Assembly: GCA_016521575.1 (NCBI GenBank)
Contig: JAEKDP010000004.1
Span: 124,001-188,000, forward strand
Reading direction: 5' to 3'
Source of the DNA: Rhodobacteraceae bacterium F11138
Lineage (GTDB): Bacteria; Pseudomonadota; Alphaproteobacteria; Rhodobacterales; Rhodobacteraceae
DNA length: 64,000 bases
Below the pieces are notes generated by a model. The model saw nothing but the letters and a program-made list of their open reading frames with translations, had not been told where the DNA came from and made no database searches. This document shows, in pieces, positions 1 to 64,000 of the stretch. A program made the position numbers and the translations under genes. Each line of letters starts with the position of its first letter. Position 1 is the stretch's first letter.

Positions 1-825
1 AGCCGAATCCTGCTGGAAAGCGGGCTTGACATCAACCAGATGAACCTGGTCCGCCAGCAGCTTTCCGAACTCAAGGGAGGCGGGTTTCTGCGTCATGCGG
101 CCCCTGCCCCGGTGACCGCGCTGATCCTGTCGGATGTGATCGGCGACGATCTGCGCGCTATTGCCAGTGGGCCGACCGTCTCTCCGTTGGGCAGCCGGGC
201 AGATGCTATGGCGCTGTTGCAAAAGACGGGCGTTTTCGATCGCCTGCCTCAACCGGTGCAGGATCATTTCCGACAGCAGGAAACCGCCGCGCCCGCCCTG
301 CCCTCGGCCCGGAACGTGCTGGTCGGCAGCAACGGCATGTCGCTGGAGGCCATGCAAACCGACACTTTGGGATTTGCGCCCCGGATCGTATCGCGCAGCC
401 TGACCGGAGATGTGCAAGACGCCACCGAAACGATTGTGGACGCCGCACAGAACATCAAACAGCCAACCGCCCTGCTTTTTGGTGGCGAAACCACCGTGCG
501 TATCCGTGGCACGGGGCGCGGCGGACGCAACCAGGAACTGGCAATGCGGGTGGCGCTGGCGGGACGGGACCGCTTGCACGGCGACTGGGTCTTTCTCAGC
601 GGCGGCACCGATGGCCGAGACGGGCCGACCGACGCGGCGGGCGGGCTGGTAGACAGCGGGACTGCGGACAGATTGGCCGCCGCCGGCATCGATGCGATGG
701 CGCTGCTGGACAACAACGACAGCTATAGTGCGCTGACAGCTGCGGGTGATCTGCTGATGACCGGTGCCACGGGAACCAACGTTGCCGATGTTCAGGTGAT
801 GCTGATCCGCCCTCATCCCATGTGA
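1..825 (+). CDS. Glycerate 2-kinase (GckA/TtuD, MOFRL family), 5'-truncated by the window
   Basis: The reading frame is open from base 1, so the true start lies upstream; an in-frame ATG at 40 is internal. The visible part holds the motif SELKGGG near the beginning, a DVIGDDLRAIASGPT segment, and a C-terminal MOFRL domain with GRGGRNQELA and FLSGGTDGRDGPTDAAGG. These are hallmarks of type-2 glycerate kinases, which phosphorylate D-glycerate to 2-phosphoglycerate in the cytoplasm, in serine-cycle, tartronate or hydroxypyruvate metabolism. Roughly the C-terminal two thirds of the usual 420 residues are present. A 243-bp gap separates it from the next gene, so shared transcription is uncertain. 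Family assignment is firm; pathway is not. Confidence 0.88.
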   Translation, partial: SRILLESGLDINQMNLVRQQLSELKGGGFLRHAAPAPVTALILSDVIGDDLRAIASGPTVSPLGSRADAMALLQKTGVFDRLPQPVQDHFRQQETAAPALPSARNVLVGSNGMSLEAMQTDTLGFAPRIVSRSLTGDVQDATETIVDAAQNIKQPTALLFGGETTVRIRGTGRGGRNQELAMRVALAGRDRLHGDWVFLSGGTDGRDGPTDAAGGLVDSGTADRLAAAGIDAMALLDNNDSYSALTAAGDLLMTGATGTNVADVQVMLIRPHPM

Positions 826-1068
826 GCGGGGGTGGTGCGGGGCAGCTGTGCTTGGCGCGGCATCCGATGGGCTGTGCCTGCCCTGTATTCCGGATTTCGG
901 GCGGGCTGACCGCAGGAAAGCGGCCCGACTTTCACAGAGACGATCAATTTCCTTCTGTCTGGCGCTGTTTCCCGATCAAATGACCCGAAGCAGATGCAAG
1001 AACAGCGATATTGAGTGGGAAATTTGATCTCTGGACGAGCATATTTCTGAAAAAGAAAGGGCTTCTCC

Positions 1069-2562
1069 GTGATCAAGACACACCACTCGACTCTTTTCGA
1101 CCAATTCCGCCAATCCCTGATGACGGATAACGTTGTTGGCGATCTTGCGGACGGGTTGATCGGCCACGACGCCGTGATTGACGGCCCCCTGGGGCAAAAA
1201 CCCCTGATCTATGCGGATTATGTCGCCTCTGGCCGCGCTCTGCGGCAGATCGAGGATTTTGTGCTGACCGAGCTGCTGCCCTTTTATGCCAACAGCCACA
1301 CAGAGGCCTCTTACGTCGGAGGCGTCATGACCCGGCTGCGACGCCAGGCGCGCGATGTGATCCGTGGGCAGGTCAATGCCTCGGACGAACATGCGGTCAT
1401 CTTTGCCGGTTCTGGCGCAACTGCGGGGCTCAACCGCATCATACATCTGATCGGGCTGAAACAGATGGTGGCGGCGGGACAGGCCCCGGCGGTTCTGATC
1501 GGACCTTACGAACATCATTCCAATATCCTGCCCTGGCGCGAAAGCGGGGCCGAGGTGATCGAAGTGCCCGAGGCTGCAACGGGTGGTCCCTGTCTGCAGA
1601 CGCTGTCCGCTACGCTGGACAAACTCAAGGGCCGACCGGTTGTGGGTGCTTTCTCTGCGGCATCAAATGTGACCGGAATCGTCACCGATGTCACCGCCGT
1701 TACCCGGATGCTCAAAGCTGCGGGGGCCTTGGCCATCTGGGATTACGCCGGTGGCGCGCCCTACCTTGCAATCGACCTCTGCCCGGCGGAAGATGCCTTG
1801 ATCGATGCCGTGGTCGTGTCTCCGCACAAGTTCATCGGCGGCCCGCAAAGCACGGGGGTGCTGATCCTGCGGCAGGACATCGTCAAGGCCGCCACTCCAA
1901 CCATGTCGGGCGGCGGCACCGTCCGGTTCGTGTCTCCGGCTGCCCATGATTATTCCGACAGCGTGGAAGCCCGCGAAGAGGCCGGCACCCCCAATGTCAT
2001 AGGCGATTTGCGCGCCGCGCTGTGTTTCATCGTCAAGGATGTAATCACACAGGACTACATCGATCGGCGCAACCGGCAGAATCTGGCCAAAGGCATGATA
2101 GCCTGGGCAAACCACCCCAATATCGAGATCCTCGGGAACACGGAATGCGACCGGCTGCCGATTTTTTCGTTCCGGCTGCGCGACGGCAAGGGCGGGTTTG
2201 TTCATCAGCAACTGGCGACGCGCCTGCTGTCGGACTGTTACGGCATCCAGGCGCGCGGCGGATGCGCCTGTGCCGGTCCCTATGTTCACCGCGTTCTGGG
2301 AATTGATCAGGATGCCTCGGATGCCATGCGCAACGAAATCCTGTCTGGCAATGAAATCGAGAAACCCGGCTTCGTGCGGCTGAATTTCAGCGTTCTGGCA
2401 TCGGATCAGCAGGTCGATACGATCATCGCATCCGTGCTGGGACTGGCGGACAGTGCCGCGGATCAGGCGCTTGCCTATACCTGCAACCCATCCACGGCGA
2501 TTTTTCGGCCCGCCGACAACCCGGATGCGCTTGAGCACGACCAGATCAGTACACCACGCTGA
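1069..2562 (+). CDS. Class V aminotransferase-fold PLP enzyme (cysteine desulfurase/selenocysteine lyase-like), 497 aa
   Basis: The start is a GTG at 1069 preceded by AAAGAAAGGG. The protein has the class V PLP fold: an EHHSN segment, a YAGGAPYL segment in the Asp-containing cofactor region, and SPHKFIGGPQS carrying the Schiff-base lysine. Near the C terminus GGCACAGPYVH sits where SufS/CsdA enzymes keep the persulfide cysteine, so sulfur or selenium transfer is possible. At 497 residues it is longer than SufS (about 410), with extra sequence at both ends. It lies 14 bp before a second class V enzyme, so the two are probably co-transcribed. There are no suf or isc partners nearby, which argues against a housekeeping Fe-S role. 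The substrate is unknown. Confidence 0.8.
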   Translation: MIKTHHSTLFDQFRQSLMTDNVVGDLADGLIGHDAVIDGPLGQKPLIYADYVASGRALRQIEDFVLTELLPFYANSHTEASYVGGVMTRLRRQARDVIRGQVNASDEHAVIFAGSGATAGLNRIIHLIGLKQMVAAGQAPAVLIGPYEHHSNILPWRESGAEVIEVPEAATGGPCLQTLSATLDKLKGRPVVGAFSAASNVTGIVTDVTAVTRMLKAAGALAIWDYAGGAPYLAIDLCPAEDALIDAVVVSPHKFIGGPQSTGVLILRQDIVKAATPTMSGGGTVRFVSPAAHDYSDSVEAREEAGTPNVIGDLRAALCFIVKDVITQDYIDRRNRQNLAKGMIAWANHPNIEILGNTECDRLPIFSFRLRDGKGGFVHQQLATRLLSDCYGIQARGGCACAGPYVHRVLGIDQDASDAMRNEILSGNEIEKPGFVRLNFSVLASDQQVDTIIASVLGLADSAADQALAYTCNPSTAIFRPADNPDALEHDQISTPR

Positions 2563-2576
2563 ACGGGCCCACAGCA

Positions 2577-3719
2577 ATGATACCCGATCCCTGCTTTGGC
2601 TCGCTTGACCTGACCGATGATTTTGACGCCGTGCGGGCCTTGTTCCCCATTACACAGCACAGCACATATTTGCTGAACGCGGGACAGTCTCCGCTCAACC
2701 AGAGAAGCCGCGCCGCGCTGGACCAGTATCTGGATTGGGCTGCCACCGATACGGATGCCCGCCCCGAAGTGCGCGCGCCACTGCGTAGGTTGCTGGCCGA
2801 TCTGCTGGGCGGACGGCCCGGCGATTATGCCATCACGACAAGCACCGGCACGGGCATCAGCACGGTTGCGGCCGGCATGTCCTGGAAATCGGGCGACAAC
2901 GTGGTTCTGCCCGCGGGCGAACATTGGAACAGCACCTTTCCCTGGTTCAACCTGTCCAGCCGGGGCGTGGAAATCCGAACCGTGCAGCCCGATGCAGAGA
3001 ACCGTATTTCGGCAGACGCACTGGCGGAGCAGGTTGACGACCGCACACGGGTCGTCTCCATCACGGCGGTGCGGTTCGACACGGGGTTTCGGGCCGATCT
3101 CAAGTCCATTTCCAACCTGGCCCACGCCCATGACGCATTGTTCGTCGTCGACGGCACGCAATGCGCCGGGGCCAGCGGGATGAACGTCGTGGAGGACGGG
3201 ATCGATGTGCTGGCCTGCGGCGGGTTCAAATGGTTGATGGGTCTGGCGGGCACTGGTTTCATGTATGCAAACGAACGGGCACAAACCCGGATTGCGCCGG
3301 TTTCACCCGGAATGTTCGCCGCCAGACACAGCTTCACCGAGCTGGATTTCCACAGCGACGCGCGCCGCTATGAGACCGGGACCATCGCCTATACGCTGCT
3401 GCATGGTTGGGCTGCTGGCCTGGGATTGATCCGGGAACTTGGTGTCGACAATATCGCCAACCGCAATCGCCAGCTGACAGACCGCATCATCACCGGGCTG
3501 ACGGATAGAAAGCTGCGCATCCTCTCGCCGGTTGACCGCCCCGAAGAACGCTCGGCAATCGTGGTGTTCAGCGCGGGTGACGAGGCGGCGAACAAGGTCA
3601 TCTTTGACCGGCTGACAGCGGCCAAAGTGCAATTGTCGCTGCGCCATGGTTCCCTGCGCGTCAGCCCGAATTTCTTCAATACCGATGCCGAAATAGACCG
3701 GTTTCTGAACGGCCTTTAA
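2577..3719 (+). CDS. Class V aminotransferase-fold PLP enzyme (isopenicillin N epimerase/EgtE-like), 380 aa
   Basis: This is a second class V PLP protein directly downstream of the first. It shows TSTGTGIST in the phosphate-binding region, the cofactor-aspartate segment FVVDGTQCAG, and GGFKWLMG with the probable Schiff-base lysine. Overall layout is that of COG0520 enzymes annotated as isopenicillin N epimerase-like, kynureninase-like or EgtE-like lyases. It lacks the cysteine-rich C-terminal loop of its upstream neighbour, so the pair is not a simple duplication. Its stop overlaps by 4 bp the stop of the convergent ridA-like gene. The reaction cannot be deduced; a C-S lyase or transaminase acting with the upstream enzyme is an inference from adjacency. 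Confidence 0.75.
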   Translation: MIPDPCFGSLDLTDDFDAVRALFPITQHSTYLLNAGQSPLNQRSRAALDQYLDWAATDTDARPEVRAPLRRLLADLLGGRPGDYAITTSTGTGISTVAAGMSWKSGDNVVLPAGEHWNSTFPWFNLSSRGVEIRTVQPDAENRISADALAEQVDDRTRVVSITAVRFDTGFRADLKSISNLAHAHDALFVVDGTQCAGASGMNVVEDGIDVLACGGFKWLMGLAGTGFMYANERAQTRIAPVSPGMFAARHSFTELDFHSDARRYETGTIAYTLLHGWAAGLGLIRELGVDNIANRNRQLTDRIITGLTDRKLRILSPVDRPEERSAIVVFSAGDEAANKVIFDRLTAAKVQLSLRHGSLRVSPNFFNTDAEIDRFLNGL

Positions 3720-4132
3720 TCCGGCTCGGCCACCAGCGCGACACAGGCAAATCCCACCCGCGCCTGTGTCGGCACACCGAACCGCGCGGTATGGCGCGCG
3801 GGCAGGCTCCTGGGGAAGTGTTTTACATACTCGGCATTCAGCGCGTGATAATCGGCCGGATCCGTAATCAGCATCGTGACTTGCACCACATGGTCAATAT
3901 CGCTGCCTGCCTGCGCCAGCAGCGTCTTGATATAGCCGATCGCGTTGCGAACTTCTTCGGCGGGCGTTTCGCCGCGATAAATGCCCGCATCCGGGTCATG
4001 CGGGGCGCTGTGGCCTGACACATAGATCATGCCACCGGCCTTGCACACGCGGCTGAACGGCCTGAGGGCACCCGGTTCCGGTTCGTCAAAGAGTTCTATT
4101 TTCGATGGCCGCACTTCATATGTCTCCGGCAA
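3716..4132 (-). CDS. RidA/YjgF/UK114-family enamine/imine deaminase, 138 aa
   Basis: The protein has the full RidA fold length and the pattern FSRVCKAGGMIYVSGHSA, a central helix NAIGYIKTLLAQAGS, and a C-terminal PARHTARFGVPT segment that keeps the arginine aligned with the catalytic Arg105 of E. coli RidA. RidA proteins hydrolyse reactive enamines and imines such as 2-aminoacrylate that escape from PLP enzymes. The gene is convergent with two PLP genes and overlaps the second by 4 bp, which fits a damage-control role for them; that link is inferred. It is divergent from the arsenic operon across a 144-bp gap. It could also belong to a pathway-specific RidA subfamily. Confidence 0.85.
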   Translation of the reverse strand: MPETYEVRPSKIELFDEPEPGALRPFSRVCKAGGMIYVSGHSAPHDPDAGIYRGETPAEEVRNAIGYIKTLLAQAGSDIDHVVQVTMLITDPADYHALNAEYVKHFPRSLPARHTARFGVPTQARVGFACVALVAEPD

Positions 4133-4240
4133 CGATTTCCCTGGGGCGCAACGATAATATCAAGTGCCCCGGCTGTCATCCCTAATGCCCGCCACACAGG
4201 GTGCCCCGGCCCGCCGACCCCAATCACGCCTGCTTTGAAG

Positions 4241-4269
4241 TTGACATCTTCCCGCTATTTCCATATTTC
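4241..4269 (+). promoter_or_regulatory. Probable sigma70-type promoter of the ars operon
   Basis: A perfect TTGACA lies at 4241-4246, followed after 17 bp by TATTTC at 4264-4269, which matches only three of six -10 positions. Initiation about seven bases downstream would fall at or next to the A of the ATG at 4277, implying a leaderless mRNA. The weak -10 is the main doubt. Confidence 0.5.
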
Positions 4270-4286
4270 CCGAAATATGGAAATAG
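4255..4286. promoter_or_regulatory. 32-bp palindrome, probable ArsR operator overlapping the start codon
   Basis: CTATTTCCATATTTC at 4255-4269 is an exact inverted copy of GAAATATGGAAATAG at 4272-4286, with CC between them. The dyad covers the probable -10 box and the proposed start codon at 4277. This is the expected place for an autorepressing ArsR-family operator. The palindrome is seen directly; the bound protein is inferred from the adjacent ArsR domain. Confidence 0.75.
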
Positions 4287-5116
4287 AACTTGCAAACCGG
4301 CTTGCCGTGCTTGGCCACCCACAGCGCCTGGCGGTGTTTCGCTTGTTGATGCGGCGCAACCCGGACGAAGTGGCCGCGGGCGACATCGGATCCGCGCTGA
4401 ACCTTCGCCCCAGCACCCTGTCATCCTATCTGGCGGCACTGATGCAGGCCGGACTGGTGGTGCAAACACGCCGGGGGACGCGGTTGCACTATTCGATCAA
4501 TGCGCAAAACGTCAGCAGGACCTTGGACGATCTGTTTCTGGATTGCTGTCGGGGGCGCCCCGAAATGTGTTCTTTCCTTCCCGTTAAATCCAAAGGCGAA
4601 ACTGTCATCATGGCCCATCCCAAGTTCAACGTCCTGTTTATCTGCACCGGAAATTCCGCCCGGTCGATCTTTGCCGAATCCATCTTGCGCAGCGTGGCCG
4701 GAGACCGGTTCAATGCGTATTCCGCCGGGACGTACCCTTCCTCTGAGGTGAACGGAAACGCGCTGCAGGTGCTGCGCGACAAGGGGCATGACGTGTCACA
4801 ATTACGCTCCAAGAACGTGTCCGAATTCCAGACCGAGGATGCCCCGGAATTCGATTTCGTCTTCACGGTTTGCGACCAGGCTGCGAACGAAGAATGTCCG
4901 ATCTGGGGGGCTCGGCCGATCAGTGCGCATTGGGGCATGCCGGACCCGGTCCAAACCGAAGGGACCGACGCACAGAAAAGCCTGGCCTTCCAGCAAGCCT
5001 ATGGCATCCTGAAGAACCGCATTGCGGCATTTGCGGCCCTGCCGCTGCGCGAACTGGATCGGGTGTCACTGCAACGCGCGGCGGATGATATCGCCCGGCA
5101 ATCAGAAACCGCCTGA
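4277..5116 (+). CDS. ArsR repressor fused to ArsC-type (LMW phosphatase fold) arsenate reductase, 279 aa
   Basis: Residues 1-98 form an ArsR-type winged helix (LGHPQRLAVFRLL, then the recognition region LRPSTLSSYLAAL) ending in Cys90, Cys91 and Cys98, much like the CC-x5-C arsenite site of Acidithiobacillus ArsR. Residues 113-279 form a thioredoxin-coupled ArsC: the P-loop C123-TGNSA-R129-S and the second cysteine pair in VCDQAANEEC. The product should both repress the operon and reduce arsenate to arsenite for the Acr3 pump 12 bp downstream. An in-frame ATG at 14 codons further upstream (4235) lies before the likely promoter and is rejected; 4277 gives the canonical ArsR N terminus. An internal ATG at 4610, preceded by AAAGGCGA, could also yield free ArsC. 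Confidence 0.88.
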   Translation: MEIELANRLAVLGHPQRLAVFRLLMRRNPDEVAAGDIGSALNLRPSTLSSYLAALMQAGLVVQTRRGTRLHYSINAQNVSRTLDDLFLDCCRGRPEMCSFLPVKSKGETVIMAHPKFNVLFICTGNSARSIFAESILRSVAGDRFNAYSAGTYPSSEVNGNALQVLRDKGHDVSQLRSKNVSEFQTEDAPEFDFVFTVCDQAANEECPIWGARPISAHWGMPDPVQTEGTDAQKSLAFQQAYGILKNRIAAFAALPLRELDRVSLQRAADDIARQSETA

Positions 5117-5128
5117 AAGACAAGCGCC

Positions 5129-6142
5129 ATGAACGTCTTTGAACGCTACCTGACACTGTGGATTGCCCTGGCCATGGTCGCCGGAATCGCAATCGGCAGC
5201 ACTGCGCCCGGACTGGTCCAGATCGTTTCCGAGGCAGAAATTGCCAATGTAAACTTGGTGGTCGCCGTGCTGATCTGGGCCATGGTCTATCCGATGATGG
5301 TGGGCGTAGATCCGCGATCGCTGAAAGGCGCCATACGTCAGCCAAGGGGCCTGGGCATCACCTTGGCGGTGAACTGGCTGGTCAAACCGTTTACCATGGC
5401 CATTCTGGCTGTGCTGTTCTTTCAGGTGATCTTTGCGCCATTCATCGATCCGCAGGACGCGCAGCAATATATCGCGGGACTGATCCTTTTGGGGGCGGCC
5501 CCCTGTACGGCGATGGTTTTCGTCTGGTCGCACCTGACGCGCGGCGATGAAAGCTATACGCTGTTGCAGGTTTCCGTGAATGACCTGGTGATGGTTTTTG
5601 CCTTTGCGCCCATCGTGGCCTTTTTGCTGGGGCTGACCGACATCCGCGTACCATGGCAGACATTGGTATTGTCGGTCATTCTGTTCGTGGCCCTGCCCCT
5701 TCTGGCTGGAATATGGACGCGCCGCCGACTGGGCGACCCGGCCCGGATTGATGCTTTTCAGATGCGGGCCAAGCCCTGGTCGATCATCGGGTTGATTGCC
5801 ACAGTGGTTATCCTGTTCGGGCTGCAAGGCCAGGTAATCCTGCAAAGCCCGCTGGTTATCGTCATGATCGCCGTACCGATCCTGCTTCAGAGCTATGGCA
5901 TCTTTGCCCTGGCGTATGGTGTTGCCTATGCGATGAAGGTCCCCCACAAGATCGCCGCTCCCTGTGCGTTGATCGGCACGTCGAACTTCTTCGAACTTGC
6001 GGTCGCCGTCGCCATCAGCCTGTTCGGGCTGAACTCGGGGGCCGCATTGGCGACAGTCGTCGGGGTTTTGGTCGAGGTTCCGGTCATGTTGTCACTGGTG
6101 GCATTTGCCAACCGGACCCGGTCCAAATTCGCGACATCCTGA
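5129..6142 (+). CDS. acr3: Acr3-family arsenite efflux permease
   Basis: This 337-residue hydrophobic protein has about ten membrane segments. It carries the Acr3/BART-superfamily signature [15 protein letters not shown] with the essential cysteine of transmembrane segment 4, plus VNDLVMV and a late [10 protein letters not shown] segment. Acr3 exports arsenite, and sometimes antimonite, across the inner membrane using the proton gradient. It begins 12 bp after the ArsR-ArsC gene, so the two-gene operon supplies sensor, reductase and pump. It should be derepressed by arsenite through the upstream palindrome. A terminator-like hairpin follows 45 bp after the stop. Identification is firm. Confidence 0.93.
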
Positions 6143-6186
6143 ACCTGCATACCGGGTTGCCGCCTGGAAACTCTGCCTGAATTTGG

Positions 6187-6224
6187 TGATCCGTGGCCGG
6201 AAAATGTCTTCTGGCCACGGATCA
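6187..6224 (+). terminator. Terminator-like hairpin after acr3
   Basis: TGATCCGTGGCC at 6187-6198 pairs exactly with GGCCACGGATCA at 6213-6224 around a 14-nt loop. There is no long T run after it, so intrinsic termination may be weak. It closes the ars operon before the ABC operon promoter. Confidence 0.6.
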
Positions 6225-6331
6225 ATTCCCCCAGAAAGATCTATATATAAAGCTATTTCAAAATATTACATCAAGAAACCAATGTAATTGTTGAAGATGA
6301 AAGAACGGATATTCGTTTCATGAAAGAATCT

Positions 6332-6361
6332 TGACAGAATCCCTGAACCAATTCTTAAATG
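6332..6361 (+). promoter_or_regulatory. Probable promoter of the peptide ABC/ggt operon
   Basis: TTGACA at 6332-6337 and TTAAAT at 6356-6361 are spaced 18 bp, in a locally AT-rich stretch. Transcription would begin near 6368, which supports the ATG at 6389 and excludes an in-frame ATG at 6359 as the start of the first ATPase gene. Confidence 0.5.
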
Positions 6362-6388
6362 GTTCAAACGCAGGGAGACCCAAGCCAG

Positions 6389-7396
6389 ATGAGCCAGGAC
6401 CCAACGACCGCCGACGCGCCCTTGTTGCGGATCCGCGATTTCAGCCTGCGGTTCAAAGGCCATGCCGTCCCGGTCGTATCGGGGGTAAATCTGACAGTCA
6501 GCGCCGGGGAAACCCTGTGCATCGTAGGCGAGTCCGGCTGCGGCAAAAGCGTCACCTCCATGGCCATCATGGGGTTGCTTCCGAAAGGCGCGGCGCGGAT
6601 CGAATCCGGTGAAATGCATTTTGACGGTCACGACTATGATCTGCGGCAACAGGTTCTGCCGCATTCAGCGCGCGGTGACCGCATGGCCATGATCTTTCAG
6701 GAACCGATGACATCGCTCAATCCGGCCTTTCGCATCGGCGATCAGATCGCAGAAGCCATTCTGTGCCATGCCCAGGTGCCGCGCGCGCACGCCATGGAGC
6801 GGGCAGCAGATATGCTGCGGCAGGTGGGCATCCCCGCCCCCGGGCAACGGCTGCATGAATATCCGCACCAACTGTCCGGCGGCATGCGCCAACGTGTCAT
6901 GATCGCGATGGCGCTGGTGAACAACCCCGCCCTGTTGATTGCCGACGAACCGACAACCGCCCTGGACGTTACCATTCAGGCGCAGATCCTGGACCTGATC
7001 CGCGATCTTCAGACCCGATCGAACATGGGCACCATCATGATCACGCACGACCTGGGCGTGGTTGCCGAGATCGCCACTTCGGTGGCGGTCATGTACGGTG
7101 GGCAGATTGTCGAAAGCGGGCCCGTGGGGCGCATATTCGACGATCCCCAGCATCCATATACCATCGGGCTCATGGCCTCGATGCCCGCGTTGACCGGGCC
7201 GCGTGGACGCCTGGCCACCGTGCCCGGGACCGTACCCGGTATCGACGCCATGCCATCGGGCTGCCGGTTCCGCAGCCGGTGCCCGTTTGCGGCGGCGCTG
7301 TGCGCGACTGTCCCGCCGATGCAGGATCTGGGGGCCGGTCACGGGGCGGCCTGTCATTTCGCACCACTGGACCAGCGTTTGGCGGTCAGCGCATGA
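6389..7396 (+). CDS. Peptide/glutathione-type ABC importer ATPase 1 (DppD/OppD-like)
   Basis: The start at 6389 is chosen because AGGGAGA lies at 6372-6378; an earlier ATG at 6359 overlaps the promoter. The 335-residue protein has Walker A GESGCGKS, a Q-loop FQEPMTSLNP, signature LSGGMRQRVMIA, Walker B LLIADEPTTALD, and the C-terminal oligopeptide-transporter extension with GCRFRSRCPFA, which often binds an Fe-S cluster in this family. It is one of the two ATPases powering a family-5 binding-protein importer at the inner membrane. Its stop overlaps the next start as ATGA, showing translational coupling. Confidence 0.93.
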   Translation: MSQDPTTADAPLLRIRDFSLRFKGHAVPVVSGVNLTVSAGETLCIVGESGCGKSVTSMAIMGLLPKGAARIESGEMHFDGHDYDLRQQVLPHSARGDRMAMIFQEPMTSLNPAFRIGDQIAEAILCHAQVPRAHAMERAADMLRQVGIPAPGQRLHEYPHQLSGGMRQRVMIAMALVNNPALLIADEPTTALDVTIQAQILDLIRDLQTRSNMGTIMITHDLGVVAEIATSVAVMYGGQIVESGPVGRIFDDPQHPYTIGLMASMPALTGPRGRLATVPGTVPGIDAMPSGCRFRSRCPFAAALCATVPPMQDLGAGHGAACHFAPLDQRLAVSA

Positions 7397-8487
7397 GCGA
7401 CACAATTCTGCAGGCCCGCAATCTGGTCAAACATTTCAAGGTCAACGCGGGTTTCCTGCGCCCCGGCGATACGGTGCATGCGGTCGATGGCATTTCGCTG
7501 AACATCCAGCGCGGCGAAACATTTGCGATCGTAGGGGAATCCGGCTGCGGCAAATCCACTCTGGCGCGGTTGCTCATGCGGTTGCTGACCCCGACAGAAG
7601 GCACGATCCTGTTTGAAGGTGAACCGGTCGGGCAATTCGGCGGGCACGAGTTGCGCCAGCTGCGTCGCGATCTGCAATTCATCTTTCAGGACCCCTTTTC
7701 GTCGCTGAACCCCCGGCTGACGGTTGGCAAGCTGATCGCTGAGCCGCTCGAACTGCATGCGCCGGAGCTGTCAGCGGCGCAGCGGCGCGAACGGGTGGCC
7801 GAGCTGTTGGCAAAAGTCGGATTGATGCCCGAGCATGCCACCCGGTATCCGCATGAATTTTCCGGCGGTCAGCGCCAGCGTATCGGGATCGCCCGCGCGC
7901 TGGCCGCAGGGCCCAAGCTGGTCATCGGCGACGAACCGGTATCCGCGCTGGATGTATCTGTGCAGGCCCAGGTCATAAACCTGCTGAGCGACCTGGGCCG
8001 CGAACTGGACCTGACGCTGGTGATCATTGCCCATGACCTGGCCGTGATCCGCCATATGAGTGACCGGGTCGCGGTGATGTATCTGGGCCAGATCGTCGAA
8101 ACCGGTCCCACTGATGCGGTGTTCGATTCGGCCCGCCACCCCTATACCCGGTTGTTGCTGGATTCCATTCCCGTCGCCGAGCATGGCGCCCGCGGCGAAA
8201 CCAAGCCGGTCACAGGTGAAACCCCCAGCCCGCTGAATCCTCCGGCCGGTTGTCGGTTCCACACACGGTGTCCCCATGTGCAGGACCGCTGCAGGACGGA
8301 AAACCCGGTTCTGACCGAAGCTGCACATTCGGTGGCCTGCCACTATTGGCGCGAGATTGCACAAACCGCAACACGCGCCGCCCCCAAACCCCGCAACAGC
8401 GGGGCACAAGCGCGGTTCGATCTGTACCGCGCCGCCGCAGATGGTGAAAAAATCATCACAATAAACCAACAAGGAAACACAGAATGA
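7393..8487 (+). CDS. Peptide/glutathione-type ABC importer ATPase 2 (DppF/OppF-like)
   Basis: The start at 7393 shares ATGA with the preceding stop; longer readings extend into the upstream gene and are not credible. The 364-residue ATPase has Walker A GESGCGKS, FQDPFSSLNP, signature FSGGQRQRIGIARALA, Walker B VIGDEPVSALD and the C-terminal GCRFHTRCPH module. It pairs with the upstream ATPase as the nucleotide-binding half of the importer. The gene ends in ATGA overlap with the binding-protein gene, so ATPases, binding protein and permeases form one unit. Confidence 0.93.
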   Translation: MSDTILQARNLVKHFKVNAGFLRPGDTVHAVDGISLNIQRGETFAIVGESGCGKSTLARLLMRLLTPTEGTILFEGEPVGQFGGHELRQLRRDLQFIFQDPFSSLNPRLTVGKLIAEPLELHAPELSAAQRRERVAELLAKVGLMPEHATRYPHEFSGGQRQRIGIARALAAGPKLVIGDEPVSALDVSVQAQVINLLSDLGRELDLTLVIIAHDLAVIRHMSDRVAVMYLGQIVETGPTDAVFDSARHPYTRLLLDSIPVAEHGARGETKPVTGETPSPLNPPAGCRFHTRCPHVQDRCRTENPVLTEAAHSVACHYWREIAQTATRAAPKPRNSGAQARFDLYRAAADGEKIITINQQGNTE

Positions 8488-10007
8488 CACATCTCAAATC
8501 GACTCTTCTGGCCAGCCTGCTGGGGGCTACGGCCATCGGCCTGGCCGTCCCCGCCATGGCCGCCGATCTGCGCATCGCGCTGCAATCGGATGCTGACGTG
8601 CTGGACCCCGACCAGTCACGCACCTTCGTTGGCCGCATTGTCTATACCGCGCTTTGCGACAAGCTGGTCGACATTACCCCCGATCTCGAATTCGTACCGC
8701 AGCTGGCCACCGAATGGTCCTGGTCAGACGATGGCACCGCGCTGACCATGAAATTGCGTGAGGGGGTGGTGTTCCATGACGGCACGCCATTTGACGCCCA
8801 GGCCGTCGCCGACAACATCACCCGCAGCCAGACCATGGAGGAAAGCCGCCGCAAGTCAGAACTGAAATCCATCACCGGCACCGAAGTTCTGGGCAGCCAC
8901 GAGATCAGGTTCAACCTGGCCGGTCCCGATGCGACCCTGCTGGCGCAGTTTGCCGACCGCGCGGGCATGATGGTATCGCCCACAGCCGCTGCCGAAGCGG
9001 GTGCCGATTTCGGCCTGAACCCGGTCTGTTCGGGCCCCTTCTCTTTTGCCGAGCGTGTGGCGCAGGACCGGATCGTGCTGAACAAATTCGCGGATTACTG
9101 GAACGCGGATGAGATCAATTTCGACAGCGTGACCTATTTGCCGATCCCCGATACGACCGTGCGTCTGGCCAACCTGCAATCGGGCGATATCGACATGCTG
9201 GAACGTCTGGCGGCGACCGATCTTGCACAGGCCAAATCAAACGCGGCGGTACAGGTCGAAAGCGCGGTATCGCTGGGATATCAGGGGATAACCTTCAACA
9301 TCAACAACGGTGAAAAAGGCGACAACCCCTGGGGCAATGACAAGCGGCTGCGCCAGGCGCTAAGCTATGCGATCGACCGCGAAGCGATCAATCAGGTGGT
9401 GTTCGAAGGCGCCTTTGCCGCTGGCAACCAGCCCGTCGCGCCCAGTTCGCCCTGGTACAACGCCGACTTCCCGGTTCCCGCGCGTGATCTGGACAAGGCC
9501 AAGGCCCTTCTGGCCGAAGCCGGATATCCCGACGGGATCGATCTTGAAGTTCAGGTGCCCAATACCACCGTACCGTTGCAACTGATGCAGGTGGTGCAGG
9601 CCATGGCCGCCGAAGCCGGGATCAACATCTCCATCACGTCCAAGGAATTCGCCACATTGCTGTCGGATCAATCCGCGGGCGATTATCAGGCCAGCCAGAT
9701 CGGGTGGTCGGGCCGGGTCGATCCGGATGGCAACAACCATCAGTTCGTGACCACCGGCGGCGGTATCAACGACAGCAAGTATTCCAACGAAGAGGTCGAC
9801 CGCCTGATGAATGCCGCCCGCACCAGCAATGACGCGGCGGAACGCAAGGCCAACTATGACGCCGCGCGCGCGATCCTGAACGAAGACCTGCCCCGGATGA
9901 TGATCTATCACCAGACCTGGATCTGGGCGCTGGATGACTCGATCAAGGGCTTTGTGCCTTATCCCGACGGGATGATCCGCCTCGAAGGCATGTCCAAGGC
10001 CGAATGA
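8484..10007 (+). CDS. Periplasmic solute-binding protein, family 5 (peptide/glutathione-like)
   Basis: The protein has a clear signal peptide (cleavage after AVPAMA) followed by a family-5 binding domain: VLDPDQSRTF near the mature N terminus, LREGVVFHDGTPFDA, and RQALSYAIDREAINQVVFEGA. This family captures di- and oligopeptides, glutathione, nickel or related solutes in the periplasm and hands them to the two permeases. The co-operonic gamma-glutamyltransferase suggests a gamma-glutamyl compound or glutathione as ligand, but that is inference. A strong hairpin starts 7 nt after the stop, probably setting a higher level of this protein than of the membrane subunits. Confidence 0.92.
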   Translation: MTHLKSTLLASLLGATAIGLAVPAMAADLRIALQSDADVLDPDQSRTFVGRIVYTALCDKLVDITPDLEFVPQLATEWSWSDDGTALTMKLREGVVFHDGTPFDAQAVADNITRSQTMEESRRKSELKSITGTEVLGSHEIRFNLAGPDATLLAQFADRAGMMVSPTAAAEAGADFGLNPVCSGPFSFAERVAQDRIVLNKFADYWNADEINFDSVTYLPIPDTTVRLANLQSGDIDMLERLAATDLAQAKSNAAVQVESAVSLGYQGITFNINNGEKGDNPWGNDKRLRQALSYAIDREAINQVVFEGAFAAGNQPVAPSSPWYNADFPVPARDLDKAKALLAEAGYPDGIDLEVQVPNTTVPLQLMQVVQAMAAEAGINISITSKEFATLLSDQSAGDYQASQIGWSGRVDPDGNNHQFVTTGGGINDSKYSNEEVDRLMNAARTSNDAAERKANYDAARAILNEDLPRMMIYHQTWIWALDDSIKGFVPYPDGMIRLEGMSKAE

Positions 10008-10013
10008 TCCTTG

Positions 10014-10039
10014 CGGCCCGCGCGGGATTGCGCGGGCCG
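10014..10039 (+). terminator. Post-binding-protein hairpin followed by T-run (attenuator or mRNA stabiliser)
   Basis: CGGCCCGCGC at 10014-10023 pairs with GCGCGGGCCG at 10030-10039 around a 6-nt loop, followed by ATTTTC. It sits between the binding-protein gene and the first permease gene and may cause partial termination or protect the upstream message. Confidence 0.65.
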
Positions 10040-10059
10040 ATTTTCTGAAAGTTGGTTCC

Positions 10060-11004
10060 ATGCTGCCCTTCATCCTGCGCCGCATCATGATTGCGATCCC
10101 GACGATCATTCTGATCTCGATGTTCGTTTTCGCCCTGCAGAAACTGCTGCCCGGTGATCCGGTTCTGGCCATGGCCGGCGAAGAGCGCGATCCCCAGGTG
10201 CTGGAATTCCTGCGCGAAAAATACCGCCTGAACGATCCCATCCCGGTGCAATATGTCACCTGGGTCGGCAATGCGCTGACCGGCGATCTGGGCATTTCGC
10301 TGCGCACCAACCAGCCGGTGCTGGAACTGATCGGGCAGAAACTGCCTGTGACCATTCAACTGGCGGTGATGGCGATGTGCTTTGCGCTGCTGATCGGCAT
10401 CCCGGCGGGCATCCTGTCGGCGGTGAACAAGGGCACCGTTACCGACTATGTGGCCAATGTGGTGGCGCTGTCGGGCCTGTCCATCCCGAATTTCTGGCTT
10501 GGAATAATGCTGATTCTGCTTGTGTCGGTCAAATGGCAGCTGCTACCCGCCTCGGGGTATGTGCCGCTGTCCGAAGACCCGGTGAAATCAATCACCACCA
10601 TGATCATGCCCGCCTTCGTGCTGGGCACGGCATTGGCCGCCACCCTGATGCGGCACACGCGATCCGCGATGCTGGAGGTCTTGACCGCCGATTACATCCG
10701 TACCGCCCGCGCCAAGGGCGTGCTGGAAAAACGCGTGGTACTCAAACACGCATTCCGCAACGCGCTGACCCCCATTGTCACCCTGACGGCTTTGCTGTTC
10801 GGGGAATTGATCGCGGGGGCGGTTCTGACCGAACAGATCTTTACCATCCCCGGCTTCGGCAAACTGGTGGTGGATGCGGTTTTCAATCGGGATTACGCCG
10901 TGGTGCAGGGGATCGTGCTGATCACCGCCATCGGGTTCATCCTGATGAACCTGCTTGCGGATGTTCTGTATGTTCTGCTGAACCCGCGTCTGAGGGGGCA
11001 GTAA
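10060..11004 (+). CDS. ABC importer permease 1 (DppB/GsiC-like)
   Basis: This 314-residue permease has an N-terminal membrane anchor (RRIMIAIPTIILISMFVF), the typical segment LPGDPV, and the inner-membrane coupling loop EVLTADYIRTARAKGV that docks on the ATPase. About six membrane segments are visible. It forms the translocation pore with the next gene product. The hairpin upstream and the 52-bp gap from the binding-protein gene suggest lower expression than the binding protein. Family assignment is firm and the substrate is open. Confidence 0.92.
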   Translation: MLPFILRRIMIAIPTIILISMFVFALQKLLPGDPVLAMAGEERDPQVLEFLREKYRLNDPIPVQYVTWVGNALTGDLGISLRTNQPVLELIGQKLPVTIQLAVMAMCFALLIGIPAGILSAVNKGTVTDYVANVVALSGLSIPNFWLGIMLILLVSVKWQLLPASGYVPLSEDPVKSITTMIMPAFVLGTALAATLMRHTRSAMLEVLTADYIRTARAKGVLEKRVVLKHAFRNALTPIVTLTALLFGELIAGAVLTEQIFTIPGFGKLVVDAVFNRDYAVVQGIVLITAIGFILMNLLADVLYVLLNPRLRGQ

Positions 11005-11005
11005 C

Positions 11006-11887
11006 ATGGCAACACAAGCCCGAACCGATCTGGCCGACCCGGTCCTGGCGCGCAAGCCGCAGAACCGCGTATGGAAGAAATTCCGCAGTCATCGCAGCGC
11101 GATGCTGGGCGGGATATTGGTGACGTTCTTCATCCTGATGGCACTGGCCGCGCCAATCCTGCCCATTCCGGACCCGGCGGCGACCGACTGGGGCGCGGTT
11201 CGCAAAGCCCCCAGCGCCGCCCATTGGATGGGTACGGATGAAATCGGCCGCGATGTGCTGGCACGCATGATCTGGGGCGCGCAGGCGTCATTGCTGGCGG
11301 GTGTCGTATCCGTCGGCATCGCGCTGCTTTTCGGCGTGCCGCTGGGCATCGTGTCAGGCTATTTCGGGGGCTGGACCGACGCGGTGATATCGCGCTGCAC
11401 CGAGGCCCTGCTGGCAGCGCCATTCCTGATCCTGGCCATCGCACTGGCCGCTTTCCTTGGGCCGTCCTTGACCAATGCAATGATCGCCATCGGAATTTCG
11501 GCAATGCCGATCTTTGTGCGGCTGACGCGCGGCCAGGTTCTGAACATCAAGACCGCAGATTATGTGGAATCCGCCCATGCCATCGGGCTGCCCGCCCATC
11601 GCATATTGTCGCGTTATATCTTTCCCAACGTGCTGCCACCGATTCTGGTACAGGCGACCCTGACCATTGCCACCGCCATCATCGCCGAAGCCTCGCTGTC
11701 GTTTCTGGGCCTTGGCCAACAACCCCCGGCGCCAAGCTGGGGCTCGATGCTGAACACCGCCAAGAACTTTCTCAGTCAGGCCCCCTGGATGGCCATGTGG
11801 CCGGGAATTGCGATCTTTCTTGTCGTACTTGGCTTCAACCTTCTGGGCGACGGGCTGCGCGATGCGCTGGACCCGCGCGAACACTGA
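11006..11887 (+). CDS. ABC importer permease 2 (DppC/GsiD-like)
   Basis: This 293-residue permease begins one base after the stop of permease 1. It has the DppC features: an N-terminal transmembrane segment, the periplasmic motif HWMGTDEIGRDVLARMIWG, the coupling loop NIKTADYVESAHAIG and a late GLGQQPPAPSWGSML segment. It completes the heterodimeric channel of the importer. The ggt-like gene follows after 14 bp, with its own strong ribosome-binding site, so the operon continues. Confidence 0.92.
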   Translation: MATQARTDLADPVLARKPQNRVWKKFRSHRSAMLGGILVTFFILMALAAPILPIPDPAATDWGAVRKAPSAAHWMGTDEIGRDVLARMIWGAQASLLAGVVSVGIALLFGVPLGIVSGYFGGWTDAVISRCTEALLAAPFLILAIALAAFLGPSLTNAMIAIGISAMPIFVRLTRGQVLNIKTADYVESAHAIGLPAHRILSRYIFPNVLPPILVQATLTIATAIIAEASLSFLGLGQQPPAPSWGSMLNTAKNFLSQAPWMAMWPGIAIFLVVLGFNLLGDGLRDALDPREH

Positions 11888-11901
11888 CCATCGGAGAACA
11901 T

Positions 11902-13692
11902 ATGTCAGACTTTACCACCCGCCCCGAAATTCGCGGCACCTTCGGGGTCGTGACATCGACACATTGGCTGGCCTCTTCCGTCGGGTTCGGCGTTCTGGAA
12001 AAGGGGGGCAACGCCTTTGATGCCGCCGTGGCCACGGCCTTTGCACTGCAAATCGTCGAACCCCATCTGAACGGACCGGCAGGCGACATGCCCGCGATCC
12101 TGCATACTGCCGAAACCGGCGAAACCAAGGTGCTGTGCGCCCAGGGCGTCAGCCCGGCGGCCGCAACCGTCAAGGCATATACCGATCAGGGGCTCAGCCT
12201 GGTGCCCGGCTCGGGGCTGCTGGCCACGGTTGTGCCCGGCGCCTTCGATGGCTGGCTGATGATGCTGCGCGATCATGGCACGATGAGCCTGCGCGAGGTG
12301 CTGCAACCGGCCATCGATTATGCCCGCGACGGCCATCCGATCCTGCCGCGCGTCGCAAACACCATCGCGGATCTGCAGGAGTTCTTTGAAACCGAATGGC
12401 CCACATCCGCGGCCGTATGGTCGCCGGACGGGCAGGCTCCGGCACCGCATGCCCTGTTCAGAAATCCCGATCTGGCCAGAACCTATGACCGGCTGGCGGA
12501 GGTAGCAGACACCGCTGGCGGCGACCGCCGCGCGCAAATCGATGCCGCGCGTGCCGAATGGCGCGAAGGTTTCGTCGCACAGGCGATTTTCGACTATCTC
12601 AAGGACGCCAGCGTGATGGACGTGTCCGAGAAAAAGCACAGTGCGCTTCTCGCGCCGTCGGACATGGCCGACTGGCGCGCTACCTATGAAGAAACCCTGA
12701 CGCTGGACTACCACGGCTGGACCGTTCACAAGACCCACGCCTGGAGCCAGGGACCGGTGATGTTGCAGGCGCTGTCGATCCTGAAGAATTTCGATCTTGG
12801 GGCAATGGACCCCGATGGAGCGGAATTCGTGCATACGGTGATCGAGGCGATGAAGCTGGCCTATGCGGACCGCGAAGCCTATTACGGCGACCCGGATTAC
12901 AGCGAAATACCGATGGAGCACCTGCTGTCGGATGCCTATGGTGCCGAGCGTGCCAAGCTGATCGACACAACCGCGTCGATGGACCAACGCCCCGGACGGG
13001 TCCCGGGTTTCGAACATCTGGCGGATGCCTATCTTGCCCGCTCGGTTCAGGATTTCGGGGTCGAAGGTGTGGCCGCGCAGGAACCCACCATGGCGCATCT
13101 GACCGAGAAACGCGGCGACACCGTGCATCTGGACGTGATCGACCGCTGGGGGAACATGGTGGCGGCGACACCGTCGGGCGGCTGGTTGCAGAGCAGCCCG
13201 GTCATTCCCGGCCTTGGCTTTCCGCTGAACTCGCGCGCGCAGATGTTCTGGCTGACCGACGGCTTGCCCACCTCGATGGCCCCGAAACGCCGCCCGCGCA
13301 CCACGCTGACCCCGTCTTTTGCCGAAAAGGACGGCGCGCGGCTGGTGTTTGGCACGCCCGGCGGCGATCAGCAGGACCAGTGGAACCTGATCTGGTTCCT
13401 GCGTTTCGTGCATCACGGGCTGGGGTTGCAACAGGGAATGGACGCACCGCTGTTTCACACCATGCATTTTCAGGGATCGTTTTTCCCGCGCGAGGTAAAA
13501 CCCGGCGAAATGATGATGGAGCCCGCCTTTGACGCGCAGGTGATCGACAGCTTGCGCGCGCGCGGGCATATCGTCACCGTGTCCGAGCCTTGGGCCGTGG
13601 GTCGCTTGACCGCCGCCATGCGTGAGGCCGACGGAATGCTGCGCGCCGCTGCGACGCCGCGCCTGATGCAGGCCTATGCGGTGGGCCGATGA
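11902..13692 (+). CDS. ggt: Gamma-glutamyltransferase-family Ntn-hydrolase, predicted cytoplasmic, 596 aa
   Basis: The start at 11902 follows CGGAGAA; a longer reading overlaps the permease gene. The protein matches gamma-glutamyltransferases: GGNAFDAAVATAFALQIVEP, then GPAGDMPA, and the autoprocessing site GDTVHLDVID, in which Thr407 is the expected nucleophile at the start of the small subunit. A GTPGGDQQDQWN segment lies near the C terminus. These enzymes cleave or transfer gamma-glutamyl groups from glutathione and related amides. No signal peptide is visible, unlike periplasmic E. coli Ggt, so it probably acts on compounds delivered by the co-transcribed importer. It overlaps the DUF1028 gene by ATGA. 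Confidence 0.88.
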   Translation: MSDFTTRPEIRGTFGVVTSTHWLASSVGFGVLEKGGNAFDAAVATAFALQIVEPHLNGPAGDMPAILHTAETGETKVLCAQGVSPAAATVKAYTDQGLSLVPGSGLLATVVPGAFDGWLMMLRDHGTMSLREVLQPAIDYARDGHPILPRVANTIADLQEFFETEWPTSAAVWSPDGQAPAPHALFRNPDLARTYDRLAEVADTAGGDRRAQIDAARAEWREGFVAQAIFDYLKDASVMDVSEKKHSALLAPSDMADWRATYEETLTLDYHGWTVHKTHAWSQGPVMLQALSILKNFDLGAMDPDGAEFVHTVIEAMKLAYADREAYYGDPDYSEIPMEHLLSDAYGAERAKLIDTTASMDQRPGRVPGFEHLADAYLARSVQDFGVEGVAAQEPTMAHLTEKRGDTVHLDVIDRWGNMVAATPSGGWLQSSPVIPGLGFPLNSRAQMFWLTDGLPTSMAPKRRPRTTLTPSFAEKDGARLVFGTPGGDQQDQWNLIWFLRFVHHGLGLQQGMDAPLFHTMHFQGSFFPREVKPGEMMMEPAFDAQVIDSLRARGHIVTVSEPWAVGRLTAAMREADGMLRAAATPRLMQAYAVGR

Positions 13693-14429
13693 CCTGGTCG
13701 ATCATAGCCCGCGACCCGTCAGGCGGGGCCATCGGGATCGCAGTGGCCAGCCGGTTTTTCGCCTGCGGCGCGATGGTGCCCTATGTGGGGGCCAACACTG
13801 CGGTGGCAAGCCAGGCCTTCTGCAACCCGATCTGGGGCACCGAGGGGCGCGCGCGCCTTGAGGCCGGTGAACCGGCAACGGCTGTGCTGGCGGATTTTGT
13901 CGAACGTGACCAAGGTCAGGCCATTCGGCAATGCCACATGATGGATGCAAATGGACAGTTCATGGCCCATACCGGCAAGGATTGCACCGATTGGGCCGGG
14001 CATCTGATCGGCGACGGGTTTTCGGTCGCCGGTAACATGCTGGCCGGGCCACAGGTGGTCCAGGCCACGGCAGAAGCTCTGGCGGCGTCTTGTGACCTGC
14101 CCCTGCCCCGGCGGTTGCTGAGCGCCATGCAGGCAGGCGAGGCCGCCGGAGGAGACAAGCGCGGCAAACAGGCAGCGGGTTTGGTCATTCACCACGGCCA
14201 GGCCCATCCCTGGCTGGATCTGCGGGTCGACGATCATGGCGATCCGCTGAGCGAACTGGAACGCCTGCTGGACGTGGCGGCCGAAAGATATCTATATGTT
14301 GCCGACGAAATGCCCACCCGCCAACGATTTTCCGGACGTCCCGACCGGGACGCTTTGGATGCGAAAATTTACCGGGAAGAGAAACGTCGCCAGCAAGCAG
14401 GCGAAATCAGCCGTTCCTTGGCAACCTGA
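13689..14429 (+). CDS. DUF1028 family protein (Ntn-hydrolase-like, function unknown), 246 aa
   Basis: The N terminus MTWSIIARDPSGGAIGIAVASRFFACGAMVPY and the segment GWAGHLIGDGFSVAGNMLAG-like (here DWAGHLIGDGFSVAGNMLA) match the DUF1028 family, which is thought to have an Ntn-hydrolase-like fold. The gene is translationally coupled to the ggt gene by ATGA. A cytoplasmic step in breakdown of the imported gamma-glutamyl compound is a reasonable inference; no activity can be assigned. A short C-terminal tail rich in charged residues follows the domain. Confidence 0.82.
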   Translation: MTWSIIARDPSGGAIGIAVASRFFACGAMVPYVGANTAVASQAFCNPIWGTEGRARLEAGEPATAVLADFVERDQGQAIRQCHMMDANGQFMAHTGKDCTDWAGHLIGDGFSVAGNMLAGPQVVQATAEALAASCDLPLPRRLLSAMQAGEAAGGDKRGKQAAGLVIHHGQAHPWLDLRVDDHGDPLSELERLLDVAAERYLYVADEMPTRQRFSGRPDRDALDAKIYREEKRRQQAGEISRSLAT

Positions 14430-14456
14430 CCCTGAACCATCTGACAGGACATTCGC

Positions 14457-15134
14457 GTGCAGACAGATCAAGACGTCAAAAGCCAGATCATGTCCCTGCT
14501 GGATACCAACGCACCCGGCACCAGCGGAAGATTGCCCAGCGAACGGGCCCTGTCCGAGCGGTTTCGAATTGGCCGCCGCCGCATTCGCGATGCGCTGGCA
14601 CAGCTTGAATCCGAGGGGCTGATCTGGCGAAAGCAGGGTGCAGGCACCTTTGCCGGGCGCGCGATCGACCCGACCGGCGAACTGGCCGCGCGCGTCGCTG
14701 GCGAAACCAACGCAATTCAGGTCATGGAGGCGCGGCTGTGTGTCGAACCCGAACTGGCCGCGCTGTGCGCGCAACGCATCCAACCCGCGGCAGTGTCCCA
14801 GCTGCGCGCCCTGGCGGGGCGCATGAAGCCTGACTTGTCCAACCAGGAAAACGAACTGTGGGACAGTGCGTTGCACCGGCTGATCGCGGAAGAGGCACAT
14901 AACAAGCCATTGCTGACCTGTTTTGCGATGCTTGACGAAATCCGCGCCAATGCCGACTGGGTGGCCTTTCGCGCCCGTGCCCGCGCGCCCGGCTCGTTCG
15001 CGCAAACCCTGCATCAGCATTCGGCCATCATCGATGCCATTGCGTCAGGCAACGCCGAAGATGCGCGCTCGGCCATGCACCGGCATCTGAACATGCGTTT
15101 CACGGCCCTGCGCGCGGAAATGACCGATCTCTGA
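14457..15134 (+). CDS. GntR/FadR-subfamily transcriptional regulator, 225 aa
   Basis: The start is a GTG at 14457. Residues 1-70 form a GntR winged helix (LPSERALSERFRIGRRRIRDALAQLESEGLIWRKQGAGTF) and the remainder is an all-helical FCD ligand-binding domain (ELWDSALHRLIAEEAHN; MHRHLNMRF at the end). FCD regulators usually repress catabolic operons and respond to a carboxylic-acid ligand. The gene lies 27 bp after the DUF1028 gene, last in the ABC/ggt operon, so it most likely regulates that operon. No clear palindromic operator was recognised upstream of 6389. Confidence 0.88.
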   Translation: MQTDQDVKSQIMSLLDTNAPGTSGRLPSERALSERFRIGRRRIRDALAQLESEGLIWRKQGAGTFAGRAIDPTGELAARVAGETNAIQVMEARLCVEPELAALCAQRIQPAAVSQLRALAGRMKPDLSNQENELWDSALHRLIAEEAHNKPLLTCFAMLDEIRANADWVAFRARARAPGSFAQTLHQHSAIIDAIASGNAEDARSAMHRHLNMRFTALRAEMTDL

Positions 15135-15243
15135 CGCGTTTCGCGCTCAACCTTTCAGACTGATAAGTTCAGCAAGATCAAATTGTTCCGAGAAATGGTT
15201 GATTCTATAGTTCAAGCGAAGGTTTCATAACCGCGCCCAAGCC

Positions 15244-15945
15244 TCAGGAAAGTGAAACGAAATAATCCAACGCATCGGTGCGGTTGATGCTGCGCCGCAA
15301 TTCCACAACGCGCTCCAGCACATCCACAGCCCTGCGGCGCACGTCCATTACCGGGGTGCCCGCATCAAGTCCCAGGGCCTTTGCGCTGGCTTCGGGCGCC
15401 CCGATCGCGCCAAGCCGTTCATCTGCGCGCACGATAATGACGGAATAGGCCTGCTGATAAAAGACATAGAGCGTGTTGGGCAGAGGCTGACGTTCCGCAA
15501 TCCCCGGGAACATGGCCGCAGGGATCACGGACATTTCGTGGGTGACGGGCTGCCCGCCAATGCTGCGGACCCTTTCGATTTCGATAACATCCTCAGGGGA
15601 GCCATGCAGGTCTGCCCGCTCTGTATCGGTTGCGCTGCGCCGCGTGACCGTTTCACGATCAAGCTGGGGTCCTTCGAGCGTTCCATCCGGATGCCGCAAG
15701 CGGAAGAAGTTGAACAGCGACGTCTCGGGCGTGCGCACCGTGACAAATGTCCCCCGCCCTTGCGCGCGCTGAACAAGGCCGCTTTGTTCCAGCTCCATCA
15801 GGGCCTTGCGGGCGGTGCCCTGACTGACGCCCAGCTCGGCGCCCAGTTGGGTTTCGCTGGGCAGCATGGTTCCCGACGGCAACTCGCCTGAAGCGATTCG
15901 TTCAACGATTGTGTCGATCACAGTTCGGTACAGCGGTGTAGCCAT
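15244..15945 (-). CDS. GntR/HutC (UTRA) regulator, probable regulator of sulfolactate genes (SuyR-like)
   Basis: Residues 1-75 form a GntR winged helix (LPSETQLGAELGVSQGTARKALMELEQSGLVQRAQGRGTFV) and the rest is a UTRA effector domain (IERVRSIGGQPVTHEMSVIPAAMFPG). It is divergent from suyA across 144 bp. UTRA regulators typically repress until a pathway metabolite binds. A dyad overlapping the probable suyA transcription start is the best operator candidate. That it senses sulfolactate or sulfopyruvate is inferred from position only. Confidence 0.87.
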   Translation of the reverse strand: MATPLYRTVIDTIVERIASGELPSGTMLPSETQLGAELGVSQGTARKALMELEQSGLVQRAQGRGTFVTVRTPETSLFNFFRLRHPDGTLEGPQLDRETVTRRSATDTERADLHGSPEDVIEIERVRSIGGQPVTHEMSVIPAAMFPGIAERQPLPNTLYVFYQQAYSVIIVRADERLGAIGAPEASAKALGLDAGTPVMDVRRRAVDVLERVVELRRSINRTDALDYFVSLS

Positions 15946-16008
15946 GCGTCAACCTCCTCATTCTTCTCGACTACCTAGCATTGCCCAATTGCGAAAGATA
16001 TATTGTTT

Positions 16009-16029
16009 TATAATTACTCTTGTATAAGA
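16009..16029 (+). promoter_or_regulatory. suyA -10 box with overlapping candidate GntR operator
   Basis: TATAAT lies at 16009-16014 in an AT-rich divergent region. TCTTGTATAAGA at 16018-16029 is an imperfect dyad with arms TCTT/AAGA; it resembles the GTATA-centred sites common for HutC-type GntR proteins. It would cover the transcription start. No good -35 box was found at standard spacing. Confidence 0.4.
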
Positions 16030-16089
16030 ATAAAGATATATGTTACTGCCTGCCCAGCACTTGATCCGGGCAATGAGGAGGACCAGACA

Positions 16090-16377
16090 GTGGGCAAACC
16101 ACATCTTCTAAAACACGATCACGAAGACAACGTCGGCGTTGTGGTGGTCGAAGGGCTGACCGCGGGGACAGAGATGCTGTGTGTGGTGACGGCGGATAAC
16201 TCCGATTTCACCGTAACCGCGACGATGGACATCCCGATCGGACACAAGGTTGCGCTGAGCCCGCTCGCCGCAGGCGATACCGTCATGAAGTACGGCGAAG
16301 ACATCGGTCGCATGACCGGCGATGCCGCCGTCGGCGAACACGTCCACATCCACAATTGCAAGACGAAACGGTGGTGA
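16090..16377 (+). CDS. suyA: (2R)-sulfolactate sulfo-lyase small subunit (SAF domain, UxaA N-terminal type)
   Basis: The start is a GTG at 16090, chosen because GAGGAGGA lies at 16075-16082; a longer reading into the promoter is rejected. The 95-residue protein is a single SAF domain (DNVGVVVVEGLTAGTEML; DIPIGHKVAL; GEHVHIHNCKTKRW). It is the small-subunit type found beside UxaA-family large subunits. With SuyB it cleaves (R)-3-sulfolactate into pyruvate and sulfite. The family also includes altronate dehydratase, so the sulfolactate call rests on the neighbouring SlcC, ComC, TTT importer and YeiH exporter genes. Confidence 0.85.
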   Translation: MGKPHLLKHDHEDNVGVVVVEGLTAGTEMLCVVTADNSDFTVTATMDIPIGHKVALSPLAAGDTVMKYGEDIGRMTGDAAVGEHVHIHNCKTKRW

Positions 16378-16383
16378 TCGAAA

Positions 16384-17565
16384 ATGGCACTTGATTTCAG
16401 CAACACAACCGTCAACGCATGGCGTCGCGAAAATGGCCGTGTCGGTGTACGCAACCATGTCGTGATCCTGCCCGTCGACGATATTTCCAACGCGGCCTGC
16501 GAAGCCGTCGCGAACAACGTGAAGGGCACGATGGCCATCCCCCATGCCTATGGACGGCTGCAATTCGGCGAAGACCTTGACCTGCATTTCCGCACCATGA
16601 TCGGTACCGGGGCCAATCCCAACGTGGCGGCCGTGGTCGTGATCGGCATCGAACCCGAGTGGACCCAGATCATCGTCGATGGCATCGCCGCAACCGGCAA
16701 GCCGGTCACCGGGTTTTCCATCGAACAGAAGGGTGATTTCGAAACCATCCGGCTGGCCAGTTGGAAGGCCAAGGAATATGTGCACTGGGCAACAGAGCTG
16801 CAAAAAGAGCCCTGCCCGGTTTCCGATCTCTGGATTTCGACCAAATGCGGTGAAAGCGACACCACCACCGGGCTGTCATCCTGCCCGACCGTCGGCAACA
16901 TGTACGACAAGCTGCTGCCCGAAGGCATCTACGGCTGTTTCGGGGAAACTTCCGAGATCACCGGCGCGGAACATATCTGCAAGCAACGCGCGGCAACGCC
17001 CGAAGCCGCGGACGCCTTCATGAAGATCTTTCAGGATTACCAGGACGAGGTGATCGAAGCCTACAAGACCTCGGATCTGTCCGACAGCCAGCCCACCAAG
17101 GGCAACATCCTGGGCGGTCTGACAACGATCGAGGAAAAGGCGCTCGGCAATCTGGAAAAGATCGGCAGAAAATCGACCTACATCGACGCGGTCGGGCCAG
17201 CGGTTGCGCCCGAGAAGGGGCCGGGCCTCTATTACATGGACACCTCTTCGGCCGCTGCGGAATGCGTCACGCTGATGGCTGCGGCGGGCTATGTCATCCA
17301 CACCTTCCCAACCGGTCAGGGCAATGTGGTGGGCAACCCGATCGTTCCGGTCATCAAGATCTCGGGCAACCCGCGCACCCTGCGCACCATGGCCGAACAT
17401 ATCGACGTCGACGTGACCGGCGTCTTGACCCGCGAGCAAACCATAGATCAGGCCGGGGACGCATTGATTGAGATGATCGTTCGCACCGCCAACGGGCGCA
17501 ACACCTCGGCAGAGGCGCTCGGACATCGTGAGTTCTCGCTGACCAAACTGTATCGCTCGGCCTGA
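16384..17565 (+). CDS. suyB: (2R)-sulfolactate sulfo-lyase large subunit (UxaA family)
   Basis: This 393-residue protein begins 6 bp after suyA. It has the UxaA-family start [16 protein letters not shown], a cysteine-containing [19 protein letters not shown] segment that probably binds the iron cofactor, and late segments [12 protein letters not shown] and ISGNPRTL. With SuyA it forms the lyase releasing sulfite from (R)-sulfolactate in the cytoplasm. Gene order with two stereospecific dehydrogenases, as known from Chromohalobacter and roseobacters, distinguishes it from hexuronate dehydratases. Sulfite must then be oxidised or exported. Confidence 0.87.
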
Positions 17566-17568
17566 CGC

Positions 17569-18513
17569 ATGAAGGTCGTTGTTTCCGAATTCATGGATGA
17601 AGCGGCCTTGCAGACCCTGGGGCCGGACGTAACAGTGCTGTACGATCCGGCCCTGGTCGACGACCGGAAGGCGCTGTTGTCGGCGCTTTTCGATGCCGAC
17701 GCGCTGATTGTCAGGAACCGCACGTTGGTTGACCAGGACCTGTTGCAGCACGCCCCGAACCTGCGTGTGGTGGGGCGGCTGGGGGTCGGACTGGACAATA
17801 TCGACATGGCGTGCTGCGCGGCGCGCAATGTCGTGGTGAGACCCGCAACCGGAGCAAATACACTGTCAGTCGCGGAATACGTCATCACCGCAACGCTGGC
17901 TTTGCTGCGCGGGGCCTATGGGTCCAATACGGAAATGATCGCCGGAAACTGGCCCCGCAACGCCCTGATCGGAGGCGAAGCATCAGGGCGCGTGATGGGC
18001 CTGCTCGGCTTTGGCGGCATCGCGCGCGCGGTGGCCGGACGGGCGCGTGCGCTTGGCATGACAATCGCCGCCTATGATCCCTATCTGCCCGATGAAGACC
18101 CGGCATGGCGCGATGTCCGGCGCTGCACCATCGACGACTTGCTATCTGTTTGCGATGTCCTGTCGCTGCACGTTCCGCTGACTGACGAAACGCGGGGACT
18201 GATTTCGCGCAACGCGCTGTCCCGGATGAAACCCGGCGCCATCGTCATCAACACCGCGCGCGGCGGTGTGGTCGACGAAGAGGCCCTGGCGCAAGCGCTG
18301 AAGGATGGGCACCTGGGCGGTGCCGCGCTGGACGTGTTCGAAGTGGAGCCGCTGACCGCGCAGGCGGCGGCCCGTTTCGCGAACCTTCCCAACCTGATCC
18401 TGACCCCGCATATTGCGGGGGTAACGACAGAAGGAAATTTGCGGGTCAGCACCGCAACAGTCGAGAATGTGCGCCAGGAACTGTATCGGGAGCCATGCGA
18501 TGCCAACACCTGA
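17569..18513 (+). CDS. slcC: (S)-sulfolactate dehydrogenase (D-2-hydroxyacid dehydrogenase family)
   Basis: This 314-residue NAD-dependent 2-hydroxyacid dehydrogenase has the SerA/D-isomer layout: NTARGGVVDEEAL with the substrate arginine, GLLGFGGIARAVAGRARALGM as the Rossmann glycine motif, and LTPHIAGVT with the catalytic histidine. In sulfolactate degraders SlcC oxidises (S)-sulfolactate to 3-sulfopyruvate, which ComC then reduces to the (R) isomer, so the pair acts as a racemase. It starts 3 bp after suyB and overlaps comC by 14 bp. Sequence alone would fit phosphoglycerate dehydrogenase-like enzymes; context decides. Confidence 0.82.
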   Translation: MKVVVSEFMDEAALQTLGPDVTVLYDPALVDDRKALLSALFDADALIVRNRTLVDQDLLQHAPNLRVVGRLGVGLDNIDMACCAARNVVVRPATGANTLSVAEYVITATLALLRGAYGSNTEMIAGNWPRNALIGGEASGRVMGLLGFGGIARAVAGRARALGMTIAAYDPYLPDEDPAWRDVRRCTIDDLLSVCDVLSLHVPLTDETRGLISRNALSRMKPGAIVINTARGGVVDEEALAQALKDGHLGGAALDVFEVEPLTAQAAARFANLPNLILTPHIAGVTTEGNLRVSTATVENVRQELYREPCDANT

Positions 18514-19513
18514 CCGGACTCTGACCCGTCGCGAAGCCGAACGACTGGTCGCTGAGGTTTTTCAGCACAACGGGGCATCTGCGCAGAATGCCCAAAGCAC
18601 GGCACTGGCACTGGTCGCGGCGGAAATAGATGGGCAGAAGGGGCATGGATTTTCCCGTGTCGCGTCCTATGCCGCACAGCTGCGCAGTGGCAAGGTCAAC
18701 GGGGCCGCGCGTCCCGTGGCCACGCGCAGGGGATCCCGGGTGGACATCGACGCCGACAATGGCCTTGCCTTTCCCGCCATCGACCTTGCCATTTGCGAAC
18801 TGACGGCGGTGACACCTGAAACCGGCATCGCCATGGCGGCGATCCGGCGCTCGCACCACTGTGGCCAGCTGGGCGCGCATGTAGAGCGGCTGGCCGAGGC
18901 GGGGCTTGCCGCGCTGATGGTGGCCAACGCGCCCAAGGCAATGGCGCCCTGGGGTGGATCGCAGGCCCTGTTCGGAACCAATCCGATCGCCTTTGCGGTG
19001 CCCCGGGCCGATGCGGCACCCCTGGTTATTGATCTGTCGCTGTCCAGGGTTGCCCGCGGCAAAGTCATGGCCGCTTCCAAACGCGGCGATCCGATCCCAA
19101 AAGGCTGGGCGCTTGATGCCGACGGCAATCCCACGACGGACCCGGCCGCCGCATTGAGTGGCACGATGGTGCCTGCGGGCGATGCAAAGGGGGCTGCCCT
19201 GGCGTTGATGGTGGAAATCCTTGCTGCGACGCTGACCGGAGCCAATCATTCAAACGAAGCGACGTCCTTCTTCGATGCCGAAGGGGCGCCGCCGGGTGTC
19301 GGGCAAATGATCCTTGCCTTCGACACCGCCGGGGTTGTTGGCCCGGGCTTCGGCCCGCGGCTGGAAACCCTGCTCTCGGCCATTCTGGCACAAGAGGGCA
19401 CACGTCTGCCGGGGACAACACGTCTGAAGAAACGTGCGGAGGCGCAGAAAGAGGACTGCGTCGCAATTCCCGGACACCTGATGGACGAGATCGAAACCAT
19501 GGCCGGCCCCTGA
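18500..19513 (+). CDS. comC: (R)-sulfolactate dehydrogenase (Ldh2/MDH2 family)
   Basis: The start at 18500 is chosen for CGGGAG at 18487-18492; it overlaps slcC by 14 bp. The protein has Ldh2-family features: DGQKGHGFSRVASYA, the conserved SHHCGQLGAHVE segment, FGTNPIAFAVP and LVIDLSLS. ComC interconverts 3-sulfopyruvate and (R)-sulfolactate with NAD(P)H. Following SlcC it would supply the stereoisomer that SuyAB cleaves. The same family includes malate, ureidoglycolate and diketogulonate reductases, so the specific reaction rests on the operon. Confidence 0.82.
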   Translation: MPTPDRTLTRREAERLVAEVFQHNGASAQNAQSTALALVAAEIDGQKGHGFSRVASYAAQLRSGKVNGAARPVATRRGSRVDIDADNGLAFPAIDLAICELTAVTPETGIAMAAIRRSHHCGQLGAHVERLAEAGLAALMVANAPKAMAPWGGSQALFGTNPIAFAVPRADAAPLVIDLSLSRVARGKVMAASKRGDPIPKGWALDADGNPTTDPAAALSGTMVPAGDAKGAALALMVEILAATLTGANHSNEATSFFDAEGAPPGVGQMILAFDTAGVVGPGFGPRLETLLSAILAQEGTRLPGTTRLKKRAEAQKEDCVAIPGHLMDEIETMAGP

Positions 19514-19550
19514 GTCCGCCATATCCAACTATTGGTAAGGGAGGAAACCA

Positions 19551-20513
19551 ATGAGAAAATCGACAATGATCGCCGCGGTGGTGGGCCTGATGGCCGGCAT
19601 CGCACAGGCCCCTTCTGCCCAGGCGCAGGATTTTCCACCGCCAAAGGTCGATTACATCATCCCCTTTGGCCCGGGTGGTGAATCCGACATCACGGCACGA
19701 TTTCAGCAACCCTTTTTCGAGAAAATTTTCGGCTCGCAGCTGGTGGTCTCCTACAAGCCCGGCGGCGGCGGTGCCGTGGGGTGGTCTCAGCTCAACTCCA
19801 TGGCCGATGACGGATCGGTGATCATGGGCACCAACCTGCCCCATATCATCGTCAAGCCGAAACAGGGCAATGTGGGGTTTGAAACCGAAGACATCGTCAA
19901 TGTCTATATGTTCCACTACACGCCCGACGCGATCGTGGTGCGGGCAGACAGCCCCTATCAGACCCTTGACGACCTGATTGCCGACGCCAAGGAAAACCCG
20001 CGCAAGGTCACGTTTTCCGGCTCGGGCAAGGGCACGGCGAACCACCTTGTCTCGGTCAAGTTCGACCAGTTGGCAGAGACCGAAACGACCTATGTGGCTT
20101 TCAAGGGCACCGGCGCGGCCGTCACCGCCCTGCTGGGCGATCAGGTCAGTGCCGAATGGGGCTATACCACCGTGGGCGTGGCTCAGGGCGAAAAGGTGCG
20201 TCTGTTGGCCGTGGCCATGGAAGAACGTCACCCGGCTTTCCCCGATGTTCCCACCTTCAGGGAGCTGGGATATGATATCGTTTCCGGCGCTTACCGGGGT
20301 ATTGCGGTGCCAAAAGGCGCTTCGGAGGAAACCCGCCAGGCCGTGTCCGACGCGATAGCCAAGATCAACGCCGACAAGGAATTCCGCCAGAAGATGATCG
20401 ACGGCGGCTTTGCCTTGCTTGACGTGCCCTATGGCGCGGAAATGGATGCCTTCATGGCCGACCGGGCCAAAAGCGATCTCGCTGCGGCCGAATCTGCCGG
20501 CGTGCTGGACTGA
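19551..20513 (+). CDS. TTT-family periplasmic binding protein (TctC/Bug type), probably for sulfolactate
   Basis: A strong AAGGGAGG site precedes the ATG. The protein has a signal peptide (MRKSTMIAAVVGLMAG...AQAQ) and a Bug/TctC body: YIIPFGPGGESDITAR, SYKPGGGGAVGWSQL, FSGSGKGTANHL and the late ERHPAFPDVPTFRELGYD segment. It should bind the substrate of the operon, sulfolactate, and deliver it to the fused permease downstream (SlcHFG-type system). A hairpin lies 15 nt after the stop, before the permease gene. Confidence 0.88.
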   Translation: MRKSTMIAAVVGLMAGIAQAPSAQAQDFPPPKVDYIIPFGPGGESDITARFQQPFFEKIFGSQLVVSYKPGGGGAVGWSQLNSMADDGSVIMGTNLPHIIVKPKQGNVGFETEDIVNVYMFHYTPDAIVVRADSPYQTLDDLIADAKENPRKVTFSGSGKGTANHLVSVKFDQLAETETTYVAFKGTGAAVTALLGDQVSAEWGYTTVGVAQGEKVRLLAVAMEERHPAFPDVPTFRELGYDIVSGAYRGIAVPKGASEETRQAVSDAIAKINADKEFRQKMIDGGFALLDVPYGAEMDAFMADRAKSDLAAAESAGVLD

Positions 20514-20527
20514 TCCCATGCACGGCA

Positions 20528-20558
20528 GGCACGGGCGTCGCTGCCGGGCGCCCGTGCC
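20528..20558 (+). terminator. Post-binding-protein hairpin in the sulfolactate operon
   Basis: GGCACGGGCG at 20528-20537 pairs with CGCCCGTGCC at 20549-20558 around an 11-nt loop. No T run follows, so it is more likely an mRNA-stabilising or attenuating element than a full terminator, since the permease gene continues the operon. Confidence 0.6.
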
Positions 20559-20618
20559 CCCACGATCAATTGACCGCAGGCCTGTGCATCCGGCGGAACT
20601 GTCACACGAGAATCCCTG

Positions 20619-22610
20619 ATGTTCGAATATATCCTCGCGGCCTTTACGCCGCTAAACATCTTGCTGGCGCTTGGGGGCGTGGCTGCCGGCACGATCATCG
20701 GGTCGGTGCCCGGGCTGACCGCGACAATGGCGGTCGCCGTTCTGGTGCCGCTGACCTTCGGAATGCCGCCCGAAAGCGCCCTGATCCTTCTGGGTGCGAT
20801 CTACACCGGGGCGATTTATGGCGGGGCCTACGCGGCCATCCTGCTGAACACGCCAGGCACACCTTCGGCAATCGGCACCACCTTTGACGGGTATCCGATG
20901 GCAAAGAAGGGTGATGGCGACCTTGCCGTATCCGTCGCCTGCCTGTCATCGCTGGTGGGCGGGCTGGTGGGTGCGGGCGCGTTGTTGCTGCTGGCCCCGC
21001 CGCTGGCCGAGGCCGCGCTTGCCTTTGGCCCTGTTGAATATTTCTGGCTCGCGATTTTCGGTCTTTCGCTGATTGCCGCCCTGTCGACCCGCGATTTCCT
21101 CAAGGGCCTGATCGGGGCCTGTTTCGGCATTCTCGTGGCGATGATCGGGATCTCCGAAACCAGTGCCGAGGTGCGTTTCACATTCGGGTCGCAAACCCTG
21201 TTGGGCGGGATCGAAACCGTTTCGGCCCTGATCGGTCTGTACTGCGTGCCGGTGCTGATCGAATTGGCCGCCCGCAGGGACCGCCACCTGAAAGAGCCGG
21301 AAGAAACACGCGGGTTCCGTCTGCCCGAAGCCATCCGCACCCTGCTGCGCGAAAAGGTCAATGTGCTCAAAAGCTCGGCCATCGGAACATTGGTCGGCGC
21401 GCTCCCCGGCGCGGGGGGCTCGATTGCCGGGCTGGTGGCCTATAGCGAGGCACGGCGCACAAGCCGAGGCGAGCCGGCCTATGGGCAGGGCAACCCCGGT
21501 GGTATCGTCGCCACGGAATCCGCCAATAACGCCACCGTCGGCGGCGGCTTCATTCCGACTCTGGTTCTGGGCATCCCCGGCACCCCGCCCGATGCGGTCA
21601 TCCTGGGGGCGTTGCTGGTACAGGGCGTGCGGACCGGTCCCACACTGTTTTCGGATGGATCGAGCATCGTCTACACGTTCATCTTCGGTCTGTTCCTCGC
21701 CACCCTCCTGATGCTGCCCGTCGGACTGCTGATCGGGCGTTTCGCCTATCGCACCATCGTGCGCGCGCCCAAGGCCGGGCTGGTGCCTGTCGTGGCCTTC
21801 ATGACGGTCATCGGCAGCTTTGCCATCCGCAACAGCCTTGCGGATGTCGGCATCATGGTGGTGCTGGGCGTCGTGGGCTGGGTGGCCAACCGGCGCGGGT
21901 TCTCGGTGTCGCCGATCGTGCTGGGCCTGATCCTTGGGCGGATCGCGGAAGAAGGCTTTGTCCAAAGCTGGACCATCGGCGATGCCATGGGCAACGTCTG
22001 GGGACAATTCTTTGGCCGGCCGCTGTCGTTGGTCATTATCGCGCTGACGCTTCTGAGCTTTCTCTATCCGTTTTTCCCCGCGCTCCGGCAACGATTCCTT
22101 CGCCGCCAGGGCAAGACAGCGCCGGACGAGGCAGCGCAAGACCGGATCCCGGACCGCAGCGACACCCGCGCCATGATCCGGGACTTCACCGGGATCGGTG
22201 CAATGGCAACGGTGGCTGTCGTCGTGATCTGGCAAGCCGCGTCGCTGAACCCCGAGGCCGCCGTGTTCCCGCGCACCATTGCCACCGGCATGCTGGTCCT
22301 GTGCGGATTGGCAGCGCTTGAAACCGTGCTGACCCGGCGCGTGGTCGAAGACCGCAGTTCGGGCTCTGCCCTGCGCCGCGTGAGCGTCCCGGTTTCGCTG
22401 GGGATCGGCGTTGCCCTTGTGCCGGTTCTCGGCTTCGCCGCTGCGGGGATCGTCATGGCGATCGGGCTGATGCTGGCGGCGGAACACGATCGGCGCAGCG
22501 CGCGCAGCTGGGCGGTGCTTGCCCTGGGCGTGGCGGCGGTCATCTTCGCATTCACGCTTGGCTTCAGGGACCTTCTATCGGTGCCGCTGCCGCGAGGGAT
22601 GCTGTTTTGA
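20619..22610 (+). CDS. Fused TctA-TctB permease of a tripartite tricarboxylate-type transporter, 663 aa
   Basis: Residues 1 to about 500 are a TctA permease: GSVPGLTATMAVAVLVPLTFG, YGGAYAAILLNTPGTP, GALPGAGGSIAG and GIPGTPPDAVILGALLVQG. After a charged linker near residue 505, the last 150 residues (AMIRDFTGIGAMATVAVVVIWQ onward, four hydrophobic segments) look like TctB/DUF1468, normally a separate small subunit. The protein would thus provide both membrane components of the importer, with the preceding binding protein. The stop overlaps the TTG start of the exporter gene. Confidence 0.87.
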   Translation: MFEYILAAFTPLNILLALGGVAAGTIIGSVPGLTATMAVAVLVPLTFGMPPESALILLGAIYTGAIYGGAYAAILLNTPGTPSAIGTTFDGYPMAKKGDGDLAVSVACLSSLVGGLVGAGALLLLAPPLAEAALAFGPVEYFWLAIFGLSLIAALSTRDFLKGLIGACFGILVAMIGISETSAEVRFTFGSQTLLGGIETVSALIGLYCVPVLIELAARRDRHLKEPEETRGFRLPEAIRTLLREKVNVLKSSAIGTLVGALPGAGGSIAGLVAYSEARRTSRGEPAYGQGNPGGIVATESANNATVGGGFIPTLVLGIPGTPPDAVILGALLVQGVRTGPTLFSDGSSIVYTFIFGLFLATLLMLPVGLLIGRFAYRTIVRAPKAGLVPVVAFMTVIGSFAIRNSLADVGIMVVLGVVGWVANRRGFSVSPIVLGLILGRIAEEGFVQSWTIGDAMGNVWGQFFGRPLSLVIIALTLLSFLYPFFPALRQRFLRRQGKTAPDEAAQDRIPDRSDTRAMIRDFTGIGAMATVAVVVIWQAASLNPEAAVFPRTIATGMLVLCGLAALETVLTRRVVEDRSSGSALRRVSVPVSLGIGVALVPVLGFAAAGIVMAIGLMLAAEHDRRSARSWAVLALGVAAVIFAFTLGFRDLLSVPLPRGMLF

Positions 22611-23668
22611 CGTCACAACATACCCGTGAAAACATGGTGTTGCCGAATTCGACACCACCATGGCTGAAAAACGCATTCCGGGGTTTCGATCTCTATTGGC
22701 CGGGGATTCTGGTCTGCGGGTTGGCCGCGCTGGCTGCACAATTTCTGTCGGATCACTACGGGGCTCCTGCGATGCTGCTTGCCCTGTTGATGGGGCTGTC
22801 CCTGCATTTTCTCGTGGAAGACGGCGAACGCTGTGCACCCGGCATCGGTCTGGCCGCCAGGACCGTCCTGCGCCTGGGCGTGGCCTTGCTGGGGGCCAGG
22901 ATCAGTTTCGAAGTCTTTGCCGAACTCGGGCTTGGGATCATGGCGTTGATCCTGACCGCGTTGATTGCGACGATCGCTTTCGGGGCGCTGGCGGCGCGCA
23001 GTCTGGGACGGGGGTGGCGGCTGGCGATCCTGACCGCCGGGTCCGTGTCGATCTGTGGCGCGTCGGCGGCAATGGCCATTGCGGCGGTGCTGCCAAAAAA
23101 CGACCTAAGCGAACGGAACCTCAGTTTTACCGTCTTCGGTGTCACGCTGCTGAGCACATTGGCGATGATCCTGTATCCGATCCTGTCGAACCTACTGGGC
23201 CTGTCCGATCTGGCATCCGGGATTTTCCTGGGCGGCACAATTCACGATGTCGCGCAGGTGGTCGGTGCAGGTTTTTCCGTCTCGGATCCGGTTGGTGAAA
23301 CCGCAACGACGGTCAAGCTGATCCGCGTGTCGATGCTGGCGCCCTTCGTGCTGATCCTGTCGCTGTCGCTGCGGCGTGCCGGTGTCGGGCTACAGAGCGA
23401 TGGCAAACGTCCGCCGATATTGCCGGGGTTTGTACTGGCGTTCCTCATGCTGGCCTGCGTCAATTCGATGGGCTGGATCCCGGCTGTGGTGCAAGACTGG
23501 CTCTGGGCCCTGGCGAAGTGGGCCATGCTGACCGCCATAGCGGCCGTGGGGATGAAAACCGAATTGAAGCGCATCCTGTCGGTGCCCCCACAATCGGTCA
23601 TCCTTATTTTCCTTGAGACAATTTTTATCGCCAGTTTTGTCCTGGCCGGGGTGATGGTGTTGCTCTGA
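22607..23668 (+). CDS. YeiH-family exporter, probable sulfite/sulfate exporter of sulfolactate catabolism (SuyZ-like)
   Basis: The best start is a TTG at 22607, sharing TTGA with the previous stop and preceded by GAGGGA; an ATG at 22634 is the alternative. The 353-residue protein has about ten membrane segments and the YeiH pattern LGVALLGARISFE, SICGASAAMAIAAVLP, GGTIHDVAQVVGAG and KLIRVSMLAP. YeiH relatives in sulfonate-degradation operons are proposed to export the sulfite released by desulfonation. No sulfite dehydrogenase is in the window, so export may be the main detoxification route here. Confidence 0.85.
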   Translation: MTSQHTRENMVLPNSTPPWLKNAFRGFDLYWPGILVCGLAALAAQFLSDHYGAPAMLLALLMGLSLHFLVEDGERCAPGIGLAARTVLRLGVALLGARISFEVFAELGLGIMALILTALIATIAFGALAARSLGRGWRLAILTAGSVSICGASAAMAIAAVLPKNDLSERNLSFTVFGVTLLSTLAMILYPILSNLLGLSDLASGIFLGGTIHDVAQVVGAGFSVSDPVGETATTVKLIRVSMLAPFVLILSLSLRRAGVGLQSDGKRPPILPGFVLAFLMLACVNSMGWIPAVVQDWLWALAKWAMLTAIAAVGMKTELKRILSVPPQSVILIFLETIFIASFVLAGVMVLL

Positions 23669-23905
23669 AAAAACGGAGCGTGCCCTGGCCTTGCGCCGGT
23701 TCAACGTTTCGCACATGCCCCGCCACATGTCCCGGTGCGTTGAAAGCGCGGGGTTCGGACCGCTTCCCGGGTGTCAGGGTCAACGCGAAACACTTTGATT
23801 GTTTGCCCCGCGCGTTCAGGGGCGCCGCATTGCATCTCCGGGCAAAATTCTTGTAACAATTTCGAATTAAACAGCCGTTCAATTCAATCGCCGGAGGAGA
23901 CCTGC

Positions 23906-25048
23906 ATGGATTTCGCACTGACCGAGGAGCAATCCGCCATATTCGACATGGCCCACGCATTCGGGCAAGAGCATATCGCCCCTTTCGCCCGCCAGTGGGA
24001 ATCCGAAGGTACGATTCCGAAATCGCTCTGGACGCAGATCGGCGAATTGGGTCTGGGCGGGATTTATGTCAGTGAAGACGGGGGCGGTTCGGGGCTGGGA
24101 CGTCTGGATGCGACCCTGATCTTTGAAGCCCTGTCCATGGCCTGTCCATCGGTCGCCGCCTTCCTGTCGATCCACAACATGTGCGCCAAAATGCTGGACA
24201 GCTTTGCGGATGACGCGCTGAAAGCCCGGATCATGCCGGACATCCTGACGCTGAACACGGTGCTGTCCTATTGCCTGACCGAACCGGGTTCGGGCAGCGA
24301 TGCGGCCGCTCTGAAAACCCGCGCCACCCGCAGCAATGATGGGTATACGCTGAACGGCACCAAGGCGTTCATTTCAGGCGGCGGATATTCCGATGCCTAT
24401 GTCTGCATGGTGCGCACCGGCGAGGACGGACCCAAAGGCATATCGACCGTCTATGTGCCCGACGGCACGCCCGGCCTGTCCTTTGGCGGGCTCGAAGACA
24501 AGATGGGCTGGCGCAGCCAGCCAACCGCACAGGTCCAGTTCGACGATTGCAAGATCCCGGCTGAAAATCTGGTCGGAGAAGAAGGTCAGGGGTTCAAATA
24601 CGCCATGATGGGCCTGGACGGGGGACGCCTGAACATTTCCGCCTGCAGTCTGGGCGCGGCACAGACCGCAATGAACCTGACGCTGGCCTATATGCGCGAA
24701 CGCAAGGCTTTCGGGAAGTCCATCGATCAGTTCCAGGGCCTGCAATTCCGTCTCGCCGACATGGAAATCGAGATGCAGGCCGCCCGCGTGTTCCTGCGGC
24801 AGGCGGCATGGAAGCTGGACAAGGGAACCCCGGATGCCAGCAAATTCTGCGCCATGGCCAAGACATTCGTCACCGAAACCGGCAGCAAGGTCGTGGATCA
24901 ATGTCTGCAACTGCACGGCGGCTATGGGTATCTGGCTGACTATGGCATCGAAAAACTGGTACGGGATCTGAGGGTCCACCAGATCCTGGAAGGCACCAAT
25001 GAAATCATGCGGGTGATCACGGCCCGCCATTTGCTGGCCGAGCGGTAA
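23906..25048 (+). CDS. Acyl-CoA dehydrogenase, isobutyryl-CoA dehydrogenase-like (valine catabolism)
   Basis: The start at 23906 follows CGGAGGAG; an upstream in-frame ATG has no such site. The 380-residue flavoprotein has CLTEPGSGSDAAALKTRA, the FAD-binding RSQPTAQVQFDDCKIP, and the ILEGTNEIMRVI loop, which contains the glutamate expected to act as catalytic base. ACAD8-type enzymes oxidise isobutyryl-CoA to methacrylyl-CoA. The next two genes encode later steps of valine breakdown, which supports this specificity over other short branched substrates. The methylmalonate-semialdehyde dehydrogenase gene is not in the cluster. Confidence 0.87.
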   Translation: MDFALTEEQSAIFDMAHAFGQEHIAPFARQWESEGTIPKSLWTQIGELGLGGIYVSEDGGGSGLGRLDATLIFEALSMACPSVAAFLSIHNMCAKMLDSFADDALKARIMPDILTLNTVLSYCLTEPGSGSDAAALKTRATRSNDGYTLNGTKAFISGGGYSDAYVCMVRTGEDGPKGISTVYVPDGTPGLSFGGLEDKMGWRSQPTAQVQFDDCKIPAENLVGEEGQGFKYAMMGLDGGRLNISACSLGAAQTAMNLTLAYMRERKAFGKSIDQFQGLQFRLADMEIEMQAARVFLRQAAWKLDKGTPDASKFCAMAKTFVTETGSKVVDQCLQLHGGYGYLADYGIEKLVRDLRVHQILEGTNEIMRVITARHLLAER

Positions 25049-25052
25049 CACA

Positions 25053-26093
25053 ATGGACGACATCAATATCCGCATCACCGGCCGCGCCGGTCGGATTACC
25101 CTGACCCGCCCGCATGCGCTGAATGCCCTGAGCTATGACATGTGCAAGGCCATCGACACGATCTTGCGCCTGTGGCGCGAGGAAGAGCATGTGTCGCTGG
25201 TGGTGATCGACGCCGAGGGCGACAAGGCGTTCTGTGCCGGTGGCGACATCGCCGAGCTCTACAGCACCGGAACAGCCGGCGATTTTGACTATGGCCGGTC
25301 ATTCTGGCGCGACGAATACCGGATGAATGCCATGATCGCCGATTACCCCAAGCCGGTTGTCAGCTTTCTGCAGGGGTTTACCATGGGCGGTGGTGTCGGG
25401 CTTGGCTGCCATGGCAGCCATCGCGTGGTCGATGCCGACAGCCGCATCGCGATGCCCGAATGCGGCATCGGCCTTGTGCCGGACGTGGGGGGCTGCTATC
25501 TGCTGGCGCGCGCGCCGGGACATCTGGGGGCCTATCTGGGAACGACGGGCGCGCGCATGGATGCGGGCGACGCGATCCATGCGGGCTTTGCCGACCATTA
25601 TATTCCGCGCGCGCAATGGTCCGTCCTGATCGAGCTTCTGGAAACCAGCGGCGATGTGGCCCATGTGGCGCAATACGCACAACAGCCACCGCAACCGGGG
25701 CTGGCCCCGCACCACGCGGCCATTGACGACGTCTTTGCCTGTTCCGGGCTACCCGGAATCCTGGCCGCCCTGCGGACAGACGACAGCGATTTCGCCCACG
25801 ATACGCTCAGGGCGATGGGGCGCAATGCACCGCTGTCGATGGCCTGCACCCTGCAAGCCATCGCCCGTCTGCGCGCGGCAGACCCGTTGCGCATCCAGAC
25901 GGCCCTGGAACTGGAGTACCGGTATACGTTCCGCGCGATGGAACACAGCGATTTTCTGGAAGGCATCCGTGCTGCAATCATTGACAAGGATCGCAACCCG
26001 CAATGGCAATATACCGGTCAAGACGTTCCCGAAGCGGCCATCGAACAGATGCTTGCGCCGCTGGGTGCGGATACCCTGACTTTTGATCAATAA
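25053..26093 (+). CDS. 3-hydroxyisobutyryl-CoA hydrolase (crotonase fold)
   Basis: This 346-residue protein begins 4 bp after the dehydrogenase gene. It has the crotonase oxyanion motifs FCAGGDIAELY and GFTMGGGVGLGCHGSHRV, the catalytic-acid segment RIAMPECGIGLVPDVGG, and the extended C-terminal domain (RTDDSDFAHDTL; EYRYTFRAMEHSDFLEGIRAAIIDKDRNPQW) characteristic of HIBCH. It hydrolyses 3-hydroxyisobutyryl-CoA to free 3-hydroxyisobutyrate. No separate hydratase is present, so methacrylyl-CoA hydration presumably comes from an enoyl-CoA hydratase elsewhere. Confidence 0.9.
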   Translation: MDDINIRITGRAGRITLTRPHALNALSYDMCKAIDTILRLWREEEHVSLVVIDAEGDKAFCAGGDIAELYSTGTAGDFDYGRSFWRDEYRMNAMIADYPKPVVSFLQGFTMGGGVGLGCHGSHRVVDADSRIAMPECGIGLVPDVGGCYLLARAPGHLGAYLGTTGARMDAGDAIHAGFADHYIPRAQWSVLIELLETSGDVAHVAQYAQQPPQPGLAPHHAAIDDVFACSGLPGILAALRTDDSDFAHDTLRAMGRNAPLSMACTLQAIARLRAADPLRIQTALELEYRYTFRAMEHSDFLEGIRAAIIDKDRNPQWQYTGQDVPEAAIEQMLAPLGADTLTFDQ

Positions 26094-26103
26094 GGACAGA
26101 GCG

Positions 26104-26982
26104 ATGAAAATAGGATTTATAGGACTGGGCAACATGGGTGGCCCGATGGCGGCCAATCTGGCAGAGGCCGGTCACGATGTCACCGGCTTTGACATGGCCC
26201 CGGTGCAGATCGAAGGCGTCACCATGGCCGACAGCGCCGCCGCCGCGGCATCCGGTGCCGATGTCGTCATCACCATGTTGCCGAACGGCCAGATCTTGCG
26301 CGCCGTGGCGTCGGATCTGATCCCCGCCATGGACAAGGGCGCGGCCCTGGTCGACTGTTCGACCGTGGACGTGGACAGTGCGCGCAGCGTGGCGCAGCAG
26401 GCCGAAGATGCCGGGCTGCTGGCCGTGGATGCGCCGGTATCGGGCGGCGTCGGTGGCGCGGCAGGCGGCACGCTGACCTTCATGGCCGGTGGCTCGGATG
26501 CCGCATTCGCCAAAGCCGCCCCGCTGTTTGATATCATGGGTCAGAAGGCGGTGCATTGCGGTGCGGCCGGCGCCGGACAGGCCGCGAAAATCTGCAACAA
26601 CATGATCCTGGGCGTCACCATGATCGCCACTTGCGAAGCCTTTGCCTTGGCCGACAAGCTGGGACTGGACCGCCAGAAGATGTTCGATGTCGTCAGCACA
26701 TCATCGGGGTACAGCTGGACGATGAATGCCTATTGCCCCGCGCCCGGTGTCGGACCGCAAAGCCCGGCGGACAACGGGTATAAACCGGGGTTTGCCGCCG
26801 ACCTGATGCTGAAGGATCTGCGTCTGTCCCAGCAAGCCGCCGAAAGCGCGGATGCCGACACGCCGATGGGACAGTTGGCCCAGGCGCTTTATGCCCAGTT
26901 TGTCGAAAACGAAGCCGGCACAGGCATGGATTTCAGCGCCATGCTGCCCAGATTCGAAAAACGCCATCGCGGCGACGCATGA
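26104..26982 (+). CDS. mmsB: 3-hydroxyisobutyrate dehydrogenase
   Basis: The start at 26104 is chosen because AAGGA lies just upstream; a longer frame overlaps the hydrolase gene. The 292-residue protein has the beta-hydroxyacid dehydrogenase signature KIGFIGLGNMGGPMAANL, the substrate-binding VDAPVSGGVGGAAGGTL, and GAGQAAKICNNMILG with the catalytic lysine. It oxidises 3-hydroxyisobutyrate to methylmalonate semialdehyde with NAD, completing the three-gene valine segment. A strong hairpin follows the stop. Confidence 0.92.
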   Translation: MKIGFIGLGNMGGPMAANLAEAGHDVTGFDMAPVQIEGVTMADSAAAAASGADVVITMLPNGQILRAVASDLIPAMDKGAALVDCSTVDVDSARSVAQQAEDAGLLAVDAPVSGGVGGAAGGTLTFMAGGSDAAFAKAAPLFDIMGQKAVHCGAAGAGQAAKICNNMILGVTMIATCEAFALADKLGLDRQKMFDVVSTSSGYSWTMNAYCPAPGVGPQSPADNGYKPGFAADLMLKDLRLSQQAAESADADTPMGQLAQALYAQFVENEAGTGMDFSAMLPRFEKRHRGDA

Positions 26983-27003
26983 GAACACATTGCAGCGGGT
27001 CAT

Positions 27004-27041
27004 GGGCCGTCACCCGGAAACCGACCGGGTGACATTGGCCC
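27004..27041. terminator. Terminator-like hairpin between mmsB and the convergent VOC gene
   Basis: GTCACCCGG at 27009-27017 pairs with CCGGGTGAC at 27025-27033; the outer GGGCC/GGCCC pairs extend the stem across a 3-nt bulge. It could serve both strands. There is no T run. Confidence 0.55.
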
Positions 27042-27126
27042 GCGACCATCTGCGGTCCAGTGAAAGCTGCGCAAGACCCCAAACCCCGCGTGTCGACCGC
27101 GACAGATCTGTTGCCCCCCGGGGCTT

Positions 27127-27717
27127 TCAGGTCCGGGAATAGGGATCTTTTGCGGCGCGGTCGGAGGAAAGACTGCTCTGGTACCTGCGCACCAGTTCCT
27201 CGATCGCATCGGCCAGATGATTGCAATCTATGTGATGATCGCCGCGCGCCACGCGAATCCGATGGGCCGCGATCATCACTTCAGCATGGGTCCGCCCTGC
27301 GGGGGGCTCAAACCGATAGCTTGCCAATTCGATCAATAATCCCAGCGGATCCTTGAAATAGATCGAATCCATGAAACCACGGTCCTTGGGACCTGAGTGT
27401 TTTATGCCGCGCTCATCCAGCCGCTCGACCGTCTGCCGGAACGTCGCCTGACTGACCGCAAAGGCAAGGTGATGCACGCACCCCGGATCAGTCGGGGTCC
27501 GGTCTGGCGTGCCTTTGCGGGTCTCGTCGGTAAATACCGTGATCAGCCGCCCGTCACCCGGATCGAAATACACATGCCCCTCATCCGGATTGTCCAGATT
27601 GGGTTGGTCGAACACAAAAGGCATGCCCAACACACCTTCCCAGAAATCGATGGCAGATTGCCGGTCGGCACCGGTCAGCGTGATGTGATGCACCCCCTGG
27701 GTCTGCAACTTGCGCAT
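27127..27717 (-). CDS. VOC (glyoxalase/extradiol dioxygenase-fold) metalloprotein, 196 aa
   Basis: Two beta-alpha-beta-beta-beta modules are visible: HHITLTGADRQSAIDFWEGVLGMPFVF near the N terminus, and a second with VHHLAFAVSQATFRQTVERL and DSIYFKDPLGLLIELASY. The histidines at the start of each module and the terminal glutamate are the usual metal ligands. The C-terminal 50 residues form a polar helical tail. The family covers ring-cleaving dioxygenases, glyoxalases and resistance proteins; the substrate cannot be named. It lies 60 bp downstream of uvrA on the same strand and could be co-transcribed with it. Confidence 0.8.
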   Translation of the reverse strand: MRKLQTQGVHHITLTGADRQSAIDFWEGVLGMPFVFDQPNLDNPDEGHVYFDPGDGRLITVFTDETRKGTPDRTPTDPGCVHHLAFAVSQATFRQTVERLDERGIKHSGPKDRGFMDSIYFKDPLGLLIELASYRFEPPAGRTHAEVMIAAHRIRVARGDHHIDCNHLADAIEELVRRYQSSLSSDRAAKDPYSRT

Positions 27718-27777
27718 GTGGCATTCCTTTCACATGACATCCTGACATGCGATTGCATGGCTGTCACGGCCCCGGCG

Positions 27778-30660
27778 TTATTCCGCAGCCAGCCGGTCGC
27801 CGGACAGCATCTGTTTCAAATAGCGCCCGGTGTGGCTGCGGGGTTCTTCGGCGACGTTCTCGGGCGTATCGGCAACGACGATCTCGCCCCCGCCATCGCC
27901 GCCTTCGGGGCCAATGTCGATGATCCAGTCGGCGGTCTTTACCACATCCAGATTGTGTTCGATCACCACCACCGAGTTGCCCTGTTCGACCAGTTCGTGC
28001 AACACGTCCAGCAGCTTGCGAACGTCTTCGAAATGCAGCCCCGTGGTTGGTTCGTCCAGGATATACAACGTCCGCCCGGTCGAGCGTTTCGCCAGTTCCT
28101 TGGACAGTTTCACCCGCTGCGCCTCGCCGCCCGACAGGGTGGTGGCCTGTTGGCCGACCTTGATATAGCCCAGCCCGACCCGCATCAGCGCATCCATCTT
28201 GTCGCGAATGCTGGGCACCGCCTTGAAGAACTCCTGGGCATCTTCAACGGTCATGTCCAGAACGTCGGCAATGCTCTTGCCCTTGAACCGGATTTCCAGG
28301 GTTTCGCGATTGTACCGCGCGCCTTTGCAGGTTTCACAGGTCACATAGACATCGGGCAGGAAATGCATCTCGATCTTGATCAGCCCGTCACCCTGGCAGG
28401 CTTCGCAGCGCCCGCCCTTGACGTTGAAACTGAAACGCCCCGGTTTGTATCCGCGCGCCTTGGCTTCGGGCAGGCCGGCGAACCAGTCGCGGATCGGGGT
28501 GAAGGCCCCGGTGTAGGTGGCCGGGTTGGATCGCGGCGTGCGTCCGATGGGGCGCTGATCGATATCGATAACCTTGTCCAGATGTTCCAGTCCCTTGATC
28601 GTCTCGCACGGGGCCGGTGTCTGGCGCGCCCCGTTCAGCCGCATGCTGGCGGTCTTGAACAGGGTTTCAATGGTCAGGGTGGATTTGCCGCCGCCGGACA
28701 CACCCGTCACACAGACGAATTTGCCCAACGGAAAATCGGCCGTCACCGATTTGAGATTGTTGCCGGTCGCCTTGACCACCTTGACCGATTTGCCTTTGCC
28801 CTTGCGCCGCTTGGCCGGGATCGGGATTTCACGCGCGCCGCTCAGGTATTGGCCGGTGATGCTGGCCGGGTCCGCCGCCACCTGTGCGGGCGTCCCGTGG
28901 CTGACCACCTGACCGCCGTGCACTCCGGCACCGGGACCGATATCGAATACATAGTCGGCTTCGCGGATCGCCTCTTCGTCATGTTCGACGACGATCACCG
29001 TATTGCCCTGATCGCGCAGATTCTTGAGCGTCAGAAGAAGCCGGTCATTGTCCCGCTGATGCAGGCCGATGCTGGGTTCATCCAGCACATAGAGCACGCC
29101 CGTCAGCCCCGAACCGATCTGGCTGGCCAGCCGGATGCGCTGACTTTCGCCGCCCGAAAGGGTGCCGCTGGCGCGCGACAGGGTCAGGTATTCCAACCCC
29201 ACATTGTTGAGAAAACCAAGCCGTTCGCGAATTTCCTTGAGAATGGCCCGCGCGATTTCGTTCTTCTGGGCGCTCAGATCGTCGGGCACGCTCTGGCACC
29301 AGTCAAATGCCTCGCGGATGCTCATCTGCACCACCTGCCCCACATGCAGCAATTCGTCCGGACCGCCATCGGCCGGACCGATCTTGACCGCCAGCGCCTC
29401 GTCGCGCAGCCGGAACCCACCGCAGGCACCACAGGGTCGGTTGTTCTGATAGCGTTCGAACTCTTCGCGGATCCAGTTGCTGTCGGTCTCGCGATAGCGG
29501 CGCTCCATATTGGGGATCACGCCTTCGAACACGCGCGTTACCTGATAAACGCGGCCGCCTTCATCATATCGGAACGGGATTTCGTCATCGCCCGAACCAT
29601 AAAGGAACACCTGCCGCACATGCGCTGGCAGATCCTTCCACTTGCTGTTCTTGTCGAACTCATAGTGCTTGGCGATGGCCTCGATGGTCTGCAGAAAATA
29701 CGGGCTTTTGCCCTTGCGCCAGGGGGCCAGCGCGCCGTCGTAAATCTTGAGATTCTGATCCGGCACCACCAGCCGTTCGTCAAAGAACAGCTCCACGCCC
29801 AGACCGTCACACTCTGGACAAGCCCCGAAAGGCGCGTTGAACGAAAACAGGCGTGGTTCGATTTCAGGGATGGTAAAGCCACTGACCGGACAGGCGAATT
29901 TTTCCGAAAAGGTGATACGTTCACCTTCGCCTTCGCTTGGTGCGGTTTCAAGCACCGCAATGCCATCGGCAAGATCCAGCGCGGTGCGCAGACTGTCGGC
30001 CAGGCGGGTTTCCAGCCCTTCGCGCACCACCAGCCGGTCGACCACCACGTCGATGTCATGGCGGAACTTCTTGTCCAGCGTGGGCGGTTCGTCCAGTTCA
30101 TAAAACGCGCCATCCACCTTGACGCGCTGAAAACCCTGTTTGCGCAGCTCGGCGAATTCCTTGCGGTATTCGCCCTTGCGGTCGCGCACGATAGGGGCCA
30201 GCAGATAGCCGCGTGTGCCTTCGTCCATCGCCATGATCCGGTCGACCATGTCCTGCACCTGTTGCGCCTCGATCGGCTGGCCCGTCGCGGGCGAATACGG
30301 GGTGCCGGCGCGGGCAAACAGAAGGCGCATATAGTCGTAGATTTCGGTCACCGTGCCGACGGTCGAGCGCGGGTTCTTCGATGTCGTTTTCTGTTCGATC
30401 GAGATCGCCGGGGACAGACCGCTTATATGGTCCACATCAGGCTTTTCCATCATGTCCAGGAACTGCCGCGCATAGGCGGACAGGCTTTCGACATATCGTC
30501 GCTGGCCCTCGGCATAGATCGTATCGAACGCAAGGCTGGACTTGCCCGACCCCGATAGACCGGTGATCACCACCAACTGATCCCGCGGGATGTCCACGTC
30601 GATGTTTTTCAGATTGTGCTCGCGCGCGCCGCGCACCTCGATGTGTTTCAGCTCAGCCAT
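27778..30660 (-). CDS. uvrA: Excinuclease ABC subunit A
   Basis: This 960-residue protein has the duplicated ABC ATPase design of UvrA: Walker [15 protein letters not shown] near residue 35 and [15 protein letters not shown] in the second half, two signatures ([12 protein letters not shown] and [12 protein letters not shown]) and two Walker B segments. The C-terminal zinc module CEACQGDG...CETCKGAR is intact. The first zinc region reads CPVSG...CPECDG, with serine replacing one cysteine, as is usual in alphaproteobacteria. UvrA scans DNA for bulky lesions in nucleotide excision repair. A LexA box lies 62 bp upstream of the start. Confidence 0.97.
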
Positions 30661-30721
30661 GATGCCCCCGTGTCCGGGTTAGACATAGTGGTTCAACCGC
30701 GAGTCTCCAACAGGAAAATGT

Positions 30722-30736
30722 GAACATTGAGCGAAC
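30722..30736 (-). promoter_or_regulatory. LexA (SOS) box of uvrA
   Basis: GAACATTGAGCGAAC is an exact GAAC-N7-GAAC, the alphaproteobacterial LexA site (GTTC-N7-GTTC read toward uvrA). It lies 62 bp before the uvrA start codon, in the gap after lpd, where it would overlap the uvrA promoter. Confidence 0.8.
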
Positions 30737-30823
30737 ATTGACCGCGCCGCGGTGCCGCGCGCGTAACCAATTGGATTTCGTCGTCTTTTCCGGCGCTCAC
30801 CGCCCTGCGCAAGGCCGCGCGGG

Positions 30824-32218
30824 TTACATATGGATGACGCGCCCATAGGCGTCCAACACGCTTTCATGCATCATCTCGGACAAGGTCGGATGCGGGAACA
30901 CGGTGTTCATCAGGTCCTCTTCCGTGGTTTCCAACTGTCGGCCGACCACATATCCCTGAATCAACTCGGTCACTTCGGCCCCGATCATGTGCGCGCCCAG
31001 CAATTCGCCGGTCTTGGCATCGAAAACCGTCTTGATCATGCCCTCGGCCTCACCCAGGGCTATCGCCTTGCCGTTGCCGATGAACGGGAAACGGCCGACC
31101 TTGATGTCATATCCCAGTTCCTTGGCTTTGGCCTCGGAATATCCGACGCTGGCCACCTGGGGCTGGCAATAGGTACAGCCCGCGATGCTTTCGGGCCGCA
31201 CGGGGTGCGGCTGCCCCCCCACGATCAGTTCGGCCACCATGACACCTTCGTGGCTGGCCTTGTGCGCCAGCCAGGGCGCACCGGCAATATCGCCAATGGC
31301 ATACACCCCGTCCACACCGGTGCGGCAATATTCATCCACCACCACATGGCTGCGGTCGATTTCGACCCCCAGCGATTCCAGTCCGAGACCTTCGACATTT
31401 CCGACGATCCCCACCGCTGAAATCACGGTATCAAAATCGTGTTTCTCTACCTTGTCACCGATTTCGACATGCGCGGTCACCTGGCCGTTGCCCCGGTCCA
31501 GTTGCTTGACCATTGCCTTTTCCAGAATGGTCATGCCCTGCTTGGTGAACTGTTTTTTGGCGAATGCGCTGATCTCGGCATCCTCGACCGGCAAGATCCG
31601 GTCCATCACCTCGACCACCGTGGTTTCCGCCCCCAACGTATTGTAGAAACTGGCAAATTCGATCCCGATGGCGCCGGATCCGATGACCAGCAGCTTTTTC
31701 GGCATGCGCTTGGGCGTCAACGCATGTTTGTAGGTCCAGACCAGATCGCCATCCGCCTCAAGCCCCGGCAATTCGCGCGCCCGCGCGCCGGTCGCCAGAA
31801 CGATATTGCTGGCGGTCAGATCCCGGGTTCCCTTGTCGGTCTTGACCGACACCTTGCCCTTCGCCGGCAGGGTGGCTTCGCCCATCACGGTGGTGATCTT
31901 GTTCTTTTTCATCAGATGCCCGATGCCGCCCGACAATTGTCCCGCGACCGCCCGGCTGCGTTTCACCACCGCATCGAGATCATATCCGACACCGTCCGCC
32001 TTCAGGCCGAATTCCCCGGCGCGCTGCATCAGATGGAACACTTCGGACGACCGCAGCATCGCCTTGGTCGGGATACAACCCCAGTTCAGACAGATCCCGC
32101 CGAGATGCTCGCGCTCGACAATGGCGACGTTCAGCCCCAGCTGAGCAGCCCGGATCGCAGCGACATAGCCCCCGGGCCCTGCCCCGACGACGATCAGATC
32201 AAATGAATTTTCGGCCAT
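30824..32218 (-). CDS. lpd: Dihydrolipoyl dehydrogenase
   Basis: This 464-residue flavoprotein has the FAD motif VVGAGPGGYVAAIRAAQLG, the redox disulfide GGICLNWGCIPTKAML, an NAD motif LLVIGSGAIGIEFASFYNTLG, the second FAD segment GVYAIGDIAGAPWLAHKASHEG and the C-terminal HPTLSEMMHE with the active-site His-Glu pair. It reoxidises dihydrolipoamide in 2-oxoacid dehydrogenase complexes or the glycine cleavage system. No E1 or E2 gene adjoins it here, so the complex served is not shown. It is read in the same direction as uvrA, upstream of it. Confidence 0.95.
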   Translation of the reverse strand: MAENSFDLIVVGAGPGGYVAAIRAAQLGLNVAIVEREHLGGICLNWGCIPTKAMLRSSEVFHLMQRAGEFGLKADGVGYDLDAVVKRSRAVAGQLSGGIGHLMKKNKITTVMGEATLPAKGKVSVKTDKGTRDLTASNIVLATGARARELPGLEADGDLVWTYKHALTPKRMPKKLLVIGSGAIGIEFASFYNTLGAETTVVEVMDRILPVEDAEISAFAKKQFTKQGMTILEKAMVKQLDRGNGQVTAHVEIGDKVEKHDFDTVISAVGIVGNVEGLGLESLGVEIDRSHVVVDEYCRTGVDGVYAIGDIAGAPWLAHKASHEGVMVAELIVGGQPHPVRPESIAGCTYCQPQVASVGYSEAKAKELGYDIKVGRFPFIGNGKAIALGEAEGMIKTVFDAKTGELLGAHMIGAEVTELIQGYVVGRQLETTEEDLMNTVFPHPTLSEMMHESVLDAYGRVIHM

Positions 32219-32374
32219 GGTCTACCTTGTTGAAAGCGGCGGAATAGGTTTTCAGGCAGCCTAGCAACAGGTCCGCGCCATTGCAAAGACAACGCAGAAC
32301 CTGTGCTGCGCCAGTTAGTGGTTTTCCCCGGCGCACAACCTGTTAGGTTCATGCCCAACCAGCGGAGAGACCCC

Positions 32375-32824
32375 ATGGCCAAGATCTTGAAAGACCTGTT
32401 TCTGGCAATGCTGAACGCCACCCTGATCCTTGTGGCGTTGTGCCTTGTGCTATTGTTGCTGCTGGTCGGCAAGGTCAATTCGCTCAGCGATTCGTTCGCG
32501 GAGCATCTGAACGTGGTCGGGCCGTTGACACAAAGCGTACAGGATACCGGTTCGGAAATCGCCGCCCTGCGCACTGACCTGGCGGCGCTGCGGAGCCAAT
32601 CCCAGGACCTGTCGTCAGCCACGATGGCACGGATCGACGCACGGGTGACCCAGATGGAAGAACGCCTGCAGGGCATGCAGAACTCAATGCAGGACTTGCG
32701 CGATGCGCCTCGCACGCTGCTGAACGATGCGATAGACCGCGCCGCCGATCAGGCCGTGCTGGGTGTGGCCCGTCTTCGCGGCTGCGTTCCCGGCGAAGCG
32801 CCGGAGCAATTGCCCGGCAGCTGA
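32375..32824 (+). CDS. Small single-span membrane protein with coiled coil, unknown function, 149 aa
   Basis: The start at 32375 is chosen for GCGGAGAGA at 32362-32370. Residues 10-35 form one long hydrophobic helix (LNATLILVALCLVLLLLLVG). The rest is a polar, heptad-like region (ETGSEIAALRTDLAALRSQ-type spacing) ending in a short cysteine-containing tail. It looks like a membrane-anchored coiled-coil protein facing one side of the inner membrane. It is divergent from lpd and convergent with the DUF924 gene. No family is recognised. Confidence 0.65.
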   Translation: MAKILKDLFLAMLNATLILVALCLVLLLLLVGKVNSLSDSFAEHLNVVGPLTQSVQDTGSEIAALRTDLAALRSQSQDLSSATMARIDARVTQMEERLQGMQNSMQDLRDAPRTLLNDAIDRAADQAVLGVARLRGCVPGEAPEQLPGS

Positions 32825-32840
32825 TCCCGCGACGTCCGGA

Positions 32841-33419
32841 TTACCCGGACGCCTGCAATTCCCGCACGGTTTCACCGTATCCACCGGCTGAAACATAGGC
32901 CGTTTCAGGCGGCGTAAACGTGCGTTCCAGCGCCTGGTTGCGATATGGGAACCGGCCGAACTGGCGGATGACCTCGCGATGCGCACGCGCATGCAGCAGG
33001 CTCGAAGCGCCCGAATCCGGCATCCGCTCGCACATCAGGCGTACACAACGTTCCTGATCGCACAGGTTTTCGGAATGCATCATCGGCAGATAAAAGAACT
33101 GCCGCGCGGGTTCGTCGATCCGCAGATCCCATCCCCGATCCACGGCCGCCTTGGCCGCAGCCAGAGCCGCCCGATCCGACGCGAAAGCCCGCTTTTCACC
33201 GCGGAACATGTTGCGCGGAAACTGATCTGTCAGGATGATATAGGCTAGGGTGCCGCTGGGATAGGTAAGCCAGAGCGAATACCGCCCCTCGCACGCACCT
33301 TGCCAAGCGTCCTTGAACCTGCGGGTGATCTCGCCGTCCAGCGCATCATCCTGCGCGTACCAGCCAGCTTCACCGACTTCGTCCAACCAGAAACTCAATA
33401 CCTCTTCAGGGCCAACCAT
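32841..33419 (-). CDS. DUF924 family protein, 192 aa
   Basis: The start at 33419 is preferred because GGAG lies 8-11 bases upstream; an ATG at 33452 is the alternative. The sequence carries the DUF924 pattern: VLSFWLDEVGEAGWY, then GTLAYIILTDQFPRNMFRG, PARQFFYLPMMHSENL and a late HREVIRQFGRFPYRN. Members are helical, TPR-like proteins with no agreed function, common in alphaproteobacteria. It ends 17 bp from the convergent membrane-protein gene. Confidence 0.82.
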   Translation of the reverse strand: MVGPEEVLSFWLDEVGEAGWYAQDDALDGEITRRFKDAWQGACEGRYSLWLTYPSGTLAYIILTDQFPRNMFRGEKRAFASDRAALAAAKAAVDRGWDLRIDEPARQFFYLPMMHSENLCDQERCVRLMCERMPDSGASSLLHARAHREVIRQFGRFPYRNQALERTFTPPETAYVSAGGYGETVRELQASG

Positions 33420-33514
33420 GAGCTGTTCTCCACTCCAAAAGTCCCCCAGCACACTTGCAGCTAAAACCCTTTTACAAAAGTTTTACAGTAACAAATTGCT
33501 ACATTTTGGAAAAA

Positions 33515-33550
33515 ATCTGTTTCCGTTGCTGAAAATCCGTTTCCGTTACT
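33515..33550. repeat. Short tandem repeat at the 3' end of the MFS gene
   Basis: ATCTGTTTCCGTTGCT at 33515-33530 and ATCCGTTTCCGTTACT at 33535-33550 are near-identical with a 20-bp period. The second copy includes the stop codon of the MFS gene. It looks like a small local duplication. Confidence 0.6.
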
Positions 33551-34817
33551 CATCTTCAGCCTGCTGTGCCTCTTCCAGTTCTGCATCGATGGCCACTTCC
33601 TGCGCCAGTTCGACGGCCATATGTGTTGCCGCCGGATACATCGGCGGAATGGAACCGGTTTCTTCATAGGGCAAGGTCGGACGCCGCGTGCTGCGATAGG
33701 CCGCATAGGTTGCAAGCGCGAACAGCAAGCCTGCCATGAACAGGAAAAAGCCCGAAGGTCCAAAGACCTTGTCCCCCATCAGCCAGCCGATGATCAGTGG
33801 ACCGGCGATCGCCCCAAGCCCGTTGATGAACACCAGACCGCCAGAGGCCGCCGCCATATCCGCATGTTCCAGATAGTCGTTCGTGTGGGCAATCAGCAGC
33901 GAATACAACGGGTTGCACAATCCACCGATCAGGAAAGCCGCCGCCAGCAATACCAGGAAATTCTCGCCGAAGCTCATCGCGAAGATCGAGCTCAGCCCAC
34001 CGATCCCCGCCACGATCAGGATCAGTAGACGGCGATCGCTTCGGTCTGACAGCCATCCGATCGGATATTGCATCAGGGTCGCGCCGATATAGAAGCTGGC
34101 GACAAAGATCGAGATCTGCACCAGACTCAAGCCGGCACGGGCACCGTAGACCGCACTCATTCCGAACTGGGCCGCGAACACCCCGCCCAGCAGGAACATC
34201 CCGACACAGCCCAGAGGCGATATCTGCATCAACTTGCGCAGGGTCATCGGCTTGGTGGTGTCGAACGCCGGAGTTGGGCTGATCGACAGAAGAATGGGTC
34301 CGAACGAGATGGAGATCAGCACCGAAGCGATGACAAAGGTCTCATACCCGGCGGGGTCCCCGACCAGCAGCAGCGCCTGGGCCGAAACGATCCCGACCAT
34401 CTGCACGATCATGTACAGCGACAGCGCCTGCCCCCGGTTGTCGTTGCTGGCCGCGTTGTTCAGCCAGCTTTCAGCAGTGACATACACGCCCGAGAAACAG
34501 AAGCCGATGATGATCCGCCCCAGCGACCACAGCACCGGGTTGGTAAAGGCAGGGTACATGATCATCACAGCCGAAATGAACGAGGCCAGCGCCGCAAACA
34601 CCCGCACATGGCCAACACGCCGAATCATTTCGGGGGCCATGCGCGACCCGCCCAGGAAACCGATGAAATAGGACGACATCACCACCGACATCTCCAGGGT
34701 GCTGAAGCCTTCGATCTCGCCGCGCACACCCAACAGAGTGCCTTGCAGGCCGTTTCCGACCATCAACAAGAGCATTCCCAACAGCAGCGCCCAGGCGCTG
34801 GACAGAACCTGAAACAT
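33546..34817 (-). CDS. MFS transporter, YcaD-like, 423 aa
   Basis: Twelve hydrophobic segments are visible. The N half has GFLGGSRMAPEMIRRVGHVRVF, and YVTAESWLNNAASNDNRGQALSLYM is the pattern typical of the YcaD-type MFS subgroup. The second half has PIGWLSDRSDRRLLILIV. The C-terminal 40 residues are acidic (EEAQQAEDE). The substrate is unknown; proteins of this type are often annotated as general or drug-like exporters. It lies downstream of queA on the same strand, 110 bp away. Confidence 0.8.
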   Translation of the reverse strand: MFQVLSSAWALLLGMLLLMVGNGLQGTLLGVRGEIEGFSTLEMSVVMSSYFIGFLGGSRMAPEMIRRVGHVRVFAALASFISAVMIMYPAFTNPVLWSLGRIIIGFCFSGVYVTAESWLNNAASNDNRGQALSLYMIVQMVGIVSAQALLLVGDPAGYETFVIASVLISISFGPILLSISPTPAFDTTKPMTLRKLMQISPLGCVGMFLLGGVFAAQFGMSAVYGARAGLSLVQISIFVASFYIGATLMQYPIGWLSDRSDRRLLILIVAGIGGLSSIFAMSFGENFLVLLAAAFLIGGLCNPLYSLLIAHTNDYLEHADMAAASGGLVFINGLGAIAGPLIIGWLMGDKVFGPSGFFLFMAGLLFALATYAAYRSTRRPTLPYEETGSIPPMYPAATHMAVELAQEVAIDAELEEAQQAEDE

Positions 34818-34927
34818 CGGACGCCTCCCTTTTGTGGCGTGACGTTCTGGTCGGGTATTCCGGCTTTCCCGAACACCGTCCCACGCGAAAGCGACATCGG
34901 CGCGTCGCTCGTGACATTTTGATCCGT

Positions 34928-35974
34928 TCAGGGCACCAGCAGCGAAGCATCCCCATAGGAAAAGAACCGGTATTCCTGACGCACCGCGTGATCATAGATC
35001 GCGGCAATCCTGTCCCGGCCCATAAGCGCCGAAACCAACATCATCAAGGTCGATTTTGGCAGGTGGAAATTGGTCATCAGAGCATCCGTAACATGGAACC
35101 GGAACCCGGGATAAATGAAAATGTCGGTCGGGCCCTCCCAGGGTGCGATGGTGCCGCCCCGGGCCGCTGTTTCGATCAGCCGCAAGGCGGTGGTTCCGAC
35201 CGGAATCACCCGCCCGCCCGCTGCCCTGGTCGCCGCGATTTCGGTGGCGGCGCGTTCATCCACCCGTCCCCATTCGGCGTGCATCTTGTGGGTGGTCACA
35301 TCATCCACCTTGACCGGCAGGAAGGTGCCAGCCCCCACATGCAGGGTGACGTGGCTGAACGCGATGCCCTTGTCGCGCAGCGCGTTCAGCAGGGACTCGT
35401 CGAAATGCAAGGACGCGGTCGGCGCAGCAACGGCGCCGCTATGACGTGCAAACACGGTCTGGTAATCTGTCTTGTCTCTTGCATCGGCGGGGCGTTTGGC
35501 GGCGATATAGGGCGGCAAGGGCATCGCCCCGGCCCGGTTCAATGCCGCATCGAAATCCTGGTCCTGCAGGTTGAATTTCAACACCCCCTGCCCGTCCTGC
35601 ACCCGCAGCAATTCAGCGCAGAGGTCGTCTGAAAACGTGACGGTTTCCCCGGGTTTCAGCTTTTTCAGAGGCTTGATCAGCGCCGTCCACGCACCATCGG
35701 GCTGGGGCTCAAGCAAAGTGACCTCAATCCGGGCCTGCGTCGCACCCTGGGCGCCGGTACGGGTGCGATACCCGCTCAGCCGCGCCGGAATCACGCGCGT
35801 ATCGTTCAGCACCAGCCGATCCCCCGGGCGCAGCCAGTCAGGCAGATCGCGCACATGGGCGTCGGTCACATCGTTTCCCTGCGCCACCAGCAGCCGCGCA
35901 GAACTGCGCGGAACGGCCGGTCGCGTGGCGATACGGTCCTCGGGCAGGTCAAAATCGAAATCACTCAGTTTCAT
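34928..35974 (-). CDS. queA: S-adenosylmethionine:tRNA ribosyltransferase-isomerase
   Basis: The start [16 protein letters not shown] at 35974 is the canonical QueA N terminus; an upstream in-frame ATG adds non-homologous sequence. The 348-residue protein has RPSSARLLV-like early sequence, [12 protein letters not shown], the central [17 protein letters not shown] and [14 protein letters not shown], and the late [19 protein letters not shown]. QueA transfers a ribosyl unit from SAM to preQ1-modified tRNA, making epoxyqueuosine. No tgt gene adjoins it in this window. Confidence 0.95.
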
Positions 35975-36058
35975 GCGCGCGTCTCTAGGTCCTGCCCGTG
36001 CAATTTGCCACCATGATTCTGCCCCCGCGTCCCGGCATCGCGACAGCAAGGGGTGCGC

Positions 36059-37138
36059 TCATCCCGCACCCTTGGAGCGGAACCGCGCCAATTCGACACT
36101 GCCCTGCGTCGTCGCCCCGATGCGCACACTGTCATGCAGCCGCTCCGAACGGTCCAGCCCGATAACCCGCCCCCGGCGCAGCAGAAAAATCTTGCCCCAC
36201 CCGTTCCAGGTGCCGGCCGACGGCGCGCTGGGGTCGGTGAAGAACCGCACGCGCCAGTTTTCCGGCAGCGGCAGCCCACAGGCTTCGGCCTGTTCCAGCA
36301 TCCAGACCAGCGAGATATTGGCCAGGGGCCGCGCGGACTCGACCCCGCCGAGATGACCTCCGATATCGCCATGCGTGCCCTTGAACCAGACCTGCTCGAC
36401 ATGGCCGGGAAAGTCCGGCGGACAGGACCACAGCTCTGGCTCATAGACCCGTCGGGTTTCATCCAGCGCCAAGGCGTGAAACCCGTTGCGGACGCTGGCC
36501 CCCAGTTGATGGTTGTGAAAGGCATGCCGCAGCTCCGATCCCTTCCACAGGAATGGCAGGCGCAGACCCAGCGCCTTGACCGTGTCCCAGACGCCGATCA
36601 TCTCGATCGACACGCCTTCATGACAATAGGCCCGCCGGAACGCATCAGCGTGGGAACCGTCGGCATGGTGTTCATAATGCCGATACGCGGTGCGGATATT
36701 GCGTTCGGTGGCGCATTCGGGCCGCAACAGACCCACCATGTCGATCACCCCGGCCAGCGACCGCACCGCAAATGCCCCCCGCGAGTAACCGAAAAAATAG
36801 ATCCGGTCCCCCGGGCGGTAGCGCGATGCCAGATAGCCATAGGCGCGCCGGATCTGCCGATTGATCCCGCGCCCCATCATCACATCCACGGTGCTGCGCC
36901 AGTTGTTCCATTGAACCCCGGCTTCGTAATAGACCGAAACCTGCCCCCCCATTTCACGACACAGCCGATAGGTCATCCCCGCATGTGTTTCATGTCCGGG
37001 CTCCAACGATGACAAGGTTCCGTCCAGGATGATGACATGACAGACGGGGCCGCGCGACTTGATTTCGCCGGACTGCTCGGCGCGCAGCGGTCGCCCGAGC
37101 CATCCCAGAAGCCTATTCGTCAGCCGCAGCAGATTCAT
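36059..37138 (-). CDS. DUF2235 alpha/beta-hydrolase-like protein, 359 aa
   Basis: The sequence has the DUF2235 pattern: VIILDGTLSSLEPG at the N terminus, then YYEAGVQ, a DRIYFFGYSRGAFAVRSLAG segment with a GxSxG nucleophile elbow, IGVWDTVKALG with the probable acid residue, and VWFKGTHGDIGGH with the probable catalytic histidine. Relatives include Tle1-type phospholipase effectors of type VI secretion, but nothing here encodes secretion components and there is no signal peptide. A cytoplasmic esterase or lipase is plausible; function is open. It is the first of the queA/MFS-strand genes. Confidence 0.8.
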   Translation of the reverse strand: MNLLRLTNRLLGWLGRPLRAEQSGEIKSRGPVCHVIILDGTLSSLEPGHETHAGMTYRLCREMGGQVSVYYEAGVQWNNWRSTVDVMMGRGINRQIRRAYGYLASRYRPGDRIYFFGYSRGAFAVRSLAGVIDMVGLLRPECATERNIRTAYRHYEHHADGSHADAFRRAYCHEGVSIEMIGVWDTVKALGLRLPFLWKGSELRHAFHNHQLGASVRNGFHALALDETRRVYEPELWSCPPDFPGHVEQVWFKGTHGDIGGHLGGVESARPLANISLVWMLEQAEACGLPLPENWRVRFFTDPSAPSAGTWNGWGKIFLLRRGRVIGLDRSERLHDSVRIGATTQGSVELARFRSKGAG

Positions 37139-37482
37139 ACGACAACATTATCCCAAACTCTTGTCGGCGGAAACGGCAGACCCGTCCGCCCACCGTCGCC
37201 TTCGCAGGGCGCTCCCTGTGACCACCGGAACCAAGGTAAGCCGATCATCACCGCCTCGTCCACATGCGCATCGCATGGCCATGAAAGCTGTCCTGCCCTT
37301 GGCACTGGCCGATGCCTTGAGTGCGTGCATGATTGCCCACCGCTTCATCCTCGTGAAACGCAACCTGCGCGTCTTCGGCAGGATCGCCGGGAATGCTTTC
37401 AATATGGTAACGGATCCTGTCCGCGCAACCGGATGGCAGGGCGGCGTGTTTTTCTGCTGTTCTGATCCGATGTCGGGGGACG
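37139..37482. other. 344-bp stretch without a recognised gene
   Basis: This gap separates the start of the DUF2235 gene from the end of the decarboxylase gene. Several short frames exist on both strands but none has a good ribosome-binding site, a recognisable motif or convincing composition. It presumably holds the DUF2235 promoter. Confidence 0.5.
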
Positions 37483-38640
37483 CTAGCCTGCGGTGCCGCT
37501 GTCGGCTGACAAGCGGTCGACCGTCACCACCGCGCAAGCGCCATACCCGTTGAACGCGGTGCCCATGGCAACTGAATACGCCCCCATGCCATGAAACAGG
37601 ACATAGTCGCCAACCGCGCTGGTATCAGGCAATTCCAACCCGTCGGGCAGCCGGTCCAGGCTATCGCAGGTCGGGCCATATACCACCCGCGCCAGCGCCG
37701 AACCGGTGCGGACCCGCCCGTTGGGGCCAATCACTTCGACCCGCCGGGTCAACCCCATATCTCGCAGATCGGTCAGGCGACCATAAATCCCGTCATTCAG
37801 GAAAACCGTCCGGCCCCCTGCACGCAGCGCCTTGATCCGGGATGCCAACGTGAACGCCTCGGCGACCATGGCCCTGCCCGGTTCGCAGATCAGATCGGGC
37901 GCAGCCGTGCCAAAGGCATCAGCGACCGCGCGATGTATCACCTCGAACACGGCTTCCAGATCCGGAGCAATACCCGTCCGGTTCGCGGCAAACCCCCCGC
38001 CCACATTCAGACGGGCAATCCGCACACCGGCGCGGGCAGCAATCTGTGCTGCGGCGTGGATATAGCTGTGCCAGGCGGCTGCGTCCTCACATTGGGTGCC
38101 GGGATGGAAGCACAACGCCGGAACATGCCCTGTTGCCGCGACCTGGCGCAACAATTCCACCGCCTGATCCGGAGCGGCGCCGAACTTGTCGCCAAAATCA
38201 TAGGCCGCACCCGGAACCGGCAACGCAAACCGCACAGCGATTTCCGCCTCTTTTGGCACAGCGCACAGTTTGGCCAGCTCGCCGGCCTCGTCGATCGACC
38301 AGCTGGTCACACCCATTTCGATACCCGCGGCGATTTCGGCCTCGGAACGGACCGGGTTGTTATAATGCAGGGTCGCCTGTGGGCATGCTGTTCGAACCGC
38401 GATCATTTCCACCGGAGACGCGACATCGAATGCGCTCACCCCCGCGTTGACCAGATTGGCCAACACCTCGGCACGGTCGTTGGCCTTGACCGCATAGGTG
38501 ACCAGCCCGCCGAACCCGCGCTGAAACCGCTGCGCGGTGTCCTGCAAAACCTGTGGCGACAGATAAAGAACCGGCTCATCCGGGGTCGTCCGGGTCAGAT
38601 GGGTGGCGGGATCACGCCAAAGGGCGGGATGGCTCTGCAT
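37483..38640 (-). CDS. Ornithine/lysine (diaminopimelate-fold) decarboxylase, PLP fold type III
   Basis: The protein carries LVTYAVKANDRAEVLANLV with the PLP lysine, DVASPVEMIAV, a glycine-rich LNVGGGFAANR phosphate site, LICEPGRAMVAEA, and near the C terminus GPTCDSLDRL, the active-site loop of eukaryotic-type ornithine decarboxylases. It should convert ornithine (and perhaps lysine) to putrescine (cadaverine). The start is taken at 38640, where GAGGT lies upstream; an ATG at 38655 is possible. A divergent Lrp-type regulator 113 bp away is the likely controller. Confidence 0.87.
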   Translation of the reverse strand: MQSHPALWRDPATHLTRTTPDEPVLYLSPQVLQDTAQRFQRGFGGLVTYAVKANDRAEVLANLVNAGVSAFDVASPVEMIAVRTACPQATLHYNNPVRSEAEIAAGIEMGVTSWSIDEAGELAKLCAVPKEAEIAVRFALPVPGAAYDFGDKFGAAPDQAVELLRQVAATGHVPALCFHPGTQCEDAAAWHSYIHAAAQIAARAGVRIARLNVGGGFAANRTGIAPDLEAVFEVIHRAVADAFGTAAPDLICEPGRAMVAEAFTLASRIKALRAGGRTVFLNDGIYGRLTDLRDMGLTRRVEVIGPNGRVRTGSALARVVYGPTCDSLDRLPDGLELPDTSAVGDYVLFHGMGAYSVAMGTAFNGYGACAVVTVDRLSADSGTAG

Positions 38641-38753
38641 CGCGATATACCTCATACCTCGTTGTTTTTGTCAGAATCCCACAGTTAGCTGTCGATTTCC
38701 CATGGCAGTTCCACTAAATCAGAGTCCAGTTTCGTCAAATCGCCGAGAGGAAC

Positions 38754-39188
38754 ATGCAGATAGACCACACAGATCGCGATCTATTGGCCCTGCTGCGCGA
38801 AGATGCCCGCGCCCCGGTTGCCGATCTGGCCCGCCGTCTGGGGCTTGCGCGCACCACGGTGCAGGCGCGGATCGAACGGCTGGAAACCCGGGGCATCATC
38901 ACCGGGTATACGCTGCGGGTGTCCGACAACATGAAACCGGCCTTGCGCGCCACGGTGCTGGTGTCGATCGAGCCACGCAGCGGGCCAACGGTTCTGGGGC
39001 GGCTCAAGACCCTGCCCGGCGTGGAAATGGTCCACACGACCTCGGGCCGGTTCGATCTGCTGGTGCAGGTTACCGCCACCACGACAGCCGAGCTGGACGA
39101 CACGCTGGACCGCATCGGTGAAGCCCGTGGCGTGAAAAGTTCCGAAAGCCTGATCCACCTGGCAACCAAGATCGACCGGGCACCCTGA
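38754..39188 (+). CDS. Lrp/AsnC-family transcriptional regulator
   Basis: Residues 1-60 form the AsnC-type helix-turn-helix (DRDLLALLREDARAPVADLARRLGLARTTVQARIERLE) and residues 65-140 the RAM effector domain (RATVLVSIEPRSG; MVHTTSGRFDLLVQV). Such proteins form octamers that sense amino acids. It is divergent from the ornithine/lysine decarboxylase gene, which it probably regulates in response to a basic amino acid or polyamine; that is inferred from position. A hairpin 168 bp downstream may end its transcript. Confidence 0.9.
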   Translation: MQIDHTDRDLLALLREDARAPVADLARRLGLARTTVQARIERLETRGIITGYTLRVSDNMKPALRATVLVSIEPRSGPTVLGRLKTLPGVEMVHTTSGRFDLLVQVTATTTAELDDTLDRIGEARGVKSSESLIHLATKIDRAP

Positions 39189-39355
39189 CGCGTGCAGATG
39201 AAACGAAGCGCCCCGCCACCGGACGATTGACCTTGGGGGGATCAGGCGGTTGGTGGCAGGGCCGCTTCTTGGCCATGCGGCACCGGACTCTCCAGCCCGT
39301 TCCGCAGGGTCAACTTGCGTCACCAAGGTTAACCGAGTCTTTCCAAAGCCGATAA

Positions 39356-39377
39356 AACCGCCGTCAGTGGCGGTTTG
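39356..39377 (+). terminator. Terminator-like hairpin between the lrp-type gene and valS
   Basis: AAACCGCC at 39356-39363 pairs with GGCGGTTT at 39370-39377 around GTCAGT, ending in TTT. The A-stem-loop-T design suits either strand. It lies 78 bp before the valS start. Confidence 0.55.
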
Positions 39378-39454
39378 AAAGAAAACCGGCCCGCCGCCTT
39401 TCCCTTGTGCGCGGCATTCGCTAGATGAAGCGCGACCACAAGAGGATCATCTTC

Positions 39455-42400
39455 ATGGCGATGGAAAAAACCTTCGACGCAGCCCAGGCCGAGGACCGGC
39501 TGTACCAGGCTTGGGAAAAAGCCGGATGTTTCACCGCAGGGGCCAATGCCTCACGCAGCGAAACCTATTGCGTGATGATCCCGCCACCGAACGTCACCGG
39601 CAGCCTGCATATGGGCCATGCGTTCAACAACACCCTGCAGGACATTCTGGTGCGTTGGCATCGGATGCGCGGTTTTGACACGCTCTGGCAGCCGGGTCAG
39701 GACCACGCCGGGATCGCCACCCAGATGGTCGTCGAGCGCAAGCTGGCCGCTGAACAGCAGCCCACCCGCGCCGAGATGGGGCGCAAGGCGTTTCTGGAAA
39801 AAATCTGGGAGTGGAAGACCGAAAGCGGCGATACGATCATCAATCAGCTCAAACGTCTGGGGGCCTCGTGCGACTGGTCGCGCAATGCCTTCACCATGTC
39901 CGGCGCACCCGGGGCGCCCACGGGCGAAGAAGGCAATTTCCATGACGCGGTGATCAAGGTCTTTGTCGAGATGTACAACAAGGGCCTGATCTATCGCGGC
40001 AAGCGACTGGTGAACTGGGATCCGCATTTTGAAACCGCGATTTCCGATCTCGAGGTCGAAAATATCGAAGTCGCCGGCCATATGTGGCATTTCAAATACC
40101 CGCTGGCGGGTGGTGCGACCTATGAGTACATCGAAAAGGACGAGGACGGAAATGTCACCCTGCGCGAGACGCGCGACTATATTTCCATCGCCACCACGCG
40201 GCCTGAAACCATGCTGGGCGACGGCGCAGTCGCGGTTCACCCATCAGATGAACGTTACGCGCCAATCATCGGAAAACTTTGTGAAATCCCTGTCGGACCC
40301 AAGGAACATCGCCGCCTGATCCCGATCATCACCGACGACTATCCCGACCCCACCTTCGGCAGTGGCGCGGTCAAGATCACCGGCGCGCATGATTTCAACG
40401 ACTACCAGGTCGCCAAACGCGGCGGCATCCCGATGTATAGCCTTATGGACACCAAGGGCGCGATGCGCAGCGACGGCAAGCCTTATGCCGAAGAAGCCGC
40501 CACCGCCCAGGCCATCGCGGCGGGTGATCTGGCCTTTGACGAAGCCATGGTCGCCGCCATGAATCTGGTGCCCGAGGAATATCGCGGCCTGGACAGGTTC
40601 GAAGCGCGCAAGCGGGTCGTTGCGGATATCACCGCAGAGGGGCTTGCCGTGACCCATCCGGTCACGAAGACCGACGCCGAAACGGGCGAGGACACCACCG
40701 TTGCCGAGCCGCTGGTGGACAACAAGCCGATCATGCAACCGTTCGGTGACCGCTCCAAGGTCGTGATCGAACCGATGCTGACCGATCAATGGTTCGTGGA
40801 CACCGACCGGATCGTAGGCCCCGCGCTGGACGCCGTGCGCAACGGCGACGTGAAAATCCTGCCCGAGCGCGAAGAGAAGGTCTATTTCCACTGGCTGGAA
40901 AACATCGAACCCTGGTGCATCAGCCGCCAGTTGTGGTGGGGGCATCAGATCCCGGTCTGGTACGGGCTGGATCTGTCGGCCCCGGGGTTTCGCGACGACG
41001 AAAGCGACGGCGTGCTGGATCTGGTCGAACTGCACCGTTTGCTGATCGATGGCGGCATGGTGCACACCGGCGCGGTGATGCATTGCGCACCCTCTTTTGA
41101 GGCTGTTCAGGACGCGTTCCGGGACGAAATCGCCGACACGCCGATGCCGGTCAACCATGCCACCATCGTCGAGGTCCCCGACAAACACGCGGCGATTCAC
41201 ATGCTGGCGGAAACCCTTGCCCAGTACGGGCTGGATCAGGACCCGACGAAACTGGTCTATCCGGTCTGGCGCGATCCGGATGTGCTGGACACCTGGTTTT
41301 CTTCCGGACTCTGGCCGATCGGCACCCTGGGCTGGCCCGAGGAAACACCAGAACTGGCCCGCTATTTCCCGACCAGCGACCTGATCACCGGCACCGACAT
41401 CCTGTTCTTCTGGGTGGCGCGGATGATGATGATGCAACTCTCCGTGGTCGGCCAGATCCCCTTCGACACCGTCTATCTGCACGGGCTGGTGCGCGACGCC
41501 AAGGGCAAGAAAATGTCCAAATCCACCGGCAACGTGGTCGATCCGCTGGATCTGATCGACGAATACGGGGCGGATGCGCTGCGCTTTACCAATGCGGCCA
41601 TGGCGTCGCTGGGCGGGGCGCTGAAGCTGGATACCCAGCGCATTGCGGGCTATCGAAATTTCGGCACAAAGCTTTGGAACGCCATGCGTTTTGCCGAAAT
41701 GAACGGCGTGTTCGAGACCCCCGACACCGGAATGCCGCGACCTGGGCAAACTCTGAACAAATGGATCATCGGCGAAGTCGCCAAGGTGCGCATCGAGGTC
41801 GACGAGGCGCTGGAGACTTATCGTTTCAACGACGCGGCCAATGCGCTGTATGCCTTTGTCTGGGGCAAGGTCTGCGACTGGTATGTCGAATTTTCCAAAC
41901 CGCTGCTTCAGGATGACAATCCCGCCCGCGAGGAAACGCGCGCAACGATGAAATGGGTGCTGGATCAATGCCTGATCCTGCTGCATCCGATCATGCCTTT
42001 CATCACCGAAGAGCTGTGGGGGCTGTCAGGCAACCGTTCCGGGATGCTGATGGTGACAGACTGGCCGGACCATGGAGCCGAACTGGTGGATACGGCGGCG
42101 GATCACGAGATGAATTGGGTCATCGGGCTGATCGAAAGTGTGCGCTCGGCCCGCGCGCAGATGCATGTGCCCGCCGGGCTGCATGTGCCGATGCTGGTGA
42201 CCCAGATCGACGACCGGGGGCGCGCCGCATGGGATCGCAATGAAACCCTGATCAAACGGCTGGCCCGCGTCGAAAGCCTGAGCCCGGCCGACAGCCTGCC
42301 CAAGGGCTGTGTGTCGATCAACGCGCAGGGTGCCAGTTTTGGTCTGCCGCTGGCGGGGATCATCGACATCGGCGAGGAACAGGCCCGGCTGGAAAAGACG

Positions 42401-42574
42401 TTGGGCAAGCTGGCCAAGGAACTGGGCGGGTTGCGTGGCCGTCTGAACAATCCCAAATTCGCGCAATCGGCCCCCCCCGAGGTGGTCGAGGAAACCCGCG
42501 CAAATCTGGCCGCCCGCGAAGAAGAGGAAAGCCGCATCAAAGAGGCATTGGCGCGGCTGGCGGAACTGGCCTGA
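39455..42574 (+). CDS. valS: Valyl-tRNA synthetase
   Basis: The start at 39455 is chosen for AGAGGA at 39441-39446; an upstream ATG at 39425 lacks one. The 1039-residue class I synthetase has [21 protein letters not shown] with the HIGH-type motif, the CP1 editing domain with [10 protein letters not shown] and [10 protein letters not shown], the KMSKS loop ([16 protein letters not shown]) and a C-terminal coiled-coil tail ([19 protein letters not shown]). It charges tRNA-Val in the cytoplasm. Inserted sequence around residues 515-600 ([18 protein letters not shown] onward) enlarges it relative to E. coli ValS. Confidence 0.97.
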
Positions 42575-42608
42575 CACCGGATTGCAACGCGGCCTTTGTC
42601 CTGACAGA

Positions 42609-42646
42609 GGCCCCGGCGCGGTCGTTCGACCGGCGGTCCCGGGGCC
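42609..42646. terminator. Probable bidirectional terminator between valS and the crotonase gene
   Basis: GGCCCCGG at 42609-42616 pairs with CCGGGGCC at 42639-42646, and an inner stem CGGTC-GTTC-GACCG occupies 42619-42632. GTTT follows. It sits between convergent genes. Confidence 0.6.
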
Positions 42647-42677
42647 GTTTGACAGGGCCTGCTGTGAATGCTGTGCC

Positions 42678-43460
42678 CTATTTGAACGTCGGGGCACGCC
42701 CCTGCATCCGGGCGGCCACGACCTCCATCTGGTCGGCTTTGCCGATCAGACCTGCGGACTCGCTTGATTCGGCCAGCAGAACGTCGCTTCTGCCCTTGCT
42801 CTCGGCGACCTCGATCAACCGCTTGGCCGCGCGGATGGCCGACGGGCTTTTGCGCGCGATTTCGGTTGCCAGTTCGATCGCCTCGGCCAGCGGGTTATCC
42901 GCAAGGGATGTGACCAGCCCCCAGCGCTCGCCCTGTTCGGCCGGGATCGGGCGGGCGGTATAGGTCAACTGGCGCAGCACATCCGAACGCACCAGATGTG
43001 GCAACAGGACCATGCCCCCCAGATCGGGAACCAGCCCCCATTTCAGTTCCATCAGCGACAGTTTCGTGTCCGGCGCCGCAATCCGGATATCCGCCCCCAG
43101 GGCCAGTTGCAGCCCGCCGCCATAGACCGCCCCGTGCAGCGCCGCGATCACCGGCACCGGCACCCGGCGCCAGACCAGGGACATTTCCTGCAACAGATTG
43201 GTGTCTCCGTGGGTGCGTTCCATCAGCCAGGCCTGCGGATCGATCTGTCCCAGCTTGGCGAAACTCGCGAGATCCAGCCCCGCGCAGAAACTCTTGCCTT
43301 CACCCGACAGCACCACCGCACGGGCGTCCGACGCCGCGACCTCCTGTCCGGCATTGACGATCGCTTCGAACATGGCGTCGTCCAGGGCATTCATCTTGTC
43401 GCCTCGGGTCAGGGTGACCTTGGCTATGTGATCCTGATATTCGATCGCGAGACGTGCCAT
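42678..43460 (-). CDS. Enoyl-CoA hydratase/isomerase family protein (crotonase), 260 aa
   Basis: The protein has the crotonase oxyanion-hole segments SFCAGLDLASFAKLG and ALHGAVYGGGLQLALGADIRI and the catalytic-region segment LSLMELKWGLVPDLGGMVLLPHLV. A glutamate in SLMELKWG and the aspartate in VPDLGG fit hydratase/isomerase chemistry of the ECI/ECH1 type. It probably acts on a medium or branched enoyl-CoA in fatty-acid catabolism. It stands alone, convergent with valS and divergent from the DUF454 gene. Confidence 0.86.
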   Translation of the reverse strand: MARLAIEYQDHIAKVTLTRGDKMNALDDAMFEAIVNAGQEVAASDARAVVLSGEGKSFCAGLDLASFAKLGQIDPQAWLMERTHGDTNLLQEMSLVWRRVPVPVIAALHGAVYGGGLQLALGADIRIAAPDTKLSLMELKWGLVPDLGGMVLLPHLVRSDVLRQLTYTARPIPAEQGERWGLVTSLADNPLAEAIELATEIARKSPSAIRAAKRLIEVAESKGRSDVLLAESSESAGLIGKADQMEVVAARMQGRAPTFK

Positions 43461-43523
43461 ATGTATTCTCCGGGTTGATATCCGCCCATCTGATCTGATC
43501 CGGCGTCATATTTCCAGCCAAAC

Positions 43524-44030
43524 GTGAGGGCACATCCGCCAGTTCCCGGCATTTACAACCCGATGCCCAGACGGCATGGTCCGGTCATTGTGAACACACC
43601 TGCCCCGCCCGATCCGACGCCGCCCGACCCTTCGCCATCCGCTCCGCCGGCGGGGCGTTTCCTGTCTGTGCGCCCGATGCTCTGGACCGGGCTGGGGTGC
43701 GTTGCATTGGCGCTGGGGCTTGTTGGCGTCGTCCTGCCGGTTCTGCCGACCACACCTTTCGTGATCCTGGCCGCGTTCCTGTTTTCCAAGGGTTCGCCAC
43801 GGCTGCGTCACTGGCTGATCACCCATCGCGTGTTCGGTCCGCTGATCGACGACTGGGAGGCCCACGGCGCGATCCCCCGCCCGGTCAAAAGACTGGCCTG
43901 CGCGGTGATGGCGCTGGCCTTCGGGGCCAGCCTCTGGGCCGGGTTTCCCACGGCGGTCCTGATTGTCCAGGCCCTGTGTCTGGGTGCGGCGGCGACCTAT
44001 GTGCTGACCCGTCCGTCGGCACCGCGCTAA
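43524..44030 (+). CDS. DUF454 (YbaN-type) inner-membrane protein
   Basis: The core LGLVGVVLPVLPTTPFVILAAFLFSKGSPRLRHWLITHRVFGPLIDDWEAHG is the YbaN/DUF454 pattern, with three to four membrane segments. Function is unknown. The start is uncertain: the longest frame begins with GTG at 43524, but a proline-rich N-terminal stretch suggests that GTG at 43590 or ATG at 43563 may be the real start. The next gene begins 42 bp downstream. Confidence 0.75.
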   Translation: MRAHPPVPGIYNPMPRRHGPVIVNTPAPPDPTPPDPSPSAPPAGRFLSVRPMLWTGLGCVALALGLVGVVLPVLPTTPFVILAAFLFSKGSPRLRHWLITHRVFGPLIDDWEAHGAIPRPVKRLACAVMALAFGASLWAGFPTAVLIVQALCLGAAATYVLTRPSAPR

Positions 44031-44072
44031 GGCAGGCTTGCGGGGCGGTCGCCGCTGGGGTTATGTGACGCC

Positions 44073-45179
44073 ATGACAGGACCTCGCTATACGCCGCTCG
44101 CCCTATCGTTGCCCGCAACCGTACCCTTTGTCGGTCCCGAAACGCAGGAACGCCAACGCAACGCGCCATTCGCCGCGCGGCTGGGGGCAAACGAGAATGT
44201 GTTCGGCCCCTCGCCCAAAGCCATTGCCGCAATGCAAGCGGCGGCAGCAGAGGTCTGGAAGTATGGCGACGCCCAAAGCCACGATCTGCGCACGGCCCTG
44301 GCCGATCATCATGGCGTAACCATGGGCCATATCGTCGTCGGCGAAGGCATCGATGGATTGTTGGGATATCTGGTGCGACTGCTTGTGGGGCCCGGCGATG
44401 CCGTGGTGACTTCGGACGGGGCATATCCCACGTTCAACTATCATGTCGCCGGGTTCGGCGGTGTCTTGCACAAGGTGCCATATGTCGACGACCGCGAAGA
44501 CCCCGCCAGCCTGTTCGCCAAGGCGGCCGAGGTCGATGCCAAACTGGTCTATCTGGCCAATCCCGACAACCCGATGGGAACCTGGCACAGCGGCGCGGAC
44601 ATCGTGGCCGCCCTGGATGCCCTGCCCGACGGGTGCCTGTTGGTGCTGGACGAGGCCTATGTGGAATGCGCGCCCGATGGAACCGCGGCCCCGGTTGCGC
44701 CGGACGACCCCCGCGTGATCCGGATGCGCACCTTTTCCAAGGTCTACGGCATGGCCGGCGCGCGGGTGGGATATGCCATCGCCGCACCGGAACTGATCTC
44801 TGGTTTCGACAAGGTACGCAATCATTTCGGCATGACCCGCAGCGCCCAGGCGGGCGCCCTTGCGGCATTGGAGGACGACGCATGGCTGCATCATGTGCGT
44901 GCCGAAATTATCGGCGCGCGCGATGCCATCACCCGGATCGCACGCGACAACGAGCTGACGGCGCTGCCTTCGGCGACGAATTTTGTCGCGATCGACTGCG
45001 GGCAGGATGCGGCATTTGCCCGCGCGGTTCTGAACGAATTGATCGAGCAGGACATTTTCGTGCGCATGCCCTTTGCCGCCCCGCAGGACCGCTGCATCCG
45101 CGTCAGTTGCGGCACAGCGGCGGATATGGACGCCCTGGCCCGGGCCCTGCCCCAGGCCCTGGCAAAAGCGCGCAACTGA
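44073..45179 (+). CDS. Class I/II PLP aminotransferase, histidinol-phosphate aminotransferase-like
   Basis: This 368-residue enzyme has the HisC-type start LGANENVFGPSPKAIAAM, then YLANPDNPMGTW, VLDEAYVECAPDG and FSKVYGMAGARVGYAI with the Schiff-base lysine, and a C-terminal CIRVSCGTAADMDALA with the carboxylate-binding arginine. HisC transfers an amino group to imidazole-acetol phosphate; paralogues act on aromatic or other amino acids. No other his gene is nearby, so specificity is uncertain. It precedes an ABC exporter gene by 93 bp. Confidence 0.85.
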   Translation: MTGPRYTPLALSLPATVPFVGPETQERQRNAPFAARLGANENVFGPSPKAIAAMQAAAAEVWKYGDAQSHDLRTALADHHGVTMGHIVVGEGIDGLLGYLVRLLVGPGDAVVTSDGAYPTFNYHVAGFGGVLHKVPYVDDREDPASLFAKAAEVDAKLVYLANPDNPMGTWHSGADIVAALDALPDGCLLVLDEAYVECAPDGTAAPVAPDDPRVIRMRTFSKVYGMAGARVGYAIAAPELISGFDKVRNHFGMTRSAQAGALAALEDDAWLHHVRAEIIGARDAITRIARDNELTALPSATNFVAIDCGQDAAFARAVLNELIEQDIFVRMPFAAPQDRCIRVSCGTAADMDALARALPQALAKARN

Positions 45180-45195
45180 TCGCGCGGGTTGCGCG
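45169..45195 (+). terminator. Weak hairpin over the stop codon of the aminotransferase gene
   Basis: CGCGCAAC at 45169-45176 pairs with GTTGCGCG at 45188-45195; the stop codon lies in the loop. There is no T run, so termination is doubtful. Confidence 0.35.
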
Positions 45196-45272
45196 GCAGG
45201 CCCCAGTTGATTAAATGGCCGGACCTTACAGCGCGGGCCAGGCAACCTGCACCTCAGGCGGATATTAGCTGA

Positions 45273-47129
45273 ATGCGTGAACAACCAAAATCCATCCGCG
45301 AATTGCTGGGGTGGCTCTGGCACGATTATCTGCGTCCCCATACCGGGCTCATGGCGCTGGCCATGGTGTTCATGCTGATCGAAGGCAGCATGATCGGGGC
45401 CATCAGCTACATGATGGAACCGATGTTCGACAACGTCTTTGTCAAGGGCAACACCGGTGCGCTGAAGTGGGTCAGCCTGACCTTTCTGGTCATATTCAGT
45501 GTGCGCGGGTTGGCCGGTGTCATCCAGAAAGTGATTCTGGCCCGCATCTCGCAACTGACGGCGGCGCATTTGCGCATCAACCTGCTGGAGCGCCTGATCC
45601 GCCAGGATACGGCGTTTCACCAGATTCACCCACCCGGTTTCCTGATTCAACGCGTGCAGGGCGACGTGGGTGCCGTAAACATGGTCTGGCGCGGCATAAT
45701 TACCGGTGCGGGCAAGGACGCGGTGTCGCTGGTGTTCCTGTTGGGGGTGGCCATCAACATCGACTGGCGCTGGACTCTGGCCATGCTGGTCGGTGTGCCG
45801 CTGATGTTTCTGCCCATCGGCATGGCCCAACGCTATGTGCGCAAGAAAGCCGCGATCGCGCGCGATGTGGCGGCGAATATGTCCACTCGGCTGGACGAGG
45901 TGTTTCATGGCATCATTCCGATCAAGCTGAACAGCCTGGAATCCTATCAGGCCAAACGCTTTTCGGATGCCACGGACACGCTTATCCGCTCTGAAATCCG
46001 TTCGACGTTCGGAACCGCCGCGATCACCGGGATGATCGACCTGATGGCCGGGATCGGGTTCATGGGGGTTTTGCTTTACGGCGGCAGCGAAATCATTTCC
46101 GGCGAAAAGACCGTCGGCCAGTTCATGAGCTTCTTTACCGCCATCGGTCTGGCCTTTGACCCGATGCGCCGGCTGGCCTCGCTCAGCGGGGCCTGGCAGG
46201 CTGCGGCCGCGTCTCTGGAGCGGCTCAAGGAACTGATGGACGCGCCGATCCTGCTGACATCTCCGGAAAACCCAGTGCCCGCGCCGGTCGGTCTGCCCGA
46301 AGTCCGCTTGCAGGACGTATCGCTCAGCTATGGCGATGCGCAGGTTCTGCACGGGCTGAGCCTGACCGCCGAAGCCGGCAAGGTCACCGCATTGGTCGGG
46401 GCATCCGGTGCGGGCAAATCGACGGTCTTCAACTTGCTGACACGGCTGGTCGACCCCAAGTCCGGCAGCGTCACGGTTGGGGGCACGGATGTGCGGGACA
46501 TATCTTTGCAGGATCTGCGCGACCTGTTTTCGGTCGTCAGCCAGGAAGCCCTGCTGTTTGATGAAACCCTGCGCGAAAACATCCTGCTGGGCCGCACCGA
46601 TGTCAGCGACGAAGACCTGGCCCCGGTGCTGAAAGCCGCCCATGTGACGGATTTCCTGTCGCAATTGCCCAGCGGTCTGGACACATTGGTCGGCCCGCGC
46701 GGATCGGCGCTTTCGGGTGGGCAGCGCCAGCGGGTGGTGATTGCGCGCGCGCTGCTCAGGAACACCCCGATCCTGCTGCTGGACGAAGCCACCAGCGCGC
46801 TGGATGCGCAATCCGAAAAGGTTGTGCAGAAAGCCGTGGACCAGCTGGCCGGGGGGCGTACCACGCTGGTGATCGCGCACCGTCTGTCGACCATCGTCAA
46901 CGCCGACAGAATCATCGTGATGGACAGCGGCAAGGTGGTCGATGCCGGCACCCATGAGGAATTGCTGAGCCGGGGCGGCATCTATGCCGATCTCTATCAT
47001 CTGCAATTCAAAAGCGGCATGACCGTGATCGATCCCAAGGGGGCCGCGGCCATACGACCGCAGATGCCGGACCTGTCACGCCCCAAGCCGACCTGGCTGC
47101 GCCGGATCAGCCAACGGTTGTTCGGATAA
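45273..47129 (+). CDS. MsbA-like ABC transporter (fused permease-ATPase), 618 aa
   Basis: Residues 20-320 hold six membrane segments of an exporter-type permease domain (MLIEGSMIGAISYMMEPMFDNVF at the first). The C-terminal half is an ATPase with Walker A GASGAGKSTVFNLL, Q-loop VSQEALLFDETLRENILLG, signature LSGGQRQRVVIARAL, Walker B ILLLDEATSALD and a conserved H-loop IAHRLSTI. It forms a homodimeric exporter for lipids, lipid A or hydrophobic compounds. The upstream neighbour gives no substrate clue. Confidence 0.9.
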   Translation: MREQPKSIRELLGWLWHDYLRPHTGLMALAMVFMLIEGSMIGAISYMMEPMFDNVFVKGNTGALKWVSLTFLVIFSVRGLAGVIQKVILARISQLTAAHLRINLLERLIRQDTAFHQIHPPGFLIQRVQGDVGAVNMVWRGIITGAGKDAVSLVFLLGVAINIDWRWTLAMLVGVPLMFLPIGMAQRYVRKKAAIARDVAANMSTRLDEVFHGIIPIKLNSLESYQAKRFSDATDTLIRSEIRSTFGTAAITGMIDLMAGIGFMGVLLYGGSEIISGEKTVGQFMSFFTAIGLAFDPMRRLASLSGAWQAAAASLERLKELMDAPILLTSPENPVPAPVGLPEVRLQDVSLSYGDAQVLHGLSLTAEAGKVTALVGASGAGKSTVFNLLTRLVDPKSGSVTVGGTDVRDISLQDLRDLFSVVSQEALLFDETLRENILLGRTDVSDEDLAPVLKAAHVTDFLSQLPSGLDTLVGPRGSALSGGQRQRVVIARALLRNTPILLLDEATSALDAQSEKVVQKAVDQLAGGRTTLVIAHRLSTIVNADRIIVMDSGKVVDAGTHEELLSRGGIYADLYHLQFKSGMTVIDPKGAAAIRPQMPDLSRPKPTWLRRISQRLFG

Positions 47130-47150
47130 CGCATTGGCCTTATGGAAAGG

Positions 47151-47166
47151 ACCGGCGAAAGCCGGT
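47151..47166 (+). terminator. Short GNRA-type hairpin after the ABC exporter gene
   Basis: ACCGGC-GAAA-GCCGGT forms a 6-bp stem with a GAAA tetraloop at 47151-47166, between the exporter gene and ygfZ. It lacks a T run. Confidence 0.4.
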
Positions 47167-47218
47167 TCACTGCACCGCGCCATCCATACGACCGCCAAGA
47201 CGATTCAGGAGTTCACAC

Positions 47219-47956
47219 ATGGCCCCGCGCTGCATTCTTCGATTGTCCGGACAGGACGTTCTCAGCTTTTTGCAAGGGCTGGTCACAAACGATATCGCCG
47301 GGCTGACCGACGGGCTGGTCTATGCGGCGCTGCTGACCCCCCAGGGCAAGTATATCGCCGATTTCTTTCTGCTTCAGGACGGGGAAGACGTCTTGTTGGA
47401 TGTGGTCGAACCTCTGGCCGAGGACCTGCACAAGCGGCTGACCATGTACAAGCTGCGCGCCGATGTGACGATTTCTACATCCGAACTGAACCTGCAGCGC
47501 GGCACCGGCCCCGTGCCCGAAGGCGCGTTTCCCGATCCGCGCCATCCTGACATGGGCTGGCGGGCATATACATCCGCCCCCGCATCCGACGACGGCAGCG
47601 ACTGGGACGCAATCCGTGTCGCCCATTGCATTCCGGAAACCGGAATCGAGCTGACATCCGACAGTTTCATTCTGGAAACCGGGTTCGAACGCCTGCACGG
47701 GGTCGATTTTCGCAAGGGATGTTATGTCGGACAGGAAGTCACCGCCCGGATGAAGCACAAGACCGAACTGCGCAAAGGTCTGCGGCGGGTCGAGATCACC
47801 GGCCCGGCCACGCCGCCCGGCACGCCAATCACCGCCAATGGAAAGCCCGCCGGGACGCTGCACACCCGTTCGGGCAACGCCGCGCTGGCCTATCTGCGCT
47901 TTGATCGCGCAACTGGCCCGATGCAGGCCGGCGACGCGGAACTGCGCCTGATCTGA
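47219..47956 (+). CDS. ygfZ: YgfZ/GcvT-family folate-binding protein (Fe-S and tRNA-modification related)
   Basis: This 245-residue protein has the COG0354 layout: DVLSFLQGLVTNDI near the N terminus, LLTPQGKYIADFFL, and the signature KGCYVGQEVTARMKHKTEL with the conserved KGCYxGQE cysteine. YgfZ/IBA57 proteins bind tetrahydrofolate and help maintain certain [4Fe-4S] enzymes such as MiaB. It is convergent with efp across a 102-bp gap containing a strong hairpin. Confidence 0.9.
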   Translation: MAPRCILRLSGQDVLSFLQGLVTNDIAGLTDGLVYAALLTPQGKYIADFFLLQDGEDVLLDVVEPLAEDLHKRLTMYKLRADVTISTSELNLQRGTGPVPEGAFPDPRHPDMGWRAYTSAPASDDGSDWDAIRVAHCIPETGIELTSDSFILETGFERLHGVDFRKGCYVGQEVTARMKHKTELRKGLRRVEITGPATPPGTPITANGKPAGTLHTRSGNAALAYLRFDRATGPMQAGDAELRLI

Positions 47957-48005
47957 GCCCTGTTCGCGCACCCGCCGACGGATCACACAGCCGATCGCCG
48001 ACGCG

Positions 48006-48031
48006 CAGCCCGGGGTCCAGCGCCCGGGCTG
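48006..48031. terminator. Bidirectional terminator between ygfZ and efp
   Basis: CAGCCCGGG at 48006-48014 pairs with CCCGGGCTG at 48023-48031 around an 8-nt loop. TTTT follows 14 bases later at 48046. It lies between convergent genes. Confidence 0.65.
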
Positions 48032-48058
48032 ACAGCAGCCCGGACTTTTGACGCGATG

Positions 48059-48622
48059 TTAGGCGCGTTCGGTGTATTCCATGGTTTCGGTGTTCACGAT
48101 GATCATCTCGTCCTGGCCGACAAAAGGCGGCACCATGACCTTGATCCCATTGTCCAGAACAGCGGGCTTGAACGAATTCGCAGCGGTCTGACCTTTGACC
48201 ACCGGTTCGGTCTCGACCACCTTGCAGGTGACTTTCTGCGGCAGGGATGCGCTGAGGGCTTCAGCTTCGTGAAACTCGACCACCACGGTCATACCGTCCT
48301 GCAGGAAGGGGCGGCGTTCACCCAGGATTTCCGCCGGCACCTCGACCTGCTCATAGGTCTCGGTGTCCATGAACACCAGCATACCGTCGTTTTCATACAG
48401 GAATTGCTGATCTTTCTGTTCAAGCCGCACGCGTTCGACCTTGTCCGCGCTGCGGAACCTTTCGTTAAGTTTCGAGCCATTGCGCAGATTGCGCAGTTCG
48501 ACCTGCGCAAAGGCACCGCCCTTTCCGGGCTTGACGTGATCGACCTTTACCGCAGCCCAAAGGCCGCCATTGTGCTCCAGGATATTCCCGGGACGGATTT
48601 CATTGCCGTTGATCTTGGGCAT
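48059..48622 (-). CDS. efp: Elongation factor P
   Basis: This 187-residue protein has the three-domain EF-P sequence: [17 protein letters not shown], the modification loop [16 protein letters not shown] with the lysine equivalent to E. coli Lys34, [21 protein letters not shown], and the late domain [25 protein letters not shown] relieves ribosome stalling at polyproline. The EpmA/EpmB modification genes are not in the window. It is divergent from a small unknown gene across 217 bp. Confidence 0.96.
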
Positions 48623-48839
48623 GGATATTACCTTAACAAGCGGTTGATAGCTGGATTGACGGTCCTATATATGGCGGGCTGGTGCCTTGCAAGACAACGT
48701 ATCTCGTGCTGCAGGTGCAGAAAGCTATGTAAATTTTGCAAGTGTGCTATGCATATCCGGGGTATCCGAATCGATCTCGATCGGTCATAACGAACGCCAC
48801 GCCGAAAATTGCAAGAGCAAGAATAACAAAGGAAACGAG

Positions 48840-49160
48840 ATGAAAGATTTCGTTGACGGCACTGCCTTTAACAATGAACAAGGCAATCGTGCACGTAAAC
48901 TCTTCGCGGCCGTTGTGTTGGCCGCACTGGATGACGCCATCGCCGATGACAAGAAATACGGCAATGGCCCGGAACAGATCGCGCGGTGGGCACGGTCCCG
49001 CGACGGGCGCGAAGTGCTGTCTTGCGCCGGGATCGATCCGAACGAGCGGGTTGTGAACGGATTGATGGAATTCGTCGGACGCGGTGTACGGACATCGGTG
49101 GCCCTGTCGCGCGAAGAAAGCGAACGGCGCAACGCTGCGCAACAGGCCGAAGCCGCCTGA
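48840..49160 (+). CDS. Small conserved-looking protein of unknown function, 106 aa
   Basis: The start at 48840 follows AAAGGA with good spacing; the longer upstream frame has poor composition. The protein is compact and mostly helical (GNRARKLFAAVVLAALDDAIADDKKYGNGPEQIARWARSRDG split over two helices), with no signal peptide or membrane segment and an alanine/glutamate-rich C terminus. Coding bias matches the neighbours and a strong terminator follows 24 bp after the stop, so it is a real monocistronic gene. It resembles a small family I associate with Rhodobacteraceae, but I cannot name a function. Confidence 0.75.
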   Translation: MKDFVDGTAFNNEQGNRARKLFAAVVLAALDDAIADDKKYGNGPEQIARWARSRDGREVLSCAGIDPNERVVNGLMEFVGRGVRTSVALSREESERRNAAQQAEAA

Positions 49161-49183
49161 TCATTCCTCTGTGGAACCTGAAC

Positions 49184-49225
49184 CAGGACCGCCCGTCGAA
49201 AGACCGGCGGTCCTGTTCGGTTTTT
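49184..49225 (+). terminator. Strong intrinsic terminator of the 106-aa protein gene
   Basis: CAGGACCGCC at 49184-49193 pairs with GGCGGTCCTG at 49206-49215 around a 12-nt loop, followed by TTCGG and TTTTT at 49221-49225. This is the clearest intrinsic terminator in the window. Confidence 0.85.
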
Positions 49226-49269
49226 GGTGATCTGACCGGGCCGGACCGCATCGGGAACGGGAAAGATGA

Positions 49270-49560
49270 AAAGACCGATTTCACCGCGATCATGGCCGCA
49301 GATCACGACGACCGCCTGATTGTGGACGTGACGACCGCGCACGGTCGCATTCAGTTCGAAACGACGCCTGTCATGCTCGGACCTTTTGCGGACGATCAGA
49401 TCGAGCGAGTCCAGTTCCATGATGACGACAACGATATTCGATCGCTCCATGCCCATGCCTTCGGCGAGGGCGGAAGGTGCAATTCCGGACCCGCGCCGGC
49501 ATTCTTTGGATACAGGATGACCGGATCTGCACGCGAAATCGCAGGCGGATATCACATCCG
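49270..49560 (-). pseudogene. Remnant of a MarR-family regulator gene
   Basis: On the minus strand, 49331-49486 encodes GIAPSALAEGMGMERSNIVV followed by an ELDSLDLIVRKRSEHDRRRF segment, which reads as the helix-turn-helix and wing of a MarR protein. The frame continues into VVICGHDRGEIGLF-like sequence resembling the family's C-terminal helix but then loses similarity. Upstream, no N-terminal helices or good start can be found. The remainder of this interval between the terminator at 49225 and the TetR gene shows no other gene. It is most likely a decayed gene fragment. Confidence 0.5.
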
Positions 49561-49614
49561 AGAGATACGTGCAGGGTCAGGCCTGCACCGTCGTCAGAAC
49601 GATGTCATCCACCT

Positions 49615-50301
49615 TCAGACCAGGCTTTGCGCCCCTGCCCCTTGTTTGGCATCGTCACCCTTGCCAAGGTCGTGCAGATTGCCGTTAAGCAGTTGGGGCA
49701 GGATTGTTTTCCAGGCCTCCAACATCGACAGGAAATAGTCAGGGTCGTCTTTCAGAACCGTCTGCACGCCCATCCCGCGCACCAGACAGACGGTCATGTT
49801 CAACGCAACGCGCGTTGGCTGTGGCAATCCGCCGGCCTGTTTCTCGAATTCCGTCCAGATACCATCAAGTGCTGCGTGGAAATCCCGCACCACTGGTATC
49901 ATGCGGTCTCGAAGCTCCGTGTCCATCCGGGCTTCGTTGATGAACTCAAGAGAAATATAGAAGAACCGGCCCGAGAACATCTGCCACAGGAATTCGACGA
50001 AATCGCCCAGGCTTACCTCCTGGCGTGCGACCTTGCTGGCGACCTCGCTGATCTCGCGGGTTCCTTCACGCAGAAGCTCCTCCATAGCGGCGATGATGAT
50101 ATCCGACCGTGTCGGGAAATGATGCAGCAACGCACCACGCGAGACCTGGGCGCGGCGCGAAAATTCCGGTGTCGAGGCGGATTTGTAACCCATGTCGTAG
50201 ATCACATCGAGCGTGGCCTTGATCAGCCTCTCGCGCATCGCGATGCTGCGCGCCTGTGCTGGCCGTTCGCCGCGTTTCGGTCTTGGACTTGTACCCGCCA
50301 T
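49615..50301 (-). CDS. TetR/AcrR-family regulator of the TRAP operon, 228 aa
   Basis: The N-terminal domain holds a TetR helix-turn-helix (RERLIKATLDVIYDMGYKSAS; FSRRAQVSRGALLHHFPTRSD). The rest is an all-helical ligand-binding domain. The gene begins 36 bp after the TRAP large-permease gene on the same strand, so it is probably the last gene of that operon and autoregulatory. The large dyad ahead of the first gene of the operon, at 55697-55720, is the best operator candidate. Confidence 0.87.
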   Translation of the reverse strand: MAGTSPRPKRGERPAQARSIAMRERLIKATLDVIYDMGYKSASTPEFSRRAQVSRGALLHHFPTRSDIIIAAMEELLREGTREISEVASKVARQEVSLGDFVEFLWQMFSGRFFYISLEFINEARMDTELRDRMIPVVRDFHAALDGIWTEFEKQAGGLPQPTRVALNMTVCLVRGMGVQTVLKDDPDYFLSMLEAWKTILPQLLNGNLHDLGKGDDAKQGAGAQSLV

Positions 50302-50337
50302 TACCCTCCTCCTGGAAACCGAAGCGAAACTATGCCG

Positions 50338-51645
50338 TCAATACGCAAGAGACGGAAGCCACAGCGTCAAAATCGGAAAAACGATCAACAGGATCAAGGT
50401 CAGCACATCCATCGCAAAGAACCAGGTGATACCCCGGAAGATTTCGGGCAGCGTCACGCGATTGTTGAGCGCCCCGTTTATCATGTACACGTTCAGCCCG
50501 ATCGGCGGCGTGATCAGCCCGATTTCCAGCAGCTTGATGACGATGATTCCGAACCACACCGGATTGATGCCTGCCTCGTTCACCAGCGGGACCAGAATCG
50601 GCAGGGTAAGAAGCAGCAGACCGATGCTGTCGATCAGCATCCCCAACACAAGATAGATCACCGCCACGGCGAAGAGAATCCACCAGGCCTCTGTGCTGAC
50701 CGAGAGGATCGCATCGGAAAACGCCCGCGGAAAGCCCGACAGCGCCAGAAAGCGTGTGAAAAAGAGCGAACCGATCAGGATGATGAAGATGGAAGCAGTC
50801 GAAACCACGGCCTGCGTGACCGCCTCGAACAGCGCGGCACGGGTCAGCCTGCGCCGCAGGATGGCGATGACAAGTGCGGCGAAAGCCCCCAGCGCGCCGG
50901 CCTCGGTCGGCGAGAAGATACCCGTGAAGATGCCGCCCAGCACGACCAGGATCAGCGTCGGCAAGGGCCAGACGTCGCGGAATGCCGCGCGCCGCTCTTC
51001 GGGGGTGGGGTTGATCTCTACCGTTCCCGCAAGACCCGGATTCATTTTCACCCGAACCACGATCATTGCCATGTAAATCAGTGCCGACAGCAATCCGGGC
51101 AGAAAACCCGCCATGAAAAGCTGCCCCACGGAAACCTGCGCGTAGACACCATAAAGGATCAGCAGCACCGAGGGCGGAATTAGCGAACCCAACGTTCCCG
51201 AGGCGGCGATGGTGCCGGTTGCCAGTCCACGGTCATAACCGTTGTTCAGCATTTCGGGCACGGCCATGCGCGACATCGCCGACGCTGTTGCAACCGAAGA
51301 ACCAGAGGCGGCGGCGAAGAACGCGCAGGCGCCCACGGAGGTGATCGCAAGTCCACCGGGCAATCGGGCCAGATATAGCCTGAGCGCCAGGAAAAGCCCG
51401 CGCGTCATGTCGGTCGACGAGCAGATGAAGCCCATCAGAAGAAACATCGGGGCTGCCGAAAGTTCCCATTGACCCACGTAATCGAACGGTGTGGCCGAGA
51501 TCATGCCCCAGGCAACGTTCATGTTGAACATGACCCCGATCCCCAGGATGGACACCAGGCCAAGGGCCAGTCCGACCGGAACCCGGATCGCGATCAGCGC
51601 GAGCGCGACGGCGATGCCTGCGATCCCGATTTCTAGATTGCTCAT
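50338..51645 (-). CDS. TRAP transporter large permease (DctM)
   Basis: This 435-residue protein has about twelve membrane segments and the DctM pattern: LGLVSILGIGVMFNMN early, GSSVATASAMSRMAVPEMLNNGYDRGLATGTIAASGTLGSLIPPS-type sequence (51.2 kb), and late SIGLLLLTLPILVPLVNEAGINPVWFG. It is the sodium-coupled transport subunit of a binding-protein-dependent secondary importer. It follows the small permease by 34 bp. The substrate is unknown. Confidence 0.92.
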   Translation of the reverse strand: MSNLEIGIAGIAVALALIAIRVPVGLALGLVSILGIGVMFNMNVAWGMISATPFDYVGQWELSAAPMFLLMGFICSSTDMTRGLFLALRLYLARLPGGLAITSVGACAFFAAASGSSVATASAMSRMAVPEMLNNGYDRGLATGTIAASGTLGSLIPPSVLLILYGVYAQVSVGQLFMAGFLPGLLSALIYMAMIVVRVKMNPGLAGTVEINPTPEERRAAFRDVWPLPTLILVVLGGIFTGIFSPTEAGALGAFAALVIAILRRRLTRAALFEAVTQAVVSTASIFIILIGSLFFTRFLALSGFPRAFSDAILSVSTEAWWILFAVAVIYLVLGMLIDSIGLLLLTLPILVPLVNEAGINPVWFGIIVIKLLEIGLITPPIGLNVYMINGALNNRVTLPEIFRGITWFFAMDVLTLILLIVFPILTLWLPSLAY

Positions 51646-51679
51646 TGGATCGCCTCCCGAGGCGCATGAACGGGGCGCA

Positions 51680-52174
51680 TCAAAGCGCCTGCCGCCGAGT
51701 GATGGCGCGCAGCAGGTTTGCCAGCACCGCCAGAAGCGCGCCCGCGAACCCGATCGGCAAAGCCCAGCGAGCCGGCCAGATATAGAACCGGAAATTGCTC
51801 ATGGCTTCCTCTGCGCGCCCGGTCGCGCGAATGGCATCGATCAGCGATTGCCAGAACAGCATCCCGAAGAATATCAGCCCCAGCAGACAGGCAAAGATGT
51901 ACAGCACAAGCTGCATCGTCTTCGGCATCATCTGCGCAAAGAGATCGACGCGGATATTCTCGTTTTTGTATTCGACATAGCCAAGCGCCAGGAAGACCAG
52001 CGCCACCATATAGTAGAACGAAACCCATTCCAGCGTGCCGACGATCTGACCGTTGACGAAATAGCGCACGCCAATGTCGAGCGTGATATGCGCCATCATC
52101 AGAAGCATCACGATACAGGCCGCAGTCGCGGTGCCGATGTTCAGCCAGCGGATGACGCCCAGAAGGAATTGCAT
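51680..52174 (-). CDS. TRAP transporter small permease (DctQ)
   Basis: This 164-residue protein has four membrane segments and DctQ-type features (MMAHITLDIGVRYFVNGQIVGTLEWV; LGYVEYKNENIRVDL). It partners the large permease in the TRAP importer. Its gene lies downstream of the binding-protein gene, separated by a 33-nt hairpin element. Confidence 0.9.
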   Translation of the reverse strand: MQFLLGVIRWLNIGTATAACIVMLLMMAHITLDIGVRYFVNGQIVGTLEWVSFYYMVALVFLALGYVEYKNENIRVDLFAQMMPKTMQLVLYIFACLLGLIFFGMLFWQSLIDAIRATGRAEEAMSNFRFYIWPARWALPIGFAGALLAVLANLLRAITRRQAL

Positions 52175-52201
52175 TTAGGAACCATGCCTTGCTTGAAGTG
52201 T

Positions 52202-52234
52202 CGGACGGGCCTGCAAACGGCGCAGGCCCGTCCG
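52202..52234 (-). terminator. Long perfect hairpin after the TRAP binding-protein gene
   Basis: CGGACGGGCCTGC at 52202-52214 pairs exactly with GCAGGCCCGTCCG at 52222-52234 around a 7-nt loop. It starts 4 nt after the DctP stop codon and lies before dctQ. No T run follows on the minus strand. Confidence 0.7.
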
Positions 52235-52238
52235 CAGA

Positions 52239-53363
52239 TCAGTTCACGCCATAGGTCGATGCGTCGATCTTGCTGAAGATCTCCTGCATGGCAAGTGCGG
52301 TCAAGGCGTCTTCGTCGGTGGTGTCGACATCGGCCAACAGATCCGCCCATTTCTGCATCGTCGCTTCGAAATCGCTGATCAGCGCCTCGGGCTCGGCCAC
52401 TCCGAAATCGGTGCCGGCCTTTTCAGCGGCAACCGCCGATGTGCGGTCACGGAACTCGGCCACATGGTCGGCCAGATCCTGTTCCGGTTCGTAGACATTG
52501 CCGCCCGCTTCGCGCGACGCCTGAAGCCCGGCCTCGACCTTTTCGTTATAGGCAATCACCATGCGCGCCATCGACCGCGCCGACGCCTTCATCAGCACTT
52601 CGCGTTGCTCTGCGGACAGACCGGCCCAGAAATCAGGGTTGTACCCCCATTGCGGCCCGGACCAGTACATGCCGGTCGAAAGAAGTGTCGTGTGCTCGGC
52701 CACTTCGAGAAGCGAACGGTCCACGAGGTCGCTGGCGGCGTTGGTGGCGCAATCGAGTGTTCCGCGCTCAAGGCCGGTGTACATTTCGCTGGACGGCACG
52801 TTGACGGGGATGCCGCCTGCCTCTTCGACCCAAACCGATACCGCCGACCCCGCAGTGCGGATACGCTTGCCTTTCATCTCGTCAAGCGTGCGCACCGGGC
52901 TGGAACACATCAGCACATAGGATGGTGTCGCATAGGCCCCAAGATAGACCAGCCCCTTGTCCTGCCACTCTTGCAACTGAACGGCGTTGTTCATCGAAAA
53001 ATCGGTGACGGCGAAAATCGCGGCAACCGGATCGGAATAGGCAAAACCCAGTTCCTGCACGGCATTGGAAACAGGCAGATCCGATGGTGTGTAGATCGCC
53101 GCGTGATGCGCGACCTGAACGACGTTGTCCTGGATCCCCTGCAGCGAGGCGCGCGGCGCCAGCAGAACGGTGCCCGTGTATACCTCGGGCTGCAGATCGC
53201 CGTCGGACAGCTCCTCGACCAGTTCGGCCCAGCGAATATAACCTTCGCCCGACATCGGCACGGCACCATCATAGAAACTGTTGGCGATAAAGGTGGTTTG
53301 CGCGGATGCGGCGCCGGTCATCATCAGACCGGCAAGTGCGGTATAGGACAGCAGTTTTTTCAT
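52239..53363 (-). CDS. TRAP transporter periplasmic binding protein (DctP family), 374 aa
   Basis: A signal peptide (MKKLLSYTALAGLMMTGAASA) is followed by a DctP-type body: EGYIRWAELVEELSDGDLQPEVYTG-like start, LGAYATPSYVLMCSSPVRTLDEMKGKRIRTAG and the signature IPVNVPSSEMYTGLERGTLDC. The conserved arginine in KGKRIR usually binds a carboxylate. With an amidase and an amidohydrolase in the same operon the ligand may be an amide or N-acyl/carbamoyl acid; this is inference. It lies 71 bp downstream of the HAD remnant. Confidence 0.9.
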   Translation of the reverse strand: MKKLLSYTALAGLMMTGAASAQTTFIANSFYDGAVPMSGEGYIRWAELVEELSDGDLQPEVYTGTVLLAPRASLQGIQDNVVQVAHHAAIYTPSDLPVSNAVQELGFAYSDPVAAIFAVTDFSMNNAVQLQEWQDKGLVYLGAYATPSYVLMCSSPVRTLDEMKGKRIRTAGSAVSVWVEEAGGIPVNVPSSEMYTGLERGTLDCATNAASDLVDRSLLEVAEHTTLLSTGMYWSGPQWGYNPDFWAGLSAEQREVLMKASARSMARMVIAYNEKVEAGLQASREAGGNVYEPEQDLADHVAEFRDRTSAVAAEKAGTDFGVAEPEALISDFEATMQKWADLLADVDTTDEDALTALAMQEIFSKIDASTYGVN

Positions 53364-53434
53364 GATTTTTTCCCGTTGGTTGAAGGTGTGGACCGTCCGC
53401 TCTTTTATGATTGTCGCGGCGGCATTGCGGATGG

Positions 53435-53713
53435 TCAGATAGTCCCGCGCTTGTGTGCCCCTGTCATTTCACTGAGAGCATTGAACCGAAAGATTGTCCT
53501 GGCCAGCTTTCCGGGGTCCATCGTGACCCCGAAAGCCGTATTCTGGTGACGTCGGCAGATCCAGTCAGTGGTGATGTTGTTGACCCGCGCCTGCGCATGG
53601 TCGTGGAACATGCTTTCGGCTGTATATGTCAACGCGGTCATCATACCCCTATGCCAGACCGGCATTCCGCAGACATCGAAGCTGAGCGCCTTGTATCGCC
53701 CGAGCGCGGCCAT
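53435..53713 (-). pseudogene. N-terminal remnant of a HAD-family (haloacid dehalogenase-type) gene
   Basis: The frame starts with MAALGRYKALSFDVCG at 53713, and its first 25 or so residues match the N terminus of type II haloacid dehalogenases, including the nucleophile aspartate of motif I (FDVYGT in intact members; here FDVCGM). The similarity then stops and the remaining sequence is unrelated. The ATG overlaps the amidohydrolase stop as TAATG, so this was a translationally coupled gene. The rest of the gene (about 190 residues) is missing. Confidence 0.5.
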
Positions 53714-54948
53714 TACAGCGACGCCGCTTTCTTGACCGCCACACCGCCCTTGAGAATGAGCGGCATATGCGCGCCCTGCTCTGTGAGCAGCCCCAGATCG
53801 TCGAGCGGGTTGCCGTCGACCGCGATGATATCCGCGTGCGCGCCGGGTGCAATGGTGCCGATCTGGCCTTCCATCCGCAGAACCCTGGCCGCGTCCACCG
53901 TGGCGGAACGGATCACGGCATCCGCCGGGATATAGCGCCCGCGCAGGGTGAATTCGCCCGATTGTTCGACCTGCATCCCGCCCAGAAGATCCGAGCCATA
54001 CCCCATGACGACACCCGCCGCGTGCATTTTCTCAAGCCGTTCAAGCCCTTGCTCGCGCACATCCGAGACCTTGGCGACGGATTCTGCCGGCAGGCCGAAC
54101 TCGGCACCTTTGCGGGCGAGCAGATCATAGGTGATGTTGGTGGGCACCACGGGAATGGACTCTTTCGCGACGCGCGCGATGGTCGCGTCCGAGATGAGAT
54201 TTCCATGCTCGATACATTCGAAACCACAATCCAGCGCCCGCACGATCGCCGCATCCGAATAAAGATGCCCGGTTGCATAGGTGCCGAAACTCTTCGCAAT
54301 CTCGACCAGCGCCTTCAGCTCATCGATCGAGAACACGAGATAGCCAATCGGGTCGGAAGGCGATGACACGCCCCCATCCGCCATCACCTTGACGAACTGG
54401 GCCCCGTTTTTGATTTCCTCCCGTGCGGCGCGTTGCACCTCGGGAACGCCATCGCAGATACGGCCCATGGCCCCCAGGCTCTGATCGTACCAGGCGGCTG
54501 TCTTGTTGTCATAGGGGCCGCGATAGTCGGTATGCCCACCGGTCTGCGACAACGCCTTGCCGCAGATCACCAGCCGCGGGCCCACGAAAGCACCTTCTTC
54601 AAGCGCCACCTGCAAGCCACGGTCGGCGCCGCCCAGATCGCGCACGGTGGTAAATCCGCGCATCAGCATATTGCGCATCAACACGCTGCTGCGGGCCGCG
54701 ATCAGCGAGGACGGCAACGCCGCGTTCAGCCCCAGGTCCGCCGTCGTCGCGATGACGTGAACATGGCAGTCGATCAAACCCGGCATGACGGTCAGGCCGT
54801 CGAGATCAAGCACCTCGTCCGTGGACGCCGTGACCCCGGGACCGGCATCACGGATCATTCCATCTTCGATCACGATACCCATGGGATCGGTCGGTTCCGG
54901 CGCCGTCCCGTCAACGATCCGGGCATTTCTGAGAAGTTTTACGCTCAT
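53713..54948 (-). CDS. Metal-dependent amidohydrolase (imidazolonepropionase/prolidase-like), 411 aa
   Basis: The protein has the amidohydrolase-superfamily layout: VMPGLIDCHVHV with the HxH metal ligands (His62, His64), FVKVMADGG with a lysine placed to carry the bridging carbamate, YATGHLYSD and CIEHGNLIS with further metal histidines, and GYGSDLLGG with the catalytic aspartate. The closest general type is COG1228 enzymes that cleave cyclic amides or dipeptides. It lies second in the operon after the amidase-like gene and before the transporter. The specific substrate cannot be read from sequence. Confidence 0.87.
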   Translation of the reverse strand: MSVKLLRNARIVDGTAPEPTDPMGIVIEDGMIRDAGPGVTASTDEVLDLDGLTVMPGLIDCHVHVIATTADLGLNAALPSSLIAARSSVLMRNMLMRGFTTVRDLGGADRGLQVALEEGAFVGPRLVICGKALSQTGGHTDYRGPYDNKTAAWYDQSLGAMGRICDGVPEVQRAAREEIKNGAQFVKVMADGGVSSPSDPIGYLVFSIDELKALVEIAKSFGTYATGHLYSDAAIVRALDCGFECIEHGNLISDATIARVAKESIPVVPTNITYDLLARKGAEFGLPAESVAKVSDVREQGLERLEKMHAAGVVMGYGSDLLGGMQVEQSGEFTLRGRYIPADAVIRSATVDAARVLRMEGQIGTIAPGAHADIIAVDGNPLDDLGLLTEQGAHMPLILKGGVAVKKAASL

Positions 54949-55006
54949 ATCGGCTCACATTCCTGGGTTGTGATGGATCCGGGATCCATCCTCTTGCGGG
55001 CTGCCG

Positions 55007-55651
55007 TCACGCGTCGGCCTGTGTCTTGTGCCAGCTTTCCAGGTAGTCCAGCGTATATTGCAAATCGACCACGTCTACATAACGCCGGCCGAGATCGCGC
55101 AGATTGTCGCGATGCGGCTGCTCTTCGATGTCTCCGACGCAATCTTCGGGCACCAGGGTCCGGTACCGATGGCTGAACGAATCGATAGAGCTGGCCCGGA
55201 TGCAGCCACTGGTGTTGCAACCGGTGATGATGACGGTGTCGACCCGTTCTTTTGCAAAGAAGTCGGCGACATCGGTTCCGAAAAAGATTGAGGGGCCTTT
55301 CTTGCAGACAAGAAGATCATAGGCCGGATCGTAGATCCGGGGATCCAGCTCAACGCTTGGATGATCGTGCCGAAACGTTTCGCGCACCGCGGTGATCTTC
55401 CAGTAAGGCATCTCGCGTTCGTTCATATAGGCGGTGTTGCAATTCGCGACCGGCACATCGAATTTACGAGCGATCTTCAGCAGCTTCTCGGTGTTTTCCA
55501 GCGCCCGCATCACGAGCGGCGCCCCACCCAGCGCATATTGCGATTCCGTAAAGCCTTTCTGAAAATCCACGACCACGATGCCAGGCTTGAAGCCGGTTCC
55601 TACCGGAATTTCGCCATAGCTTCGCTGTTTGTAATCATCCTGTCCCGACAT
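55007..55651 (-). CDS. Isochorismatase-family cysteine hydrolase (N-carbamoylsarcosine amidase-like), 214 aa
   Basis: The catalytic triad of the family is visible: Asp29 in GIVVVDFQKGF, the lysine in LVCKKGPSIFFGTD, and the cysteine in VIITGCNTSGCIRAS. The preceding cis-peptide region and the conserved SIDSFSHRYRTLVPEDCVGD fit N-carbamoylsarcosine amidase or maleamate amidase-type enzymes, which release ammonia (and CO2) from amides. It is the first gene of the TRAP operon and begins about 45 bp from a large dyad. Confidence 0.88.
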   Translation of the reverse strand: MSGQDDYKQRSYGEIPVGTGFKPGIVVVDFQKGFTESQYALGGAPLVMRALENTEKLLKIARKFDVPVANCNTAYMNEREMPYWKITAVRETFRHDHPSVELDPRIYDPAYDLLVCKKGPSIFFGTDVADFFAKERVDTVIITGCNTSGCIRASSIDSFSHRYRTLVPEDCVGDIEEQPHRDNLRDLGRRYVDVVDLQYTLDYLESWHKTQADA

Positions 55652-55683
55652 GCCTGCGCCCTCCTGTCATTTGCGGCAACAGG

Positions 55684-55727
55684 ATGCCAAGCGATAAAAA
55701 AACAGTCAAGACTGTTTTTTATGGCAT
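55684..55727. promoter_or_regulatory. Large dyad ahead of the TRAP/amidase operon, candidate TetR operator
   Basis: AAAAAACAGTC at 55697-55707 and GACTGTTTTTT at 55710-55720 form a perfect 11-bp inverted repeat around AA. An outer pair ATGCCA (55684) and TGGCAT (55722) extends the symmetry. It lies about 45 bp upstream of the amidase start; the T-rich arm could also act as a terminator hairpin for the truncated FAD gene. Confidence 0.6.
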
Positions 55728-56011
55728 ACCAAAGAAGGCTTCCAGTGGGCCACACGATACGCATCCAGCGGCAGCAAGAAAAATGGTATGGCGCGGATCG
55801 TTTTCGTCGCATTGCCTGTGTTTTCCAACGCGACGCCCAACGGGTATTCGGCAACCGTCTCAAAAATGGACAGCTGTGTCGCCAGGGTCAAACCCGCAGA
55901 TCCGCAGCCAACAATGACAACATCTGCGACAGATGAACGTGCGTGGGTACGCGTTTCGATGCCATCTGCAGCCTGTTTGCTGTCAGGATCGCCGATCCGG
56001 CGGGATATCAT
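55706..56011 (-). pseudogene. N-terminal remnant of an FAD-dependent monooxygenase gene
   Basis: The frame starts by ATGA overlap with the Crp/Fnr-type gene and encodes RIGDPDSKQAADGIETRT followed by ADVVIVGCGSAGLTLATQLS, the FAD-binding glycine motif and lead-in typical of phenol 2-monooxygenase-like flavoproteins. About 50 residues in, similarity ends and the frame stops inside the operator dyad. Intact relatives have 400-600 residues, so most of the gene is lost. Confidence 0.55.
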
Positions 56012-56724
56012 CGTCCTCCTGATCCGTAGGTTTCAATTTCCGGCACCGTGGGCAGGACTGCCCGCAGGCAAACCGGGTTGTATGCGATCCGGCCGTATCG
56101 GCGGCTGACCAGACCTTCCGCCTGCAACTCTTTCAGCGCACCGCCGATGGTGTTGCGTGTCAGCCCAGCCATCTCGGCAAGATCCGCCTGGGTGCAGTCT
56201 ATTTCGATTTCGGCGTCGAAAGTCGCCTCAAAGCTGGCAAGCCGGATGAGGGTTGCCAGAAGCCGTGTACGCACGTCACGCTGTAGGGCCGTGACCGCGA
56301 ACAACAGCGCATTGTCGAGATGCTCGGCGTTCAGCTCGCCCAGGCGACGCCACAAGACAGGGTCTTGCCGGGCGATCTGCTCTATCTTGTGGCCCGGCAC
56401 GAAAAGCAAAACCACTTCGGTGCGCGCCCGGACTTCGGCACGGCGTTCGGACCGGGTGATCGCCGCGACGTCGCCCGCCCACCATCCTGGGCGCGCAATA
56501 AAGCCGAGAAACGGGTTGAATGCGCCGGCTGTGGTGAACACGTCCAGATACCCGTCCACCAGACAGTGCAGACCGCCAGGCGGGTCCCCCAGACCATAAA
56601 CGTTCTCACCGGGTGTGCGCATCTGCAGCTCTGTGGCGTCCAGAACGAGCTTTCGGAAGGTCTTTGGTTGACGGGCCAACCAGCCGACCCGATTGGCGAT
56701 TTGCCGCGCATCTTTGAGTTGCAT
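56008..56724 (-). CDS. Crp/Fnr-family transcriptional regulator
   Basis: The start at 56724 is chosen because GGAG lies about ten bases upstream; an ATG at 56769 is possible. Residues 1-120 form a cyclic-nucleotide-binding-type beta roll (PGENVYGLGDPPGGLHCLVDGYLDV; RPGWWAGDVAAI) and the C-terminal part a winged helix (DCTQADLAEMAGLTRNTIGGALKELQAEGLVSRRYGRI). No Fnr-type cysteine cluster is present. It probably once regulated the coupled FAD monooxygenase gene; it may now act on the divergent sulfatase cluster. Confidence 0.87.
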   Translation of the reverse strand: MQLKDARQIANRVGWLARQPKTFRKLVLDATELQMRTPGENVYGLGDPPGGLHCLVDGYLDVFTTAGAFNPFLGFIARPGWWAGDVAAITRSERRAEVRARTEVVLLFVPGHKIEQIARQDPVLWRRLGELNAEHLDNALLFAVTALQRDVRTRLLATLIRLASFEATFDAEIEIDCTQADLAEMAGLTRNTIGGALKELQAEGLVSRRYGRIAYNPVCLRAVLPTVPEIETYGSGGR

Positions 56725-56740
56725 CAAGAAATCTCCACAA

Positions 56741-56760
56741 AATGCATGCTGGAGTGCATT
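56741..56760. promoter_or_regulatory. Palindrome upstream of the Crp/Fnr-type gene
   Basis: AATGCA at 56741-56746 and TGCATT at 56755-56760 are inverted copies separated by 8 bp, 17 bp before the proposed start. The size fits a Crp/Fnr dimer site and may serve autoregulation. The rest of the 311-bp gap to the sulfatase start shows no gene. Confidence 0.4.
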
Positions 56761-57035
56761 CTTAGTCAAGGACTTACGCTAGGGAAGACTGAGACTGAAG
56801 ATACAACCGATTCATATGAGACATGCGGGGGATGAAACGGCTCGGGCGCATCCAGAATCCGACCGTGCCCGTCACGATCCGCCAGCCGGATCATCAACGG
56901 GACCGGATGCGCGCTGCGAATACCGTTCCAGCCCGGCACAGACAGGCGACACGCGGCGCAGCCGCAGCAAAATGCAGCCATCGCCGACGGGCGAGAGCCA
57001 TCGGAAAAACGCAAACCAGCGAAGGAAGATATTCC

Positions 57036-59483
57036 ATGAAACGCCCCCAAGTGCCGCCCGGACGGCATGCAAACGCCCGGCGCTCTGCAGACCTCAGCCC
57101 CGGCACGCGCGGATTTGACACCGATGGGCTGCCGGGTATGGCATGGCTTCGGCGCATGTCGATGCCCACGCTCACAATCGGTCTTGTGCTTGGCGCGGGC
57201 GCCCCGGCAGTCGCGCAGGGCTGGCCGGACCGCACGAAACTGCCTCAGCCGTTGGCGCCGTTCGAGGGTGAGATCAACCGGACCTATGATCAGTCGACCT
57301 CGGACTGGCAGGAACCGATTTCCGCACCGAAAGATGCACCGAATGTCATCATCGTCATGCTCGACGATGTCGGGTTCGGACAGGCGGGCACATTCGGCGG
57401 GCTGATCCCGACGCCCGAACTGGATGAACTGGCCGCCGACGGGTTGGAATTCACCCGCTTTCACACCACCGCCATTTGTGGCCCGACGCGGGCTGCGCTG
57501 CTGACCGGACGCAATCACCACGTCGCGGGCAATGGCTTTCTGATGGAATGGGCCACGGGCTTTCCGAATTATTCGACGATGATCCCGAAAAGTACCGCGA
57601 CCATCGCCAAGGTGCTCAAGGACAACGGATATACCACCTGGTGGTATGGCAAGAACCACAATACGCCCGACTGGGAAACCACGGTGGCGGGTCCGTTCGA
57701 CCGCTGGCCCACCGGGCTGGGGTTCGATTATTTCTACGGGTTCAACGCGGGTGAAACCGACCAGTATTATCCGGTGCTTTTCGAAAACACGACGCCGGTC
57801 GAGCCAGACAAGTCACCCGAAGAAGGCTATCACCTGCTGACCGACATGACCGATCGCGCCATTGCGCGCATGAAGTTCTCGAAATCGGTCGCGCCGGAAA
57901 AGCCGTTCTTCATGTATTTCGCGCCGGGTGCGATGCACGCCCCGCATCAGGCACCCTCGGAATGGCGCGACCGTTTTGACGGTTCGTTTGACATGGGATG
58001 GGATGCCTATCGCGATCAGGTCTATCAGCGGCAGATCGACATGGGGATCATCCCCGAAGATACGCAACTGACACCCCGGCCCGACTGGGTCCCGGCATGG
58101 GACAGCCTGAGCGAGACGCAGGTCGAGGTCTATACCGCCCTGATGGAAAACTATGCCGGTTACATGGCCTTCACGGACAATGAGGTGGGCCGCCTGATGG
58201 AAGCGGCCAGAAGTCTGCCGGATGGCGACAACACCATGATCATCTATATCGTGGGTGACAACGGTGCGTCCTCCGAAGGCGGACCGGACGGGACGTTCAA
58301 CGAGATCGCGGCCCTGAACGGGATCCAGACCGAACTTGAGGACATGCTTCCGCTGATCGATTCGGTGGGGGAACCCGGGACCGAACCGCATTATCCGATG
58401 GGCTGGGCCTGGGCCGGGAACACCCCGTTCCAGTGGGTCAAGCAGGTGGCATCGCATCTGGGCGGCACGCGCAACCCGATGGTGGTCAGCTGGCCGGAAC
58501 GGATCGCGCATGACGAAACACCGCGCCAGGCCTTTCTGCACGTGATCGACGTGGTGCCCACCGTTCTGGACGCCGCCGGCATCCCGATGCCGCAGACCGT
58601 GGACGGGATCACGCAAAAGCCGCTGGAAGGCGCGTCGTTCCTGGACAGCTTTACCAATCCGGATTTCGAAGGCCGCAGTTCGCAATACTTCGAGATCCTG
58701 AGCAATCGTTCCATGTATGAGGACGGCTGGAAGGCGAACGCGCAGCACACGCTGCCGTGGCGGCAGGATCTGGCACCGGGCAACTGGGACCAAGACCAAT
58801 GGGAGCTGTACTATCTGCCCGACGACTTCTCCGAGGCGAACAACCTTGCCGAAGACAATCCGGAGAAGCTGAAGGAACTGAAATCAAAGTTCGACGAAGC
58901 CGCCGCCCGGTTCGGTGTCCTGCCTCTGGATGACCGGGGGGCCGGACGCCTTGCGGTTCCCAAGCCGCTGCCGCCGGGCGCGACACCGGATGCGCATGTC
59001 TTCACCTACTATCCCGGCGCGGTTCGCATCCCGGAAAGCGCGGCTCCGCCGCTGAAGAACAACGCCTGGACAATGACCGCCAGGATTTCGGCCAATGAAG
59101 ACACCGAAGGGGTCGTGGCCGCCATCGGCGGGCTGGCGGCGGGTCTGACGCTTTATCTTGAGGACGGCGTGCCGGTGTTCGACTACAACTACTTCGGCGA
59201 CCATCTGAAACTGTCGGGCAACGCCCCGGTCAGCGGCGAAGCCGAGATCATCGTCGACTTCGCCTATGAAGGCGGCGATGCACCCGGCGCGGGCGCCACG
59301 GTGACGCTGTCCATCGACGGCACCCAGGTCGCGCAGGACCGGCTGGAGGCATCGGTTCCGGGCCGCTTCGGCATCGACACTTTCGGCATCGGCGAAGACC
59401 CGGGACAGCCCGTGACCCACGACTATGATCCGCCCTTTGCCTACACGGGTCTCATCGAAGAGGTGGAGATCGAAATCAAGTAA
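57036..59483 (+). CDS. Arylsulfatase-family enzyme with formylglycine motif, 815 aa
   Basis: The start at 57036 follows GAAGGAAGA. After about 40 residues comes a hydrophobic stretch ([20 protein letters not shown]) resembling a signal peptide, so an ATG at 57138 may be the true start. The sulfatase core has [17 protein letters not shown] with metal aspartates, the formylglycine motif at Cys148 ([13 protein letters not shown]), WYGKNHNTP and [14 protein letters not shown]. The C-terminal 200 residues add a beta-rich domain. Cys148 must be converted by a formylglycine-generating enzyme not in this window. It would cleave sulfate esters in the periplasm. Confidence 0.88.
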
Positions 59484-59564
59484 ATCCGGAACGGGGGTGA
59501 ATGGCGCCGGCTGGCGCATGTTCGCCCTCGTTTTCAGTGAACCAAGTATAACAAGGACCACCCC

Positions 59565-60344
59565 ATGAAACCCAATTATGGAGCCGCCATCGCGGCGCTT
59601 TGCGCAGTGGGCTGCACCGTCAGCGCGGCAAATGCGCAGGACTCGCTGGCCCAGGCCAACAACCCGCTGGCCAACACCAAGGCGCTGAATTTTCAGAACC
59701 AGTATTTCGGCGAATTGTCCGGGCTGGATGAAGACGCCAATCAGTTTTACCTGCGCTATGCCCAGCCGTTTTCCGCTTTTGGCGGTAACTGGCTGATGCG
59801 GGCGACACTGCCGGTCAATACACTGCCGCAGGCCGGAGGCGGCCATGAGACGGGGATCGGCGATTTCAACGTTTTCGCTGCCTACCTGTTCGACATGGGC
59901 AATCCCGCGATCAGCTTTGGCATCGGGCCACAGATTTCGATGCCGACGGCAACGGACGATGCGCTGGGTTCCGAAAAATGGTCGCTGGGCTTTGCAAACG
60001 TCTTGTTCAACGCGACGAACCCGAAATTCCAGTGGGGCTATCTGTTGACCTGGCAGACCAGCGTTGCGGGCAATGATGACCGTGCGGATGTGAATATCGG
60101 CGCTTTTCAACCGTTCGGCATGTATCAGCTTGGACAGGGCTGGTATCTGCGGTCAACCGGCGTCTGGACCTATGATTTCGAGACCGACAGCTATGCTGTG
60201 CCTATCGGCCTTGGCATCGGCAAGGTGACACAGACCGACCGCGCAATCATCAACGCCTTTATCGAACCGCAATATTCGATTGCGACCGGAGGCGATGGAC
60301 AACCCGAATGGGGCATCTTTGCCGGCATCAACTTTCAGTTCTGA
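59565..60344 (+). CDS. Predicted outer-membrane beta-barrel protein (neuromedin U/meta-pathway type), 259 aa
   Basis: A signal peptide (MKPNYGAAIAALCAVGCTVSAANA) is followed by alternating amphipathic strands (NFQNQYFGELSG; NQFYLRYAQPFSAFGGNWLMRATLPVNT split by turns; GIGDFNVFAAYLF) and the terminal residue is phenylalanine, as in outer-membrane barrels. The pattern recalls proteins annotated as neuromedin U or outer-membrane aromatic-pathway transporters. It lies 81 bp after the sulfatase gene and before a DUF1254 gene. It may bring substrate to the periplasm. Confidence 0.7.
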   Translation: MKPNYGAAIAALCAVGCTVSAANAQDSLAQANNPLANTKALNFQNQYFGELSGLDEDANQFYLRYAQPFSAFGGNWLMRATLPVNTLPQAGGGHETGIGDFNVFAAYLFDMGNPAISFGIGPQISMPTATDDALGSEKWSLGFANVLFNATNPKFQWGYLLTWQTSVAGNDDRADVNIGAFQPFGMYQLGQGWYLRSTGVWTYDFETDSYAVPIGLGIGKVTQTDRAIINAFIEPQYSIATGGDGQPEWGIFAGINFQF

Positions 60345-60448
60345 CAAGCCGGGGAAATACTTGAAAACCCGCTTTGCGATCTCTCGTGCGGCGGCCCGCA
60401 TCCGCGCCGCCAGCACACAACCCGAACGACTCTGAAAGGAGACATCCC

Positions 60449-61900
60449 ATGCTGAAACATATCACCGCGACCGCCTCGACCCTGGCGTTGCTTGCCGGTG
60501 TGCCGGCAATGGCGCAGCAGGCCCCCCTGTTTTCGGACCTGTCGATGCCGAACCCCCAAGCCACCCCGCACCCGGAATACGTGCGCATGCTTGCCCGCCA
60601 AGCCTATATATGGGGATGGCCGATGGTGAACATGCAGAACCGACATGATCAGATCACCCAGGCCCCCGAGCCAGGATTGCTGGGGGGCATTCTGCCCGTC
60701 GCGCCGCAAGGTCAGATCGCAATGCTGAGCGATTATATCCTGCCGTCGGAAACCTTTGTGACCTGCCCCAACCAGGATGTCGTCTACGGTCTTGGCTTCT
60801 TTGATCTCGACGAACAGCCGGTCATCGTCCAGGTGCCGGATTTCGGCGATCGCTTCTGGGTTTATGCGCTGTATGATGCGCGCACCGATCAGTTTGGCGA
60901 GCTTGGCAAACCCTATGGCACCAAACCCGGGTTTTACATGCTCGTCGGCCCGAACTGGGATGGTGAAACGCCCGAAGGTGTTACGGATGTCATCCGCTCG
61001 TCAACCGCGCTGGCCAACACCATCCCACGCGTCTTCAAGGACGACACGCCGAAAGACGGTGAAGCCGTACAGGCGCTGATCGACCAGGTGGTCGTCTATC
61101 CGCTGGATCAGTTCGACGGCACCATGAAAACCATCGACTGGAGCGATCTGCCCGAGATTCCCAACCCCAGCGCCGATACGGGCGGCGGTGAAACCCAGTG
61201 GGTCGTCCCCGAGAAGTTCTTTGACCAGTTCGGCAAGGTGCTGGAAACCGTGGCCCCCCTGCCCGGCGAAGACGCCATGTACGCGCAATTCAAATGGCTG
61301 CTGGACGTCGCCGCGCAGAACGAGGACTTGAAACAGGCCATTGTCGAAGAAGCGGTCCAGGCCGAAAAGGAAATCATCAAACCGTTCTTCCGCTGGGAAC
61401 ATAACGGCAAGCCGGCTGGAAACGGCTGGAACCGATCGGTGAACAATGCCGATTGGGGCGTGGACTATTTCGACCGGACCGGTACAGCCAAGTCGAACAT
61501 GTTCGACAACCGCCCAAGCGAAACGCAGTACTATTACACCGATTACGACGTTGACGGGAACCAGCTTGACGGCGCGCATGGCTATACGGTCACCTTTGCC
61601 GCTGGGCAGGAACCGCCCGTTGACGGATTCTGGTCGCTGACACTCTACAATGACAAACATCTGTTCGCCCCAAACGAACTGGATCGCTATTCGCTCGGCA
61701 CCAAGAGCAAGAACATGCAGCGCAACGAGGATGGTTCCCTGACGATCCATGTCGGCCATGCATCGCCGGGCGAAAACCTTGAAAGCAACTGGCTGCCCGC
61801 ACCTGACGGCGAGTTCTCACTCTATATCCGCGCCTATTGGGGGCAAGAACCCATCACCGACGGCACCTGGCAACCACCGGCCATCAAAGCGGCGGGCTAA
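60449..61900 (+). CDS. DUF1254/DUF1214 domain secreted protein, 483 aa
   Basis: The start at 60449 follows AAAGGAGA. A signal peptide ([22 protein letters not shown]) precedes a DUF1254 domain ([41 protein letters not shown]) and a C-terminal DUF1214 domain ([40 protein letters not shown]). These proteins are periplasmic and of unknown function. The set sulfatase, barrel protein, DUF1254 protein suggests a joint role in handling a sulfated or hydrophobic compound; this is inferred from order. A clear terminator follows. Confidence 0.88.
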
Positions 61901-61928
61901 ACCGCCGCGCGTGGCTGCACAAAGCACT

Positions 61929-61952
61929 CTGGCGCGGCTCGAACCGCGCCAG
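61929..61952 (+). terminator. Terminator after the DUF1254 gene
   Basis: CTGGCGCGG at 61929-61937 pairs with CCGCGCCAG at 61944-61952 around CTCGAA, followed by TTT. It ends the sulfatase transcript and marks the edge of the mobile-element debris. Confidence 0.75.
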
Positions 61953-61965
61953 TTTCACCAGCAAC

Positions 61966-62200
61966 TGTACCGTCCCGGGTTTGCCGGAGAGTTTGTGGTT
62001 CAATGATTGGGCTGCTTTTTCGGCATTGTTCAAGATTGCGTAGAATACTCCTCTGCTTGGTTCGGCGTCACGTATCCGATGGTGCTGTGCAGGCGCGTCT
62101 TGTTGTACCAGCCGACCCATTCGAGGGTTTACCATTCGAGTTGACCAACGGATTCCCACGGGCCGGAGAACGTGATGGCCTCGGTCTTGAACATGCCTGA
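61966..62200 (-). mobile_element. IS3-family insertion sequence remnant (transposase OrfB 3' end)
   Basis: On the minus strand, from 62194 to 62030, the frame reads MFKTEAITFSGPWESVGQLEW, a TAA at 62129-62131, then TLEWVGWYNKTRLHSTIGYV and TPNQAEEYSTQS. This is the C-terminal end of an IS3-type OrfB transposase (the family's GPW...LEWVxWYN...RLHSTIGY), broken by one in-frame stop. TGTACCGTCCCGGG at 61966 is a plausible IS end. The upstream two thirds of the element are missing, so it cannot transpose by itself. Confidence 0.7.
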
Positions 62201-62470
62201 CGTCAGCACCCACCTGTGAACGTGACGCGGGGCTACCTCCCGCGCAACGGTCATCCAGAAATGGCGCAAGTCTCCCGGCTTCGTCAGAGGCAGTTTGTCC
62301 AGCACATCCAAGTGCTCCTCCTTGCGCTGCGCAGGACGCGCGACGGGAACACCCATTCGCAATCATCATAGCGAATTTCGTGAAGGCGTTTATACAACCT
62401 GACCACATCGTCCGCTAGTCCTTGTAATCGCCTTCGCGTTACAAGGTTCATGTTATGTTCTAACCGCACT
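62200..62470 (-). pseudogene. Frameshifted C-terminal remnant of a tyrosine recombinase (integrase)
   Basis: Two minus-strand frames together read DDCEWVFPSR (near 62355) and, shifted, EEHLDVLDKLPLTKPGDLRHFWMTVARE (62240-62300), which resembles the region before and including the H-x-L-R box of phage-type integrases. The frameshift and lack of the N-terminal half show that it is dead. The IS3 remnant cuts off its end. Similarity is short, so the call is tentative. Confidence 0.45.
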
Positions 62471-62551
62471 CAAACCCAACCACAGATTGCGCAAGCACCT
62501 CATTTCATTGAGGTAATTGCTTTGGAATTCGGTGTTTAGCTGGTGTTTTAA

Positions 62552-62600
62552 TGGTGCCCCCACACGGACTCGAACCGCGGACCTACTGATTACAAATCAG
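62552..62600 (-). tRNA. 3' fragment of tRNA-Thr(UGU), probable attachment site of the adjacent element
   Basis: Read on the minus strand, 62600-62552 gives the anticodon arm GCTGA-TTTGTAA-TCAGT with anticodon TGT, the variable loop, a T arm (CGCGG-TTCGAGT-CCGTG) and the 3' acceptor strand ending in GGGGGC-A-CCA. The 5' acceptor strand and D arm are absent: sequence beyond 62600 is unrelated. It is therefore not a working gene. Its break within the anticodon stem region and the integrase gene 166 bp away fit an att core left by site-specific integration. Confidence 0.8.
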
Positions 62601-62667
62601 CCACCAAGATTTATTCAACAAGTCCAGCTTGGTGCGGTTTCATAGCAAAAACAATATTTTACCACCT

Positions 62668-62748
62668 TTTTCAAACGATAATCAGTTGGTTGATTATCCA
62701 TGTTGATCCGTCTAAGTGTTGCGTAGCGTTTGAAAATACGTTTGAAAA
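62668..62748. repeat. Cluster of CGTTTGAAAA repeats and a hairpin between att core and integrase
   Basis: CGTTTGAAAA occurs inverted at 62668-62677 and twice directly at 62727-62736 and 62739-62748 (12-bp period). Between them GATAATCA at 62677-62684 and TGATTATC at 62691-62698 form an 8-bp inverted repeat. Arrays of short sites in this place are typical arm-type sites for integrase or operators of its regulator. Confidence 0.6.
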
Positions 62749-62765
62749 AGAGACGGAGATTGCCC

Positions 62766-63992
62766 ATGACGACCGCCATCAACCTCGACAGTGTGCCCAA
62801 GGTTCGCAACGCCGCGAAGAACAAGCCAGACAAGGGCACGATTTGGTACTCCCATGACGGCGACAAATACCCGTGCCTCTACCTCGGCGTCGGCAAACGT
62901 GCTGCCACGTGGTATTTCAAAGGACGTTTAAACGGGCGATCACAGCAAAAGGCGCTCAAGGCGACCTTCCCCGAAACGACCGCCGCACAGGCATTCGAAA
63001 AGATTGCAACTCTGACTGAGTATCACACAGGCGTCGCATCCTCGGACATCCGCACGGTTAGGGACGCTTGGGAACATCACTGCACCACGCGACAGTCGGA
63101 AGGCAAAATGTCGGACAGGCACAGAAGTGACATGACGACGAAGCTCGACCGATGGGTGCCCGAGATCATGGACGCATCGCCAACCGACGTTTCAACGATC
63201 ATGATCCAAAGCGCGGTCAACGCCATCGACACGGGGCGTGGAGACAACTCTGCTGCCACCAAGCGACATGTCCGCGTGGCGTTGTCGTCAGCGTTCAAAC
63301 GCCTACCCGGCAAAAACCCGGTTGAGAACGTGACTGTCCCCGACGCGAATGAACAGCCACCGATTTGGTATGACCTCTGCGACGACAACCGCGATCTCGA
63401 ACGAGAAGACCTTTCGACCGTTTGGGGCGCGATATGGGAGAAACGGCAGCAGAATGTGATTATGGGAACGGCGTGGGTGGTCATGTTCTTCACAGGCATC
63501 CGCTCCGAAAACGTCTGCTCGCTTCGTTGGGAACGCGACGGCAAACATGGCTTCGTTGACCTGCAACGCCGCGAGCTTGTGTTCCCTAAATTGAAGTCAG
63601 GCATCCGCAACCATGTCATTCCTATTGGGGCAAGCGTTGCCGATGCATTGCAGGCGATACGCCTGACGGACAGCGATTGGGTCTTCCCCGCTTCATCCGC
63701 AACAGGATACGTTGGGGGCGGGCACGGCCTTGATACCCTCAAAGCCAAGATAGGCGAAAAACGCGTCCCTGTCATTCGGGCGAAAGACACGCGGAAGTTT
63801 TTCCAAGAGGCGTGCAACGAAGCTCTGTTGGGTGATCACATCATGCACTACCTGCGCGGAGACAAGTCATCCACGGGTGACGGAAAAATGCTCTCGAAGT
63901 ACACAACCCGCGTCGGCAAGAGCGCGCCCGACATGATTGAAACGGTATTCTTCGAACGCATTAAGGTAGAACCTGCTTTCGACATTGAATGA
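62766..63992 (+). CDS. Tyrosine recombinase/integrase of a genomic island, 408 aa
   Basis: The start at 62766 follows GACGGAGA; an ATG at 62730 lies inside the repeats. The N-terminal part has a SAM-like core-binding region (SDIRTVRDAWEHHCTTRQSEG). The catalytic domain shows the first arginine in VMFFTGIRSENVCSLRW, the beta-hairpin lysine in FPKLKSG, the second arginine in AKDTRKFF and the nucleophile tyrosine in MLSKYTTRV. The usual H of H-x-x-R appears to be lysine, and the G-H box reads LRGDKSS. GC content is lower than the surrounding chromosome, consistent with transfer. It is adjacent to the tRNA-Thr fragment and reads into the element beyond the window. Confidence 0.88.
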   Translation: MTTAINLDSVPKVRNAAKNKPDKGTIWYSHDGDKYPCLYLGVGKRAATWYFKGRLNGRSQQKALKATFPETTAAQAFEKIATLTEYHTGVASSDIRTVRDAWEHHCTTRQSEGKMSDRHRSDMTTKLDRWVPEIMDASPTDVSTIMIQSAVNAIDTGRGDNSAATKRHVRVALSSAFKRLPGKNPVENVTVPDANEQPPIWYDLCDDNRDLEREDLSTVWGAIWEKRQQNVIMGTAWVVMFFTGIRSENVCSLRWERDGKHGFVDLQRRELVFPKLKSGIRNHVIPIGASVADALQAIRLTDSDWVFPASSATGYVGGGHGLDTLKAKIGEKRVPVIRAKDTRKFFQEACNEALLGDHIMHYLRGDKSSTGDGKMLSKYTTRVGKSAPDMIETVFFERIKVEPAFDIE

Positions 63993-64000
63993 AAATTTGC

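Follow-up and report, generated by a model that had tools for sequence, protein, structure and literature searches.

The analysed window, a stretch of 64,000 nucleotides from Rhodobacteraceae bacterium F11138 (G000:C23:124001-188000, in the numbering of contig C23), carries near its right edge what is probably the integrase end of a decayed 14.2 kb member of a family of phage-satellite-like islands found mostly in Rhodobacteraceae. The best reading of this family, drawn from sequence comparison, is that of PICI-like satellites that would depend on Nanhaivirus-like helper phages, resize their heads and be packaged in them.

Ends of the element and target tRNA

The left att repeat of the element (62544..62600, minus strand) forms a 57-nt direct repeat of 96% identity with a second copy at C23:200686-200742, which gives an element of 14,199 bp (C23:186544-200742). 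Within the left copy, the 49 nt at 62552-62600 correspond on the minus strand to the 3' portion of tRNA-Thr(TGT), which is present from the 3' end up to and including the anticodon stem-loop; from 62601 on, the sequence departs from the tRNA. A 49-nt 3' fragment of tRNA-Thr(UGU) lacking the 5' half had been described in a sequence-only reading of this DNA, together with the prediction that the element extends to higher coordinates up to an intact tRNA-Thr(UGU), to be sought downstream in the same orientation with a matching repeat. ARAGORN found zero tRNAs within the window, and the search downstream bore out the prediction: a whole tRNA-Thr(TGT), overlapped by the second repeat copy, was located at C23:200694-200769 (minus strand), 14.1 kb downstream and in the same orientation. 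With its integrase and a direct repeat that restores an intact tRNA, this is a tRNA-targeted integrated element.

The element-bearing genome holds two copies of the fragment and the congeners G001, G002 and G004 one each, so that the copy number follows the presence of the element; no copy was found in congener G003 (85% complete). G001 is identical to the left copy at 55 of 55 nt, bases past the tRNA end included, as expected if the left copy retains the original chromosomal flank. No exact empty site sharing the left flank was recovered; in the congeners this flank could not be located next to the tRNA, and the empty state therefore rests on copy number. The tRNA-Thr(TGT) of G002 has genes read as phage-like on its flanks, and a long att repeat was not found in that region. 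Matches to plasmids were restricted to tRNA-sized pieces of about 1% of the element.

The tyrosine recombinase next to the fragment is intact (62766..63992, plus strand, 408 aa; phrog_1, 5.2e-25), as had been reported, and its reading frame begins with an ATG at 62766, 165 nt beyond the tRNA fragment. It retains R246, K277, R343 and Y379, each conserved in 34 or 35 of the 35 family integrases (own included), which we take to be the catalytic residues by comparison with the tyrosine recombinase family. Three exact copies of CGTTTGAAAA are present in the window, all of them between att and integrase, with one at 62668..62677 (minus strand) and two in tandem at 62727..62748 (plus strand); three copies were reached in 0 of 100 shuffles. 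Relatives that use this target have preserved much of the stretch between att and integrase, and the CGTTTGAAAA copies are candidate arm sites to which the integrase may bind. Integrases at 44-46% identity were detected in five of the 394 family genomes, each of which has a tRNA fragment of 49-59 nt beside the integrase and an intact tRNA 13.5-16 kb off. Weak integrase matches (24%) in two Acinetobacter records were rejected.

Immediately outside the element, the sequence-only reading had noted a broken integrase and an IS3 remnant, and both proved real. The former is a frameshifted C-terminal integrase piece (62162..62442, minus strand) with a tblastn match to the L086 integrase (E 2e-15) in two frames, of 57% over 35 aa and 44% over 55 aa, which places it in the sister integrase group L080/L082/L086. 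It is fused to left-end DNA of this related element type (62438..62514, minus strand; 71-77% identity to the left ends of L080, L082 and L086), which the att fragment abuts from the opposite side. As this sister-group remnant adjoins the same att fragment on the other side, the suggested earlier use of the site is supported. The IS3-type remnant (61966..62128, minus strand) consists of a 38-nt end at 61966-62003 and a transposase C-terminus at 62033-62128, a 32-aa piece that matches rve_3 (3.6e-6). The 38-nt IS-like end recurs at C23:201041-201078 (92%), and is thus present on both outer sides of the element.

A family of elements of uniform length and gene order

For the family, 62 loci (5 + 17 + 40) were examined, of which 57 were distinct after removal of five duplicates. 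Both att copies were found in 36 of these; in the other 21 one end or the long repeat is missing, in several cases since the contig or the fetched stretch ends. The duplicates, removed before the 36 were counted, were L098, L105, L119, L120 and L123. Also dropped were L078 (43-nt repeats of 88% identity that lie 10.5 kb from each other, at tRNA-Thr(CGT)), L122 (a 37-nt repeat cut by the locus end, on the same contig as L091) and further loci without a repeat of the required length, and L096 alone was counted for L094 and L096, which show 98.6% identity over 9 kb. The 36 relatives measure 13,112-16,006 bp (mean 14,600, sd 682), 28 of them falling between 13.1 and 14.9 kb and eight between 15.2 and 16.0 kb; repeats could be detected over spans of about 6-20 kb, so that the narrow spread was not imposed, and longer elements may be missed.

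Relatives of the C-terminal terminase protein TerL-C (see below) are present in 28 of the 394 family genomes, own genome included, and in 40 named loci, 38 of which name Proteobacteria in their titles, mostly Rhodobacteraceae. The named loci include Rhodobacter capsulatus DSM 1710, Ruegeria, Roseovarius and Nitrobacter sp. Nb-311A, and two are gut MAG contigs. Scans of IMG/VR with the main-subgroup TerL-C and with the portal gave no confirmed relative; a TerS-like protein at 86% was found there on one contig and divergent TerL-C at 19-34% in 23 contigs (loci L136-L159). Two family members close together in one genome were observed twice, as L028/L083 (G298) and as L091/L122 (Roseovarius MAG OX638333.1).

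The usual order is integrase, AlpA, primase, mini-scaffold (C4), TerS-like protein, two-gene TerL, variable cargo and tRNA. When the ORFs of 37 elements (the 36 relatives and the window's) were clustered, the integrase was recovered in 35, AlpA in 35, TerL in 37, the TerS-like protein in 35 and C4 in 34, the window's copy being without the latter two. Primases are of several kinds across the elements, with primase-type clusters in many, and a DUF4055 portal occurs in ten elements, all among the relatives (for L085, phrog_145 at 5.3e-98). The TerS-like assignment draws on position, an HTH and a predicted helical model (mean pLDDT 67.8), and comparison of the model with the PDB gave no match at E<=0.001. 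Judged by sequence and gene order, these elements are a coherent family, mostly of Rhodobacteraceae.

In L079, L080, L082, L084, L086 and L088 it is the 5' half of the tRNA that is duplicated instead of the 3' half. The left copies of L080 and L082 are also incompatible with the acceptor stem of their intact tRNA. Simple integration fails to account for these cases.

The variable cargo lies behind TerL and often appears to consist of defence genes. Ten hand-picked cargo proteins were scanned with PADLOC, which led to strong matches for L116 (PDC-M36A), L115 (Drt9), L093 (PDC-S06) and for L091 and L112 (type II methyltransferases), clear and less specific ones for L103 (UvrD/GajB-like) and L107 (OLD/AriA-like), a weak one for L092 and no match for the cargo proteins of L095 and L117. 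A minus-strand gene pair, C10 and C11, was detected in eight of the 37 elements, the window's included, and lies near the right end in the relatives; in the window's copy the two genes are 69% and 59% identical to those of Roseovarius litorisediminis L103.

Two-gene terminase large subunit

The terminase large subunit is maintained as two genes. TerL-N, of about 260-290 aa, matches Terminase_6N and phrog_7579 (1.5e-28 and 5.9e-11 against terminase models), and TerL-C, of about 240 aa, matches phrog_27743 at 3.8e-29 and, weakly, a TerL family. Two TerL ORFs were resolved in 33 of the 37 elements, all 33 pairs being in different frames and 16 overlapping by exactly 16 nt; outside these, the same split was seen by eye in L028, and L086 and L117 have a single ORF. 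In the window's copy a GGAGG precedes the TerL-C start codon. Either reinitiation or a frameshift product may be involved in the expression of the pair. D42, D113 and D213 of TerL-C were invariant in six sequences and may be its nuclease residues. A simple Walker A pattern was present in 29 of the 37 elements; those without it are the window's copy and seven elements of the portal subgroup, and absence of the pattern alone is therefore weak evidence. TerL-C of both subgroups gave no match at 1e-5 among 50,697 phages. In two gut MAG contigs (L128, L129), TerL-N and TerL-C pieces of about 30% identity lie side by side, and from this arrangement the split may be old.

Likeness to Nanhaivirus phages

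A profile of 34 C4 proteins gave a single match among 546 ORFs of Dinoroseobacter phage R5C, which was the head scaffold (1.5e-13, over its last 32 residues), and a single match among 206 ORFs of two stretches of Pseudanabaena phage Pan1, which was the gene preceding the coat gene. In the reverse direction, a profile of the head scaffolds of R5C, R26L and Pan1 matched 33 of 3,846 ORFs; all of these were C4, in 33 of the 36 relatives, and no match was obtained in L080, L090 and L130. Eight of ten printed C4 proteins end within about 10 residues of the motif, as does the phage scaffold. The shared part is short (about 32 residues and a weak helix) and Ala/Lys-rich. A tblastn search with two C4 proteins against the 50,697 phages gave nothing at E<=1, a negative result that we ascribe to a lack of power for a match of 32 residues, and the C4 model had no match at E<=0.001 in a viral structure library. 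In P22 and other phages it is the scaffold C-terminus that binds the coat protein.

The portal points to the same phages. Among the 12 listed of 1,526 phage matches to the L085 portal, Nanhaivirus came first at 42-47%, with the rest at or below 31%, and the R5C portal matched ten elements at 28-51%. The R5C primase was matched by seven of nine C9 primases (best 4e-22). In cluster C11 (L003:9041-9745, minus strand, and relatives), two of eight proteins weakly match the region of R5C gp093, which lies near the phage replication genes (best for L126, 23% over 136 aa); that C11 is a clamp-like protein would be a guess.

With the Nanhaivirus phages, namely R5C and R26L of Dinoroseobacter and Pan1 of Pseudanabaena, the elements have in common the portal, the tail of the scaffold and, in part, one type of primase. 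The phages differ from the elements in their genomes of 72-80 kb, and R5C in its coat and tail genes, its one-gene terminase and the lack of an integrase; as its terminase is one gene, the helper terminase is not the source of the element TerL. In an excerpt of PMC5454422, R5C is described as a lytic phage with no integrase and a prolate head of 114 x 70 nm.

When the core representatives were scanned against Pfam and PHROGs, integrase, primase, terminase and portal families came up, with major capsid and tail families absent. For 38 proteins of L085, L092, L112 and L116, none of the best 25 of 40 PHROG families (1e-4) was named capsid or tail, and the coat, major tail, tape-measure, head-morphogenesis and terminase proteins of R5C gave no tblastn match in the 37 elements. 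The head and tail genes that, with lysis genes, characterise a prophage were not found in the proteins scanned. It is possible that a novel capsid protein hides among the unannotated core proteins C5, C6 and C7.

Content and decay of the copy in the window

In locus L003, the coordinates of which are converted to those of contig C23 by adding 184000, the integrase (2766-3992, plus strand; phrog_1) is followed by an AlpA-like gene (4158-4430; Phage_AlpA, 7.6e-7) and, from 4427, by a remnant of the TerL N-half with the last 144 residues, in which the Walker B region is kept and the Walker A region missing. Nothing is left between AlpA and the middle of TerL-N. The TerL C-half is whole (4846-5583) and 97% identical to that of Rhodovulum robiginosum L096, the N-half of which has the Walker A motif. 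A 761-aa protein (5645-7930, minus strand), the N-terminus of which weakly resembles a defence nuclease model (E 0.0068), and three further minus-strand genes (8090-9745) come next. Homology to the L103 right end breaks off near 9784, and since a Prim-Pol match begins there, the segment from this point to the tRNA (G+C up to 64%) looks foreign and added. It starts with a primase-helicase piece (9736-11343) whose matches to other elements fall mostly in the AAA part; for the rest of the segment a source was not found. Next come a capsid gene of the HK97 type (11929-12972; 3e-10), a 126-aa ORF (13498-13878) that has no Pfam match and that we take, by likeness, to be a small-terminase-like protein, and a KAP-type NTPase (14071-15882; PDC-S49, 6.5e-84), a candidate defence gene.

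The capsid gene had been considered as the key to the element and was rejected, as it is part of the added foreign DNA and the sole member of its cluster. It had no relative among the assembled genome contigs or the viral contigs (IMG/VR) scanned; in 198 family genomes one match besides its own was found (L006) and judged spurious, and short matches of about 80 residues were seen in six phage records. The sole other Phage_capsid match in the host genome (G000:C12:445106-445954, 305.6 bits) possibly belongs to a gene transfer agent.

The window's copy has preserved its integrase and att best, and it also retains AlpA and cargo. Its own primase, scaffold and TerS are gone, as is the Walker A portion of its terminase; from these losses, excision should still be possible, whereas replication and packaging on its own should not. 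At 14.2 kb, the copy again lies inside the length range of the family, which may be chance. By its gene content, the window's element is a decayed, composite member of the satellite-like family.

Interpretation of the family

An intact member might work as follows. Infection by a Nanhaivirus-like phage would turn on AlpA, and the integrase would recombine the two tRNA copies near the anticodon stem-loop, giving an excised circle which the element primase would help to copy. The mini-scaffold would recruit helper coat protein via its borrowed tail to form a small head, TerS and the two-gene terminase (together with an own portal in one subgroup) would fill this head with about 14.6 kb, and helper tails would deliver the element, along with its defence genes, to the tRNA gene of a new host. 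If this is true, the helper head would shift from prolate to small, at about 45 nm by a volume estimate.

Phage-type genes throughout, and a damaged copy with a capsid gene in the window, would also be expected from ordinary prophage remnants, each reduced on its own to integrase, primase and packaging genes. This origin is quite improbable: the 36 relatives agree in order and length (sd 0.68 kb), both TerL halves are resolved open frames in 33 of 37 elements, and R5C-type coat, major tail and tape-measure proteins had no tblastn match in any of the 37, so that random decay is unlikely. Nor do we favour a defence island that relies for its movement on the integrase alone or on another element, with the packaging genes as mere passengers. 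The frequency of defence cargo and the good preservation of integrase and att in the window's copy would fit such an island, which is made very improbable by packaging genes that rank among the most conserved (TerL 37/37, TerS-like 35/37, C4 34/37).

The resizing step itself invites a different doubt, namely that the elements are satellites which leave the head size unchanged, C4 being a regulatory or DNA-binding protein whose scaffold likeness reflects a small shared helical motif. The shortness and Ala/Lys-rich composition of the match would agree with this, as would the lack of a significant structural match for C4 and of a phage tblastn match at E<=1. Set against it are the exclusiveness of the profile searches in both directions, which linked C4 to the head scaffold and the head scaffold to C4, the position of the motif at the C-terminus in eight of ten printed C4 proteins, as in the phage scaffold, and the tight element length, and we consider it unlikely. 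We thus prefer the reading as head-resizing, PICI-like satellites. The broader proposal, of an undescribed and widespread alphaproteobacterial satellite family that lives on Nanhaivirus-like lytic phages, imposes small heads by a shortened helper scaffold, loads these with a two-gene terminase of its own (and, in one subgroup, a portal), and ferries defence genes between tRNA genes, stands in our view at even chances; a description of the family was not found in the open-licence papers searched.

Comparison with known satellites

Phage satellites are well studied in few bacterial groups. With a family from Rhodobacteraceae, a candidate helper genus, a scaffold-like gene and a two-gene terminase, capsid hijacking would become testable in culturable marine bacteria, and a possible route for the spread of defence genes among marine bacteria would come into view.

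PICIs are defined, in an excerpt of PMC6092414, by an integrase, a replication module and a master regulator in conserved order, a size of typically 12-15 kb, att sites never used by prophages, and induction and packaging by a helper phage; capsid-forming PICIs are named in an excerpt of PMC11389934. Measured by that excerpt of PMC6092414, the family shows the order (integrase 35/37, AlpA 35/37), the window's copy being without the replication module, and also the size, with 13.1-16.0 kb in the relatives and 14.2 kb in the window. As in the Gram-negative PICIs presented there (PMC6092414), an integrase at one end, AlpA, a replication module and a TerS-like protein are combined in about 15 kb with accessory defence genes and a duplicated att. 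The family differs from them, as far as the same excerpt goes, in its own two-gene TerL, its scaffold-like protein, a portal in 10/37 elements, its occurrence mostly in Rhodobacteraceae and the Nanhaivirus-like nature of portal, scaffold tail and one primase type. PICIs are to be free of structural genes, and owing to the portal subgroup (10/37) and the scaffold-like gene (33/36 relatives) the family is not filed as one; nevertheless, it would work like a PICI in its predicted excision, helper dependence and packaging.

Capsid-forming PICIs carry their own major capsid protein and packaging genes. The family shares with them the own packaging genes and differs in that no major capsid gene was recognised in the relatives' proteins scanned. 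In SaPI1 (CpmB) and P4 (Sid), a satellite protein steers assembly of the helper coat protein to a small head, and CpmB borrows the coat-binding tail of the helper scaffold. The same principle would apply here to C4, as deduced from sequence alone, in a different group of phages.
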